From positions 1 to 64,000 of the forward strand of contig JAVTVY010018921.1 of NCBI GenBank assembly GCA_036873755.1: DNA of 64,000 bases. The letters are read 5' to 3'. This document shows positions 1 to 64,000 of the stretch, in pieces. Numbering within the stretch: the stretch's first letter is position 1; each line of letters opens with the position of its first letter. The notes beneath the pieces were generated by a model. The model did no database searches. It was given only the letters and a program-made list of their open reading frames with translations, and had not been told where the DNA came from. The position numbers and the translations under genes were made by a program. This stretch comes from Hanleya hanleyi. Lineage: Eukaryota; Mollusca; Polyplacophora; Lepidopleurida; Hanleyidae.

Positions 1-1965
1 TCTTCGGGCTTTGAATCTGTAGCTAAAGTTAAGGTGAATAAGGCCCATATTGTTCCAGGCTGGAATGATTGTATATCCGACTTACACGCTCATGCAAGAA
101 CAAGCTTTATTATGTGGAGGGAACATGGTAGCCCACGATGTGGGCCTATCGCTGATTATATGCGCCGTACTAGAAGGCAATTCAAATATGCCCTGCGTGC
201 TTGCAGGAGAGAGGAAATAAATATTCGCTCTGATAAGATGGCACAAGCCTTGTCTGATAATTCATATGACGACTTTTGGAAGGAGGTTAGGACCTCCAAC
301 GCTAAACATATGAGTTTACCAGATCGAATTGACCATGCTGAGGGTGAAAGTGACATTGTCAACCTATGGAAGGATAAATTCTTCCACGTTCTTAATTGTG
401 TCTCCACTGAAAAACACAAACACGAGGTATTAGATGCTCTGGCAAGTTACAGAAACGGATCTTCTGATGTGTCTGCTATTTCACCAGACAATCTTCGTGC
501 TATTATTCGTGATATGAAGAGTAATAAATCCGCTGGTATTGATGGTCTGTCCGCTGAGCATCTCAAGTTTGCACCTGATGCCTTATATGTTCATCTGTCA
601 TTATGTTTCAATGCTATGTTCCTCCATGGGTGTCTCCCTAAAGAACTGACATATGTAGTTGTAAACCCTATTGTCAAAAATAAATCGGGCGACATAACCA
701 AATCAGATAATTACAGACCTATTGCTGTCGCCACTGCTCTATCCAAAGTTATTGAATTATATGTGCTACAGAAGTGTGAGGCGCAGCTCTATAGTTCCGA
801 TTTTCAGTTTGGATTTAAATCCGGTTGCTCTACTGATCAATGCATCTATGTTTTTAAGGAAGTTGTACATTTTTATCGTTCCAATGGCAGCCCTGTTTTT
901 GTATGTTTTTTAGACGCTAGCAAAGCTTTTGATAGAATCAATCATTGGACTCTTCTCAAAAAGCTGATTGATCGAAATTTGCCGATGTGCTTTATCAATA
1001 TACTGTATGTATGGTGCAATACTCAATTGTTTGCCGTCAAGTAGGGCTCCACTGTCTCTTCATTGTTTAAGGTAACGAATGGTGTCAGACAAGGTGGGAT
1101 CTTATCTCCCTGTCTTTTTGCTATATACTTACACGACCTTGACTTGTCATTATCTAAAGCTGGTGTGGGATGCAATATTTCTGGATTATTTGTGAATCAT
1201 TTGCTGTACGCTGATGATATGTGTATCATGTGTCCCTCCGCCAAAGCCTTGCAGAGTCTTTTAAACTATTGTTCTTCTTACGCAGAGTCGCATGATATTG
1301 TCTTCAACACTAAGAAAACCGTGTGTATGGTTTTATCGCCAAGGCGATATCGAGATTTTTTTGCCTCCTCCGGTTAAGTTGGGTGGGGAGTTATTGAAAT
1401 ATGTCAATTGCTACACCTACTTAGGCCATATTATTACGTGTGATCTGTCAGATAATGCGGATATCGAATCGCAAAAGAGAAGGCTTTGCGTCCGTGCTAA
1501 TGTGCTTCTTAGGAAATTCCGTGATTGTACGACTGGTGTTAAGAAAAGTCTTTTTAGAGCATACTGCTGTAATGTTTATTGTTGTCAACTTTGGAGTACT
1601 CATACCACTACTGTTTTTAACGGCAAAGTTATGTACAACAACGCATTTCGATGGCTGCTTCATTATAGATATAGTTGTAGTGCCAGTGCTATGTTTGCTG
1701 TCAACAGCATCCCTTCCTTTGGCGAAATATTGAGGAAGCTGTCTATTGTTTCAAAAGCAGAATTGAGTCCAGCGAAAATCTGATACTGTGTACTATACTT
1801 AAATCCGACCTTATTGTACATTCTGTGCTGCTCGATAAATGGCAGAAACTGTTGTATTCCTCTAAGTAGTGCCTATCGGCACTACATACCACTATGTAAT
1901 CTTGTTTTCTATGTATATATGGACCCGTGTCTGAAATAAAGTATTATTATTATTATTATTATATC
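1..1965 (+). mobile_element. LINE (non-LTR retrotransposon), 5'-truncated by window edge
   Basis: The stretch holds a reverse-transcriptase reading frame, a short 3' UTR, an AATAAA at 1935-1940 and a terminal run of ATT repeats (about 1941-1962). A simple-repeat tail of this kind is usual for LINEs that end in microsatellite-like tails rather than poly(A). The 5' end lies outside the window, so the endonuclease part cannot be judged. The copy is dead (see the coding entry). The clade cannot be fixed by eye; the C-terminal style (K-x-x-LF-x-x-YC...LW) resembles CR1/L2/Jockey-type elements. Confidence 0.85.
34..1783 (+). pseudogene. LINE reverse transcriptase, broken by a stop and a frameshift
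   Basis: The frame reads NKSAGIDGLSAEHLK and NYRPIAVATALSKVIE (RT palm/fingers), then FLDASKAFDRINHW with the first catalytic Asp. An in-frame TAG lies at 1042-1044. The same frame resumes through NGVRQGGILSPCLFAIYL and the catalytic YADD box (about 1207-1218). The frame shifts by one base near 1350, since the frame open to 1377 ends out of register. The rest (YLGHIIT..., the LFRAYCCN/LW block of the C-terminal domain) is read in a frame open from 1292 to 1783. Two independent lesions mean no functional product. The reading frame probably continues 5' of base 34. Confidence 0.85.
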
Positions 1966-1966
1966 T

Positions 1967-2096
1967 TCTTCTTAGATTTTGTGTGCTTATCAATTATAGT
2001 TTTCAGCACAAAAATATGGTCTGAGGTCCGACTGCCTTTTTTAAATCCTATTTGGGACTGGGAGAGTAACTCTTGCTCTTCTACAAAATCGACCAG
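1967..2096 (-). pseudogene. Fragment of a second LINE reverse transcriptase, minus strand
   Basis: Read on the minus strand, these 130 bases give one open frame containing SQIGFKKGSRTSDHIF and VLKTIIDKH. This is the conserved RT block just N-terminal of the first catalytic Asp in many LINEs (pattern Q-x-GF-x-x-G-x-R-T-x-D-x-I-F). No other part of the element is recognisable next to it. It abuts the 3' tail of the preceding LINE, which suggests that LINE inserted into or beside an older dead element. The sequence is different from the LINE upstream. Confidence 0.7.
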
Positions 2097-2440
2097 TCTG
2101 TAATTTTAAATTATATGAGGATATTTCTGCGTGAAGTCATGTGAAATCATTAAACACTAGTGTTAGCATATTTTGCAGCAGGTCGCATTAATTATTGATT
2201 CATCTCCAAGTGCATAGAGGTGATTGCCTCAGGCATTCTCATTTATCAGATATAATCAAGTTTGTCTGACAACTGTTTGGCGCCACAATTTGTCTGTAAG
2301 CAATGTGTCTGGAAGCAAATCGACTTTCCTTGTACATGCAGCATTTATTGAAATGCCACTCAGTTTCATATGTTGTTTTCTGGTTTATCCAATTTCTAGA
2401 ATAAAGTTTTCATTTGTACTGTTTGTAATTGTACTACTAT
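2097..2440. other. No feature seen
   Basis: AT-rich sequence without a convincing reading frame or repeat. It may include the decayed 5' part of the zinc-finger pseudogene that follows, but I cannot align it by eye. Confidence 0.4.
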
Positions 2441-3845
2441 ACAATACTTTTGTTCTAACAGTGCATACAGAATCAACTCTGCTGCAGGTTCAAATTGCAC
2501 CAGGGTTGGTTCCTGACATAATAAAATCATAGTTTGCAACCATTCCGGAGTCGAGTTCTTCCACAGATGTCTGTCGAGCTATTGGTCTCACCAGAAAGTC
2601 CAAAGAAGCCCTCAACGATGGCAGGTATATAGGACTTCCCAGGCATGTGGCCGGTGAAGAACCAAATGGCGTAACGGAAGAGCTGATGATCGACGTCGTT
2701 CTGTAAATCCGGTGACAACGCTCTCGTCAGATATCCAAGCTGCCTTGCAATACCCAATGCTGGATCCGAGAGAGCTTAAGCTGGAACCGGCCATTGAGGG
2801 ACTTGGGGCAGATTTGAGAGAACTGTCGCTGATATTACCAAGAAACCAGTTCATCTCAGACTTGATTGACATTTAGAAGCTGTTGCAGATGGTTTGACAA
2901 TTGAACCCGCCCACCCCTGAAGTGTTTGAATGAAGAGAATCTGGAGGCGAAGTTGAGGAGTGTTATTGTGGTTATAGAACGCGATATTCTCATTAAAATT
3001 GAACCAGTCAATGTAGAGGATATGAAACAATATAAAGACGGACCACCTTTTACATCGATAGAGCTTGATAGAGAGGCAGTTTACCAAAATAATCCAGGTT
3101 ACTGTCTGTGAAAATGAAGCGGGAAGAAAAACCTTGTACAGGAAAATCTGATGGCACTGATAAGTTTTGGAAAACAAAGAAAAGAGTAATTCGCCCAGGA
3201 TCCAAGAGCGGGGTTAATTACAGTAATATGAATAATCTTGCCTGGAGATATAAGTGTGAAATCGGGCAGAAGAACAGTTCGAAGGACAAGCAATGCCAGT
3301 ATGTTAATTGTGGTGAAGGTTTCAATTTTCTGGTGAAGTTGAGTCGGCACAAACGGACACACACTCATATCACTAGGAAACGGCCATTAAGATGCTTAAC
3401 ACGTGAGAAATGTATTGCCAGGAAGAAAATGCTGAAAAAACACAAGGTAGTTCAGATATGAAAGATAATAGGAGTGTGTCATCTGTGGTCTGGATTCGCT
3501 CGCCCTTCGGATAAGATTGGAATTGGATAAACACGTGATGAAACATGGTGGCGAGAAGCCTTGAGAATGTTCAAGCTATGGGAAATGTTTCTCGCGGAAG
3601 GCAGTACTGAAGACCCACAATGAAAGCGCTGCTTTAGATGTAACCTCTGCTTAAATTGGTCCTCCACAGCAGTGAAGTGATAAGACATGAAAGAAGTCAC
3701 TCTGGAGTAAATCTGCTCGAATGCCACTTGTGTGGTAAAAGGTTGAACTTGAAGGCGTGACTTCAACGCACTAGACACGCACATTGGAAACAAGCCATTC
3801 AGATGTTCAGTTTCTGGGTAGAATTATACCAGAAAAAAGCGTTTT
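2441..3845 (+). pseudogene. Decayed paralogue of the zinc-finger gene at 46 kb
   Basis: Several blocks align, in order, with the zinc-finger gene at 46271-49803. The block near 2461-2520 matches its stretch around 46975-47010 (ending GLVP). The block at 2885-3075 matches the pre-finger segment (ENLEAKLRS..., IKIEPV..., PPFTS versus EEKLRS, IKSEQP, PPFTS in the intact gene). The segment 3108-3461 matches the basic linker and first fingers (GFNFLVKLSRHKRTH). Finally 3700-3830 matches the late finger with CHLCGKK and the linker before the next finger. Stops and frameshifts separate every block, and most of the finger array is missing. Introns of the parent cannot be assessed, so I cannot tell a processed copy from a segmental duplicate. 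Confidence 0.8.
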
Positions 3846-4045
3846 AAACAAAACTATGAGGATAGTTCATGTACTCCAAAAGGAAAAAAAAAAAAAAAAT
3901 ATTATGGTTTCGTGTGTGTCGAGGTTTTACACAAGGTAAAGGCTTTAGATGCTCATAAACTAACACATATAACCGACAACCCCAAAAATGTCGCATCTGC
4001 CGGGTGAACTGACAAAGTTCACAGATAATGAGACTCTCCAACATT
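3846..4045. other. Spacer with poly(A) run
   Basis: Contains an A17 run (about 3883-3899) directly after the zinc-finger pseudogene. It could be a retrocopy tail, but no target-site duplication was identified. Confidence 0.4.
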
Positions 4046-4291
4046 AGGAGGTAATGTTGATAGAGACTTGAGGGGCAAAGAACTGGCCACAGTTGGGTTT
4101 AGAAAGGTGATAGTGCCCTGAGCTGTAAAGCACTCCCGAACGTTTGAAGATGGTAAAGATGATGGTGCCCTGAGCTGTAAAGAACTCCCCAACATTTGAA
4201 GATGCTAATGACGATGGTGCCCTGAGCTGCCAAGAACTCCCCAACATTTGCAGATGCTAATGACGATGGTGCCCTGAGCTGTAAAGAACTG
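4046..4291 (+). repeat. 52-bp satellite, subfamily A, left remnant
   Basis: About five diverged copies of the unit GATGCTAATGACGATGGTGC / CCTGAGCTGTAAAGAACTCC / CCAACATTTGAA (52 bp). The array breaks off after AAAGAACT at 4291, exactly where the 5' end of the next LINE begins. The same satellite resumes at the LINE 3' end (17655). The two blocks were probably one array before the insertion. Confidence 0.9.
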
Positions 4292-4344
4292 GTAATGACC
4301 AACGACTCTATCTGGAACGTACGGGAGAGCTGTATATCGATATT

Positions 4345-4645
4345 TTGAACAACAGGTCTCACAAATTCGGAGAATGTGTGGTTTGGGAACAGTTGAGGAT
4401 CACGGCACCTATTTCAAGATGGCGCAGCAAAGGCACGGTTTCCAGCTATAGGCCACGGTCGTGGAAAACATCCTCAAGCCTTTTTTCATTGTTGTCCGGT
4501 GATATACATATCAACCCAGGCCCCGTGAAATGCCCTTGTGGTGTGTGCCAGAAGCCAGTTAAATCCAACCAGCGTGCTATTCAGTGCGATTTGTGTGATC
4601 TATGGCTCCACGCCAAATGCATCGATATGGATTTGAATACTTTAA
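4345..4645 (+). pseudogene. LINE N-terminus with PHD-like zinc finger
   Basis: The frame contains LLSGDIHINPGP, a hallmark seen just before the PHD-like finger of many animal LINE proteins. Then comes CPCGVCQKPVKSNQRAIQCD / LCDLWLHAKC with the Cys4-His-Cys pattern (C-x2-C ... C-x2-C ... H-x2-C). PHD-type fingers at the N-terminus are known from CR1-like and related LINEs, where they are thought to bind nucleic acid or chromatin. The frame is cut at about 4645 by the DNA element and resumes after it at 6517 in a different register (LQLSQCDDLWICA), so an indel also occurred. Confidence 0.8.
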
Positions 4646-6516
4646 GGGGTCACGTCCGATTAATCGAGGCACTTTCTCGATGGCTTCGAGATGGAACGAG
4701 AAATTTCTCGGCTGAAACCGGGAGGGCAGAACCGGGACCCCTGGCGACGTCTCCCGGTTTGCTCCCGGTTCTTTCTCGATCGAAACGTCCCGGTTTTCGA
4801 GATGGACACGAAATTGATCGGTAATCTCGAAGGGGGTCCCTGTTTGTATATGTACGCGTTTGTTGCACTTCAATTGGTCGTTTCTTAGCTTCTCAGGCGA
4901 TCAGATTGTTGTGCGGGTATCATAGTTTGGGGGGGCGATCGTCGTATAAGCATATCGCAACCTAAAATACAATCCCGACAACTGATTGTTTTTTTTCATG
5001 TTATTAAATGTTTAATCGATATATCCATTATATGATGTTTCCTGAACCTAATTGAAAGAAAACGTTTCATTTATCTATATAAATTAAGAATATAAAATTG
5101 AATGATTTTCTCACACATTGATTGTATATTTGATTATTATTCGACGCGAAATAAATGACAAATCAGCCGGATATAATCTGAATAATAATGATAGTGAAGT
5201 ATGCAATAATTATTGTTCCACAATATTGTTTTGAAACGAAACATGGATCGTTTCAACCGAAAAATGAAGTGTGACCGGTGTTTTAGTGAGTAATTCAAAA
5301 CATAATTTTGTATTATTCATTGCAGATTCCACTTTACTGAGAATTACTGTCTTGAGATACAGTTCGAGTAAGGAGATTGTACAGTTATATCAACAAAGTT
5401 TATTTCTGATATAAGTTTGCCTGGTAGAGGTTAATAATGACAATAATGACAATCGGAACTAGAGGTGTTGATAATTCATACCACAGTCGGTCCGCGGAAA
5501 CCGTCGGCTTGTAACAACAGCGAATATAGAGAGGGGTTAATTACTTTCAAAGAAAAACTAGGAAAAATACTTTTGGCGGGGATTAATAAGATATTTCCGT
5601 TCTATTATTTATTGCTAGTTTCATGTGTCTAGCAAATTAACTAATTAATGGAAGTAATTAGCGCCCAATTAGGCTTTAAATCAACGTTCTTGTACATTTT
5701 ACAACAACAATACCACGTGTTGTCAGTGTGAAGAAAGCTTATATGGAATGCTCAAACACTTCGATCGCGCGTTTGTTCATATTATCCGGTGTCAAAATGC
5801 ATTACCGGCCGCTCCTGTGGTCTTTAAAGCTGTTGTATTTCTGAAAACCGCGGAAACCATTGAAGAAACCAGGTACAATAATTTTTCAAGTCACGATCCT
5901 ATCAAATAAGTAATATCAACGAAAATCTCCCGTTCTGATATACCCTCAGAACAAAAATATGGAATTTTATTCCAGACTTGTAGAATTTAGTTCAATTCGC
6001 AGTACCTGGACATATCTCATCAAGTGATTTGAATTCTAAAGCAGGTTCGAAATAATTTACACTGAATAATATCGAGCCAAATTATGTAATTCAATTTGTG
6101 ATGTTTTATTCCTTTCCGTGCGTAAAAAATGCGCTGTCAGAGCAAGTATGCGACTACAGATCTCTAGACGAAATAACAAAATAATGTTAAAAGAATCATG
6201 TTTACTTTACTTCATTATCCATGGCTTAATGCATATGTGCTCGCCGAGATTAGTCTCGGTGCTACAGAGAAGTAAATATAGAGTGAGCATACGCCTTCCG
6301 AATGGTTCAAACCTTCATTTGAAGGCATCTCGATTCCATTCTCGAAGCAAGTCGATTTATTTCGAGGGGGTTCGAGAAGGACTTTTACTTCGAGAAAAAA
6401 CCGGGAGCAAACCGGCACGACAATCGATAGAGATAAACCGGGACCCTTCGAGACGAGATATTTATCGGTTTTACTCGTTTATCGAGAAACCGTCTCGATC
6501 GATTGGACGTGACCCC
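4646..6516. mobile_element. Non-autonomous DNA transposon with TTAA-type target
   Basis: A 1.87-kb insertion whose two ends are inverted copies beginning GGGGTCACGTCC followed by AT-rich sequence. The left flank is TTAA (4642-4645) and the right flank TTAT (6517-6520), which suggests a TTAA target duplication with one mutated base, as in piggyBac- or Kolobok-type elements. About 180 bp inside both ends, CGAGAAA, CCGGGA and TCTCGA motifs recur in both orientations, like subterminal transposase-binding repeats. No transposase-like protein is visible. The interior (about 4900-6200) is AT-rich and featureless. Confidence 0.75.
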
Positions 6517-7044
6517 TTATCTTCAGCTCTCTCAATGTGACGATCTATGGATTTGTGCTACATTGTATGTGTTTTTCTTCGCAATTTCCTTTTGCAAACG
6601 TATCAGACATAGAAGAAAACGCCTAAGAGGAAGGCGGATCAAATGTGTCGTTGAAAACATGGATTACTGTGCTATCTTCTCAATGCCAGATCTATCAAAT
6701 CCGTCAGTAAAACCAAAAACAAGTTGACGCAGTTCCAAGGCATGGTTTATTCAAGTGTTACTCAGCCAGATATCGTAGCTGTCACTGAGACTTGGCTGAA
6801 TGAAACTATAAAAGACGCCGAAATACTAGAAGGGGGTTACAAACTATACCGGCGGGACCGACCTGAAAACCGCAGGGGTGGCGCTGTTTTGCTAGCCACC
6901 AGGACTGGAATTACAAGCGCCAGGCGGAAAGATCTTGAAAGCCCCGACAGCGAAATTCTTGTATGTGAACTACGACCAAACAAACAGCAAAAGTTCGCAG
7001 TTATTACTTGCTACCGACCCCCAGATGGTGACACAACGTTCATC
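6517..7044 (+). pseudogene. LINE N-terminal region and start of AP endonuclease domain
   Basis: Continues the LINE after the DNA element. The first part is broken by frameshifts (LQLSQCDDLWICA, later a LNARSIKS-like block in another frame). From 6724 one frame reads QPDIVAVTETWLNETI, RRDRPENRRGGAVLLAT and CYRPPDGDTTFI. These are the N-terminal conserved blocks of an APE-type endonuclease, including the catalytic Glu in ETWL. The frame is cut at 7044 by the LTR retrotransposon and continues in sense at 14722 after one copy of the 4-bp target duplication. Confidence 0.85.
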
Positions 7045-7778
7045 TGTAAGGGAAGTTATTTCCCTTATTCCCAGTATTGGAGTTTCTGAACTTATGAAGT
7101 CCAGTTTTGTTATATTTTTTTGATATTATATTTGTTATTCGCGGTTTCGCGGTTCGTGAATATATTTATCAATGTTAATTTGTTATCAGTGTCGTCTTTG
7201 TCTGATGTGAGGATGTATTGAAATTGTATGCTAATTTATGAACGTGTTTTTGTGTGCACTCTATGTTAAATGATTACACCGTCATACATGTAAACGTTGG
7301 TCATGTATATGTTTGGGTAAGTTTGAATCGTCGGGGCTGATCCACTGCCGGGGTTCTGAAAGGCATGATATTGCCTGTGGAATACTAATACGGTTTTGTT
7401 TACCAGTTTATTTGGTTTACTTTGTGGTAGCTTGGAATTGTCTGGTGTAAAGGTGTAATATTCACCTGACCAGACAATTCCTCAAATCAAAACTCTTTTT
7501 CCCTTCTGTTTCTGTTTATTTAAGGGGGACCCCGGCAGTGGACGCCATGTCATGGGTGGGGGAAAATAGGTCCGACATTGTTGTATTGTGGAGTCCCTTT
7601 CGCGCGGTTGTACTGTCTTGTCGTATATGTACCGCTTATTTTTGATTTGCTTGACTCTGTCCCGGTTTCCTCTCTTCCCTTCCTCTTGCGTCGATCAGAG
7701 ATCCCAACTTACGAATCTGGGTTGATCTTGGCGCTCCAGAAGTAACGTTATTACATTGGTGCCGTGACTCCCGTTACA
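7045..7778 (+). repeat. 5' LTR
   Basis: 734 bp, TGTAAGGGAAGTTATTTCCC at the start and CCCGTTACA at the end. Compared with the 3' LTR it lacks about 45 bp near 7648, including an AATAAA, so this copy has lost the likely polyadenylation signal. Near its 3' end (7757-7768) it contains a second copy of the primer-binding sequence TGGTGCCGTGAC. Confidence 0.95.
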
Positions 7779-7781
7779 TTT

Positions 7782-7795
7782 TGGTGCCGTGACCA
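7782..7795 (+). other. Primer-binding site for minus-strand synthesis
   Basis: TGGTGCCGTGACCA starts three bases after the 5' LTR. PBSs begin with TGG because they pair with the CCA end of a tRNA. The matching tRNA would end in ...GGCACCA; I cannot name it without a tRNA set. The same 12-mer occurs inside the LTR. Confidence 0.7.
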
Positions 7796-7806
7796 GGATC
7801 TCTGAG

Positions 7807-9096
7807 ATGGCGTCTGGGAGTGGAGGGAGAGTATTTGTGGAAGACACAAAACTGGGAGACATAGTCATGCATGACGTAGACTTGGGAATTGGAGAGGGAT
7901 TTAAACCCTTGAGAAACTACCCGGGGGAATTAAGAACGCCAGCATTATCGATAGGAGGGGCCAGGACTAAATTACCCGACAGGACATTTAACCTTCCCGG
8001 GGATACGATTATAAGTGAGGAGGATAAAAGGTGGGACAGATTGGAAAAATGCATAGATGAGCAAATTTCTAGGCTGGATGGGGCAGTCAAACTAATGGTT
8101 AATAAGCAGACAGAACGGACTAGGCAGGTTGAAAATGACCCTGCATTTAACACTCCGAGTAGAGAATTCATCCCAAGTAGGAATAGTACACCTGGGAAGG
8201 GAGGTAACTTGTGGGGACAGGATAGAATGGAAGGTAGAGGTTCAATGATTTTGACTAGGCGTGAGAAAGAGCCAGACAAATTTGATGGACATGGTGCAGA
8301 GTGGAAAGATTTTATTGTCCATTTTGAACAAGTATCTTTGTGGAATGGTTGGTCAGCTACTGAAAAGGCACAGCAGTTAACCATGTGTTTAAGGGGAGAT
8401 GCACAGAAATTGTTAGGAGATTTACCCCCAGATACTTTGGCCGACTATGATGGTTTAAAAACTATACTTGTTAAGCGGTTTAATCCTCAGGAACGGAAAG
8501 TGGCGCATCGTTGCGAATTCCGTGTGCGCAGGCGTCGGAATAATGAAACTCCAGCTGATTTTGGCTATGCCTTGCGACGCCTTGGGTGTCTTGCTTTCCC
8601 AGAAATGCCCGTAGAGTACCGAGAAGTAAATATACTGGAGCAATTCATTAATGGGATCGGTAGTGCAGAGATGAAGGAGCATGTCATATTCCATCACCCC
8701 AAAACCCTGGAGACTGCCATAGCGCATTCAGTTGAATTCGAAACGGTTGAAGGGTTGAAAAATCCTGTGCCAAAACCTAAAGTGGGGATTATTGCAGAGG
8801 AAGGTGGTGTTAAGGTAGTCAGCAAAGAATGTTCTTCAGACGGCGAAATAGAGGATACATGAATTGATCGGATTCAGGTAGCGCTGGCTAAGCTGGTTAC
8901 GTCATTGGAAGGACAGTTCAAGAAGCTATCCAATGAGATCAGAAGGGGAGGTAATGCTGGAGAGAATTTGTCTCGTAAAGAGTGTTATGTCTGCCATAGG
9001 ATGGGCCATATTTCTTATAACTGTCCGGATAGATACCACCTCACCGAGCCAAAGACAGATTTTGTAGAACAGCCGCCTAGTCAACAGTTAAACTAG
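7807..9096 (+). pseudogene. gag: Gypsy gag (capsid and CCHC nucleocapsid), one in-frame stop
   Basis: I chose the ATG at 7807 because the frame upstream has no other ATG and overlaps the PBS. The middle carries a retrotransposon capsid-type block (KFDGHGAEWKDFIVHFEQ, then W-x(n)-EKAQQLTMCLRGDAQKLL). A TGA at 8860-8862 interrupts it. The same frame then resumes to a zinc knuckle CYVCHRMGHISYNC (CX2CX4HX4C) and a true stop at 9094-9096. Gag packages the RNA into virus-like particles. Apart from the TGA the frame is intact, which suggests the lesion is recent. The gag end overlaps the pol frame (see the frameshift site). Confidence 0.9.
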
Positions 9097-11474
9097 AACG
9101 GGTTGTGTCTGAGGCCGAAGGTGCAGCCCCTTATTTATCAGATGTAAAGGAAAGGTCATGTTTGGGCGTAGGAGCGGTAACGCTATCTTGTTTTTTTGCC
9201 GTCGCTAGAGTAGGGAATAGTTTTCACGAGATGTTGGTAGATACGGGATCAGCGGTGAGTTTGCTGTCTTCTTCTCTATATGAACAGATGAGCGGGGAGG
9301 TCCCAAGTTTGGAGAAAACTAGCGTTGTCTTAAGTACTGCAGATGGAAGTGCTCTAGTTGTTAAAGGGAGAGTCGAGTTAGAATTGAAGCTTAGAGACAA
9401 TGTTTTTGTACATGGGTTTGTAGTAGCTGAACTTGATTTACCGGGAATACTGGGCATAGATTTGCTGAAGCGGTACGAATTAGACGTTAGTGTATCCAAG
9501 GGAAGCTTGGTTATGGGTAGGCATGATATTCCCCTGAGAGGGCGTGTATCGGTTAAATGTGCGAGGGTAAAACTGTCTTCTAAAGTCATTATCGCTCCCG
9601 AGTCAGAAATGCTCATTAGGGGTTACGTGGATGGTCAAACCCGGACTGGCTGTACATTTATGGCAGAGCCACTGAACAGCTTGGATAGGAAGGGCTTGTT
9701 GATGTCCCGCGCGATAGTTGACACTGAAGAGGTAGTTCTGTCGATTATCAACGTGACTGATCAGCCAGTGTTTGTTAGGGCGAATACCACCATAGCCAGT
9801 CTACAAGAGGTGACGGAGGTGCAGGATACGGAAGAGGCAACATTGCCTAATAGAGAGAGATTGAATGTTCCGTCTCATTTAAGGCCACTTTTGAATGGAG
9901 CCTCTGATAAAGAGAGTATAGCACATTTCCTTGGGGAATTTGAGGATGTTTTCATGGGTGTTGATGGTAAACCGGGGCGGACAGGTATCGTTAAGCATTG
10001 TATTAACACTGGTGAGACCAAACCTATTAAGTTACCTCCGCGCCGTACACCTATGGAGCAGCCGGTGACTGTGGAGAGAGAAATTACTCGTATGCTAGAC
10101 GAGGATGTGATCGAACCTAGCAGTAGTCCTTGGTCCTCGCCTGTTCTATTAGTGGGAAAGAAAGACGGTTCTACTAGGTTCTGTGTAGATTATCGTCGGC
10201 TGAATGCTGTAACAGTTAAGGATGCCTATCCGTTGCCTCGCATCGATGACTCGTTAGATTCTTTGGCAGGGACCTGTTGGTTCAGTACCCTTGATCTTGT
10301 GTCTGGATATTGGCAGTGTGAGACGGATGAGCGAGATAAAGAGAAAACGGCCTTTTCCACCCATAAGGGTCTTTACCAGTTCAAAGTTTTGCCTTTTGGG
10401 CTATGTAACGCTCCCGCAAGCTTTGAGAGATTGATGGAACTAGTCCTCAGGGGACTGCAGTGGGACCGTTGCCTGTGTTACCTTGATGATATCATTGTCG
10501 TTGGAGGAACTTTCGAGGAAGATTTCGAAAACCTTAGAGTCGTTTTTCTTCGAATAAGAGAAACTAAACTAAAGTTAAAACCGTCCAAATGCTCACTTTG
10601 TCAACAGGAGATCCCTTATTTAGGACATGTAGTTTCGGGGTCTGGTATCAAATGTGACTCAAGTAAAGTTGAAGCTGTAGCTGAGTGGCCTGAACCTTCC
10701 AATGTTGCCGAGGTGCGAACTTTTCTGGGTTTAGTAGGTTATTATAGACGGTTCGTGCCTGATTTCTCTTCTGTGGCAGGGCCTTTAGTTCAGTTGAAAA
10801 GAAAGGGGGTGAAATTTCGATGGTCGGAAGCTTGTAGAAAGGCGTTTGAGGGATTAAAGCAACTATTAGTTGCTGCCCCTGTTCTCGCCTATCCTAAGAG
10901 AGACGGAGAATTCATACTTGATACCGATGCCAGTATGTGTGGTATAGGAGCTGTGTTGTCTCAAAGGCAGGACGGGGAAGAACGCGTTATAGCATACGCC
11001 AGTGAAACCTTGAACAAACATCAGAGAAGATAATGTACGACATAGTGGGAATTACTCGCTTTGGTCACTTTCGTCAAACATTTTCGGCACTATTTGTGGG
11101 GTCGGCCCTTTTTGGTGAGGACAGACCATGCTTCGTTAACCTGGCTGCGAAACGTTAAAAGTCCAGAGGGAATGATAGCCCGGTGGATATCTGTGCTTGA
11201 CACCTATGATATGGGTTTACAGTATCGTACGGGAGGGCTCCACGGCAACGCCGACAGTCTCTCGCGACAGCCTCATCGAAAGTGTAAGCGCGAGGATTGT
11301 GAGGATTGTGTAGAGGTTAGTGTGGGTAAGGTACAGCCTTTGGCATCGTCTGACATTTGCACTAGTGTCCCGGAACCTTGCCAGGTCGCTACAGTTGAGG
11401 GTAGCGAAGATAGGTCCAGTGTTTTGCCGTGCGCTGACTCGGCCACCCCTGACTCCGATCGAGAGGTTAACTGA
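9081..11474 (+). pseudogene. pol: Gypsy pol, part 1: protease, reverse transcriptase, RNase H
   Basis: Open from 9081 (after a TAG at 9078), probably entered by -1 frameshifting from gag rather than by its own start. The protease active site DTGS is at about residue 46 counting from 9105. RT blocks follow: SSPWSSPVLLVGKKDGS, STLDLVSGYWQ, FGLCNAPASFERLM and YLDD (codons 10479-10490). The RNase H start is DTDASMCGIGAVLSQ. Two stops (TAA 11031-11033 and a TAG 12 bases on) interrupt RNase H. The same frame continues through ELLALVTFVKHFRHYLWG and DHASLTWL to a TGA at 11472-11474. These enzymes mature Gag-Pol and convert the RNA into DNA. Confidence 0.92.
9087..9093 (+). promoter_or_regulatory. 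Candidate -1 ribosomal frameshift site, GTTAAAC
   Basis: In the gag frame the last codons are TTA AAC followed directly by the stop TAG. The seven bases GTTAAAC allow both tRNAs to slip back one base onto GTT AAA. The pol frame is -1 relative to gag and is open from 9081, so a slip here enters pol exactly. GUUAAAC is a known slippery heptamer in equine arteritis virus. I have not identified a downstream pseudoknot. Confidence 0.7.
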
Positions 11475-11480
11475 TTTGAT

Positions 11481-13080
11481 GTGTGGACTTTAGATCAGCT
11501 CAGGAAGTGGCAGATGGCGGATCCGGTAATAATGCGTATCCTGGAATGGAAGGGGCAGTTTGTGGAAAAGCCGCCAAGAAGCTATGTAGCGGATGTATCT
11601 CGTGGTATTAGGGCTTTGTGGTCTCTTTGGGAAGCATTCCAGGTGGTTGATGGGGTTCTATATTACAGATGGTTTCGACTGTCAGATCGGATTTCTTCTT
11701 TGTTTTCGTCGCTCCTGTAGAAGTACGTTCCAAAGTGTTCAGTGAATTACACTGTAAACGTACTGCGGGACACTTTGGGAGAACGAAAACCTTGCTTTCA
11801 ATTAGAAGAAGGATGTACTGGCCAGAGATGACAACTGACGTTCGCCGTTGGGTTAAGCAGTGCGATTTATGTGCTCGTCGTAAGTCTGGTCCTGGACCGG
11901 GTAGATCACCTTTGCAACAGTCAGTGGTAGGTGCCCCTATGGATAGGATAGCTTTGGATATCCTTGAATGCCCCTTGACCGAGAGTGGGAATCGATATGT
12001 CATCGTTGTAGCGGACTATTTTACTCGGTGGACGGAAGCTTTTGCCGTTCCTGATCACTCAGCTCTGGCAGTGGCGGAAAAATTGGTCACTGAGTTCATA
12101 TGTAGATATGGCGTCCCTAAGCAGATCCATTCTGACCAGGGAGGAGAATTTGAGTCGCATCTGTTCGCTCATATGTGCCGTCTGTTGGGGTCGAGAAAAC
12201 TAGAACAACACCGTATAGGCCACAGTCCGATGGACTGGTTGAGCGATTCAACCGGACACTTATTCAAATGTTGTCTATGTATGTTGTAGATAATCCTCCC
12301 AGTTGGGATGAGCATTTGCCATTCGTCATGATGGCCTATCGGTCCACGGCGCAGGACAGCACTGCGTGTTCTCCAAATTTGTTGATGTTTGGGCGAGAGT
12401 TGTCGTGTCCATTGGATTGGGTGGTAGGGAATCCTCCAGAAAGGGCAAAATATTCATGTCCTGTGGAGTATGTCCGTTGGCTAGAATATGTTCAGAATAA
12501 GACATTTGACTTTGTGCATAGTAACACTGGAAAGGCGGCAGCACATCAGAAGAAGTTCTACGACAGAGGGTTGAAGCCTAGGAGATATAAACCCGGAGAT
12601 TTTGTGTGGCGATGGTATCCTCCAGCAGCTAGTGTTAAGTTAGGAATGGGCTGGACGGGACCCTGGAAGGTATTAAGGAAACTGACAACTGTCACATACC
12701 TTGTACGGGAGAATGGGCCATCTGAGCCAAGGGTCTTCCATGTTGATCAGTTGAAACCATATCAAGGAGTTATTCCGCCTGTAAGTTGGTCTGAACTGGA
12801 AGAGGAATCAGTGGAGGTTTCTGCGCAGTCGTCTCCTCTGGTTGATCTGGAGGGGCAAACATGCTCTCCTGGTCCGCAAGATGGGTTGGATGATTCTATT
12901 GGCTCGAATATACTGGATGTTCCTGTAGATTCTCCTGAGGAGTTAGACATTTCCTTGGTTCCCCCTGATAGGGTAGATTGGTCATTGCGCGCACCTCAGG
13001 GCTCGGAAGTAGTAAATACTGGAGCCCGGCAGACAAGGGGTGGACGTTTGGTTCGTAGGCCGATACGATATTCCCCTTAG
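11481..13080 (+). pseudogene. pol: Gypsy pol, part 2: integrase, two frameshifts
   Basis: Continues pol after the TGA at 11472. A first frame (11481-11720) holds the linker. The frame then shifts near 11690 to one open to 12289. That one carries the integrase zinc-binding HHCC region (ELHCKRTAGHFG ... CDLCARR) and the catalytic core with Asp in LDILECPL and HSDQGGEF. The frame shifts again near 12190; the last frame (to 13080) has the third catalytic residue in DGLVERFNRTL, then the C-terminal GPW/VFHVDQLKPY region (GPY/F-like module). I see no chromodomain in the tail of about 90 residues after it. Confidence 0.9.
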
Positions 13081-13318
13081 CCTTCACTGGCAGCATCATG
13101 TGCAACGTTTTTGCGAATAAATGGGCTTCGTTTTCTATTCGTGAGTGTGTGGGAGTATTTGCTGAGTATTTGTGATGATTGTTATTTCAGTCCTCCCTTA
13201 TGCGCCTCGTTTCCACGTTGTTCACGGTGGGTAGCCCTTTAGCCATAAGCATAACCTTATGCTGAAGCGGGGATGGGGTAAATTAATTTTTGTTCTGCTT
13301 GAAATTGTAGATTCAAGT

Positions 13319-13987
13319 ATGGCAGAAGTCCTGCAAGTGACAGTTGATGGGAACGAACTCGAGAGTTTGAACGATGACCTGCGACCAGTATGGGGGAGGG
13401 CGGCATGGTGTGCCCTGTGACGGGGTGTGCAGATCACCTTTATCTTCAGAGGTCGACATTCTGGGCACACTGGAGTAAGAGGCACAGTGCCTCTGTCCGT
13501 TTATTCGAGATGTTCGTTCTCAAATCGAAGGAAAAATCAGTTGAGCCGGCATCTACGGCAAAAACACCGATGCGAACAAAGTGAGGCAGAGGCCGTGATG
13601 AAAGGAATTGAGGGGCGGCTCGGACAAAACGTGCAGTACGTGGACCCAGGCATCCACCGATGCCCAAAAACGGAGCGGGTCATCCATGAGGAAGAACGAG
13701 AAGCCGCGAAGCGTCGCAGACTGGCCACAACCTCGGGGACTGGACCATTTGGAACCTACGACAGGTGCTCTCGGCACAACTGCCGGGACGAGACGGTGTC
13801 ATTCACGGAGCGGGAAGACGGGACAACGCGGATGACAGTGGCCAGGAAGAGGAGGATGCCCAGACTGTTTCTTTTATTTTATGAATCATTTATTGTAGAT
13901 AAAATATATTTTTGGAAAAATATTTTGTCTAGGGGGGAGAAGTGTAAGGGGAGTTATTTCCCTTATTCCAAGTATTGGAGTTTCTGA
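13319..13987 (+). pseudogene. Third reading frame of the gypsy element, C2H2-like zinc fingers
   Basis: Between integrase and the 3' LTR lies a frame starting ATG at 13319 (MAEVLQVTVDGNELESLNDD). It appears to shift to another frame near 13390, giving CPVTGCADHLYLQRSTFW... with Cys-x4-Cys and His-x4-His, then shifts back near 13505 to CSFSNRRKNQLSRHLRQKH, a second finger-like half. After that come a charged region (EEEREAAKRRR) and another Cys/His pair. The final open frame runs through the polypurine tract into the LTR, so the real C-terminus was probably earlier (near 13860). It does not look like an envelope protein: no signal peptide or clear transmembrane segment. Role unknown; nucleic-acid binding is inferred from the fingers. 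Confidence 0.6.
13931..13942 (+). other. Polypurine tract
   Basis: AGGGGGGAGAAG sits directly before the 3' LTR, the expected site for priming plus-strand DNA synthesis. Confidence 0.85.
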
Positions 13988-14721
13988 ACTTATTAAGTCC
14001 AGTGTTGTTATATTATTTTGATATTATATTTGTTATTCGCGGTTTCGCAGTTCGTGAATATATTTATCAATGTTAACTTGTTATCAGTGTCGTCTTTGTC
14101 TGATGTGAGGATTTATTGAAATTGTATGCTAATTTATGAACGTGTTTTTGTGTGCACTCTATGTTAAATGATTACACCGTCATACATGTAAACGTTGGTC
14201 ATGTATATGTTTGGGTAAGTTTGAATCGTCGGGGCTGATCCACTGCCGGGGTTCTGAAAGGCATGATATTGCCTGTGGAATACTAATACGGTTTTGTTTA
14301 CCAGTTTATTTGGTTTACTTTGTGGTAGCTTGGAATTGTCTGGTGTAAAGGTGTAATATTCGCCTGGCCATACAATTCCTCAAATCAAAACTCTTTTTCC
14401 CTTCTGTTTCTGTTTCTTTAAGGGGGACCCCGGCAGTGGAAGCCACGTCATGGGTGGGGGAAAATAGGTCCGACATTGTTGCATTGTGGAGTCCCTTTCG
14501 CGCGTTTGTACTGTCTTGTCGTACATGTACCGCTTATTTTTAAGGGAATAAATTGTTTTATTTTTTCTATGTAAATTTGTGTTTGCGTTTTGCTTGACTC
14601 TGTCCCGATTTCGTCTCTTCCCTTCCTCTTGCGTCAATCAGAGATCCCAACTTACGAATCTGGGTTGATCTTGGCGCTCCAGAAGTAACGTTGTTACATT
14701 GGTGCCGTGACTCCCGTTACA
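13943..14721 (+). repeat. 3' LTR
   Basis: 779 bp. It carries an extra segment of about 45 bp relative to the 5' LTR (about 14542-14590), containing GGGAATAAATTG, a probable polyadenylation signal. It ends CCCGTTACA, followed by the CATC target duplication. Like the 5' LTR it has an internal copy of the primer-binding 12-mer near its end. Confidence 0.95.
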
Positions 14722-17236
14722 CATCAGCAGCCTGTGATTGACGCTGAACCAAGTAAAGTCCAATCGTTTTGACAAGATTTTACTACTAGGTGATTTTAAT
14801 GTGCCCGATATTGACTGGGACCTTTACATCCCAAAACAAGGCGCAAGCGAGACCGACTCTGAATTCTGTAATCTAATGAACGAGTTCGGACTTTACCAGC
14901 ATGTGAAAACAGCAACACACAGAAAAGGAAATATTCTCGATCTTGCACTTTCTAACTTTCCGGAGCGTGTTGGTCATACTGATGTGTACAATCCTCCATT
15001 TGACACAGACCACAAACTTGTTGAATTTAATATTGCCATGAAATTGACTCAGAAACCAAAAATTTTACGAGAGGTTTACAATTTCAAGAAAGCGGGCTGG
15101 GCGGCTTTACGCGAGCACCTATCAAGGGCGCCACTGGAAACAGCACTTTTGGGTCAGGATATTAATATCAATTGGCAAAATTGGCTGGATCTAGTAACTA
15201 TCATTGTAAATGAGCATATACCTAAATCCCAAATGAAAGACTTGAACAGAGATCCATGGATCGACAGTGACAGTGAAGTTATCCATCTTTCTAAGAAAAA
15301 GGAATCAGTCCGAGCTAAATTTAAGCGGACCGGATCATTAACATTGAAACACAAGTTACGCAAACTGACTAATCAGCTGAAAAATCTTGTCACTGCTAAA
15401 TACAATCATTATGTAAACGAATTGTCAGGGAGTATGAAAGAGAATCCCAAGCGTTTTTGGTCATTTTTTCGAGCTAAGACCAAAACACGATCCATTCCAG
15501 ATCTTATCAAATATAATGATTCTGAGGCGACAAGCGCAAAGGATAAGACAACTCTTTTCAATAAGTACTTTTATTCTGTATTTAGTAAACCTGAAACAAA
15601 CCCCTCTTTTCTCCCTATTAGCACATGCATAGACAATAGTCTGGAAAATCTACAATTCACTGTTCACGATGTACACAGCGTGCTATCTCAACTGGATGTT
15701 AACAAAGCTTGTGGGCCGGACAATATTTCACCGCGTATTCTGCGTGAATGCGCCTTTGAGTTAGCACCCTCATTGTGTATGTTATTTAACAAGTCCATGC
15801 AATCTGGCGTTGTGCCTGACGGCTGGAAATTTGCGAATGTCGTGCCAGTGTTCAAAAAAGGTGTCAAGGAATGGGTTGAAAATTATCGACCCGTCTCTTT
15901 ATTATGTCTACCCTGTAAAGTTCTTGAGCGATGTATTTTAAACAAGATTTACCCCATGCACTTTAGAAAAGTCCATTCATAGGCTCCAGCATGGATTTGT
16001 TAAGGGGAAATCGACATGCTCTCAACTTATAGAAATTGTACACTGGTTGAGCAAAGTTTTAGACTATGGTGGTCAAGTCGACGCTTTATATTTAGATTTT
16101 TCCAAGGCGTTCGATTCTGTTCCCCACGGCAAACTATTGTATAAATTACGTATGTATGGTTTTCATGGCAGTCTTCATAACTGGTTGAGCAGCTACCTTC
16201 ACAATAGAAAACAACGTGTCGTGGCCGAAGGCCAATTTTCAGAATGGCTACCCGTATTATCAGGGGTTCCTCAAGGATCAATTCTTGGACCCGTCCTGTT
16301 CTTATTATACATTAACGATTTACCTGACTGTGTTTCCGAAGGTACTGTTGTTGCCCTTTTCGCTGATGATAGTAAATTAAAACTATGGAAGATTGTTATG
16401 CACTGCAACTAGATATCAATAACCTTATCAAATGGAGCCAAGATTGGAACATGTTGTTCAACTTGGTTAAATGTAAATTATTGCAAGTAACACGGAAACA
16501 CCACCCTGTTGTGTTTAATTACTCTATGTATAATGCGGATCTTAAATATGAAAACATCATATGCGACTTAGGGGTAGATGTCGCTACAAATCTAATATGG
16601 AACAGCCACATTAGAAAAATTGTTGGTAAAGCAAACCAAAGGCTTGGCTTGATTAAGCGTACATGTGGAAATAATGTTGACAAGTTTGTACAGCGCTCTT
16701 TATACTGTTCTATGGTCCGAAGTGATCTGGACTACTGCTCTCCGGTATGGTCGCCACACAATAAGCAACTAGTCACACTTTTAGAAGGGGTCCAACGCAG
16801 AGCAACAAAATATATCACGAACGAGTATAACAGTGACTACCACACCAGACTATCTACGTGTAAGTTGATGCCTTTATCCTTCAGACGGGAAGTTTCGGAT
16901 CTTGTTCCTTTCTTTAAATGTCTTCAGGAGGAAAATCTTTACATTCCCGAGTCTGTATATTTTAACAATAATGTGAAAAATTTGAGGTCGAATCGTCAGA
17001 ATTCTCTTAGGATAGTGCTTTGTAAAACTGAATCGTTCAAGTCGTCATTTTACATGAGAAGTATTACTTTATGGAACCTTTTACCAAGTGACATCCAGGA
17101 TGTGTCTTTGACTGTAGATTGCTTTAGACGCCGGGTCAAGAAATTTTATGCCCAGAAAACAATATTCAATTTTAATGTTAATAACACTTGTACCTGGACT
17201 TCCTTTTGTCGATGCTCGTCGTGTAGACTCGACTGA
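14722..17236 (+). pseudogene. LINE endonuclease C-terminal half and reverse transcriptase
   Basis: Continues the LINE frame from 7044. The endonuclease core reads ILLLGDFNVPDIDW (catalytic Asp and Asn) and ends with DTDHKLVEF (catalytic Asp-His). RT blocks follow: CGPDNISPRILRE, FKKGVKEWVENYRPVSLL, then after a frameshift near 15970 [49 protein letters not shown] and the catalytic FADD box (about 16361-16372). A second shift and small deletion near 16385 lead into the C-terminal domain (NLVKCKLLQVTR, CSPVWSPHNKQL), which ends at 17236. Both frameshifts are lethal for the protein. Confidence 0.92.
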
Positions 17237-17654
17237 TTCCCACCTGTGTTATTTTCCCATGTTACACTTTCCTGTGCTATGTTAGTATTTTAGTTCTCTT
17301 GTTTTAAATCGTTATATTTTTATGTGTATCTCATGTGTACATGTTTTTATCTGCATGCCACAGTACCATATGCTATAGTTTCTCATTTTTATCTAGCCGT
17401 TTTATGTTTATTTCAATTTTACTAGGTGCTCGCGTAAAGCCGCCCAGTCCGCTTTCTTGAAATTGTAAACCTCTCGTCAAATTTTTGGTTTCTGAGTCAA
17501 TTTCATGGCAATATTAAATTCAACAAGCGCTTCATGTACATATTGTTTTTGTTATCGGGAGCCCAACTAGTATAGGTGTTCGCCACCTGTTTGGGCTACC
17601 CTTGCATGTAATGTAGTCATCATGCTAAAGTACAATAAATAAAAAATAAATAAT
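17237..17654 (+). other. LINE 3' UTR with hairpin and an inverted self-copy
   Basis: Contains a 105-bp inverted copy (17423-17527) of the element's own coding region 15017-15121. Next comes a stem AGCCCAA (17560-17566) with TTGGGCT (17591-17597), followed by the AATAAATAAAAAATAAATAA tail. The terminal hairpin plus A-rich tail is what a LINE RT would recognise. The inverted copy is unusual (see findings). Confidence 0.75.
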
Positions 17655-20600
17655 TTGAAGATGCTAATGACGATGGTGCCCTGAGCTGTAAAGAACTCCC
17701 CAACATTTGAAGATGCTAATGACGATGGTGCCCTCAGCTGTAAAGAACTCTCCAACATTTGAAGATGCTAATGACGATGGTGCCCTGACCTGTAAAGAAC
17801 TCCCCAACATTTGAAGATGCTAATGACGATGGCGCCCTGAGCTGTAAAGAACTCCCCAACATTTGAAGATGCTAATGACGATGGCGCCCTGAGCTGTAAA
17901 GAACTCCCCAGCATTTGGAGATGCTAATGACGATGGCGACCTGAGCTGTAAAGAACTGTCCAATATCGATAGTGCAAGAGATGCAAGGAAAGGTTCAATG
18001 TTAGGAGTCCAGTTAGTAATGTTGGTAGTGGCCCGAGCAGGGAGGAATTCTGCAAAGTTGGGAGTTAGTGGCATGATACATGTAGCTGTTGGCAACTCCC
18101 CAACATTTGAAGAACGCTAACTCTCTCTGTACCGGCAGTTTCAACAGTTTCAAGCTGTCATGCATGAACGAAGAGACGATCATGTTACCATCGTCTACAT
18201 TATTTCAAAGGCGACAAGCTTTCGAACAAGGTTTAATATGGTGAAAATATTAGCTTAAAAATGCTTCATTTTTATATGTAATTGACAAGCAATCATTGAA
18301 CTATATATCTTATTGGTATAATTGTACGGATACGGTTAAAAAACTCCCCAACATTTGAAGATGCTAATGACGATGGCGCCCTGAGCTGTAAAGAACTTCC
18401 CAACATTTGAAGATGCTAATGACGATGATGCCCTGAGCTGTAAAGAACTCCCCAACATTTGAAGATGCTAATGACGATGGTGCCCTGAGCTGTAAAGAAC
18501 TCCCCAACATTTGAAGATGCTAATGACGATGGCGCCCTGAGCTGTAAAGAACTTCGCAACATTTGAAGATGCTAATGACGATGATGCCCTGAGCTGTAAA
18601 GAACTCCCCAACATTTGAAGATGCTAATGACGATGGTGCCCTGAGCTGTAAAGAACTCCCCAACATTTGAAGATGCTAATGGCGATGGCGCCGTGAGCTG
18701 TAAAGAACTTCCCAACATTTGAAGATGCTAATGACGATGGTGCCCTGAGCTGTAAAGAACTCCCCAACATTTGAAGATGCTAATGACGATGGCGCCCTGA
18801 GCTGTAAAGAACTTCCCAACATTTGAAGATGCTAATGACGATGGTGCCCTGAGCTGTAAAGAACTCCCCAACATTTGAAGATGCTAATGACGATGGCGCC
18901 CTGAGCTGTAAAGAACTTCCCAACATTTGAAGATGCTATTGACGATGGTGCCCTGACCTGTAAAGAACTCCCCAACATTTGAAGATGCTAATGACGATGG
19001 CGCCCTGAGCTGTAAAGAACTCCCCAACATTTGAAGATGCTAATGACGATGGCGCCCTGAGCTGTAAAGAACTCCCCAGCATTTGGAGATGCTAATGGCG
19101 ATGGCGACCTGAGCTGTAAAGAACTGTCCAATATCGATAGTGCAAGAGATGCAAGGAAAGGTTCAATGTTAGGAGTCCAGTTAGTAATGTTGGTAGTGGC
19201 CCGAGCAGGGAGGAATTCTGCAAAGTTGGGAGTTAGTAGCATGATACATGTAGCTGTTGGCAACTCCCCAACATTTGAAGAACGCTAACTCTCTCTGTAC
19301 CGGCAGTTTCAACAGTTTCAAGCTGTCATGCATGAACGAAGAGACGATCATGTTACCATCGTCTACATTATTTCAAAGGCGACAAGCTTTCGAACAAGGT
19401 ATAATATGGTGAAAATATTAGCTTAAAAATGCTTCATTTTTATATGTAATTGACAAGCAATCATTGAACTATATATCTTATTGGTATAATTGTACGGATA
19501 CGGTTAAAAAACTCCCCAATATTTGAAGATGCTAATGACGATGGTGCCCCGAGCTGTAAAGAACTCCCCAACATTTGAAGATGCTAATGACGATGGCGCC
19601 CTGAGCTGTAAAGAACTTCCCAACATTTGAGGATGCTAATGACGATGATGCCCTGAGCTGTAAAGAACTCTCCAGCATTTGAAGATGCTAATGACGATGG
19701 CGCCCTGAGCTGTAAAGAACTCCCCAACATTTGAAGATGCTAATGACGATGGCGCCCTGAGCTGTAAAGAACTTCCCAACATTTGAAGATGCTAATGACG
19801 ATGATGCCCTGAGCTGTAAAGAACTCCCCAACATTTGAAGATGCTAATGACGATGGCGCCCTGAGCTGTAAAGAACTTCCCAACATTTGAAGATGCTAAT
19901 GACGATGGTGCCCCGAGCTGTAAAGAACTCCCCAACATTTGAAGATGCTAATGACGATGGTGCCCTGAGCTGTAAAGAACTCCCCAACATTTGAAGATGC
20001 TAATGACGATGGCGCCCTGAGCTGTAAAGAACTTCCCAACATTTGAAGATGCTAATGACGATGATGCCCTGAGCTGTAAAGAACTCCCCAACATTTGAAG
20101 ATGCTAATGACGATGGCGCCCTGAGCTGTAAAGAACTTCCCAACATTTGAAGATGCTAATGACGATGGCGCCCTGAGCTGTAAAGAACTCCCCAACATTT
20201 GAAGATGCTAATGACGATGGTGCCCTGAGCTGTAAAGAACTCCCCAACATTTGAAGATGCTAATGACGATGGTGCCCTGAGCTGTAAAGAACTCCCCAAC
20301 ATTTGAAGATGCTAATGACGATGGCGCCCTGAGCTGTAAAGAACTTCCCAACATTTGAAGATGCTAATGACGATGATGCCCTGAGCTGTAAAGAACTCCC
20401 CAACATTTGAAGATGCTAATGACGATGGTGCCCTGAGCTGTAAAGAACTCCCCAACATTTGAAGATGCTAATGACGATGGCGCCCTGAGCTGTAAAGAAC
20501 TTCCCAACATTTGAAGATGCTAATGACGATGGTGCCCTGAGCTGTAAAGAACTCCCCAACATTTGAAGATGCTAATGACGATGGTGCCCTGAGCTGTGAA

Positions 20601-21365
20601 GAACTCCCCAACATTTGAAGATGCTAATGACGATGGTGCCCTGAGCTGTGAAGAACTTCCCAACATTTGAAGATGCTAATGACGATGGTGCCCTGAGCTG
20701 TAAAGAACTTCCCAACATTTGAAGATGCTAATGACGATGATGCCCTCAGCTGTAAAGAACTTCCCAACATTTGAAGATGCTAATGATGATGGCACCCTGA
20801 GCTGTAAAGAACTCCCCAACATTTGAAGATGCTAATGATGATGGCCCCCTGAGCTGTAAAGAACTCCCCAACATTTGAAGATGCTAATGACGATGGCGCC
20901 CTGAGCTGTAAAGAACTCCCCAGCATTTGAAGATGCTAATGACGATGGCGACCTGAGCTGTAAAGAACTGTCCAATATCGATAGTGCAAGAGATGCAAGG
21001 AAAGGTTCAATGTTAGGACTCCAGTTAGTAACGTTGGTAGTGGCCCGAGCAGGGAGGAATTCTGCAAAGTTGGGAGTTAGTAGCATGATACATGTAGCTG
21101 TTGGTAACTCCCCAACATTTGAAGAACGCTAACTCTCTCTGTACCGGCAGTTGCAACAGTTTCAAGCTGGTATCAAGACTGTCATGAACATGAACAAAGA
21201 GACGATCATGTTACCATCGTCTAGATTATTTCAAAGACGACAAGCTTTCGAACAAGGTATAATATGATGAAAATATTTGCTTAAAAATGCTTCATTTTTA
21301 TATGTAATTGAGAAGCAATCATTAAACTATATTTCTTATTGGTACAATTGTATGGATACGGTACT
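17655..21365 (+). repeat. 52-bp satellite, subfamily A, with three interspersed spacers
   Basis: Nearly uniform 52-bp units (consensus as at 4046-4291) alternate mainly between GGTGCC, GGCGCC and GATGCC variants. A distinct spacer of about 388 bp, beginning GAACTGTCCAATATCGATAG, occurs three times: 17953-18340, 19121-19508 and 20966-21360. It gives a higher-order structure with spacer-to-spacer distances of 1168 and 1845 bp. The spacer itself contains diverged 52-bp-like units. Minus-strand reading frames here are by-products of the repeat. Confidence 0.95.
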
Positions 21366-21880
21366 GAGAGGATTAATAGTGCCCATTACTGTATGGAACT
21401 TAGAAACTGGTTAGTATTGTTAATAGTGTCCTGGGCTGCATGAATCTGTCCAACGTAGTGATATTGATATAGTAGCTTGGGAGTTAGAAATGTTAATAGT
21501 GCGGGCTGCTATAAGGAACTATCCAACGGCGGGAGTTACTAATGTTGATAGTGCCCGGAGCTGAAATGTTCAACTTTGGATGTTGATAGTGTCCTGATCT
21601 GTACAGAACTCTCCAACATTGGAAGTTATTAACGTTGTAAAGTACTGCCCTGAGCGGAAAGGAAATCTCCAACATTGAAAGTTAGTGAAGTTGTTACTGC
21701 CCTGAGCAGTAAGGAACTCTCCAACATTGAGAGTTAATAAAGTTGTTACTGCCCTGATCAGCAAGGATCTCTCCAACACTGGGAGTTAGTAAAGTTGTTA
21801 CTGTCCCGAGCAGCAAGGATCTCTCCAACATTGGGTGTTAGTAAAGTTGTTACTGCCCCGAGCAGTAGGCTAAGGATCTC

Positions 21881-24404
21881 TCCAACATTGGGAGTTAGTA
21901 AAGTTCTTACTGCCCCGAACAGCGAAGATCTCATCAACATTGGGAGTTAGTAAAGTTGTTACTGCCTCCATCAGTAAGGATCTCACCAACACTAGGTGTT
22001 AGTAAAGTTGTTACTGCCCCGGTCAGTACATCTTCACGACGTCGCAGTTTCTATTTGTGAGCCAAAGGCGAACCCTTGACCAACTTGCATAGCAAACCGC
22101 GTTCCGCCCACACTCCAGTTACGTGACCTAGAAAAACTGCGCTGATGGTATATAATACGTTTGGGTTTTACTTTCGCTGCTAAACTATTCGCTGATACCG
22201 AATGTAAAATATTTAATCCAAGCACGCATAACAATAAAATATTAATGGATAGACCAGTGAAATTTTATAGAAATCCGTGCGTTTCAACCCAGTTCAAGTC
22301 CTTCACTTCAGTGGGAAGGTGAAGTCGGATACACTGACATCGCGGGCCGCCTTTAAAGCTTCGGTGTTTTCTACCTTTGGCTGGCTTGTTGGATGTTTGA
22401 TGGTAGATGAATGGGTTTATTTTCTCTTCAAATAGATTTTGTTTTAAACTATCTTTCCTTTATATTTATTAATGTTCATGGTTGTTGAAAAGGTGCAAGT
22501 TCATCTGCCACTGGATATCGCACAAGCTATGGTGTTTTCGAACCTGTTGTCACGGTCGCCATGGTCGCGGTGCTTAAGTTATCTGATTGGTCAATATGTG
22601 GAGGATGCCGCTGTGTGTCGTTGATCCCGATACACTGCCCAAGCGGACCAGGGGTTATATCTATCATACAGATAGAGATACCCCTGGTTTTAGCGAGGAT
22701 GCGGTCAGTAAGGATCTTTCCAATATTGGGAGTTAGTAAAGTTGTTACTGCTCCGAGCAGTAAGGATCTCTCCAACATTGGGAGTTAGTAAAGTTGTTAC
22801 TGCCCCTATCAGTAAGGATCTCATCAACATTTGGGGTTAGTAAAGTTGTTACTGCCCCGAGCAATAAGGATCTCTCCAACATTTGGAGTTTGTAAAGTTG
22901 TTACTGCCCCGAGCAGCAAGGATCTCTTCAACATTGAGAGTTAGTAAAGTTGTTACTGCCCCTAGCAGTAAGGATCTCTCCAACATTGGGAGTTATTAAA
23001 GTTGTTACTGTCCTGAGCAGTAAGGAACTCTCCAACACTCTCCAACACTGGGAATTGCTGACGTTGTTACTGCCCCGAGCAGTAAGGAACTCTCCAACAT
23101 TGGGAGTTAGTAGTTATTACTGCCCTGAGCAGTAAGGAATTCTCCAACATTGGGAGTTAGTAAAGTTCTTACTGCCCCGAACAGCGAAGATCTCATCAAC
23201 ATTGGGAGTTAGTAAAGTTGTTACTGCCTCCATCAGTAAGGATCTCACCAACACTAGGTGTTAGTAAAGTTGTTACTGCCCCGGTCAGTACATCTTCACG
23301 ACGTCGCAGTTTCTATTTGTGAGCCAAAGGCGAACCCTTGACCAACTTGCATAGCAAACCGCGTTCCGCCCACACTCCAGTTACGTGACCTAGAAAAACT
23401 GCGCTGATGGTATATAATACGTTTGGGTTTTACTTTCGCTGCTAAACTATTCGCTGATACCGAATGTAAAATATTTAATCCAAGCACGCATAACAATAAA
23501 ATATTAATGGATAGACCAGTGAAATTTTATAGAAATCCGTGCGTTTCAACCCAGTTCAAGTCCTTCACTTCAGTGGGAAGGTGAAGTCGGATACACTGAC
23601 ATCGCGGGCCGCCTTTAAAGCTTCGGTGTTTTCTACCTTTGGCTGGCTTGTTGGATGTTTGATGGTAGATGAATGGGTTTATTTTCTCTTCAAATAGATT
23701 TTGTTTTAAACTATCTTTCCTTTATATTTATTAATGTTCATGGTTGTTGAAAAGGTGCAAGTTCATCTGCCACTGGATATCGCACAAGCTATGGTGTTTT
23801 CGAACCTGTTGTCACGGTCGCCATGGTCGCGGTGCTTAAGTTATCTGATTGGTCAATATGTGGAGGATGCCGCTGTGTGTCGTTGATCCCGATACACTGC
23901 CCAAGCGGACCAGGGGTTATATCTATCATACAGATAGAGATACCCCTGGTTTTAGCGAGGATGCGGTCAGTAAGGATCTTTCCAATATTGGGAGTTAGTA
24001 AAGTTGTTACTGCTCCGAGCAGTAAGGATCTCTCCAACATTGGGAGTTAGTAAAGTTGTTACTGCCCCTATCAGTAAGGATCTCATCAACATTTGGGGTT
24101 AGTAAAGTTGTTACTGCCCCGAGCAATAAGGATCTCTCCAACATTTGGAGTTTGTAAAGTTGTTACTGCCCCGAGCAGCAAGGATCTCTTCAACATTGAG
24201 AGTTAGTAAAGTTGTTACTGCCCCTAGCAGTAAGGATCTCTCCAACATTGGGAGTTATTAAAGTTGTTACTGTCCTGAGCAGTAAGGAACTCTCCAACAC
24301 TCTCCAACACTGGGAATTGCTGACGTTGTTACTGCCCCGAGCAGTAAGGAACTCTCCAACATTGGGAGTTAGTAGTTATTACTGCCCTGAGCAGTAAGGA
24401 ATTC
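21881..24404 (+). repeat. Tandem duplication, two 1262-bp copies, apparently identical
   Basis: From about 21881 to 23142 and 23143 to 24404 the sequence repeats with a constant offset of 1262 bp. All stretches I compared are identical, including the unique 673-bp insert. Flanking satellite units differ, so the boundaries are placed to within about 30 bp. 1262 is not a multiple of 52, so this is not simple unit slippage. Confidence 0.9.
22029..22701. mobile_element. 673-bp insertion in satellite B with 9-bp target duplication
   Basis: Unique sequence interrupts a satellite unit. CGGTCAGTA occurs on both sides (22020-22028 and 22702-22710), and removing the insert plus one copy restores a normal 52-bp unit. 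The termini are short imperfect inverted repeats (CATCTTCAC and, on the other strand, CATCCTCGC). A 9-bp duplication fits Mutator-like elements, 8 bp would fit hAT. No transposase. An identical copy at 23291-23963 results from the 1262-bp duplication. Confidence 0.75.
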
Positions 24405-25473
24405 TCCAACATTGGGAGTTAGTAAAGTTGTTACTGCTCCGAGCAGTAAGAAACTCTCCAACATTGAGAGTTAGTAACGTTGTTACTGCCCTGAGCAGTA
24501 AGGAACTCTCCAGCATTGGGAGTTAGTAGCGTTGTTACGTAATGCCCTGAGCAGTAAGGAACTCTCCAACATTGGGAGTTAGTGAAGTTGTTACTGCCAT
24601 CAGCAGTAAGGGATTTTCCAACATTGGGAGTTAGTAAAGTTGTTACTGCCCTGAGCAGTATGAATCTCTTCAACATTGAGAGTTAGTAACGATGTTACTG
24701 CCCTGAGCAGTAAGGAACTCTCCAGCATTGGAAGTTAATAACGTTGTTACTGCCCTTAGCAGTAAGGAACTCTCCAACATTGAGAGTTAGTAAAGTTGTT
24801 ACTGCCCTGAGCAGTAAGGATCTCCCCAACATTGAGAGTTAGTAACGTTGTTACTGCCCTGAGCAGTAAGGAACTCTCCAACATTGGAAGTTAGTAACGT
24901 TGTTACTGCCCTGAGCAGTAAGAAACTCTCCAACATTGAGAGTTAGTAACGTTGTTACTGCACTGAGCAGTAAGAAGCTCTCAAACACTGAGAGTTAGTA
25001 ACGTTGTTAGTGCCCTGAGCAGTAAGGAACTCTTCAACATTGGGAGTTAGTAACGTGGTTACTTCTCCTGAACAGTAAGGAACTCTCCAACTTTGAGAGT
25101 TAGGAACGTTGTTACTGCACTGAGCAGTAAGGAACTCTCCAACATTGGGAGTTAGGAAAGTTGTTACTGCCCCGAGCAGTAAGGAAATCTCCAACATTGA
25201 GAGTTAGTAACGTTGTTACTGCCCTGAGCAGTAAGGATCTCTCCAACATTGGGGGTTAGTAACGTTGTTACTGCCCTGAGCAGCAAGGATCTCTCCAACA
25301 TTGGGAATTAATAACGTTGTTACTGCCCTGAGCAGTAAGGAACTCTCCAACATTGAGAGTTAGTAACGTTGCTACTGCCCTGAGCAGTAAGGATCTCTCC
25401 AATATTGAGAGTTAGGAAAGTTGTTACTGGCCCGAGCAGTAAGGAAACTGAGTGTTAGGTAATGTTAATAGTA

Positions 25474-26410
25474 GGGGATTTTGGGGTACACTGGAACATT
25501 TTTCACCTTTTTGCAACAATCTCTGCTATTATTGTCCTGTAGTTTAGCCTTCTATACTCTCGTTATAACGTATATCATACAAAAAAATCTGAAATATTTG
25601 TTATACTTTTCTCCAAAATTCGTTTTAAAAAACTTTAAAAAGAAAGTGTCCCAGTTTGCCCCACTATAGGGCAATGGAGGTCGATGGGGCATTAATCAAA
25701 ATACAATTATTAAAAGGATATACTAATATGTTTGATATGAGTTTAGAAGATTCAACAGCGATTTTTAGACTCCTGCTTTACATAAAATACTTCTCAACGG
25801 CCAACTTTGAGGAAAAAATATTTTGTGTGATTCTCATCCCAAAGAAAGCATTTAAATTTGAAAATGTTAGTAAAACTTATCAAATCTGACAGGATTAGCA
25901 ATTACTACCATGTAGAAAACAAAATAATGCACTTTGTTAGCATTTAAGATGAAAGTAAATTTCATCATTTTATTACCATTGTCCCAGTGTGCCCCGGCAA
26001 ACGTATCCCGGTCTACCCCGGGTTCATGATATTTTCAGTTTTATGAAGAAAAAAAACAAAACAAACAAAAACAAACAAACTAATACATGCATCTGAAATA
26101 ATTAATCGATATAATTTACTTTGTACCTCTGTCCATTATTTCTCAGTAGTGACAAAACAGCAATGAAGTACTGCTGAAATCTTGGTATAACAAAATATCA
26201 TACTCAGTCCTAAAAATTTACTTGGACTGCTCAAAGACATTTTCTTCACTTTAATTTTTTTCAGTACTAGATTTTATTTGCAATCAATATAGGTGTTGTA
26301 TGGGGGTGGTAGGATTTTGCTGATAATACAGTAACGTGCTTGCTGTACTTAACATAGGAGCTAGACGGCTTGTCCCACTGTGCCCTATGTCCCACGGTAT
26401 CCCAATCCCC
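25474..26410. mobile_element. TA-flanked non-autonomous transposon inserted in satellite B
   Basis: 937 bp flanked by TA (25472-25473 and 26411-26412). The ends are imperfect inverted repeats, GGGGATTTTGGGGTACACTG versus GGGGATTGGGATACCGTGGG. GTCCCAGTTTGCCCC-like motifs recur inside. TA duplication suggests the Tc1/mariner group. Two short reading frames inside (62 and 77 codons) have no recognisable motif. A shorter relative lies in the zinc-finger gene's first intron (41155-41385). Confidence 0.75.
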
Positions 26411-26412
26411 TA

Positions 26413-26600
26413 CAATGGGCAGTAAGGGTTTTTCGAACACTGGGTGTTAGTGTGATTAATAGTTCCATTTACTGTGACTCTCTGGCTTTTAGAGTTATCA
26501 ATGTTGATAAAGATCTGAACAGTAGGGAACTCTTCAATAATGGGAGTTAGTAATGTTGGTAATGATCATCCGTTCTTACATTGTCAGTTGCCACTAGCAG
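26413..26600 (+). repeat. Diverged end of the 52-bp satellite array
   Basis: Recognisable pieces of subfamily B (GGGCAGTAAGG, GGAACTCTTCAATAATGGGA) fade into unique sequence. Confidence 0.7.
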
Positions 26601-27454
26601 AAATGATTAGAGATGTTAGTCCACTACCAGTGCTAACACAGGCCGTCCGTAAGCCCTAACAGCGTTTTGGATTTTAACAAAAATAATAGCTAACAACGGA
26701 CCGCCATATGAAATGCCAATACCGGTACCCGGTACCGAACCCATTCCACTACTATTTTACGACATCGAAAACAACAAACGTGTTGAAATGATTGAACATA
26801 GATTGTAATTCTTTTTAAATAAAATCTCTAGGCCTCTCAGGGACAAACAGTTTAAACACAAAAAAGACACTGTTAACATCAAATTAAGAAAAACATTTTC
26901 AGCTGCATATATAAAAGAAACCTCATCGTGGACCCATCTCCCCCTCCCCCACGTTCATTCTTAATTGAACTTGAATGCTTCTGATATCGATTGAGAAAAG
27001 AATGTGTGCAAGGACTAATCCACTAAATCACGCTATACCATGATCAGTCCAGGATCCGGACCCTCAATAAAGGAAGAACTGTTCACGGTAAATCTAGCTG
27101 TCTTTGACAACATATACGAGTATATTCCGTACTTCATACCAAATACATGACGCTAATATTCATTGCCTAAAAATATACTGTATCTGATATTTAAAGTATC
27201 GATGGTTATTTAACACTCGGGTCGTATAATAATGATATGCGGCTGACAATAGCCTGTGTGTCTTAAGTTGAATATACAGTTGAAGCAATAAGTCTGGCTA
27301 GCCTAACAGAATAAACAATGATGACAAACCTGGACCTTTTTATTGGAACCACTGATGATTTTCCAATAATAGAGAAGAAAAGCAATTCCGAGTAGGGATG
27401 ACAATTTCATTGTGTATATTTCGCTATTAGTTATAGCATCTTCAGCAGTGAACT
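26601..27454. other. No gene seen
   Basis: Unique-looking AT-rich sequence with no convincing reading frame, RNA or repeat. Confidence 0.4.
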
Positions 27455-27792
27455 TTGTTTAACATCATAGTGACGTCATCTTTAGTTCGATTTTTCGGTC
27501 ACATTTTTCGAATTTCTCATTTATGCAATTTCACCACAAAGACCGCGTAATACATTAGTTAATATTAATTTGATGTGAAATAAAATAGGTTTTGCCCACT
27601 CTTCATCGCGGAAAATGACGAAAACATCATTTTTCTGGTAGCCCTCGTGGCCGCCATCTTGAATTTACCCTTGATTCTCTACTCTGGGGGTTATGTAACT
27701 AGGCTTAAAATAACCCCAATATGATAAAATATAGTCACGGATTGTCCGCTCTCAATTTTTGTCGTTCCAGAGATAGCACAGTCCTGGTAGGG
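27455..27792 (-). mobile_element. TTAA-type MITE family, copy 1 (minus orientation)
   Basis: The right end reads CCTGGTAGGG followed by TTAA (27793-27796). Inside lie a TGACGTCA core (about 27470) and the phrase GGCCGCCATCTTGAATTTACC, also present (inverted or direct) in the copies near 35.8, 45.2, 56.8 and 60.2 kb. The left boundary is uncertain. Confidence 0.6.
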
Positions 27793-27796
27793 TTAA

Positions 27797-28940
27797 TAAG
27801 GAGACGAGAGATAATAAAGTAAACATAATTTGAAATTTTATTTGGGAAAAAGGAATACATAAGGAACTGGTACTTATCTTCACGATAATCATTATATCTG
27901 AGCAAAGTTTTGATTAAATTAGTACTTGCATAGATTTACGGTACGAATTCTAATTAATTAAAATATTTGCATACGGGAAACAGGGTTACCCGTGTAGCTA
28001 TTCATGTTTTACTCTCTATCCATTTCGAGAGTCCGATAATTTTGTCACCCTTTACTTGATATGCATGGGCCGTCAACTTCATTCTCGTATCTGTTTTTGT
28101 CTAGTATTCTTAAATAATCTGGACTAGTAAATAACGAAAAGCAAAGTAACATGGTATGTATGGAATTGATCAGGAGTATACGTTGACTATAAACCTAGAG
28201 TCCAATGCACTTGAGAATCTTGACAGAAGTGCCGATCCTACTGTCCCAAGTTGAATACCAGTACATCTTCTATTACGGTATGTAACTAAACCAAGAGTAG
28301 AGGATATCCCGAAAACAACTTAATCTGGGGGTATCGGGTAATTATGCAGCCACTAACATATCCTGAGACCAATGTGTCCCACACACACAGCCACATTGTG
28401 GTGGTGGTGTGATCTTGATGTTGGCATTCTCCCATTATCAGAATTTGTAACTTCCTAAACTGTCGGTGCAAGGCCTGACAGAGGAGGTGTGCACTCTGAG
28501 AATGCATGTTGGTAGCAAGCATAAGAAGTTAGATAGATGGTGGTGCTGCATACATATCTGTGGTGATGTGACATAGTGTCCCAATCCCCCATCATCACAA
28601 CATACAGTCACAATTACCATGTTGGAGGCGATGGCAATAGAGGCAGTTGTAGTGCTTGGTGGCATCCCATAGCCTCCAACGTCTGGTATTTTCAAGATAT
28701 CCTCTGGTTTTGGCGTAATTACGTCTCATCGATCTGGCTGGTCGGCATTTCTGCCCTTGGAATCTGCTCTAAATGCCTATGTCGAGTTGCAGTGAATTCA
28801 CATCAAATCATACAGTTCAAGTTACAGCGTTGAAAGACCTGAGAAACATTTAGAGTCGACCATATCACAGTGGGTCGAATCATCCTGTGTCGGAAGCTAT
28901 ATACCTGATGCATATAAACTATAGTATTAAACACAATTGT
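27797..28940. other. No gene seen; 3' flank of the minus-strand gene
   Basis: AT-rich, with no clear reading frame. It would contain the 3' UTR of the minus-strand gene ending at 28941, but I found no unambiguous polyadenylation signal in the first 300 bases. Confidence 0.4.
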
Positions 28941-29491
28941 CTAAGAATCAGATGCATTCTTTCCTCCGCTCTTCTTCTTGAAGAATCGTCGCATTCTCTT
29001 CCTCAGTGGTTCCTTCTTCTCTGTATTTTTCTCTCCAGGTTTCGTCTTAGCAAAAAGCCGCCGAACCTTTTGAAGAAAAGATTTCTTCTCTCGATGGAGT
29101 TTCGTGTCGATCGAGTTATCCCCAGCGATCAATCGTTCCCTCTTCTTCTCTCTACCTGCCGCTAAGATTTCGACAGCTATCTTAGATCGAGTTTCCTCTT
29201 CGGCCGTTAGAATCTCTGCCGCCATTTTTGAAAGGGAGGCATCTTGAGCCTTCAAAATTTCGGCTGCCATTTTTGAAACTGATAAATCCTCAGTTGTCGA
29301 GATCTCTTCTGTCATTTTGGTCAGGATGTTCTCTTCTTTTAATGATGAGTTCTCCGCAGCGGCCAACATATCAGCGGCAACTTTCGAGAGGTGGCTGTCC
29401 TCATCCGCCAATATCTCGGCGGCCATCTTGGCGAGGTGTCCTTCCTCAGATTCCTCAATCTTGGTGGCTATTTTCTGGAGCTTGGGTTTGA
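28941..29491 (-). CDS. Last exon of minus-strand gene: seven 15-residue repeats and basic tail
   Basis: The exon begins after an acceptor (TTTTCATTACAG on the minus strand) and, entered in phase 1, is open to a TAG at 28943-28941. The first part is a run of 15-residue units of the type SKMAAEILKAQDASL, seven in total, one carrying a 7-residue insertion. The pattern of Ala, Ile/Leu and charges predicts amphipathic helices or a coiled coil. The last 70 residues are very basic (KKSFLQKVRRLFAKTKPGEK, RKRMRRFFKKK), suggesting nucleic-acid or membrane-phospholipid contact. I do not recognise the family. The 45-bp repeats keep frame, as expected for selected coding sequence. The link to upstream exons rests on matching intron phase. 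Confidence 0.65.
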
Positions 29492-30118
29492 CTGTAATGA
29501 AAATCGAATCTTGTTAAATTAATTCGTCAACCCTCCGACTATATAACTGTTCATAACCAATTAATTTTGGTGAGCGTTTTCGCTTAATTATATCAGTAGC
29601 AACGAGTCACGAGCATTCGCCATACCCGTATTTTGAATAATATAATATAATATAATATAATATAATATAATATAATATAATATAATATAATGAAATATTA
29701 AATATAATATAATATAATTTGCTTCAAAGAGCAAGAACTTTATTATTCTTCCTAAAATATGGATTCCACGTCACATAAAAAAAAATTCTAGACAGGAAGG
29801 TCCGGAGAAACATATCGACAAGGGAAATCTATAAATATCTAATATAACGAGTATACTCCTATGTTTAGGCATACGCCGACATATCTTGGTGTGAATTTAT
29901 TCTGGAATGGATAGGCACTAGGCCCGCAGATATAGATGATCTACTGAAACAAGTGCGCATAGGACTATACACATGGAGGAAATTCCGCGAAGTCATCATA
30001 TTTGGAGAGCGCCCCACTATATATATCATATTCACGAGCCAAGTCAACTACATCGCAAAGCTCTCTACGCTGCCTTGACATTCTTGGCTGGTGGCAGAGG
30101 AGTACTGCTCTGCGTCAC
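29492..30118. other. Intron candidate with AATAT microsatellite
   Basis: Between the last exon and the tentative exon at 30119. It includes an ATAAT/TATAA pentanucleotide array at about 29637-29718, with a short interruption. Nothing else stands out. Confidence 0.5.
29637..29718. repeat. (ATAAT)n microsatellite
   Basis: About 16 pentamer units with one interrupted stretch (GAAATATTAA). Confidence 0.9.
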
Positions 30119-30239
30119 CTGGCGGAAGTTTTAACGATGAGCAACTTTTTGCCACCAGGAGTTGTTCCCCTTCAATTTCAAGTCGACCACACTCGTAAGG
30201 CGATTCGTTATCGTTCGACCGTGCAGCGCGTCCCAAAAG
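30119..30239 (-). CDS. Tentative exon of the minus-strand gene
   Basis: On the minus strand AATCAG precedes and GTGACG follows a 121-bp open stretch (LLGRAARSNDNES...KLPP). Phase 0 in and phase 1 out are exactly what is needed to join the exon at 32291-32389 to the last exon at 28941-29491. The acceptor has a weak pyrimidine tract, so this exon is the least certain of the model; the paralogous exons could also splice directly to the last exon. Confidence 0.35.
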
Positions 30240-30530
30240 CTGATTCAATTGTTCAAAACACCGAAAGTGGCCGTAAAAATGCTTCTCCTGTTTTTTTTTG
30301 GTTTTTTTTCGGCAGAATTTTCCCGCACATTCGACACAGCTCGTTCTTAGTGGGGGCCGCCATCTTGATAATCAACTGCTACGTAACGAGCATTCTGATT
30401 GGATGCAGCAAGTCGTCTCTGCATCCCACTTATCGATGATGATTTACGTTCCAACTTTACTAGAGAAGTATGCCAAGGCAATGTACAGAGCAACGTGATG
30501 TACGTCGACTTGGCTAGAAAAGATGGAAAA

Positions 30531-30585
30531 GATTGTCCATATCATCACTGTCCATATGATCATTGTCCATATCATCACTTACCAT
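30531..30585. repeat. 15-bp minisatellite, three copies
   Basis: TGTCCATATCATCAC repeated three times with small changes. Confidence 0.8.
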
Positions 30586-30712
30586 TAACGTAGTTCTCTG
30601 TATTCTTCTTTTCCACAAGTTGGAAATTGGTTTCCTGAGAACGAGAAATATAGATGTACATGTATCACACTGAACACAACAGTAAACTGCAACACATTAG
30701 TTTCGCATAATA

Positions 30713-31850
30713 CAGGGGTAAAAGCGTTCGGTGTCCGGTTATTTTCGTTTAGTTTGACCTAACGAAACGCGAACGGAACGAAATGTAAACGCGTTCCAAA
30801 CGCGTTCCAAACCATTATAGGAAACGAAACGCTTTGAATATCGCTTAATTTTTCTTTTATCAAAACACGTTCCCCTCGTCAAATGCGCTTGCTCTGATCG
30901 TAAAGCGTTTATGAACGCGTTTCTCTTTTCGTCAACTCGCGCAAATTTGTGTTTATATTTTGCAAACCAGGCCAAAAAACCCTCGTGTCGGGGCTTTCCC
31001 CAGCCGCTATTATAATGCCTGTGCTATGAAATAAATATATGTGGCATAGACTTTAATATACCGTCCTCGCGAGCCAATGTAACAATCGATAGGTTACGAG
31101 GTCTGCAAGAATTTAGGGATTACCTGGACTTGTGCAGATGTTAATATACAAGGATAAAAACGTTCTGTGCCCGGTATAAATTTTCTTTTTTTTTAGTTTA
31201 CGCCGTAAACTAATAAAACTAATGAACACAAACGATACTGCCGGTATTTCTAAACGCTAGCTAACGGAACGCTTTTTTAACTTAGCGATTCGATAGGAAT
31301 ATTCGATATCGTTTCGTTTATATATTGCGCTAAGCTTAAATCTTCTCGTTCATCAAGCGAAACAATATTTGTCTTTCCGTATCAAGCGAAATGATTACTC
31401 AGGCGTGTGATACCGAGCCGAAAAAGCATTTCGTCTGACCTTGACTCCAGGCAACTTTTAATCAACACTCAGTCGCCGAACCATTGTAGAAAAAGAAAAA
31501 AAACAGACTAAAGAGTATTCTCGCCCGACGAAGCAAATGTGGTGTGAACGGTAATGCTTATTTAACAACAACAACAACAACAATAAAAGGCATTCCAAAA
31601 CGCGTTCCCAAAACGCGTTCCGAAACAAACGCGTTCATAAACGCGTTCGTGAAACGCATTTCACGCGAAACGAAACGAAAGATAAATGAACATACCGATG
31701 GTCAAACGCGTTTGAGAGGTATAAACGCGTTCTTTGAGAAGCAAACGAAACGAATACAAAACGCGTTCAGAATGCTATTGAAACGCGTTTCAAACGCTAA
31801 TAGAACGATAATATACGTGAAAAAACGGACACCGAACAATTTTACCCCTG
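30713..31850. mobile_element. MITE with AACGCGTT-rich subterminal arrays
   Basis: Ends are inverted repeats (CAGGGGTAAAA, then GTTCGGTGTCCG) flanked by TA. Within about 200 bp of the ends, AACGCGTT or close variants recur many times in both orientations. A second, diverged left end (CAAGGATAAAAACGTTCTGT) lies at 31149, so two elements may be nested or tandem. No transposase. The reading frame of 110 codons at 31544 is made of the repeated motif and is not a gene. Confidence 0.75.
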
Positions 31851-31852
31851 TA

Positions 31853-32290
31853 ACTATATATTATCGTCTTATATAATTTTTCTAACCAACAGTACATGAA
31901 GATGCCTTTTTAGTAGTGAGAAACATTGTGCAGAGGTTCCACTGAGCAGGTTGATGTAATACAAGAAGAATATAACTCAGAATAGAGCACACAAAGTCAT
32001 TTTGCGATTCAATATTTCAACATAATTTTACCTCATCGTCAGCAATCGATCTGTGTTGAAATATTAAACCATAAAACATCTTTGTTTACTTTATTCGGGG
32101 TCACAGTCTTGTTGTAGAAAAACACCATATTTATTCTGACCGTTCATCAAATGCCACCCCGTATATGCAATGCGTAGGGTTTACACTTGTCGCGGATTGT
32201 CGGACGAAATGTTTGAATTGATGATGAAACGACATGATCGAAAGCAATACCTCGATTTTTTTCCGATAGCATAATAACAGATGTACTCAC
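31853..32290. other. Intron candidate, no feature seen
   Basis: AT-rich sequence between the MITE and the tentative exon at 32291; no recognisable coding or repeat content. Confidence 0.4.
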
Positions 32291-32389
32291 GGTATTGCCG
32301 ACTCTAGCCTGTAAACGGGCCTTGATTGCCTTGCATTGTGCGCGCCATCCACTGTCTGCATAGTCCACTTGCGCGAGTTTATTGACTTC
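32291..32389 (-). CDS. Candidate exon of the minus-strand gene (99 bp)
   Basis: Minus strand: acceptor ATCTTCAG, 33 codons open in phase 0 (EVNKLAQVDYADSGWRAQCK...RVGNT), donor GTGAGT. Phase 0 matches the exit phase of the 50-bp exon at 32757-32806; phase 1 would hit a TAA, so the exon requires that neighbour. No known domain. Confidence 0.45.
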
Positions 32390-32756
32390 CTGAAGATAAA
32401 ATACGTCATCGTCACGTCATATTGTCCGGAGGTATATTGCTACTTTTCGGTGATGTTACCAAGGGAACCTAAGATAACTTCTTCCATTCTGGATTCTGTC
32501 TCCAGAGATTTGTTTGAATTTGCAATCGACCTAACTGCTCGTTTGTAACATTGAGCTTCACTATATAATTGTTTGCTCCTGAAGATACACATCAAATTAT
32601 TTCCATAGCCACGAGTTAGCAAGCGATTTATTTCGAAATTTCTGCACATTAAGAAATCTAATTACTGAAAGCAGTAACGACGTAATTAATATTCTCTGGA
32701 GCTTGCAGGGTCGGTGTGTGTGTATGCGAAACGTCTCTAAAGACATTCCAACTTAC

Positions 32757-32806
32757 GTCAGTACACGGATCCACTTCGGAAGGCGGCTGGGCTTGTGTCC
32801 TTTCAA
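32757..32806 (-). CDS. Candidate exon of the minus-strand gene (50 bp)
   Basis: Minus strand: acceptor TTTGTTCAG, donor GTAAGT. Entered in phase 1 it reads VERTQAQPPSEVDPCTD and exits in phase 0. The strong donor and the agreement of phases with both neighbours support it; a 50-bp exon could still be a chance match. Confidence 0.45.
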
Positions 32807-32954
32807 CTGAACAAAGACAATAAAACATGGGATAATGAACAAATAATTCGCTAGCATTCTCTGCCGCTTTATTTAGCGTCGTTGGAGAACTGACTAGGTA
32901 AATGTTATAACCGGAAACAAATGTTTGACATATTTTTCCCAACTCTGGAAAATC

Positions 32955-33030
32955 GCAGGGACTAGATGGGAATCGAACCGACGTCGTCTTTGAGATCAGC
33001 CTGTCTGGCTGAACAAGACCAACGCACATG
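32955..33030 (-). repeat. tRNA-like SINE fragment, minus strand
   Basis: Contains GGTTCGATTCCC (pol III B box) on the minus strand, preceded by a TGCGTTGGTCTTGTTCAGCC segment in the A-box-to-anticodon position. It does not fold into a clear tRNA by eye. Confidence 0.5.
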
Positions 33031-33541
33031 GGCATATACATGTCTACTCTATACCATGACACATTTGAAGAGCTGGTTTCTCAAAGAAACAAAAGTTTTA
33101 AATCTTTCTGAATTGAATGTACACTATCACTGTTCACATTTGAAGACAATTCACTTGACGAGTGCGCATTGGGGCGTGATTCGCTCTTAATTGGCTTCGC
33201 CTCTGGATTTCTTGGCAATTGAATTTCGTTTCTCCTTATTCTCCAAGGTGGAGCAGGGATAACTGGCATACTTCACATACCAACTTAAAGTTGCCAAAAA
33301 ATTTATTGGGATAAGCATGATAGCCCTTTCTTCAAATAGTAGGCTTATTTCATGCATATTTACCTAATTCATACCAGTTATCACTGATTGAAAATATGCC
33401 TCCATGTTGTAGCATAGGCGAAAACCCAGACGACCAAGAAATTTGCAACCGAGACTCGGAGCGAGTCAGGCCTCAGTGTGCACTCCGTCTGAGGTCGATA
33501 TCGGGAAGCCTCCATTACGGAGCCTAATTTCGTAGCCTCAC

Positions 33542-33727
33542 CTTTCTTCGTGTCATATTCCTGGCAGATCTTAATCATTTTGCGAACGCCGAGTTTGTCA
33601 CAGCATTGTGTCAACTTTGCCTCCACCTCTTGCATGCCCCAACCGTTAACGCTGTAGTTCTGTAGACAAGTCTGTGCCGTCTGCTCCCATTCCTGCTCTT
33701 CCAACATGTCCATGGCACGCTGCTTAT
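33542..33727 (-). CDS. Paralogous 62-codon exon, copy 2
   Basis: 186 bp bounded on the minus strand by acceptor TTTTCTTCAG and donor GTGAGG, phase 1 on both sides. It encodes a module with DMLEEQEW, C-x2-NYSVNGWGM, E-EAKL, LGVRKMIKIC and KKG. The exon at 34695-34880 has the same length, phases and key residues, so the two arose by exon duplication, which symmetric phase 1 allows without frame disruption. The module is probably a small helical domain; I do not recognise it. In this gene it would stand between the sister exon and the downstream repeat exon. Confidence 0.65.
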
Positions 33728-33744
33728 CTGAAGAAAATCACATG

Positions 33745-33935
33745 GTGGTTAGATGTGAATCGAACCCACGTCGCCGGTAATATCAACCGCCCGAACGTAC
33801 AAGACAGGCACTAGCCGATACGGCCACATCGCCTCCCATATGTGTCTCAGAATCATGTCGCCTATGATACCAAATCGCCTGATCAAACGGGATAGGATAA
33901 ACACTCTAACCGACACGGTCTCATCGCCTCCCAGA
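33745..33935 (-). repeat. tRNA-derived SINE-like element, minus strand, partly doubled
   Basis: On the minus strand GGGAGGCGATGTGGCCGTAT (A box with TGGCC-TA-CGG-TAGTG) and GTGGGTTCGATTCACATC (B box) are about 50 bp apart, as in a tRNA. A second A-box-like start (GGGAGGCGATGAGACCGTGT) lies about 80 bp upstream. This gives a two-headed SINE or tandem tRNA-like remnant, lying in the intron of the minus-strand gene. Confidence 0.6.
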
Positions 33936-34694
33936 TTTGCGAACGCACCCCCCTTTTTGCCCGTGGATTTTTGTTTTTGGCATTTCATTCCAAAGATAAG
34001 ATATCAAACCCCAATTTAGCCTTAGAAATACACTAAAATGCAGGAAATCAAGCATAAACATTCAATATTTTCCGGGGGGAAGAAGAGATAGTCGTGCCCT
34101 TCGCGTGCATTCCTGGGATGGTAAGAATTGAAAACATTCGTGCATCCTCCCCTCTCACCTTTGAAAATTCTAGTTACGGTCGGGCCTGACTCATCTTCCG
34201 GACATGTGGGGTAGGCTCAAACAGACAAACCGGAAGTAGTGATGACATAATCTGATTGGATAATTGTTATTGCGTTAGTCGCCCATTGAACCGCCATCTC
34301 GTATTTAATGGAAAGTTTTAGTATTACGTTTTCTGTTCGATAATAATCGTCGAATTTGTTACTATTATTTTCATTGAGTAACGAATCTGATAAAAGATGA
34401 GGTTTGTAGAGCAATCCGCCTTACGGAAATAACCAAACGAGATTTACTGAATTAGCCGAAATCCTTTCGACAAGTGTTTTTTAACGAAAATAATAAAACA
34501 TTCGTGTATTTTAAAACAAAAATCACTCTTGAAAGCTCGTCATCATTCTGACCGTAAAATCCTTGGGAGCATATATTGTGGGTTCTTCAAATTGTTATCA
34601 CAGATGAACCATTCATGGTGTTCTCTGATTGCGATTTTAGTTACTGTTTGTCTCACAGTTCAACGGTAACTTAATTTAAAAGTCAAAATCTCAC
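33936..34694. other. Intron candidate between paralogous exons
   Basis: No reading frame with coding character and no recognised repeat. Confidence 0.4.
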
Positions 34695-34880
34695 CTTTCT
34701 TCACGGCCTCCTCGCGGCAGATTTTGATGATTTTGCGCAATCCGAGCGCTTTCCAGCATGCTTTCAGTTCTGCTTCCATCTCTCGCATCCCCCAACCGTC
34801 CACATTATAATTTCCGAGACATATCCGGGTCCTTTGGATCCATTCCAACTCCTCTAACATGTCCAAGACACGCCGCTTAC
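34695..34880 (-). CDS. Paralogous 62-codon exon, copy 1
   Basis: 186 bp, acceptor TGTTTCATAG and donor GTGAGA on the minus strand, phase 1 on both sides. It reads KRRVLDMLEELEWIQ, then C-LGNYNVDGWGMREMEAEL, GLRKIIKICREEAVKKG. Shared with copy 2: DMLEE-EW, NY-V-GWGM-E-EA-L, C, LG-RK-IKIC, KKG. The conservation of aromatic and Cys residues across two copies, with divergence between them, supports real coding use. Family unknown; Trp, Gly and paired Cys suggest a compact fold, but metal binding is not evident. Confidence 0.65.
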
Positions 34881-35109
34881 CTATGAAACAAATAAAGTGC
34901 GTATCAAGTCAAGTTAAAGGGCAATTAAATCGCATCAAGTCCATCTCGGCCACATCATGGACGGACGATCGACTGAACCTTCACAGAAACTCCATGATTG
35001 GCTTGATACTTATACAGTATTGTCCACAAACCAATGAGAATACCGGATTGGAATTTGAATTGACCAATAAACTGCTCTTGAATTGGAATATCTACCGTGA
35101 TGCACTGGA
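34881..35109. other. Intron candidate
   Basis: An open frame runs on the plus strand (34859-35125), but it has no motif and overlaps the splice acceptor of the minus-strand exon, so I leave it unassigned. Confidence 0.35.
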
Positions 35110-35120
35110 GTTTCTACTCA

Positions 35121-35154
<34 letters not shown>

Positions 35155-35391
35155 GAAATTCATCTCACTCAAGTTGAGTGAAATTCACTCAAGTGTGAGG
35201 GAAAGTCAAATAAGTTTAGCTGAAATTCACTCAAATTTTACTCAAGTTTGAGTTGGTAACTCACTCAAGTTGAGCGAACTTGATACCACTCAAGTTGACA
35301 GGAATTTTTCACTCAAGTGCTGCTGTGGGGGGAATTTTCACTCTTAGGCTACATGAGTGAAATTTCACTCAAGTATTTTTTGAGAGTACAA
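35110..35391. mobile_element. MITE-like repeat with recurrent ACTCAAGT
   Basis: Starts CTACTCACTT followed by a long A run (about 27) and ends TTTTTTGAGAGTAC. In between, CACTCAAGT or its inverse occurs about ten times. The ends are weak inverted repeats (GTACTCTCAAAAAA / CTACTCACTTAAAA). Short palindromes ACTCAAGTTGAGT give it strong secondary structure. Confidence 0.55.
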
Positions 35392-35812
35392 TAATCCATT
35401 ACCTCGAATACCGAACACACAATGATCAGGTTATCTCGTGGATTACTTTGAGTTGCTTGATTTAAACCGTTAACGTCTTCCAAACTCCAAGTGAAATACA
35501 CAACCTCACTTCATTGATTAACATGTAAACTTCAAAGTCAGACTCCAATTATGCACTTACATTTTAGCACCTTTGCTAGAATGTATATAATCGTCTATGT
35601 GTAGACGTAGAATCCCCTAAAATGCAGTATTCAGGGGAAATACATCACGTATATGTACGTCAGCTTTTACCTGTGTTATTGATATTTTGGTGAATCGTAT
35701 TCAATAGGGGGGAGGGGGGGGGGGGCATTAATGTCCTCCTATCGAACTTTAAAACCATCTCCATATATGGTTCAGTTATTTCAGTCCAGGTCTTCATATT
35801 GTACTTCCATGA
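35392..35812. other. Intron candidate with G-rich run
   Basis: Contains a G-run cluster at about 35706-35727, possibly part of a second copy of the TTAA MITE family. Otherwise featureless. Confidence 0.4.
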
Positions 35813-36117
35813 TTAACCCCACCCCCACCAGACCTGGGGGGAGGGGAGGGGGGGGGTCATTATTACCTAATTTACTATGTATCTTTGTTTTTTAGAGATC
35901 AGCATGAACAAACAATATCGAAAATCCGAAACGTACAAATTCATATTTAAAATATGACGTCACTGCGGCCATCGTGGATTTTTGTTTACATTTCCTGGTG
36001 GAGATTGTTCCCAAGACGTTTTGTGAAAAGTTTCAGCATCCTAGCTCAAGAAGCAAAAAAGATATATATATAGTGTGTGTGGAAAGACCTGAAATAACCC
36101 AGGTCTGGTAGAGTTTC
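35813..36117 (+). mobile_element. TTAA-type MITE family, copy 2
   Basis: TTAA at 35813-35816, then CCCCACCCCCACCAGACCTG and a long G run. The central ATGACGTCACTG motif is followed by the right end CCAGGTCTGGTAGAG. The right TTAA has decayed. Confidence 0.65.
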
Positions 36118-36230
36118 GTGACCGTCTGTGATACCATCTAGAGATCTTTCCGTGTTTCCTTCCCTGTCGAATTGACAGAGAACATGTAGCCAATGCATAT
36201 CTTAGAATTTCAACAGGTGTTTCAACTTAC

Positions 36231-36260
36231 GGAATGGAAGCGGGAACCATCCAAAACATC
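36231..36260 (-). CDS. Candidate 30-bp exon of the minus-strand gene
   Basis: Minus strand: acceptor CGTTTCAG, donor GTAAGT, phase 1 in and out. With the carried G it reads G-CFGWFPLPF. Joins the first exon (phase 1) to the 186-bp exon (phase 1). Very short exons are easily found by chance, so confidence is limited. Confidence 0.4.
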
Positions 36261-37083
36261 CTGAAACGAACAATTAATAAACTATTAGTTCAATACATTT
36301 CGAGGACACATGAGATTGGTGCATGAACACAAAGGAAGTTATCGAAAATGTGGAAGCAAACAATGAGTATATCAATTGCCAATGGTCTGTTGAATCAAAA
36401 TCGTGAAAATGGTAGATATTTCGCCTTGTCAGAAGGTTACACAGAATATATATGAATATTCGTATTTTTTTTATAGTATTGCTGAAAATCTAACAATAGT
36501 TATTTTCCTTCTGGTTTCGTAGAATTTCACTTTGAACCTCAGAGCCGTGTAAAGGTCATCAAATGTCAAGGGAGAAATTATAATTCTTCAAAGAAGGACA
36601 CATCGATCTCTTCTGGTGTTTTATAATGAAGATTCTACAGAATAGATGTTGTATTTTATATGATGTATTGGTTTCATCATGTTTCTTTAGTACCGTACAT
36701 GCATGTCGACGATGAGCCCATGAATCTTTTACAGTTTAGTATTCAGAATTGTCCCCCTTGTCGATGATTGTTAAAACAGTAAATCTCGTTGTATTGATGT
36801 AATCGTTTCTATTGTGATTGTTTTCATGTACCGGTAAATCTCGAGCTTTCCATGACGATTACTGTCTACGGTTCTTTCATCTTGAAAGAATGGAAGATGC
36901 ATATAGAGTGAGCAGTTCAGGGCGACCCCTCAAGATGGTCGAGAGGACGCCAAAGGATCTCGTGAGGATTCAACTATATCGCCTTGTTTCCCCGTTTCTC
37001 GCGTTATGTTAACTTGATTCGTAATATTAAAACTTAACTATACTTAGCAACTCTATGTTAATGGTGATCTCGGTCCTACTTAC

Positions 37084-37105
37084 CCTGGTTTTCCCTTAAA
37101 GACAT
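37084..37105 (-). CDS. Candidate first coding exon of the minus-strand gene, variant a
   Basis: Minus strand: ATG at 37105, reading MSLRENQ, then G and donor GTAAGT. It exits in phase 1, like every other intron up to the last exon except around the small exons. A TGACGTCA element lies about 100 bp upstream. The duplicate of this exon at 37976-38000 retains ATGTCTTTAAG and the donor, which is unlikely to persist by chance. Confidence 0.5.
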
Positions 37106-37201
37106 TGTAGATTCTTGCGCTTCGTGATCAAACGTTTTCTGGCTGATGTGTTGATACTTATCATCCGTAGAAACGATTGCGATATTTCACGTCGCTACCA
37201 G

Positions 37202-37225
37202 TGACGTCACTATCGGGCGACGTCA
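37202..37225 (-). promoter_or_regulatory. CRE-like promoter sites of first exon a
   Basis: TGACGTCA at 37202-37209 and CGACGTCA at 37218-37225. TGACGTCA is the consensus for CREB/ATF factors. Position, about 100 bp 5' of the minus-strand ATG, fits a core-proximal promoter. Confidence 0.5.
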
Positions 37226-37975
37226 CCACCATATATGAGGCTCGCTGTTGCGGTACGCAGACATGGCGGTGTCATCAAAGTTGCGCTCATGTTGGAAACA
37301 TAGCACAGCTATAGGCCTAATAGAATCCTTGTAATCATTTACGTAGCTTACTTTTTTCTATATTTTGATATATCTACATAAATTTGTCACTAGCTGTTAT
37401 ATATAGAAGGAGTGGGTATAAACGTGCCGTATCCAAAATATTTGGGTTAATATTACTCTCAATTTCAAGGTCATCGAATGAGGGAGACGTTCTAATTCCT
37501 CAAAGCGATCTCTTCTGGTGTTCTATAATGTGATTCTACAGAATGTATGCTGTATTTTGTATGATTTATTGATTTCATATGCATTTTTTTTTGTATGTGG
37601 ACAATGAGTCCAGAAATCTTTTACAGTTTAGTATCCAGATTTCCCATCTTGTCGATTGTTAAAATTGTAATTTGTTTGAGTTGATGTAATCCTTTCTATT
37701 GTTATTTTTTTTCATGTACCTGTAAATCTCGGGCTTTACATGACAATTACTTTCTAATGATGAATGGAAGATGCAACTATAGAGTGACTCCTTCAGATGA
37801 TCCCGCAAGATGATCGAGAGGACGCCAGAGTGTTTCGCGAGGATTCTGCTATATACCGCCTTGTTTTCCAGTTTTTCACGTTATATTACCTTGTTTCGTA
37901 ATATTAAAACTGAACCACTTTAACAACTCTAGGCCTACCTATACGGTACTCTCGGTCCTATATAGGCCTACTTAC

Positions 37976-38000
37976 CGTTGTGTTTTCCTCTTAAAGACAT
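37976..38000 (-). CDS. Candidate alternative first coding exon, variant b
   Basis: Minus strand: ATG at 38000, reading MSLRGKHN, then G and donor GTAAGT. The exon is three bases longer than variant a but keeps phase 1. It lies in the second half of the tandem duplication and has its own pair of TGACGTCA sites. Confidence 0.45.
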
Positions 38001-38096
38001 TGTCGATTCTTGTGCTTCGTGATGAAACGTTTTCTGGCGAATGTGTTGATACTTATCATCCGTAGAAACGATGGGGGGATTTCGCGTCGCTACCAA

Positions 38097-38120
38097 TGAC
38101 GTCACTATCTCCTGACGTCA
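38097..38120 (-). promoter_or_regulatory. CRE-like promoter sites of first exon b
   Basis: Two perfect TGACGTCA sites, 38097-38104 and 38113-38120, about 100 bp upstream of first exon b. Compared with variant a, both sites are perfect here. Confidence 0.5.
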
Positions 38121-38140
38121 CCACCACATGTGGGTTTCTA

Positions 38141-38523
38141 GAAATGTTAAATTTGTGCCTTTGGCTGGAATCCTTCCAGACAACGCGCTGAATTCGAACG
38201 CGCTAAAAATAACCGATACATATATTTCCGTGGTGTCCGTTCCCATTTGTTAACTGGAAAATGTCGATATGAAATGGTTATTCTCGTAAAAACACAACAA
38301 TTTATATACCAAATTAAAGCGGATTATAACATTTCATTACGGTATATCAAGAGTCCTCTCCCTTTTTGTCCTGGAATCCAACGAAATGAGTCCAAAATGC
38401 TTCTATATCGGCTTTATTTAGCGCCCGGATTTCCGGATACGCCCCACAGAAGGCATGTTTTCGCCCGACTTCGCATAAGCTAATTAGTACAAGTTTGTCC
38501 GAATTGACCCCAAAACCCGTGCT
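38141..38523. other. No feature seen
   Basis: Short plus-strand frame (38247-38483) without a recognisable motif; no repeat identified. Confidence 0.35.
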
Positions 38524-38953
38524 GGACTAAATTTTAGAGCTTATGCGAGGAACATCATTAAATAGCTGTGCGATCACATTCAGTAGAAAACTGAAATCTG
38601 TGAATGAGAAAACCCTCCAAATCCGTTCGAATTAATAAACCTCAGTTTACGCTGGGATACAGGCTTACGTTAATAAAGTTTATAGCGTCAGATTACCGAA
38701 GTTAAGCAACGTTAAGCTCGGTCAATACTTAGATGGGTGGACTAAATTTTAGAGCTTATTCGAGGAACATCATTAAATAGCTGTGCGATCACATTCAGTA
38801 GAAAACTGAAATCTGTGAATGAGAAAACCCTCCAAATCCGTCCGAATTAATAAACCTCAGTTTACGCTGGGATACAGGCTTACGTTAATAAAGTTTATAG
38901 CGTCAGATTACCGAAGTTAAGCAACGTTAAGCTCGGTCAATACTCGGATGGGT
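38524..38953 (+). repeat. 215-bp tandem duplication within a SINE
   Basis: GGACTAAATTTTAGAGCTTA begins both copies (38524 and 38739). They are nearly identical (for example TATGCG versus TATTCG). The junction lies in the GATGGGTG box of the 5S-like sequence, so the first copy is cut there and only the second continues. Confidence 0.9.
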
Positions 38954-39118
38954 GACCGGGTGCGGTACTGGCTGGGCTAATCAGTGTCCAGGATAATAGG
39001 AACTGTGGACACTCTCGTGTTCTGGCACATGTATAGGCACCGTCGTGATATGACTGAAACAATGTTGAAAACGACGTTACCGTACTCACTCACTCTCCTA
39101 ATAAAGTTGTTGTTGTTC
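38640..39118 (+). mobile_element. 5S-rRNA-derived SINE
   Basis: The block 38906-38975 carries the 5S internal-promoter region (ACCGAAGTTAAGCAACGTTA, GGTCAATACTCGGATGGGTG, then ACCGGGTGCGGTACTGGC). A truncated copy lies at 38689-38738 because of the tandem duplication. The 3' part ends GTCGTGATATGACTGAAACA, GACGTTACC, ACTCACTCACTC and a TTG repeat, the tail also seen in the SINEs at 41.8 and 52.9 kb. The 5' third of 5S is missing, so it is a SINE head and not a 5S gene. Confidence 0.8.
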
Positions 39119-39950
39119 TAAAATCACCATTTTCTCCAATTGTTCTCTGAATGTTGCTACAATACGATATGGTTAAAAAAATATCAAGATATACACATGG
39201 TGCAAGTGCCGTGAATTAAAAGCGGCTTCCAATGCTTTCGTCATATTTGCGTGGCATCTTTTGAGTCCGCGTTCGTTTCTTCTGTTTTCTTATAGTTGTG
39301 ATTTTATAAACACTCACTGATGGCGGAAAATGACACAACTTTTGAACGCAGCTGATGTTTGGCTTTAGAAATGAGGACAAAACAGCATTATGATGTACGA
39401 ACCTGGTGTTTTTCATTGAAACATTCTTCTCGTCTTGGATAGTCGGACGAATTGGTTGAGTGACAAGCGATGTGGTTGGACCCAGCGAGATCAAAACAAT
39501 CTGACAGTTGCCTGATCCTTGATCCTTGAATCCATGTGCCAGTGGCACGCAAAACTCTAAGGAATAACTCTACTTCTCACTGGTACTTAACACAAAGTAA
39601 ACACACTGTGTACTGAGGTATGTGATGGTTTCGGATCGGATCACAGGCTCTCACACTTTGGGGGCTCCTCGATCTTAAAGAGTCCAGTTGTGTGGAGGAA
39701 TAGGCAGAGTAATGTGGCAGTCGTCGTTCGGTATTCTGCTGGCTCATCATCCTGATGTGGAGTCATTGAAATGTGCCCAGTTTTCGTTTCTGCTTGTACA
39801 AATTACACATTATTGCGAAGAAAAAAAAAATAGCATAACATTAAATTTACGACTTTAAGAGCAATAGGCCCATCATTTTAAATCAGTTGGTATAATATTT
39901 TTTCCACAGAGAGGGCATCGTGGGGGTAGTGGAAAGGGCGGGGGGCTTCC
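39119..39950. other. Intergenic, no supported gene
   Basis: A 110-codon minus-strand frame (39216-39548) lacks any motif and is flanked by no clear promoter or splice signals; it might be a first exon but I do not claim it. Confidence 0.35.
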
Positions 39951-39951
39951 A

Positions 39952-39998
39952 AGTGAGTGCCAGGTAGGTTGGAAATTCCAACCTACCTGGCACTCACT
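39952..39998. repeat. 47-bp perfect palindrome
   Basis: A 23-base arm (AGTGAGTGCCAGGTAGGTTG + GAA), one central A, then its exact reverse complement. It would extrude or fold as an almost loopless hairpin. Confidence 0.95.
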
Positions 39999-40894
39999 GC
40001 ACCCCACCTATAAGTTTTAACTAACCATACATCCTGAAAGCCTGATTCTCATGATCAAATTCATTACCAGGATAAAACCATTGGCCATCATGAAGATTGG
40101 TCGATACTACGTAGTGTGCATAGTGCCCTCTCTCCGACTCCCATATCATGAAAAGACCCTGAGCTCGGTCATGTCAGTGGAAATCTTCAACAATTGCATC
40201 ATTTAAGGCCACTGTTAGTTGATTGTTCATTTCTCATGACCTCTCGCATCTAAATTTTAGGAGCAAATAATTAAAATTCACGCGGGATTTAATAATTTTT
40301 AGTGCAAAAGATCTCATTTTTTTTATTTTTACATGCATAAATTTGGTTTGCAAGATCCATAATTACTAATTATCGCACTCAGCATGTCTGTGTTTACAAA
40401 CAAAGCCATGAGAAACAAACAATCAACTAACAGCAGCCTAATCCACCTTCTCCACATTATAATCCTCAGACAAACCCGGACATTGGAAGAACAAAGGAGA
40501 GTCTTACTGACCTGTGACTTCAGCTCAGCTCAGCTACTGCATTGTAGTTTCAATTTGCACTATCTTTTAATCTAGGACAATATTTTGAACTGCTGATAAC
40601 TGACATAATTCCATACCTGTGTACTATATGTCCCCAGTGTTCAAAGAAAGTATCATTATGCTTAGAATAATCATGCATAATTTCTCAAATATTACATAAA
40701 AAATATGCCAGCTATCACCAGTTCAAAAGAATGTTCTGGCTCAGTTAAAAGATAGGGCAAAGTTAAATAAAAAATATATGAACCAGTACTGATCAGCTGA
40801 ATTCATGGGTTGGTGAACAGACAGGCTCTTCTTTGTTCTCTCAATATCACTGAATATTGAGCAACTGAGCCATTGTCTATATTTCTCTTTACAG
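39999..40894. other. 5' flank of zinc-finger gene, no feature assigned
   Basis: No recognisable promoter element or exon. Because the first seen exon starts with a splice acceptor, at least one upstream exon probably lies here or further left. Confidence 0.4.
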
Positions 40895-41101
40895 ACTCAA
40901 ACATGCAAAATGACTGAGATGTCTAGTGAACTTCCTAACCGTATGGGATCTGCAGTCTCCAGTCCAGCATCCATTACCAATGAGGTGGTCAGCCTTGTTC
41001 CTAACCTCCTGGGTTATTTGGTCACATCTCTTCATGGAGCACAACAGGTGATCCCAGTTCTGAGACAGCCAGACCATCCACCCACCTCCTTTGTCATACT
41101 G
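40895..41101 (+). CDS. Zinc-finger gene, first coding exon seen
   Basis: Acceptor TCTCTTTACAG precedes, and donor GTAAGT follows at 41102. I take the ATG at 40910 (MTEMSSELPNRMGS...); an earlier ATG at 40903 is in another frame and stops at once. The frame is also open back to the acceptor (TQTCK before the Met), so this could be an internal exon. It encodes a 64-residue segment with LVPNLLGYLVTSLHGAQQ and exits in phase 0. No KRAB, BTB or SCAN box is seen; the hydrophobic helix-like segment could be a protein-interaction module. Confidence 0.7.
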
Positions 41102-41154
41102 GTAAGTTGTTCAGTTCATTTACTTGATTTATTATACGCCTGCCCAAAAGGTGG

Positions 41155-41385
41155 ATGTAGGGGAGATTTGGGAGCACAGAGATATTTTTCCCTTTTACCA
41201 AAATATATGCTGTTATTGTCCTGTAGAGTAGCTGTCTATGCTCTAGTTATAACTAATATTTAGTATGATATAATTATTAAAAAAAACTAAAATATCTGTT
41301 ATAAATGTGCTTTTCTCCAGAATTATATAGTCAAAAAAGTGTACCAGCTGAGCAGGCACAGGGCACACTGGGACACCCACTATTA
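41155..41385 (+). mobile_element. Short relative of the TA-flanked element, in intron 1
   Basis: GTAGGGGAGATTTGGGAGCA and TGTTATTGTCCTGTAG align with the left part of the element at 25474. It ends in GGGCACACTGGGACACCC, resembling that family's internal CCCAGTGTGCCCC motif. Confidence 0.65.
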
Positions 41386-41740
41386 GCTTACAGGCTTACT
41401 GTTATGTTTGAAGAGTTTAGACCATTCAACATCGATGGGCTGAGTTAGTTGCTGACTTCAATGGGGTTTGCCAGCTCGAACTGACACCAGGTGACTACGT
41501 GTACCAAGAGGTAAATGATAAAATTCACCATTTTTCTTGACGTCACAAAGGCAACGTCATAATGTAACGACGTTATAATTGTTCGTTTTATGACGCCACA
41601 TCTTCTTTACCTGTTGAAGCACTAGCGCCGCCTAGCGTGGCTTGCGATCCCCATTGACCCTAGCACAAGCTCATGTAAAGTATGCCATGCCCAATAATAA
41701 GTATTCAATCACCCTAATGAAATTCAATCATCCCCAACTG

Positions 41741-42005
41741 ATCAGCCACCCCGTGGGGCTTCCGGGGATTGCCCTGGGATGTCGTTGTGCACACCGCAGG
41801 CCATGGTAAGAATAGGCCTCATCTCCTCAGACATCTCCTCGTAAGAGGCGACTAACTGAGGCACCCGTGGGGTTCCCGGGTGTGAAAAGGAATAGGACCC
41901 CACCCGTGTGGTTCCCGGGTGTGAAAAGGAATAGGACGTGATACCGGTATATGACTGAAATATAGTTGAAAGCGACGTTAAATCATATTCACTCACTCAC
42001 TCACC
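41741..42005 (+). mobile_element. SINE with internal minisatellite, in intron 1
   Basis: A head with CCGTGGGGCTTCCGGGGATT and CATGGTAAGAATAGGCCTC is followed by two copies of a 38-bp unit (CACCCGTGGGGTTCCCGGGT + GTGAAAAGGAATAGGAC). The shared tail ATATGACTGAAATA, GACGTTAAATC and ACTCACTCACTC comes last. The same family at 52790-53085 has three 38-bp units. Confidence 0.8.
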
Positions 42006-42395
42006 CAACTGATCACCCTGTAAATTCATCAACAATAACAAAAGAATGATGAATTATCTGCATGATTTCGGATCTGTTCCAATAAATTTGATCACCCCCT
42101 GATTTCACATTGGGAAATTGTGATTCCTGTGATTGAATTATTAGAAGATTCACCACACCCTATTTCTTCTAATTATTCAGATTGCAAAACTTAACTTCAA
42201 GTATCTGTGGAGATAAATTCTGCTAACATTCTACAATTATCACTAGCTATATTTTTCAATTCTAGGGATAAATAACATATCCATGTCACAGTATTTAGCC
42301 TCAGTTGTATTTTGTTTTTGTTTTTTTTAAGTCTAAAAATGCTGTTCGAAAAATTAGAAGGAATAGGGTAATATGATTTTCTTATCTTTCCACAG

Positions 42396-42450
42396 GGTAA
42401 TAACAATCCACCTCCTGTCAGTGTCACACCTGTTGTACAGCAAAGAACAG
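42396..42450 (+). CDS. Zinc-finger gene, small coding exon
   Basis: Acceptor CTTTCCACAG, donor GTACGG. Entered in phase 0 it reads GNNNPPPVSVTPVVQQRT and leaves one base (phase 1), which is exactly completed by the next exon at 46271. Proline-rich linker. Confidence 0.7.
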
Positions 42451-43197
42451 GTACGGTGAAACAGCAGTGATTAGCAAACAGTTAAGGATGGCCGCTAGTG
42501 GTGAATCCTAGTTATTCACTTTTTGAATAATGCATTTTGTTGCATTCATAATTGTGTGATATGAGAAAAAACAAAGAAAAATTATAGGTTCGTGTGCATT
42601 TTTAGCTTTAGACAATGTTAAGTTGACTGACTCATGCTCTATTGGAAACCCAGAAAACCTATGGAATAGCCCGGGCCGGCCTGCAGGGTTTTTTATTCAT
42701 GAAATAAAATCATATAAATAGTATTTAGCTTATATTCTAACTGTTCTAACAATCACAATGTCTATCAAAATTTATAAAATTGGATATTGATGGATATTGC
42801 TGAGCTAAATTCTCAGCTGGAAGACCTTAAAAGGAAATCCCTCTGATCCTAGGAAAGGGAGATAACATACTAGAAAAAAAACAGGCAAAAAAAAAAAAAA
42901 AAAAATGGACGCAAAAGCCCAAATTTACCAGCGAACTAACTGAAGACTGAATAAAATTATTTTCTAGCTTCACAGGCGGTCGGGGAGGCTTTTCTTTTTT
43001 TTCTTTCACAACAGACCAACTATATATCTGTCTCTTTTTTTTTTTGCTTTTTGTTTGCTTTGGGTGATAAAAGGGGTTGACGTGTTGCTAAAAATATGAT
43101 GTGGCAGTGCCTGTGAAGCTAGAAGTTTATTTTATTCAGCTTTATTGTTGTGATATGTTGTTGTAATAAGATTTAATACGAAGCTGCGCATCTGAAA
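42451..43197. other. Intron 2, part without recognised repeats
   Basis: AT-rich with poly(A) and poly(T) runs; short minus-strand frames are fortuitous. Confidence 0.4.
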
Positions 43198-44733
43198 ACC
43201 CCTCGGCTCTGGGCGCCAGCCATTCATAATGTATTCAATTTGAAGCAAGACTTCAGGAACACCAAGCAGTCAAGTGACAAATATACAGATTATGAAAAAA
43301 TTTGCCATTAGAAATGGCCTCTAAGGTTTATGTCCAATCAGAGAAGTCGGTATTCATTACATAAGTCTGTTGATGCATCGATGATGTATACCAAATTTTG
43401 TCATAGAGCATTTGAAAATTATCAGAGATAGAGATCATTAATGATTTCGCATAAATTAAAGATGGCCGCCCATCCTTCCCACCACTCAGAGAAACTGATG
43501 TGGTTATTCATTGCAAGTGTCTTGATACATGGATGCTGTATACCAAGTTTCATATAGAACACTGAAATGGTATCAAAGATATACATCATCAAAGATTTTG
43601 CATAAATTAAAGATGGCCACCAAGGTTTCCGCCCAATCAGAAACACCAGAACTGCCATTTATCGTAAGTCTATTGATGCATCGATGATATATGCCAAATT
43701 TTACATCGAGCACTCGAACGGTATCAGAGATAGAGATCATTAATGATTTCGCATAAATTAAAGATGGCCGCCCATCCTTCCTGCCACTCAGAGGAACTGA
43801 TGTGGTTATACATTGCAGGTCTCTTGATACATCGATGCTGTATACCAAGTTCATATAGAACACTGAAATGGTATCAAAGATATACATCATCAAAGATTTT
43901 GCATAAATTAAAGATGGCCACCAAGGTTTCCGCCCAATCAGAAACACCAGAACTGCCATTTATCGTAAGTCTATTGATGCATCGATGATATATGCCAAAT
44001 TTTACATCGAGCACTCGAACGGTATCAGAGATAGAGATCATTAATGATTTCACATAAATTAAAGATGGCCGCCCATCCTTCCTGCCACTCAGAGGAACTG
44101 ATGTGGTTATACATTGCAGGTCTCTTGATACATCGATGCTGTATACCAAGTTTCGTATAGAACACTTGAATGGTATCAAAGATATATATCATTAAAGATT
44201 TTGCATAAATTAAAGATGGCCGCCAAGGTTTCCACCGAATCAGGGAAACTGGTTTGGTCATTCCTTTGAAGTTTCTTGATGCATCGATGATCTATACCAA
44301 GTTCACACATGGAACAGTGAAATGGTACCTAAGATACACAAGATTAATGATTTCGCATAAATTAAATATGGCCGCCAAAGTTTCCAACCAATCAGGTCCA
44401 GATTCAATAGGGTTCTGGGTCATGAGCATATGGATGTGCAGTGCAAGTTTGGTGTGCCTAGGGTAAGTCGTTCTAAAGATATCTTGGTAACGAGAAAGCT
44501 GTGATGGTTTCGCATAAATTAAAGATGGCCGCCAAAGTTTCCAACCAATCAGGTCCAGATTCAATAGGGTTCTGCGTCACGCGCATACGGATGTGCACTG
44601 CAAGTTTGGTGTGCCTAGGGTAAGTCGGTCTGAAGATATCTTGGTAACGAGAAAGGTGTGACGGACGGACGGACAGACGGACAGACGTACATGACGACGA
44701 CAATACCCTTCGGCCAAATTTTGGCCGAGGGGT
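43198..44733 (+). mobile_element. TIR element with about 150-bp internal repeats (intron 2)
   Basis: Ends are ACCCCTCGGC and, inverted, ACCCCTCGGCC. The inside is a series of about 150-bp units with the recurrent phrase CATAAATTAAAGATGGCCGC. A longer period of about 300 bp is repeated near 43.4, 43.7 and 44.0 kb. The right end has a GGAC/GACA microsatellite and CGGCCAAATTTTGGCCG. Minus-strand frames seen here are repeat artefacts. Confidence 0.8.
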
Positions 44734-45244
44734 AAAAAATTCAATATCTAAAAATTCACACATCACAGCGAGCTGAAATTAATACAATAATAATATACAT
44801 GTAGGTTATCTTGGTGCAATATTAATGTGAATCAGATGTTTACATCTGATAAAAAAAAAACATCTCAAAACGTTTTTGAAGTTTGTCAATTTTTGGTACT
44901 CAAGATCTTGCTTTTGATGAAAAAGAATTCTTTAAAATTTTAATTCAATAACATTCGAGAACTACATGTGGAAGGAATGCCCTGTTTGTCACTATTATCA
45001 AACTATGCAGTTTTGATAAGCAATTACCCTCATTATCTATGGGCACTACTATGAGGTATGCCTCTTCTATAGTTTTTAAGGGAACTCCGTATATTGGATA
45101 TAATTTCAAACAGATGAGCCGAAGAGCCATTATGAAAACCTTTCTGAATGTATTCTTTGTCAAAAGTGATATTTTGTACTAAAAAGTGACAAAGTTCACA
45201 CATGTTTTAATCATCTGTTTGTTGAAGTATTTTTCAGTTTTACC
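44734..45244. other. Intron 2, no feature seen
   Basis: AT-rich; one 72-codon minus-strand frame has no motif. Confidence 0.4.
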
Positions 45245-45248
45245 TTAA

Positions 45249-45660
45249 CCCTACCAGGCCTGGGGGGGGGTTTGTCGGGGGGGGGGTTATTATGCCCCTC
45301 CCCACACCAAACTTTCTGTGCCGTGTCCGAAACGATAACAAATTGAGAGCTGAGATTCCATGGCCTTATAGTTTATCAAATTGGGGCCATTTTGAGTCTA
45401 TTTGCATGACCCCCCCCCCCCCCCAGACAGAGGATCATGGGTAAACTCAAAATGGCGTCCATGTGGGGTACCAGAATATTTATGTTGTCATTTTTCTTCA
45501 AAAATTTTCAACAAGAACTATTTTCATTTCACATCAGTTAAATAATTACTAATTAATCATGCAGAGAAATTACATAATTGAAAAATTAGAAAAACCGATC
45601 AAAAATGCCTGCTTTGAAAATGACGTCACTGTGGGTTCCAGAAACCCAAACCCGATAGTG
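45249..45660 (+). mobile_element. TTAA-type MITE family, copy 3 (best bounded)
   Basis: Flanked by TTAA on both sides (45245-45248 and 45661-45664). Starts CCCTACCAGGCCTGGGGGGG, has ATGACGTCACTGTGGG near the right end and ends CCCGATAGTG. Inside: long G and C runs and the phrase AGAGGATCATGGGTAAACTC shared with copy 4. It lies in intron 2 of the zinc-finger gene. Confidence 0.8.
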
Positions 45661-45810
45661 TTAACATTTATGATATGAAATCACCCAGAAACTACCCTAT
45701 CAACTCCTGATTCGGAAGTGTTTTGAGGCAACAAATTTTAGTTTTGACTATCCGGTCATATTGAACACAGACATAGCTTAATCTGAACAGGGGAACTTTG
45801 TTCACGTTTG

Positions 45811-46144
45811 CAGGGTTCGTACACTACATTGAAGAGCCTTGAAAATGACAATTTGGAATTCAAGACCCCTAAAAGCCTTGAAACTTCGAAAGGCATGCTA
45901 AAGACATTGAAAATACCTTGAAAACGGGAACTCTTATCCATTGTTGTGAATTCAATTGCCAAGTTGTGATTCAAAGTTGTACTGTCCTTCATGGTCGGAT
46001 GGCAAAATGATGGCAATATATTATTTAGTCATCCAAGAAGAATTTCCAAATCTATTAGAAAGACAATATTGATGAACAATATATATTTGTCAACAGGACA
46101 TTCATACTATTACATGTACCTTGAAAAGACCTTGTACGAATTAA
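45811..46144. mobile_element. Possible MITE with CAGGGTTCGTAC / TTGTACGAATT ends
   Basis: Begins CAGGGTTCGTACAC and ends CTTGTACGAATTAAG. CCTTGAAAA phrases recur inside. Similar CTTGAAAA-rich elements with GTTCGTAC termini are widespread in animal genomes; the boundaries are provisional. Confidence 0.5.
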
Positions 46145-46270
46145 GCCTTTGTTAATCATTAATTCACATTATCAATTAATTATTCCTGGTGTGTTCCTTA
46201 GCCTGTACAAAGGCATTTATGTATCTATAGCATGTATGGGCTTTTAACCAAAAAATTATGTATTTTACAG

Positions 46271-49200
46271 TTCAGCCTGAAGAACAGTCGGCATGTTCAC
46301 AAGTACAGAACTATTCCCATGTATCCATCAAAGACAGCACTGTAGGCTCCCAGAACAATTCTACATCAAATAATGTGACTCCGACTGATAAGCAAGCACT
46401 GAGACTGGACTTTCCTTCTGCGGCAGAAGGAAGTCCTGCTGGAGAGGAGAATATTAATCAACCAGTTATTAGGCCTATTCGGACTGCACCTGTTGTGACA
46501 ACTCCAGTACCAGTATCCCAGGGAGAATGTGGAGGCAACAAGAGTGACCCACCTTCTATAGTGCTCTCAGGACAATGTGGTCAAATCGAAGTGAACCAAA
46601 GCCCTGTGGTTTTCACTATTCAGTCACCTCTTGGCCAGTTAAGTTCCTTAACTTTAACTAGTGCTCACCCACAAATTCCTCTCCATGCTGCATGTACTGG
46701 AGTAAACCATCCACTGAATGGGGAAGCTAGTGGGTCCACATGTACAGGATTTAGCATGGACAATAACATGGACAATAGCATGCTTTTTGAAGAGGATTTG
46801 ATGCGAGAAGAGCCAGTTTTGGTGAATGCTGTAACAATTGAGCCAGCTTCTCCCCTTCTCCAAGGTAGTTCAACAATCGCTGGAGACGGTTCATCATCAG
46901 GAAAAATATGCATTACACCAAGTATTCATGAGATCGACTCTAGTAGTCCGGCAGTGCGGAATGAACGCTCTGTCATGCACATTAAACTAGGTTCAGGATT
47001 GGTTCCATGCTTAAGTGAATCACCAATAGATGGTTGTGTCAGTGAAAGGATTCCGGTACCAGAGAGTCGACCAGGTACTCTTCATCCAAAGAAAACTTCC
47101 CCAGATGCTTCACTAGCTCTTGGTCCAACCAACATGTCCAAAGTTACTCCCTTAGCTCATCGTTCGACTGAAACGTCACACCACCATGCTAGGAGAGAAT
47201 CTGGTGGTTCAGAGGACAGGCTGAAGGGAAGGGATGATTTAGCCCGTTCAGGCAATCCAGTGGCTCGCATCTTGTCACAGCTTAATCCAGAAGGTCGATG
47301 TTCCATGAAAGACAACAGGAATACCGTCACCATGAGCACTGATAAGCCAGCTTGTAACTCATTACGAGGATCATTCGGGTCCTTAGACGTTACTGCTGGT
47401 GAAGACCCGTACCCTGAGCTGGGAGATATCAAACTTGAACCTGCAACAGATGCATTCTGGAAAGAAATTATTGGAGACCTGGATGCCACTAACGATTTGA
47501 TGCAGTCGTCGACGCATTCTGTACCGGACACAGGTTTGCAAATTGCTGCAGACGATATTACTATAGAAGCCGCCCCACCTTTGCCAGAGGAGAGTCTGGA
47601 GGAAAAGCTGAGAAGCTTCATAGCTGCATTTGGGCGATATGTTCCTATCAAATCTGAACAACCAATTGATGAAGACATCAAGCCTCCCCCTCATGAACCA
47701 CCTTTCACGTCGAAGGAGTTAGTTCAGAACAGCATAATGGATAAACAAGAACAGTTGTCTGCAAACAGGAACCGACAGAATGCTACAAGTTGCAGAACCG
47801 TCAGTGTAGGTGAGTCTTTCATTTTCAACTCTGTTGGAAAAGTAATTCTCCCTACCTCTAAACATAGGATTGATTACAAGAAACTGAATAATCCCGCCTC
47901 TCGTGGTAAATATGTGGATAAACCGTACAAGTGTGCTACATGTGGTAAAGGATTTGTTTGCCTTCCGAAATTAGTGCAGCACAAGTGTGTGGAAAAATCC
48001 ATACGGAGAGCCGGACGTCCTTCGAAAAATACATTGAAATGTTCAACATGTGGAAAGTGCTTCGCACGGATTGTTGATTTAGAAAAACATAAGAGAATAC
48101 ACATTGACAAACAATACAACTGTAGCACATGTGCTCAGGAATTTGATTGTCTTGTTAAATTGAAGCAGCACGAGCTACGACATGAGGAATTGCCTTGGAA
48201 ATGTTCAACATGTGGGAAATCCTTCTCCCAGAGTGATTTGTTAGAAAAACACACGGAAATACACACAGACAAGCAATACAAATGTTCTACATGTGACAAG
48301 GGATTTGTTTATCTAGCAGAGTTGGAGCAACACAGAATTGAACATAATGAAGAAACGTCTTGGTTATGCTCAAGATGTGGAAAATGCTTCTCCCAGAGTG
48401 ATTTGTTAGAAAAACACAAGGAAATACACACAGAAAAACGATATGAATACTCTACTTGTGATGATGGATTTGTCCATCCAACGGACCTGAAGCAACACAG
48501 ATTTGAAAATAAGAAAGAACAGTTTTGGAAATGTCCAACATGTGGAAAACGTTTCTCACAAAGTGATTTATTAGAAAAGCACATGGAAATACACTCAGAA
48601 AGTCAGCAGAAATGTTCCAGTTGTGATGAAGGATTTGTTCATCAAGCCCAGTTGGAGAAACACAACGTAGAAGATGATAATGGGAAGTCTTGGAACTGTT
48701 CAACATGTGGAAAACGTTTCTCAGAAAGTGATTCGTTAGAAAAACACATGGAAATACACTTAGAAAGTCAGCAGGAATGTTCCAGTTGTGATGAAGGATT
48801 TGTTTATCAAGCCCAGTTGGAGAAACACAAAGTAGGACATAATAACGAGAAGTCTTGGAAATGTTCAGCATGTGAAAAATGTTTCTCTCAGAGTGATTTG
48901 TTAGACAAACACAAAGAAATACACATGGATACACAATACAGATGTGGTATATGTGGTCAGATATTTGGTTTGAAGGTAAACTTGGAGCAGCACAGATTGG
49001 ACCATGATATGAAAAAGCCTTGGAAATGTTCAACATGCGGAAAATATTATGCTCAGAATGATCTGCTGCGAAAACACGAGAAATTACATGAGAAAGTACA
49101 CAAGTATTCAACAAACAAACGATTCAAGTGTGCCACTTGTGGTCAGAGATTTCCATGTCTGTCAAAGTTGGGGCAGCATCAACGGAAGCACACCGGGGAA

Positions 49201-49803
49201 ACGCCATGGAAATGCTCAAAATGTGGAAAATGTTTTGCTCGAAATGATGTGCTTAAAAAGCATGAGGCTATCCATGTCAATGACCGACGGTTCAGATGCA
49301 GTATTTGTCTTAAAAAATTCCTGTACAATTACGAACTGAAACGACATGAGCGATCCCACTCGGGGGAGAAGCTTTATGAATGCCACTTGTGTGGAAAGAA
49401 AGTAACCCAGAAATCTGGTCTGCGACGGCACATAGAATCACACATTGGGCAAAAGCCTTTCAAATGCTCATTATGTGGAAATGACTACGTCAGAAAAAGC
49501 GTCCTGTCGAAGCATATGAGAACGCACTCAAAAATAAAGCGTTGCTGGTGTCTGGTTTGTGGAAAGGTCTTCTCAACAGAGAAAACTCTACAAATCCACT
49601 ATTCCATGCATACAAAGAAACACCCTAAACAGTGTCCCATCTGCAAGAAGAACTACCAAACCGTGGAAAGGGTGCTATGGCACCTGAAAGGGCACTCCTT
49701 AATGCACAAATGTACAGAATGTGGGAAACAGTTCGGACGCCCATGCCAACTTAATGCTCATATGATAAAACGACACATGAAGAGAGCTGTGAAACAAAGT
49801 TAA
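46271..49803 (+). CDS. C2H2 zinc-finger protein, main exon with about 22 fingers
   Basis: Acceptor TATTTTACAG ends at 46270; the exon enters in phase 1 and runs to TAA at 49801-49803. With the two upstream exons the model has 1259 residues. The first half (about 550 residues) is low-complexity and acidic with no known domain. It contains the IKSEQP and IKLEP motifs that resemble SUMO sites (psi-K-x-E). From 47926 onward there are about 22 C2H2 fingers (Cys-x2-Cys-x12-His-x3-His). In the middle, two types alternate: WKCSTCGK-FSQSDLLEKH-EIH and CSSCDEGFV-QAQLEKH, so a two-finger module was duplicated repeatedly. At least two of the second type have lost zinc ligands. The product is likely a nuclear DNA-binding regulator; its target is unknown. 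Confidence 0.92.
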
Positions 49804-50146
49804 GGGAATATTTGTACCGGTATTTGCAGAGAGGGGAAGGCAAAAAAAGAAATCTGTGTCCGGTCACCCTTACCAACTCAGAATAATTTTATGGAGCTTT
49901 TAGTAGGAAAAAACATGCAAAAAGTGGCAACATTGGTTGTTTCTGTTCAAATGACTCTTATTAAGAACTTTGTTGTGCCTGTCCTAATTATTTTTAGGTC
50001 TGTGACCAGAAACAGACATTTAGTTTATTTTTATTTTATTTTTATTTTTTTTTGGCCTAAACAGCAAAGCTTAAATTTCTCCTTCAAAAATGTGTTTGGC
50101 TCGGATGTTTACTGAAGCATCGAGAACTGTGAACAGAAAAAATAAA
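49804..50146 (+). other. 3' UTR of the zinc-finger gene with polyadenylation signal
   Basis: AATAAA at 50141-50146 is the first canonical signal after the stop; another candidate is at about 51011. The UTR is AT-rich with a T-rich stretch near 50020-50050. Confidence 0.55.
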
Positions 50147-51029
50147 CAAGCAAGGCCCACAAGACTAATTAAACCATCTCTCCCTCCTGAGAGCTACATG
50201 TATGTGTCCTCTCTGTATTGATTTGACTTTTGTTGATTACTAGATTTTTGCATTTTTTATATTTGAAAAGTGTTTTTGCTAGCCTAAGAATTGACAATGT
50301 TTGTTATCCGTGTTAAATTGCCTACAGTATTATTCCTCACCCTCGAGCATTTTTATAAATTGTGCACTCTGTTAAACATGGAAGTTGTATAAACGTCTTA
50401 TGGGCCGGGAATTATATTGAAAAGGATGGAACTGATGTCATTACAGATTAACATCCAGTCTGATATTTCTGCATATTTAGCATGAGTAGACAGACATCTG
50501 TCAGAGCTTAAGCTATACCACATTTGCATTGTACAACTACGCCTTGTACTATTGTGAAACAAACCTGAAACTATAAGACCGTTCTCTATTTGAGAAGATA
50601 ATAATATATTAAAACTCGTTATTTCAGTATTATATTTGATAGATCTGTACATTGTGCAGCTGATGTTTAATAAGTATTTTATCATGCGTAAACGTTTTTG
50701 TGATTGTTAGAAATGGGATACATTCCTTTCACTACTCAAGTTTTAAGTTTGAATTGTGTTCATGTTGATTATTTAAATGTATATATTTCAAGTTTTTACT
50801 GTTTTGAAAGTGTTAAAATTTTAATTTTATGTTGGAAAACTAAACTTGTCCAGATTATTCTATTCCGACTTGCATGTATCTGCGATATAACATTGGGAGG
50901 GATTCGAGAGCCTGTTGTATACCTACTGCCCGAACATGTTCAGTACTATACCAAGCCAGATTCTACGTTCCCGCTTCGAACTTTCCTTGATATATCGGGG
51001 CACCCATGTTAAATAAACTTAGACACGAG
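50147..51029. other. No gene seen
   Basis: AT-rich. A 102-codon plus-strand frame (50704-51012) has no motif. Confidence 0.4.
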
Positions 51030-51215
51030 ACGTCACTCACCTCCAAACATGTTCTACATGTGATGAGGAATTTGTTTAGTTATCTAGCTGAGTTGAAGCA
51101 ACACAGAATTGAACATGCTGAAGAAAAGACTTGGTTATGCTCAAGATGTGAAAAAATGCTTCTCCCAGAGTGATTTGTTAGGAAAACAGGGAATACACAC
51201 AGAAAAAACAATGTG
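51030..51215 (+). pseudogene. Duplicated fragment of the zinc-finger array
   Basis: Closely matches 48285-48440 of the gene (finger with GFVYLAELEQHRIEH and the following CSRCGKCFSQSDLLEKH). It carries an in-frame TAG (in the TTTGTTTAGTTATC stretch), an extra A in the GAAAAAATGC stretch that shifts frame, and a deletion before GGGAATACACAC. The high identity suggests a fairly recent local duplication. Confidence 0.85.
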
Positions 51216-52226
51216 AATTTTGAAATGTGTCATAGAAGAGCGTTATTGATTGACTGACCTCTACATTGGGCCAACACAATCACCATATTAGGAAGAATGA
51301 CGTCGCTATTTAAGGATGATGTCACACTACACACAATCTGTGGGTAGGTTCAGATTGGTTCGTGTCTCGTTCGTAGGTGAAAGAGCCATGGTCCCTTTGC
51401 TCAGGTAGCGGCCCATACATACTGCGCACTAACACGCATCCAACCCACCTGGTGGTCGGTAAACAAAGGTGACATACTACGCACTGGGGCGCACTCAGAC
51501 GAGGATTTTTTAAGGCCAACCAAAGTAAATTATTTGTTGAAAGGAATCTTTTTTATAGTTGCTATTAACACAAAATGTTCTGGTATACAACCGTGTTCTA
51601 GAATGAAAATAAGCAGATCAAATATAGGTGTTGCGAATTCGTAACGAAGAGGTTATATCTACAGCAGTTTGTACTCATTTATGTCCCTGATCTGCATAAA
51701 CCGAAACAAGAATGTGCGGAAACTTTTTCTGGCAACAGTAACTGACTTGACTAAACTTCAGTCGTGGACAGCCCAACGTTGAGTAAGTCTGTATCATTTG
51801 TTACATCATTGCATAGGTCGAAGTATTTGTCCTCCTTCGTCCCCATTTCTATGGTATAGGTGTGATGCTCAACAGTAACTTGTTTGGCTTGGCCTGACCT
51901 TGTCTAGTTCTCACACACGGTACCAACAGGCGATATTTTAGTGTGCATGGAAAAATATACCATCAGAACTTCTGTTGATGGTTCATACACAAAATATAAG
52001 GAAATGTACAGTAATCTGCCTGCACTCGGAAGTGATTTATATTAAGCTGTCACCGATACTAGCCGTCGTGAAATACATTTAAAACGATCACGTGCTAATG
52101 AAAGTAATTATCTTGCATAATTAGTTTCAAGATTCATGCTATTAAAAGCTATTTCTTTTGATAATATTCCGGATTGAGAAACGCCAAAAGTGATACAAAA
52201 CGGAGGAAAAAATGATCACATTATAA
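51216..52226. other. No gene seen
   Basis: Unique-looking sequence without coding character or recognised repeats. Confidence 0.4.
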
Positions 52227-52229
52227 ATG

Positions 52230-52330
52230 ATAAAAATGGGGCTCGAATTCACAGCCGTGAAAAACGACCTATCGCGGACTCAAGTCCAGTGTCTGACCTG
52301 TTGAGCCATACTATATCCATAGCTTCGTAT
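52230..52330 (-). repeat. tRNA-like sequence, minus strand, probable pseudogene or SINE head
   Basis: Minus strand: TATGGCTCAACAGGTC (A-box-like), a stem-like CTGGACTTGAGTCC in the anticodon position, and GTGAATTCGAGCCCC (B-box-like). Acceptor stem pairing is poor, so not a functional tRNA by eye. Confidence 0.45.
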
Positions 52331-52789
52331 CACTGAATAGAAAATGTGTCAACACGACGACCAATAAAATATTTCTTAATTTCATTTTTTAGTGATCAAG
52401 GCAAGTCAGAACCAAAATATATTTATGGCTAAACTGTATGGAATTGATATAGGAATTTAATGAGTTGGCTTTTATTCTGGTTCTTGGCTGCCTACTATGC
52501 AAATTTCTTTCCAAAAAAGCTTGAAATACGTCAAATTTATTGAAAATGAGCTTTCGACACGTTTTTAACTTGCAATCCGATCCTTGCCCGAAACAAGCTT
52601 ACCTCGTTTTCTTTAAATATTGAAACTTAGGGATGTGTACTATGGGGTATTGCTTCAAAATTAACACTTTCATAACATGTTTTCAAAGGGCCTAGCTGTG
52701 GGCCGATGGCTAGGGGAAGGGGCCATGGCTCTTTACACCTCGGAACGTAGAAATTGGCTTGGTGAAATGAAACTGAATGAAGATGACTG
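52331..52789. other. No feature seen
   Basis: AT-rich sequence without recognisable coding or repeat content. Confidence 0.35.
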
Positions 52790-53085
52790 GCTCCGTGAAG
52801 CTTCCGGGGATTGACCTGCACACTCCAGGTGCACACCCCAGGTCATGGTAAGAATAGGTCTCGGCTTCTGACAGAGCTTGTCGTAAGAGTCGACCAACTG
52901 GGGCACCCGTGGGGATCCCGGTGTGAAAAGGAATAGGACTCCACCCGTGGGGTCTCGGGTGTTAAAAGAAATAGGACCCTACCCGTGTGGTTTCGGGTGT
53001 GAAAAGAAATCGGAACCGACGTCGTGATATGACTGAATTTAGCGTTGAAATCGACGCTAATCATATTCACTCACTCCTGAAGATG
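52790..53085 (+). mobile_element. SINE with internal minisatellite, second copy
   Basis: Same head (GGTCATGGTAAGAATAGGTC) and tail (GTCGTGATATGACTGAATTT, CACTCACTC) as the element at 41741. Three units of the CCACCCGTGGGG...GTGAAAAGGAATAGGA minisatellite instead of two. Confidence 0.8.
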
Positions 53086-53289
53086 ACTACCAATGGTATG
53101 TATACCCGCTATTGTTTCCAGTGAACGAGAGCTCATCCATTTCCACATTCTTACCCCTAGGCGCTAGTATATAGGTGTGTAGGTAGGCATTATTACAAGC
53201 GTCCGGCCCGTCATTCATAATTCAGCCGTCGTCCATTAAAGAATATCCGCGTCCATAATCCAAAGAATTGGGGTTGCCCATTCGGGCGA

Positions 53290-53690
53290 CTATACCCTTA
53301 CTGTCCAGAAGTGTCTTTGAAGTAACTTTAAAGTGTGGCCATATTTTAACCTTGAAGTGCAAGGCTCAGCGTCAGAAGTGTGCTTGCAGTGTGGGTATTG
53401 TTTTGTAGCAATGCCATATAAGGACATTGAAGTCACTTGGAAGTACTTTTGAAGTGGGCCTCAAATATGTTAATTAAGTACTGAAAAGGCACTTCATCGA
53501 CACTTCCACAGAAGGGTAACCTTCATAGGCACTTCTGAAGTGCTCTTGAAGTACCTAATTAGAATATTTGAGGCACTTCAATGTCCTTATATGGCAAGGC
53601 ACTTCATCCACTCTTCTACAGAAGGATACCTTTTCATATGCACTTCTGAAGTGCTCTTGAAGTACCTTATTAATATCATAGCAAATCCGT
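53290..53690. mobile_element. Palindromic MITE-like repeat with GAAGTGC motifs
   Basis: GCCATATAAGGACATTGAAG (53411 on) and its inverse CTTCAATGTCCTTATATGGC (about 53577-53598) form a long hairpin. CACTTC/GAAGTG recurs more than fifteen times, and GAAGTGCTCTTGAAGTACC occurs twice. Confidence 0.65.
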
Positions 53691-54174
53691 GTAATGAAAG
53701 ATATGTAGCCACGAGATATTTACTTTCCCGGAAAAGAAGACACAAATATATATTTGAGCACAGAACGTTTTATTTAGAGAAAACACTGAGAGAGACAAAA
53801 CAGTACATCATAAAATATTTACAATAAACCGTGTAGTTTATATAATCGCTAGCACAAATCCTTGCGACAAAATACAGCACAGTACTATATATGTATGTAT
53901 TTACATGCAGTCTTTGGTATGAGAATTTATTGCAGTATTAGTATTATTATTCAAGGGTGACAGCGTTCTTGTCCAACTTGAACTTGAAGCAGCAGATCTT
54001 TCGAAGGATAGTTTGCTTTAGTTGCCCTGAGGTGCTCTTGGATGTAATCCAACCTTTGCTGAAACCCACCAGTCTGAATTGTGGACGTCTTGGCCTGTGG
54101 CGATAAATACATGCATATAATTAAAACCTGATCAGTTGTATATATGGTTCCCTATGACATGCAATCCAGTTTTT
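53691..54174. other. No feature seen
   Basis: AT-rich; no gene or repeat identified. Confidence 0.35.
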
Positions 54175-56492
54175 ACCCCTCAGCCTATTAGGCTGCGGGG
54201 TCTTGTCGTTGGCATGTACGTCCGGTCGTCCGGTCGTTCGTCCGGTCGTCCGGTCGTCAACAATTCTTGTGATCGATCTAGAAACCGAACCGTTGCTTCT
54301 AGAGACTTCAAATTTGGTACACAGAATTGTTGGGTGGTCAACCACAAGCCTATTGAATCTGGACCCGATTGGTTGGAAACTTTGGCGGCCATCTTTAATT
54401 TATGCGAAACCATCACAGCTTTCTCGTTACCAAGCTTTCTTTAGAACGACTTACCCTAGGCACACCAAACTTGCCGTGCACATCCATATGCTCATGACCC
54501 AGAACCCTATTGAATCTGGACCTGATTGGGTGGAAACTTTGGCGGCCATCTTTAATTTATGCGGAACCATGAATCTTGTGTATCTCGGAAACCATTTTGC
54601 TGTTCAGTGTGAAACTTTGTAGAGATTATCGATACATCAAGAAACTTTGAAGGAATGACCAAACCAGTTTTCCTGATTAGGTGAAAGCCTTGATGGCCAT
54701 CTTTAATTTATGCAGAATCTTTAATGATGTATTTCTTTGATACCATTGAAGTATTCTATATGAAACTTCTTGTTACCAAGCTTTCTTTAGAACGACTTAC
54801 CCTAGGCACACCAAACTTGCCGTGCACATTCATATGCTCATTACCCAGAATCCTATTGAATCTGGGCCCGATTGGGTGGAAACTTTGGCGGCCATCTTTA
54901 ATTTATGCGAAACCATGAATCTTGTGTATCTCGGAAACCATTTTGCTGTTCAGTGTGAAACTTTGTAGAGATTATCGATACATCAAGAAACTTTGAAGGA
55001 ATGACCAAACCAGTTTTCCTGATTAGGTAAAAGCCTTGGCGGCCATCTTTAATTGATGCAGAATCTTTAATGATGTATTTCTTTGATACCATTGAAGTGT
55101 TCTATACGAAACTTGGTATACAGCATCGATGTATCAAGAGACTTGACTTGCACTGAATAACCACATCAATTCTTCTGAGAGGCGGGAAGGATGGCCGGCC
55201 ATTTTTAATTCATGCAAAATCATTAATGATCTCTATCTCTGATACCGTTTAAGTGCTCGATATAAAATTTGGTAAACATCATCGATGCAGCAAGAGACTT
55301 ATGATGAATGACAGAACTGGTTTCTCTGATTGGGTGGAAATCTTGGTGGCCATCTTTAATTTATGCAAAATCTTTAATGATCTCTCTCTGATACCGTTCA
55401 AGTGCTCGATGTAAAATTTGATATACATCATCAGTGCATCAAGAAACTTACGATGAATGACAGAACTGGTTTCTCTGATACCGTTTAAGTGCTCGATATA
55501 AAATTTGGTAAACATCATCGATGCAGCAAGAGACTTGTGATGAATGACAGAACTGGTTTCTCTGATTGGGTGGAAATCTTGGTGGCCATCTTTAATTTAT
55601 GCAAAATCTTTAATGATATATATCTCGGATACCATTTAAGTGTTCTATATGAAACTTGTAATGAAGATCAGTTCCTCTGAATGACCGGAAGGATAGGCGG
55701 CCATCTTTAATTTATGCAAAATCATTAATGATCTCTCTCTGATACCGTTTAAGTGCTCGATGTAAAATTTGATATACATCATCAGTGCATCAAGAAACTT
55801 ACGATGAATGACAGGACTGGTTTCTCTGATTGGGCGGACTTTCTACATCACTAAGGAACCACTGTTCAGCGACTAATGTTGTCATACTTGGAGACTTCAA
55901 CAATGACTTTGCTGTCGACTCGGCTGAAACAACCAAGATAAACGACTTCTTCCAAGAGCATGGGCTCTTTCCCTTAATCCACACCCCAACCACAGATCTT
56001 AGGACAACCATTGACCAGATTTTCACCAATTTCAAACTCACAGATATACAATTTGGTGTCCATGAAACATATTATTCATATCACAAGGCTGTTTGGATTG
56101 CCATCCACCCACCCTCATCCTCTGCTTGATCACAGATGGAAAGAGACAGACAATCAACAGGTACACAGGGATTCATACAGTTATTGCTATCAAAGACTTT
56201 TATTATTGTTTAGATTATTATTAGGGTTCAAAGCCAAAATAGCTTGAAGCCTTTTGGTTTTGTTCAGAATATTTGTTCTTCCGCCATATTTTTCGCACGG
56301 GCTATGTCAAAATATTTATTATAATCCTTCAATGCATCCAACATCCCACACTGAATTTATCATATTTTAATCTTTTACAAGCCACTGCTAAAGCATCTTC
56401 TGCATTCAACCAAATCTTTCAGGCTTTTGCTTATGCATTTTTCATTCATTGTGTACCAATATACACTGACTAAAACTGTCTGGCTGAGGGGT
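54175..56492 (-). mobile_element. TIR element related to 43198-44733, larger, minus orientation
   Basis: Ends ACCCCTCAGCC on both sides (inverted), a one-base variant of the first element's ends. A GTCCGGTCGTCC microsatellite follows the left end. Then come several units with GGCGGCCATCTTTAATTTAT, the inverse of the phrase in the intron-2 element. The right third (55830-56492) contains a captured endonuclease fragment. Confidence 0.75.
55830..56129 (+). pseudogene. AP-endonuclease C-terminal fragment captured in a TIR element
   Basis: The frame reads VVILGDFNNDF (catalytic GDFN), HTPTTDLRTTIDQIF and VHETYYSYHKAVW. In active enzymes of this group (LINE and some Helitron endonucleases) the last block has Asp-His; here Tyr replaces Asp. 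The frame ends soon after, so this was the C-terminus of its parent protein. It starts abruptly where the surrounding 150-bp repeat stops. No RT or helicase part is adjacent. Confidence 0.65.
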
Positions 56493-56771
56493 TGTTGCAC
56501 CTTTTAGGTGCTGCCTCATGTTTTTAATACACTCAAGATGATTGAATAGGTTGACTACCATAAAGGGTAAAGAATGGAACACATCAGTACGATTTACAAA
56601 AGATTGGTGAAGATGTCTATTATCCTTTCTTTAGTACTCCATGATATACAACAAGGGAAATAAACAGTTTGTGTAACGTTCTAACCAATATACACAATGA
56701 AGAAATCAACCATACCTAGGTGTGCTCATTAAATTTCCCATCAGTCGAGTGGCTGCTTGAAGTGAGCCGAG

Positions 56772-57323
56772 TTACCCCCTACCAAACTTTCTGCGCTATC
56801 TCCGCAACGACAAAAATGGACAGCTGAAACTCCGTGACTTTATAGTTTATTGTATTGGAGTTATTTTGAGCCTATTTGCATAACCCCCGAGCAGAGGATC
56901 ATGGGTAAATTCAAGATGGCGGCCACGTGGGGTACCAGAAAAGTGATGTTTTTGTCATATTTCTTCAAAATTTCTGCCTTTCCGCGATGAAAAGTGGGCA
57001 AAATTTATTTTATTTCACATCACATTAATATTTACTCATTTTTCGTGCAGTTTTTGCGGAGAAATTGCAAATATAAAAAAATCGGAAAATCTGACCGAAA
57101 AATCGACCAAAAAAATGCCGTTTTCGAAAATGACGTCACTGTGACGTCATCAAAGACGCCATCTTTGGATCTTTTACATTTTCTGGTAGAGCTTGACCCA
57201 AGGGTATAGTGTGATAAGTTTCATCCCCCTAGCTCAAGGGGTAAGAACAATAATTATGGGGGGGCCATTTCGCCTTCACCCCCCAGGCCTGGACAGGTCC
57301 CAAAAAGCCCAGGCCAGATAGGG
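56772..57323 (+). mobile_element. TTAA-type MITE family, copy 4 (longest)
   Basis: Contains CTACCAAACTTTCTGCGC, GCAGAGGATCATGGGTAAAT and AAATGACGTCACTGTGACGT, all shared with copy 3. The right end CAGGCCAGATAGGG is followed by TTAA (57324-57327). The left end is eroded. Confidence 0.7.
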
Positions 57324-57639
57324 TTAAATGTGTAACGTGTTCATTCGTGTATAGCGATAATATCATCAACGTTTTCAAAAACAAACTTACCAACATAATC
57401 ACGGAAACTGTCATTCATGGGGCTGTGAAAAACTTTTCAGAATGAGAATTTGAGAATGAGAGGCATGAGAATCTATTCAAAAAGACCCTCCGAGCATTTA
57501 AACGCAGTGTTTTCAGTGTCCTTCGGTGCGAAATGTATCTGCCAACATCCGAACGTAAAGGTCCAGTGTTGTAATCATAGAGGCACCTCACAGAGAGTAC
57601 AGATGTCTGAAATCAAAGGTAGTGGATATTTATCATTCC

Positions 57640-58260
57640 TACCAACCAAGGTCAACTCCGCAAGTCAATGTAGCACCTGATAGAACGATCTTTCTTTGGG
57701 ACAAGTGTGATAGGTGACGCTCAAGATGACGAGGATGGGCGAATCACACCTGTCTGTAACATTTCATTTATCTGGTCCTTCACAACATCCGGCTTCATCA
57801 ATGGTATTTTGTAGGCACGTTGATTTTCCGTTGGTATTGTACATTATACCCTGGGATGGCTCCCAGCCCTCAAAAACCTCTTGAAATTCATTTATCACGT
57901 TGACAATTTCCGGAAATCCCGTCATCTATCTATCTTTGGCACATCAGCAATATTAGGTACGGGACAGCGTTCGGAAATTTGACTTCAGTTTGTCCTGAAA
58001 TTTGTAACGGCGTTTCAATAACTGCATATATTACGCCGACTTCTTAAGTGGACCTTTTCCAGAAAGTTTCTGCCACACATCTTGACATAATAATGGCATA
58101 GATGCATCTGTGTCCACCAACGCCGTTATCATTTGTTTGTTTCTGGGTGGCTCGTGCAGGCAGCCCTACGCCATGGGCCGAACTATCCGTGCGCTTCAAC
58201 TTGGTATTCCGGATTAGGGGGATTACGACATTCGACCATGTGTGAATTATCCTCTGACAT
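57640..58260 (-). pseudogene. Decayed gypsy-type gag-pol fragment, minus strand
   Basis: Read on the minus strand, blocks in several frames give a protease-like ALVDTDASMPLL (active-site Gly changed to Asp). Next comes a linker, then the RT N-terminus (EMLQTGVIRPSSS, TLVPKKDRSIR, followed by an IDLRS-like remnant of the next box). Upstream (58190-58260) a Cys/His remnant may be the gag zinc knuckle. Stops and frameshifts throughout. It is not a copy of the element at 7045: the residues differ in every block. Confidence 0.7.
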
Positions 58261-58591
58261 ATTCCTTTTCAAGAGCCCACGTGCTTTTATAAATATTTAA
58301 TTATGACTTACTAGCAGTAGAATTAAAGCTTTAACACTTTTAATAATAAAATTATCCAAGTTGCTCCATCTGGGTTGAATTCATTTACACTTCAGAACAA
58401 TTTCAGTTAACTTGAATGGCAGGGAGCTGTTGAGCTCAGCCCTTAATAGGAGTCAAACAATGAATCATGTTTGATGAAACAGATTGTATTGTCAAGTGTA
58501 GATCATGTACTGACAGGAAATCTGACCTCTATTGTTGGTCAAGTAACGTGGTCCTCTGGACCTTAGTTCATGTCTAGCATGCAAACATAAA
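58261..58591. other. No feature seen
   Basis: AT-rich sequence between the pol fragment and the MITE. Confidence 0.35.
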
Positions 58592-58823
58592 CTCTCAAAA
58601 CTGCTGTGAACAACAAGTACACAGAGTGTGTCAAAAATTATCATGCACAGCGGTGTGCACCTTTTTACACACTTTTGTGTAAGTCTTGTACACATCGATG
58701 TGTACTTTCGGCATAATTTGCTTGGAGAAGTCCACAAAGCAGTGTATAAAGTGTACACACCACGTTGTGTATGGTAATGTTTGACACACTTTGTGTACAT
58801 TTTGTACACAGTAGTTTTGAGAG
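58592..58823. mobile_element. MITE with about 70-bp inverted repeats (GTGTACAC-rich)
   Basis: CTCTCAAAACTGCTGTGAAC at the left end matches, inverted, GTACACAGTAGTTTTGAGAG at the right end. Homology continues inwards for about 70 bp. TGTACAC and GTGTAC palindromes recur. The minus-strand frame here is fortuitous. Confidence 0.8.
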
Positions 58824-60119
58824 AACAGCTATACACTAAAAAGGTTAATATTTTTATTATATAATTCATTAGTACCAATCCATAATGATTATCAAATATA
58901 TGTATTTATTAAAAAATATAGAGGTGTCTAAATCTTCAAAACACATCTCATATTTTAAAACACTACAATACATGAGCAGTGTGACTAACGTCACAGGACC
59001 TACGAAGTAGGGTAGGCATTAGGACTCCGACGCGAACTGAACTCTTGGAAATCCCCACCCCAAGTTGAAATCCTGCCTATATTAAGATGGGCACTGCCCA
59101 AGTCAGAATCACCAGTGATTTTCATCAAAAATCACTAGAAATTGTCATCAAAAGTAGGTCAGCTCAGAACTTGTTGGTAACAGTCTCCTAATGCGCCTTA
59201 ATTCCAGAAATAAATAACGATCGCCGATTTAATTTTACAATTTTTTAACTAAAGGAAACAGATTGAATAATAAACAGTTCAGTAGATTTCAGGCTTTACG
59301 TGTGAAAATACATTTACATCTCTTTAATGGTTTTCAGTGCCCTTGTCCAGGACCAAAACAACTTTTTGAATCGCATTATTTTCCCAACAATACAACAAAT
59401 TCTTATATACAGTCCTATAGTAGAAAGGTAGCATTTATGTAGTTTACGGTAATTCAACTCAAGACCAACACCTCGGCACAAGATAATAATGATTCTATGT
59501 CATTCTCCTGAGCATGACCGGTACAAAGACGAATAAATAGCATCTCTACATCACGTTGTTATCTTAACTCTCAGACAGATCTGTTTATTTTTGTCTCCCC
59601 TGCTCTGACCTCTAAGGACAATTTAATTATTACAACATGGCAGTATTAACTGCATTCTCGAATACCAAGCCTATCAGACTGTTAGTTCTGATCCGTTTAT
59701 AGGCATATTGGGGGTGACCCAGCTACACTGCTGTGACCTCTAGCTCTCAAAACAATTACGGATGGCATATCCCACCAGGCTTTGTACTGTGCTTTATACA
59801 GCCAAAGTTTCCCGATGGGCATCACAGTGCACTCGCTGAGCCATCAATAAATAATAAAAAAAATAATTATAAATCAATTTTTCATCAGAATTCGGTCAGC
59901 TCAGAACTTGCTGGTAAAAATGCCCTAATGCACGTTCATGCAAAAAATCAAGGTTCTAATGTGTACGGTTCTCTTTATTTTGCCGACGAAAGGATTCGGA
60001 TGGACTGACTGACTCACTCACTCATTACCGGACAATTTGCGATCTGTAGCCTACTTCGTGGGAATAATTTTATGAAAATTGCATGATTAAAGATTAGATA
60101 TAGTTGATCAAATTATCTG
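58824..60119. other. No gene seen; one short dispersed repeat
   Basis: A phrase GGTCAGCTCAGAACTTG(T/C)TGG followed by CCTAATGC occurs at about 59156 and 59895 and may mark a small repeat family. A 91-codon frame at 59733 shows no motif. Confidence 0.4.
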
Positions 60120-60124
60120 CCGAA

Positions 60125-60340
60125 TATGACGTCACGATACTGCCATATTGCGTTTCATACATTTTTCGGTAGGGCTAGACTCCGACATTATAGTGTGGTG
60201 GAGGGATTTAACCCCTAGTATGGGACAAAAAATAAGTGTGTTGGAGGAAATTAGGGGGTGTGGGATGAAGAGATGCGGGGAGGGGGATAAATGGACCCTT
60301 TCTAGGTTGCGGTACATCCAGAATCCCTGACCTGGTAGGA
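60125..60340 (+). mobile_element. TTAA-type MITE family, copy 5 (right half)
   Basis: Starts near ATGACGTCACGATACTGCCA and ends CCTGACCTGGTAGGA followed by TTAA (60341-60344). Left half missing or unrecognisable. Confidence 0.65.
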
Positions 60341-60553
60341 TTAATCTCTGAAGAATATTCTTGAGTAGAATGAGAGAATAAACAGGCCAAAAGGGGTTCT
60401 GCCTATGCCAGATTAATCGTGTGGTTTTTAGACTACCCACCTTCCATATCCTTCATAAAATGAGATTTGTGAATATAGGACTAAGCCACGGCAACACCGT
60501 GACACTGAAAATACCCGTTCATCTAGGACACTCGCACTGTCTAGGCCTTGTGG

Positions 60554-60641
60554 TACGGGCGGCATGACATAAGCACACGTTTCAGATACATGTAGGATAC
60601 GGGCGGCATGACATAAGCACACGTTTCAGATACATGTAGGG
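60554..60641. repeat. 44-bp direct duplication
   Basis: TACGGGCGGCATGACATAAG + CACACGTTTCAGATACATGTAGG is present twice in tandem without visible differences. Confidence 0.9.
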
Positions 60642-61040
60642 AACAAGATGACCTGGTCCCGTAGAAGGTTATAAGACCTGTGGAAGTTTTCATTTGAACA
60701 TTTCAGTGGCGTTTGATTCACGGTAAGTTGATAAATTATGTTGACCATCTATTTGTTAAATATATAGAGACTGCGATGAATTAGTATTAGCTATGTTGCT
60801 CAAAATGTTCAGTGCTGTTTTTTTTGTTTCGCGATATAAATTTCGTACAAAAGATTCTCTCTGTTACATAGCTTTCCGTGTAAATTTCCATTAAGGTGCA
60901 GGAATGGTTATTATTGTCTCGCATGCTATTTAGCAGATACTTCGCAAACAATTTCTAAAACCAGTGAAATTTAGAAAGAGGTGTGCTACTTTGAAGATAA
61001 TTTATAGGATTACTGCTAGTTAGCACTTCGACTTGCCTGT
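60642..61040. other. No feature seen
   Basis: AT-rich; leads into the tandem arrays at the right side. Confidence 0.35.
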
Positions 61041-61330
61041 TCCCAAAGGAAATATATTGTATATTTAGCACAAATGCTACATATTGAATATTTTTTCTAA
61101 ACTGCAGCCAGAAGAAATATTCAATATTTATGATAACTCGCAAACACAAATTGTCGGACTGCCTCTCCCGAAAGAAAATATATTGTATAATTAGCACAAA
61201 TGCTAAATATTGAATATTTCTTCTAAATTGCAGCCATGATAAATATTGAATATTTCTTCTAAATCGCAGCTCCAAAATGTCCGACTGCCTCTCCTTCAAG
61301 AAAATATATTGTATAATTAGCACAAATGCT
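61041..61330. repeat. Tandem repeat, about 125 bp, three copies
   Basis: Each copy has AAATATATTGTATAATTAGC, ACAAATGCTA(C/A)ATATTGAAT and CTGCCTCTCC phrases. The GCTAAATATTGAATAT part also occurs in the 88-bp array that follows, so the two are related. Confidence 0.8.
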
Positions 61331-61600
61331 ACATATTTTCAAACTTGCATGGGCTGGTGAATAAGAAGGTTTAAGGCAGTCCTAAGTACACATTCTTTGT
61401 TGGTTTGTGCAACTCCTCTATCGTTCTTCCTGGTTAAGCAACGTGCATGCGCTGGTATATAAGGATTTTTAAGACAGTCGCAAGTACATTTTCATTTGTG
61501 GTCTGTGCAACTCCACTCAGCCAATAACAGATTATTCTATCGTTCTTCCTGGTTAAACAACGCGCATGTGCTGGTATATACGCTGTTTCAGACAGTCCCA
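61331..61600. repeat. Tandem repeat, about 118 bp, two to three copies
   Basis: GTTCTTCCTGGTTAA(G/A)CAACG at 61423 and 61541, and GCTGGT-ATA-AAG...GACAGTC-C-AGTA phrases three times. Confidence 0.75.
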
Positions 61601-61834
61601 GGTAAAGCTTGATTGGTGCCTACAGAACGTGCAATATAAAGGCAACCTCACTGATGCAGACAGCTGGCATGCATTCAGACTTACTGGCACAACAAACCAA
61701 TCATTCAACGATGACCGAAGGTGTTTCGGAGATAATCGGTCCCTTTCAATGTAATTTCGAAAGAAACAAAAACGCCAAAAACAACATCTTCCTTTGGTCC
61801 TTGATTGCAACAATCAAATTATATTCTAATTAGA

Positions 61835-62830
61835 TGATATTATAAAGGTGCTAAATATTGAATATATTGTCTTCTCTCCGAAAGACTCTTGTGGATATTT
61901 AACTGCGAATCTCTTCTATTTAGCATAGATTATAAAAGTGCTAAATATTTAATATATTGTCTTTTCCCAGACGCCAGCTACATATTTAAGTGCGAATCTT
62001 TTCTAATTAGATGATATTATAAAGGCGCTAAATATTGAATACATTGTCTCTCTCGGACGCCAGCTACATATTTAACTGCGAATCTGTTATAATTATATGA
62101 TATTATAAAGATGCTAAATATTGAATATATTGTCTTCGTCAAACCCCAGATAGATATTTAACTGCGAATCTCTTCTAATTAGATGATATTATCAAAGTGC
62201 TAAATATTCAATATATTGTCTGTTCTCAAACGTCACCTACATATTTAAATGCGAATATATTCTAATTAGATAAGGTGCTAAATATTGAATATATTGTCCT
62301 TTCTCCGACACGGTGGTACAGATATTTTAATGCGAATCTCTTCTAGTTAGAGTACATTATAAAGTGCTAAATATTGAATATATTGTCCTTTCTCCGAAAA
62401 GGGTCTTGTGGATATTTAACTGCGAATCTCTTCTATTTACTATAGATTATAAAAGTGCTAAATATTGAATATATTGTCTTCTCCCAGACGCCAGCATCAT
62501 ATTTGAGTGCGAATCTGTTCTAATTATATGATATTATAAAGGTGCTAAATATTGAATATATTGTCTTTTCCCAGACGCCAGATAGATATTTAACTGCGAA
62601 TCTCTTCTAATTAGACTATATTATCAAAGTGCTAAATATTCAATATATTGTCTGTTCTCAGACGACAGCTACATAGTTATGTGCGAATCTGTTCTAAACT
62701 AGATAATATTATGAAGGTGCTAAATATTGAATATAGGTCCTTTCTCCGACACGGTGATACAGATATTTTATTGCGAATATATTCTAATTAGACTAGATTA
62801 TAAAAGTGCTAAGTATTGAATATAGATGCT
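61835..62830. repeat. Tandem array, about 88-bp unit, about 12 copies
   Basis: GTGCTAAATATTGAATATAT + TGTC recurs at intervals of 77-92 bp from 61848 to 62806. Each unit also has a TGCGAATCTCTTCTAATTAG block and a variable CCAGACGCCAG block. Confidence 0.9.
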
Positions 62831-63084
62831 ATTAAAGTAACTCACTTTTCTGCCTACTACGGAGTTTAGCAAAACTATCTGCACAATATTGCCAAGCATG
62901 CTATTTAGCACCATGTTAAAGCATAGAAAATTTAAAAAGTATCTAAAAAAAAGCCAATCCTGCACCTAATTCTAAATTTCTGGATATTGTTATCATGATT
63001 ATGGAGTACTATTTGATTATGCCGACCTAGAGCCAGTGAATGTATTATTCAAGATTGATACAGGGAAAAGTCCATCGAAAGTAT

Positions 63085-64000
63085 AAACATGTATCATATA
63101 ATAGCCTGATGAACGATAGCTGGCACTCCACCACTACATCTCACTATAACATGTATCATATACAGCCTGATGAACGATATGTGACACTACATCACTACAT
63201 CTCACTGTAACATGTATGATATAAAGCCTGATGATAGATAGGTGACACTCCGCCATTACATCTCACTATAACATGTATCATATGCAACCAGGTGAGCGAT
63301 AGGTGACACTCCACCACTACATCTCACTGTAACATGTATCATATACAGCCTGATGAACGATAGGAGACACTCCACCAATACATCTCACTGTAACATGTAT
63401 GATATAAAGCCTGATGATAGATAGGTGACACTCCGCCATTACATCTCACTATAACATGTATCATATGCAACCAGGTGAGCGATAGGTGACACTCCACCAC
63501 TACATCACACTATAACATGTATCATATAAAGCCTGATGAACGATAGGTGACACTCCACCACTACATCTCACTGTAATATGTATCATATACAGCCTGATGA
63601 ACGATAGGAGACACTCCACCAATACATCTCACTGTAACATGTATCATGTACAGCCTGATGAACGATAGGTGACACTCCGCCATTACATCTCACTATAACA
63701 TGTATCATATACAGCCTGATGAACGATAGGTGACACTCCACCACTACATCTCACTGTAACATGTATCATATACAGCCTGATGAACGATAGGTGACACTCC
63801 GCCATTACATCTCACTATAACATGTATCATATGCAACCAGGTGAGCGATAGGTGACACTCCACCACTACATCTCACTATAACATGTATCATATACAGCCT
63901 GATGAACGATAGGTGACACTCCACCACTACATCTCAATATAACATGTATCATATGCAACCAGGTGAGCGATAGGTGACACTCCACCATTACATCTCACTG
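63085..64000. repeat. Tandem array, 61-bp unit, about 15 copies, runs off the window
   Basis: Unit: GATGAACGATAGGTGACACT + CCACCACTACATCTCACTGT + AACATGTATCATATACAGCC + T. At least two unit types alternate (AACGATAGG with ATACAGCCT; GAGCGATAGG with ATGCAACCAG). Confidence 0.95.

Follow-up and report, generated by a model that had tools for sequence, protein, structure and literature searches.

A constrained gene with duplicated Trp/Cys exons and 15-residue repeats, and its paralogue, in the chiton Hanleya hanleyi

Pentadecad (15/4) right-handed coiled coils occur in the stalks of trimeric autotransporter adhesins, MARCKS is a mostly disordered protein, and orphan gene families can be built by tandem exon duplication. 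The window analysed here (64,000 nucleotides of contig JAVTVY010018921.1, Hanleya hanleyi assembly GCA_036873755.1) carries a gene that recalls each of these systems in part. With the pentadecad coils it shares a 15-residue repeat and a hydrophobic period near 3.75; unlike the adhesin genes it is spliced and of animal type and lacks a Pfam adhesin domain, and its product has no significant sequence or fold match. As in MARCKS and GAP-43, a basic-aromatic segment is a candidate membrane anchor and a short N-terminal lipid-anchor candidate lies beside basic residues, with a long stretch between the two. Here, unlike in MARCKS, the basic segment is C-terminal and the protein is predicted to be helical, and the MARCKS family profile was not among the Pfam matches up to E 5. 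With orphan families it has in common phase-symmetric 1-1 exons duplicated in place, an internal repeat expansion, two paralogues and no homologue found; it differs from them in that both paralogues also have the first-exon unit in duplicate.

The locus is, to judge from its sequence, almost certainly a real spliced protein-coding gene on the minus strand, with eight coding exons encoding 391 amino acids (392 codons including the stop; Table 1). The coordinates, phases and splice signals that the initial annotation gave for exons 1a to 6 and 8 were recovered, and all seven have counterparts with conserved splice sites in a paralogue described below. The junctions 37084/36260, 36231/34880, 34695/33727 and 33542/32806 thus stand, while 30119/29491 is replaced by 32291/30634 and 30583/29491. 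Because the paralogue shows the 52-bp exon 7, the product has 391 residues and not 414, and the former total of 415 codons with the stop is corrected. A second in-phase first exon, exon 1b, was absent from the earlier model. The splice signals described as good are present but of mixed strength when scored on an approximate splice matrix: the exon 1b donor (top 0.23%) and the exon 7 acceptor and donor (top 0.17% and 0.40%) rank high, and three sites are weak, namely the donor of exon 2 (top 8.5%) and the acceptors of exons 4 and 8 (top 4.6% and 8.0%).

Table 1. Positions in the window of the exons, exon parts and flanking blocks of the gene.
Feature	Positions	Strand	Description
Exon 1b 5' block	38001..38124	-	Promoter and/or 5' UTR; two TGACGTCA sites (38097-38104, 38113-38120)
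Exon 1b	37976..38000	-	Alternative first coding exon, 25 nt, MSLRGKHNG.., end phase 1; counterpart C18219:34777-34753
Exon 1a 5' block	37106..37229	-	Promoter and/or 5' UTR; TGACGTCA (37202-37209) and TGACGTC (37219-37225)
Exon 1a	37084..37105	-	First coding exon, 22 nt, MSLRENQ.., end phase 1; counterpart C18219:33745-33721
Exon 2	36231..36260	-	30-bp microexon, phase 1-1, GCFGWFPLPF; candidate S-acylation/membrane patch
Exon 3	34695..34880	-	186 bp, phase 1-1, Trp/Cys helical module 1; counterpart in paralogue
Exon 4	33542..33727	-	186 bp, phase 1-1, Trp/Cys helical module 2; counterpart in paralogue
Exon 5	32757..32806	-	50 bp, linker; counterpart in paralogue
Exon 6	32291..32389	-	99 bp, phase 0-0; counterpart in paralogue
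Exon 7	30583..30634	-	52 bp, instead of 30119-30239; counterpart in paralogue
Exon 8	28941..29491	-	551 bp including stop; basic tail after 15-residue repeats
Repeat part of exon 8	29154..29489	-	Six 15-residue units and one of 22 residues, divided by eye
Basic-aromatic tail of exon 8	28944..29087	-	Net charge +15 (paralogue +14)
3' flank	28630..28813	-	Probably 3' UTR; 67% similar to that of the paralogue over 189 columns

The paralogue lies elsewhere in this 2.48-Gb assembly, on contig C18219, and repeats all eight coding exons with order and phases unchanged; genome searches of the assembly found these two genes and no others. GT..AG borders all seven introns in both genes, exon lengths differ by 0, 3 or 6 bases, and the proteins are 57% identical (221/387). 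With dN 0.278 and dS 1.12, dN/dS is about 0.25 (bootstrap 0.18-0.37, 400/400), which indicates purifying selection on the protein. By part, omega is about 0.11 for exons 1-2, where only 19 codons are compared, 0.16 for 43 codons of the tail, 0.18 for module 1, 0.28 for the repeats and 0.72 for exons 5-7; for module 2, dS is saturated. Besides the gene, the two contigs have in common retroelement frames and various short matches, presumably repeats. A search of the assembly for mitochondrial COX1 gave no hit.

The duplication reported for the two 186-bp exons was borne out: exons 3 and 4 have equal phase and share 128/186 bases and 35/61 residues (tblastn E 9e-22 within the window), and the pair is also found in the paralogue. 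Their divergence (NG86 dN 0.285, dS 1.40; bootstrap omega 0.08-0.56 in 439 usable replicates of 500) points to protein-level constraint on the modules since they separated. Structure prediction and a remote-homology search, both proposed at the outset, were run on the module. The best AlphaFold2 model of module 2, made from two sequences, has three helices at pLDDT 86, and three of the five module models reach a mean pLDDT of just 56-62. Neither module matches a Pfam family at E <= 1, and structure searches gave no significant match to a known fold for the 61-residue module, a result that does not show a new fold. A loop between helices 1 and 2 (NxNxDGWG) loosely recalls the start of an EF-hand loop; an EF-hand identity was rejected, as the Glu at loop position 12 is absent, neither module of the window gene matches the Pfam profile at E <= 1, and the N/S/D loop residues vary across the four modules of the two genes. 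Exon 6, which by eye is plausible as a third, degenerate module (YxxxGW), is not significant as such in shuffles (p 0.08 in the comparison with module 2 and 0.40 in that with module 1) or profiles (hmmsearch E 0.13/0.25, hhalign E 0.39).

The 15-residue repeats of the last exon, which correspond to a 45-bp unit in the DNA, were likewise upheld, with a lag-15 self-similarity of 1.48 that none of 2000 shuffles reached. Their consensus is [DE]xSLSKMAAEILxAE and the repeat part carries a net charge of -8 (-9 in the paralogue). Hydrophobicity has a period of 3.7-3.8 in both genes, and the peak over 118 residues was reached by 17/500 shuffles for the window gene and 15/500 for the paralogue; in the later repeat units alone (52 residues) periodicity does not rise above shuffles (334/500 and 445/500 reach it). 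A periodicity of 15/4 = 3.75 indicates right-handed coiled coils (PMC4786415). Exon 8 is predicted to be mostly helix (pLDDT 72, pTM 0.26), and this model has no Foldseek match in the PDB. The tail follows the pattern KKSFLQK[VI]R.LF.K..KKEPL[RK]KRMRRFF.KKS; the helical moments of its peptides do not exceed those obtained when each peptide is shuffled (278, 883, 308 and 299 of 2000 shuffles reach them).

Both genes have two possible first exons, each behind a 5' block of about 124 bp. In the window, exon 1b sits in a tandem duplication of about 650 bp (36604-37231 against 37506-38126, 78% identical). TGACGTC occurs twice per 5' block in all four first-exon units of the two genes, and such CRE-like sites are common across the window, where 7 of 10 TGACGTCA sites fall outside both blocks. 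Between the genes, the block stands out with 94-99 of 124 aligned columns identical; the flanks, which were forced through global alignment, have 21-45 of 63-71 on the upstream side and 70-85 of 117-128 on the downstream side. Within the window gene, greater conservation of block and exon than of intron between units 1a and 1b was considered and is not significant (Fisher p 0.21). A DNA search of the genome with the 5' block, in which four candidates were scored, matched three first-exon units and one further contig, apparently the other haplotype; the 1a unit of the paralogue was unlisted though present, and the search therefore misses copies near 81% identity.

No relatives were found in Pfam, the PDB, a set of 5.8 billion proteins, or viral or prokaryotic contigs (genome_contigs in one scan, viral_contigs in two). 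The search of the protein set reaches relatives that share 5-residue words and have 0.55-1.75 times the query length; a 134-aa query, for which just two candidates were scored, is a weak test. A control search with pol recovered named metazoan proteins (Mytilus, Pinctada, Araneus, frogs), and because the set contains such proteins the absence of hits is informative. Matches to Biliverdin reductase, Galaxin, DUF and napin were weak or under the cut-off and were taken as chance. The view of the initial annotation that the gene grew by exon duplication and belongs to no known family thus gains support from the constrained module pair, the complete paralogue and the lack of relatives, while its description as lineage-specific holds within the sets searched and for relatives that share 5-residue words. 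The gene grew as the 186-bp phase 1-1 exon, the 45-bp repeat of the last exon and the first-exon unit were each duplicated.

What the protein does can be proposed tentatively. We give a probability of about 0.35 to a lineage-restricted, cytosolic, all-helical scaffold that would dock to membranes at both ends and be CRE-driven. The short N-terminus (exons 1-2, GC[FL]G[WC]FP.. and then RKRR) would attach to the membrane by S-acylation of a conserved Cys together with the basic patch; where exon 2 of the paralogue has its second Cys, the window gene has a Trp. All four first exons of the two genes begin with MSL and not MG, and therefore lack an N-myristoylation site. The two three-helix modules may serve as the protein-binding unit, the acidic 15-residue repeats could oligomerise the protein as a right-handed coiled-coil rod, and the +15 C-terminal segment would act like the MARCKS effector domain and bind acidic lipids. 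From the two CRE-bearing promoters, CREB/ATF-type signals would switch on the gene with two slightly different N-termini. The docking at both ends is read from residue patterns by eye; the product is probably rod-like, helical and membrane-sitting, and that job is a guess.

An alternative function that we regard as possible, if doubtful, places the same gene product in the nucleus or nucleolus, with the basic tail as nuclear-localisation and nucleic-acid-binding segment and the modules and coiled coil assembling it. The tail charge and clusters of the KKRMRRFF type are conserved in both genes, and neither a signal peptide nor a transmembrane stretch was seen by eye in the 391 residues; against this, the conserved aromatic and hydrophobic residues among the basic ones and the N-terminal exon rich in Cys, Trp and Phe would be unusual for a plain localisation signal, and Pfam gave no match to a DNA- or RNA-binding family. 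It is improbable that the gene encodes an immune or stress effector that is inducible and attacks foreign membranes with its cationic C-terminal part, perhaps once this part has been cleaved from the acidic repeats. The succession of acidic repeats and cationic tail, the pair of CRE-like sites at each of the two first-exon units and the few taxa that carry the gene, as far as searched, would suit such a role, but that by-eye reading of the model includes no secretion signal, and the amphipathicity of the tail peptides does not exceed that of their shuffles. The tail is also strongly constrained (omega about 0.16), while rapid evolution is common among immune effectors.

Readings that dispute the gene model fare worse. 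The 121-bp exon 7 at 30239-30119 and the 414-residue product that it implies are very unlikely: like the 52-bp exon it preserves the reading frame, its donor is fair (top 1.24%) and coding-like pieces lie within 30040-30420, but its acceptor ranks merely in the top 34% of minus-strand AG sites, the coding-like pieces are in differing frames and resemble a separate decayed CxxC fragment, and the contig of the paralogue has no counterpart, the 52-bp exon and its splice sites being conserved there. That the exons are chance open frames or a pseudogene, as the absence of database matches might suggest, is scarcely credible and already refuted as far as sequence allows by the identical exon structure of the paralogue, the lack of internal stops in both genes, length differences divisible by 3 in 9/9 exons compared (4 differ), and an omega of 0.18-0.37.

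Of the scaffold reading one can also give a broader version, which we consider unlikely: a new animal family in which a newly arisen 61-residue Trp/Cys three-helix module and a right-handed pentadecad rod would make up a lipid-anchored cytoplasmic scaffold of one lineage, and in which the choice between duplicated CRE-driven promoters would exchange the first 7-8 residues beside the membrane anchor. If the module fold is indeed new, it would add a small domain that has no known relatives. What began as a by-eye guess has become a well-supported orphan family of two genes with fixed exon boundaries and a common 5' unit, and as such offers a tractable case of a new animal protein assembled by three kinds of duplication, those of a first-exon unit, a module exon and a 45-bp repeat.

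The minus-strand orphan gene at 28941..38000 is almost certainly real. It was read from 38100 to 28800 by joining the exons proposed in the initial annotation, and seven of these eight (22, 30, 186, 186, 50, 99 and 551 bp) stand, with GT..AG borders and matching phases. Two candidates keep the frame between exons 6 and 8: the 121-bp exon 7 first proposed (30239-30119) and a 52-bp exon (30634-30583). Scored with an approximate splice matrix and ranked among the minus-strand sites of the window, the acceptor of the 52-bp exon falls in the top 0.17% and its donor in the top 0.40%, whereas the 121-bp candidate combines a poor acceptor (top 34%) with a fair donor (top 1.24%). The region of the 121-bp candidate is also without a match on C18219, the contig of the same assembly that holds a paralogue. 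We adopted the 52-bp version because the paralogue retains a counterpart with both splice sites. Weak sites also occur among the exons retained: the exon 2 donor (top 8.5%), the exon 4 acceptor (top 4.6%) and the exon 8 acceptor (top 8.0%). The product has 391 aa (MSLRENQ.. to ..NASDS). The discarded 121-bp exon falls inside a decayed coding-like fragment with a CxxC start (window 30040-30420, minus strand; MAAPTKNELCRMCGKILPKK.., in another frame EQLNQLLGRAARSNDNESPYECGR..), for which a Pfam search gave no match.

Assembly G000 (2,481,469,871 bases, 52,793 contigs) was searched with the two 186-bp modules, giving four matches, two window-gene exons and two on C18219; searches with exon 8 and with one paralogue module (the latter at E <= 10) matched only the window gene and the C18219 paralogue, although more diverged copies could escape them. 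All seven paralogue introns are GT..AG, and of nine exons compared five are equal in length to those of the window gene, three (e5, e6, e7) differ by 6 bases and one (e1a) by 3. The paralogue product (398 aa) is 57% identical to the window protein (221/387 aligned), with an NG86 omega of 0.25 (0.278/1.123; bootstrap 0.18-0.37, 400/400 resamples) and 104, 92 and 160 differences at first, second and third codon positions. Omega varies along the gene: exons 1-2 have ~0.11 (on 19 codons, dS 1.87), module 1 ~0.18, exons 5-7 ~0.72, the repeat part ~0.28 and the tail ~0.16; in module 2 dS is saturated. Outside the gene, C18219 and the window have retroelement frames and short matches in common, the latter taken for repeats.

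Coding exons of the paralogue on contig C18219
Exon	Location	Strand	Remark
e1a	C18219:33745-33721	minus	
e1b	C18219:34777-34753	minus	
e2	C18219:28736-28707	minus	
e3	C18219:28142-27957	minus	
e4	C18219:26697-26512	minus	
e5	C18219:26143-26088	minus	
e6	C18219:25625-25521	minus	
e7	C18219:24594-24537	minus	58 bp, counterpart of 52-bp exon 7
e8	C18219:23780-23230	minus	

The two 186-bp exons (modules 1 and 2) do have residues in common, as had been noticed: 128/186 bases and 35/61 residues are alike. Between them dN is 0.285 and dS 1.40 (NG86), and omega ranges from 0.08 to 0.56 in a codon bootstrap, with none >=1 (439/500 resamples computable); from this low omega we conclude that protein-level constraint acted on the two exons as they diverged. 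In all four modules 29/61 residues are invariant, including W13, C20, W29, C41 and C54. Since both genes carry the duplicated exon, its duplication most simply predates that of the gene, while the identities over 61 residues (43 between the first modules and 37 between the second; 35 between the two modules of the window gene and 40 between those of the paralogue) give no clean order of the two events. Structure prediction from only two input sequences gave five models (mean pLDDT 86, 84, 62, 60, 56), the best with three helices (2-23, 31-45, 47-60). Exon 6 as a third module was not supported by the tests used.

The 15-residue repeats of exon 8 are borne out by a lag-15 score of 1.48 over its first 120 residues, reached by 0/2000 shuffles, as against -0.72 to 0.60 at all other lags tested from 3 to 39; a division by eye yields six 15-residue units plus a 22-residue one. 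Long helices are predicted (pLDDT 72, pTM 0.26). Over the first 118 residues, the hydrophobicity of both proteins has its peak at a period of 3.7 (17/500 shuffles reach it for the window gene, 15/500 for the paralogue), a periodicity carried by the first 45 residues (peak 3.8; 22/500 and 5/500) and not above shuffles in the later units (334/500 and 445/500). According to PMC4786415, supercoiling is right-handed where the period is 15/4 = 3.75. Net charge is -8/-9 before the tail and +15/+14 in it (window gene/paralogue).

A tandem duplication of ~650 bp (36604-37231 and 37506-38126, 78% identical) holds a further first exon at 38000-37976 (25 nt, same phase, MSLRGKHNG), and the paralogue likewise has two. 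Pairwise comparison of the four units over the 124 bp that precede the ATG gives 94-109 identical positions; each unit has a pair of TGACGTC sites with unchanged spacing, and further upstream similarity falls off; between units 1a and 1b of the window gene, block plus exon is not significantly better conserved than intron (Fisher p 0.21). A tree groups each gene's own two units (support 0.956); in upstream sequence the two 1a units are alike in 45/70 columns, other pairs in 21-29 of 63-72. The units were duplicated either ahead of the gene, with later homogenisation, or on two occasions. When G000 was searched at the DNA level with the 5' block, the search listed both window units, one C18219 unit and contig C51986 and gave no sign of a dispersed repeat, but it omitted the second C18219 unit (~81%), and further diverged copies could escape it. 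TGACGTCA occurs at 10 sites in the 64-kb window, 3 inside the two 5' blocks, above base-composition expectation by our own estimate; because it is common in the window, the presence of the motif is in itself little proof. Of the sites outside the blocks, at least three (27471, 35955, 57131) are within or next to stretches that C18219 or C51986 carries as well. Compared without its positions 30001-30147, C51986 aligns with C18219:34571-37321 (97.9%) and 32272-34576 (96.0%), the two matches flanking ~21.8 kb of other sequence, and is probably the other haplotype with an insertion. The extra sequence (C51986 ~4392-26229) lies between the paralogue's two first-exon regions, with a border overlap of ~6 bp.

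Elsewhere in the window, a 215-bp unit repeated twice (98%) at 38523-39095 adjoins a ~195-bp stretch also on C18219 (88%), which looks like a short repeat family; an Rfam search of 38523-39095 gave no match. An almost perfect 47-bp inverted repeat (39952-39998, 97.9% to its own reverse complement) has only sub-threshold microRNA-type Rfam matches. The plus strand carries a Gypsy-like retroelement with several open frames (7768-13077), its pol frame (9081-11030) matching protease, reverse transcriptase and RNase H, and an open frame of 1190 aa (46231-49800) in which 17 C2H2 zinc-finger stretches occur; it appears to be a zinc-finger gene that reads through without introns. Tandem repeats of 52 bp, in two large families that differ in their units, occupy 17653-20969 and 21605-25446, and 15 copies of a 61-bp tandem repeat (63086-63999) reach the window end.

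As to function, we tentatively read the window protein as a membrane scaffold (probability about 0.35). It may dock to membranes at both ends, through an exon-2 Cys adjoining RKRR and through the basic-aromatic tail, with the Trp/Cys modules as candidate binding unit and the exon 8 repeats as candidate oligomerising rod. Against such docking, the amphipathicity of the tail peptides does not exceed that of their own shuffled sequences, and a nuclear protein would be almost as good a reading as the membrane scaffold. Evidently, the two genes form a family encoding a constrained, predicted-helical protein, with duplicated first-exon units.
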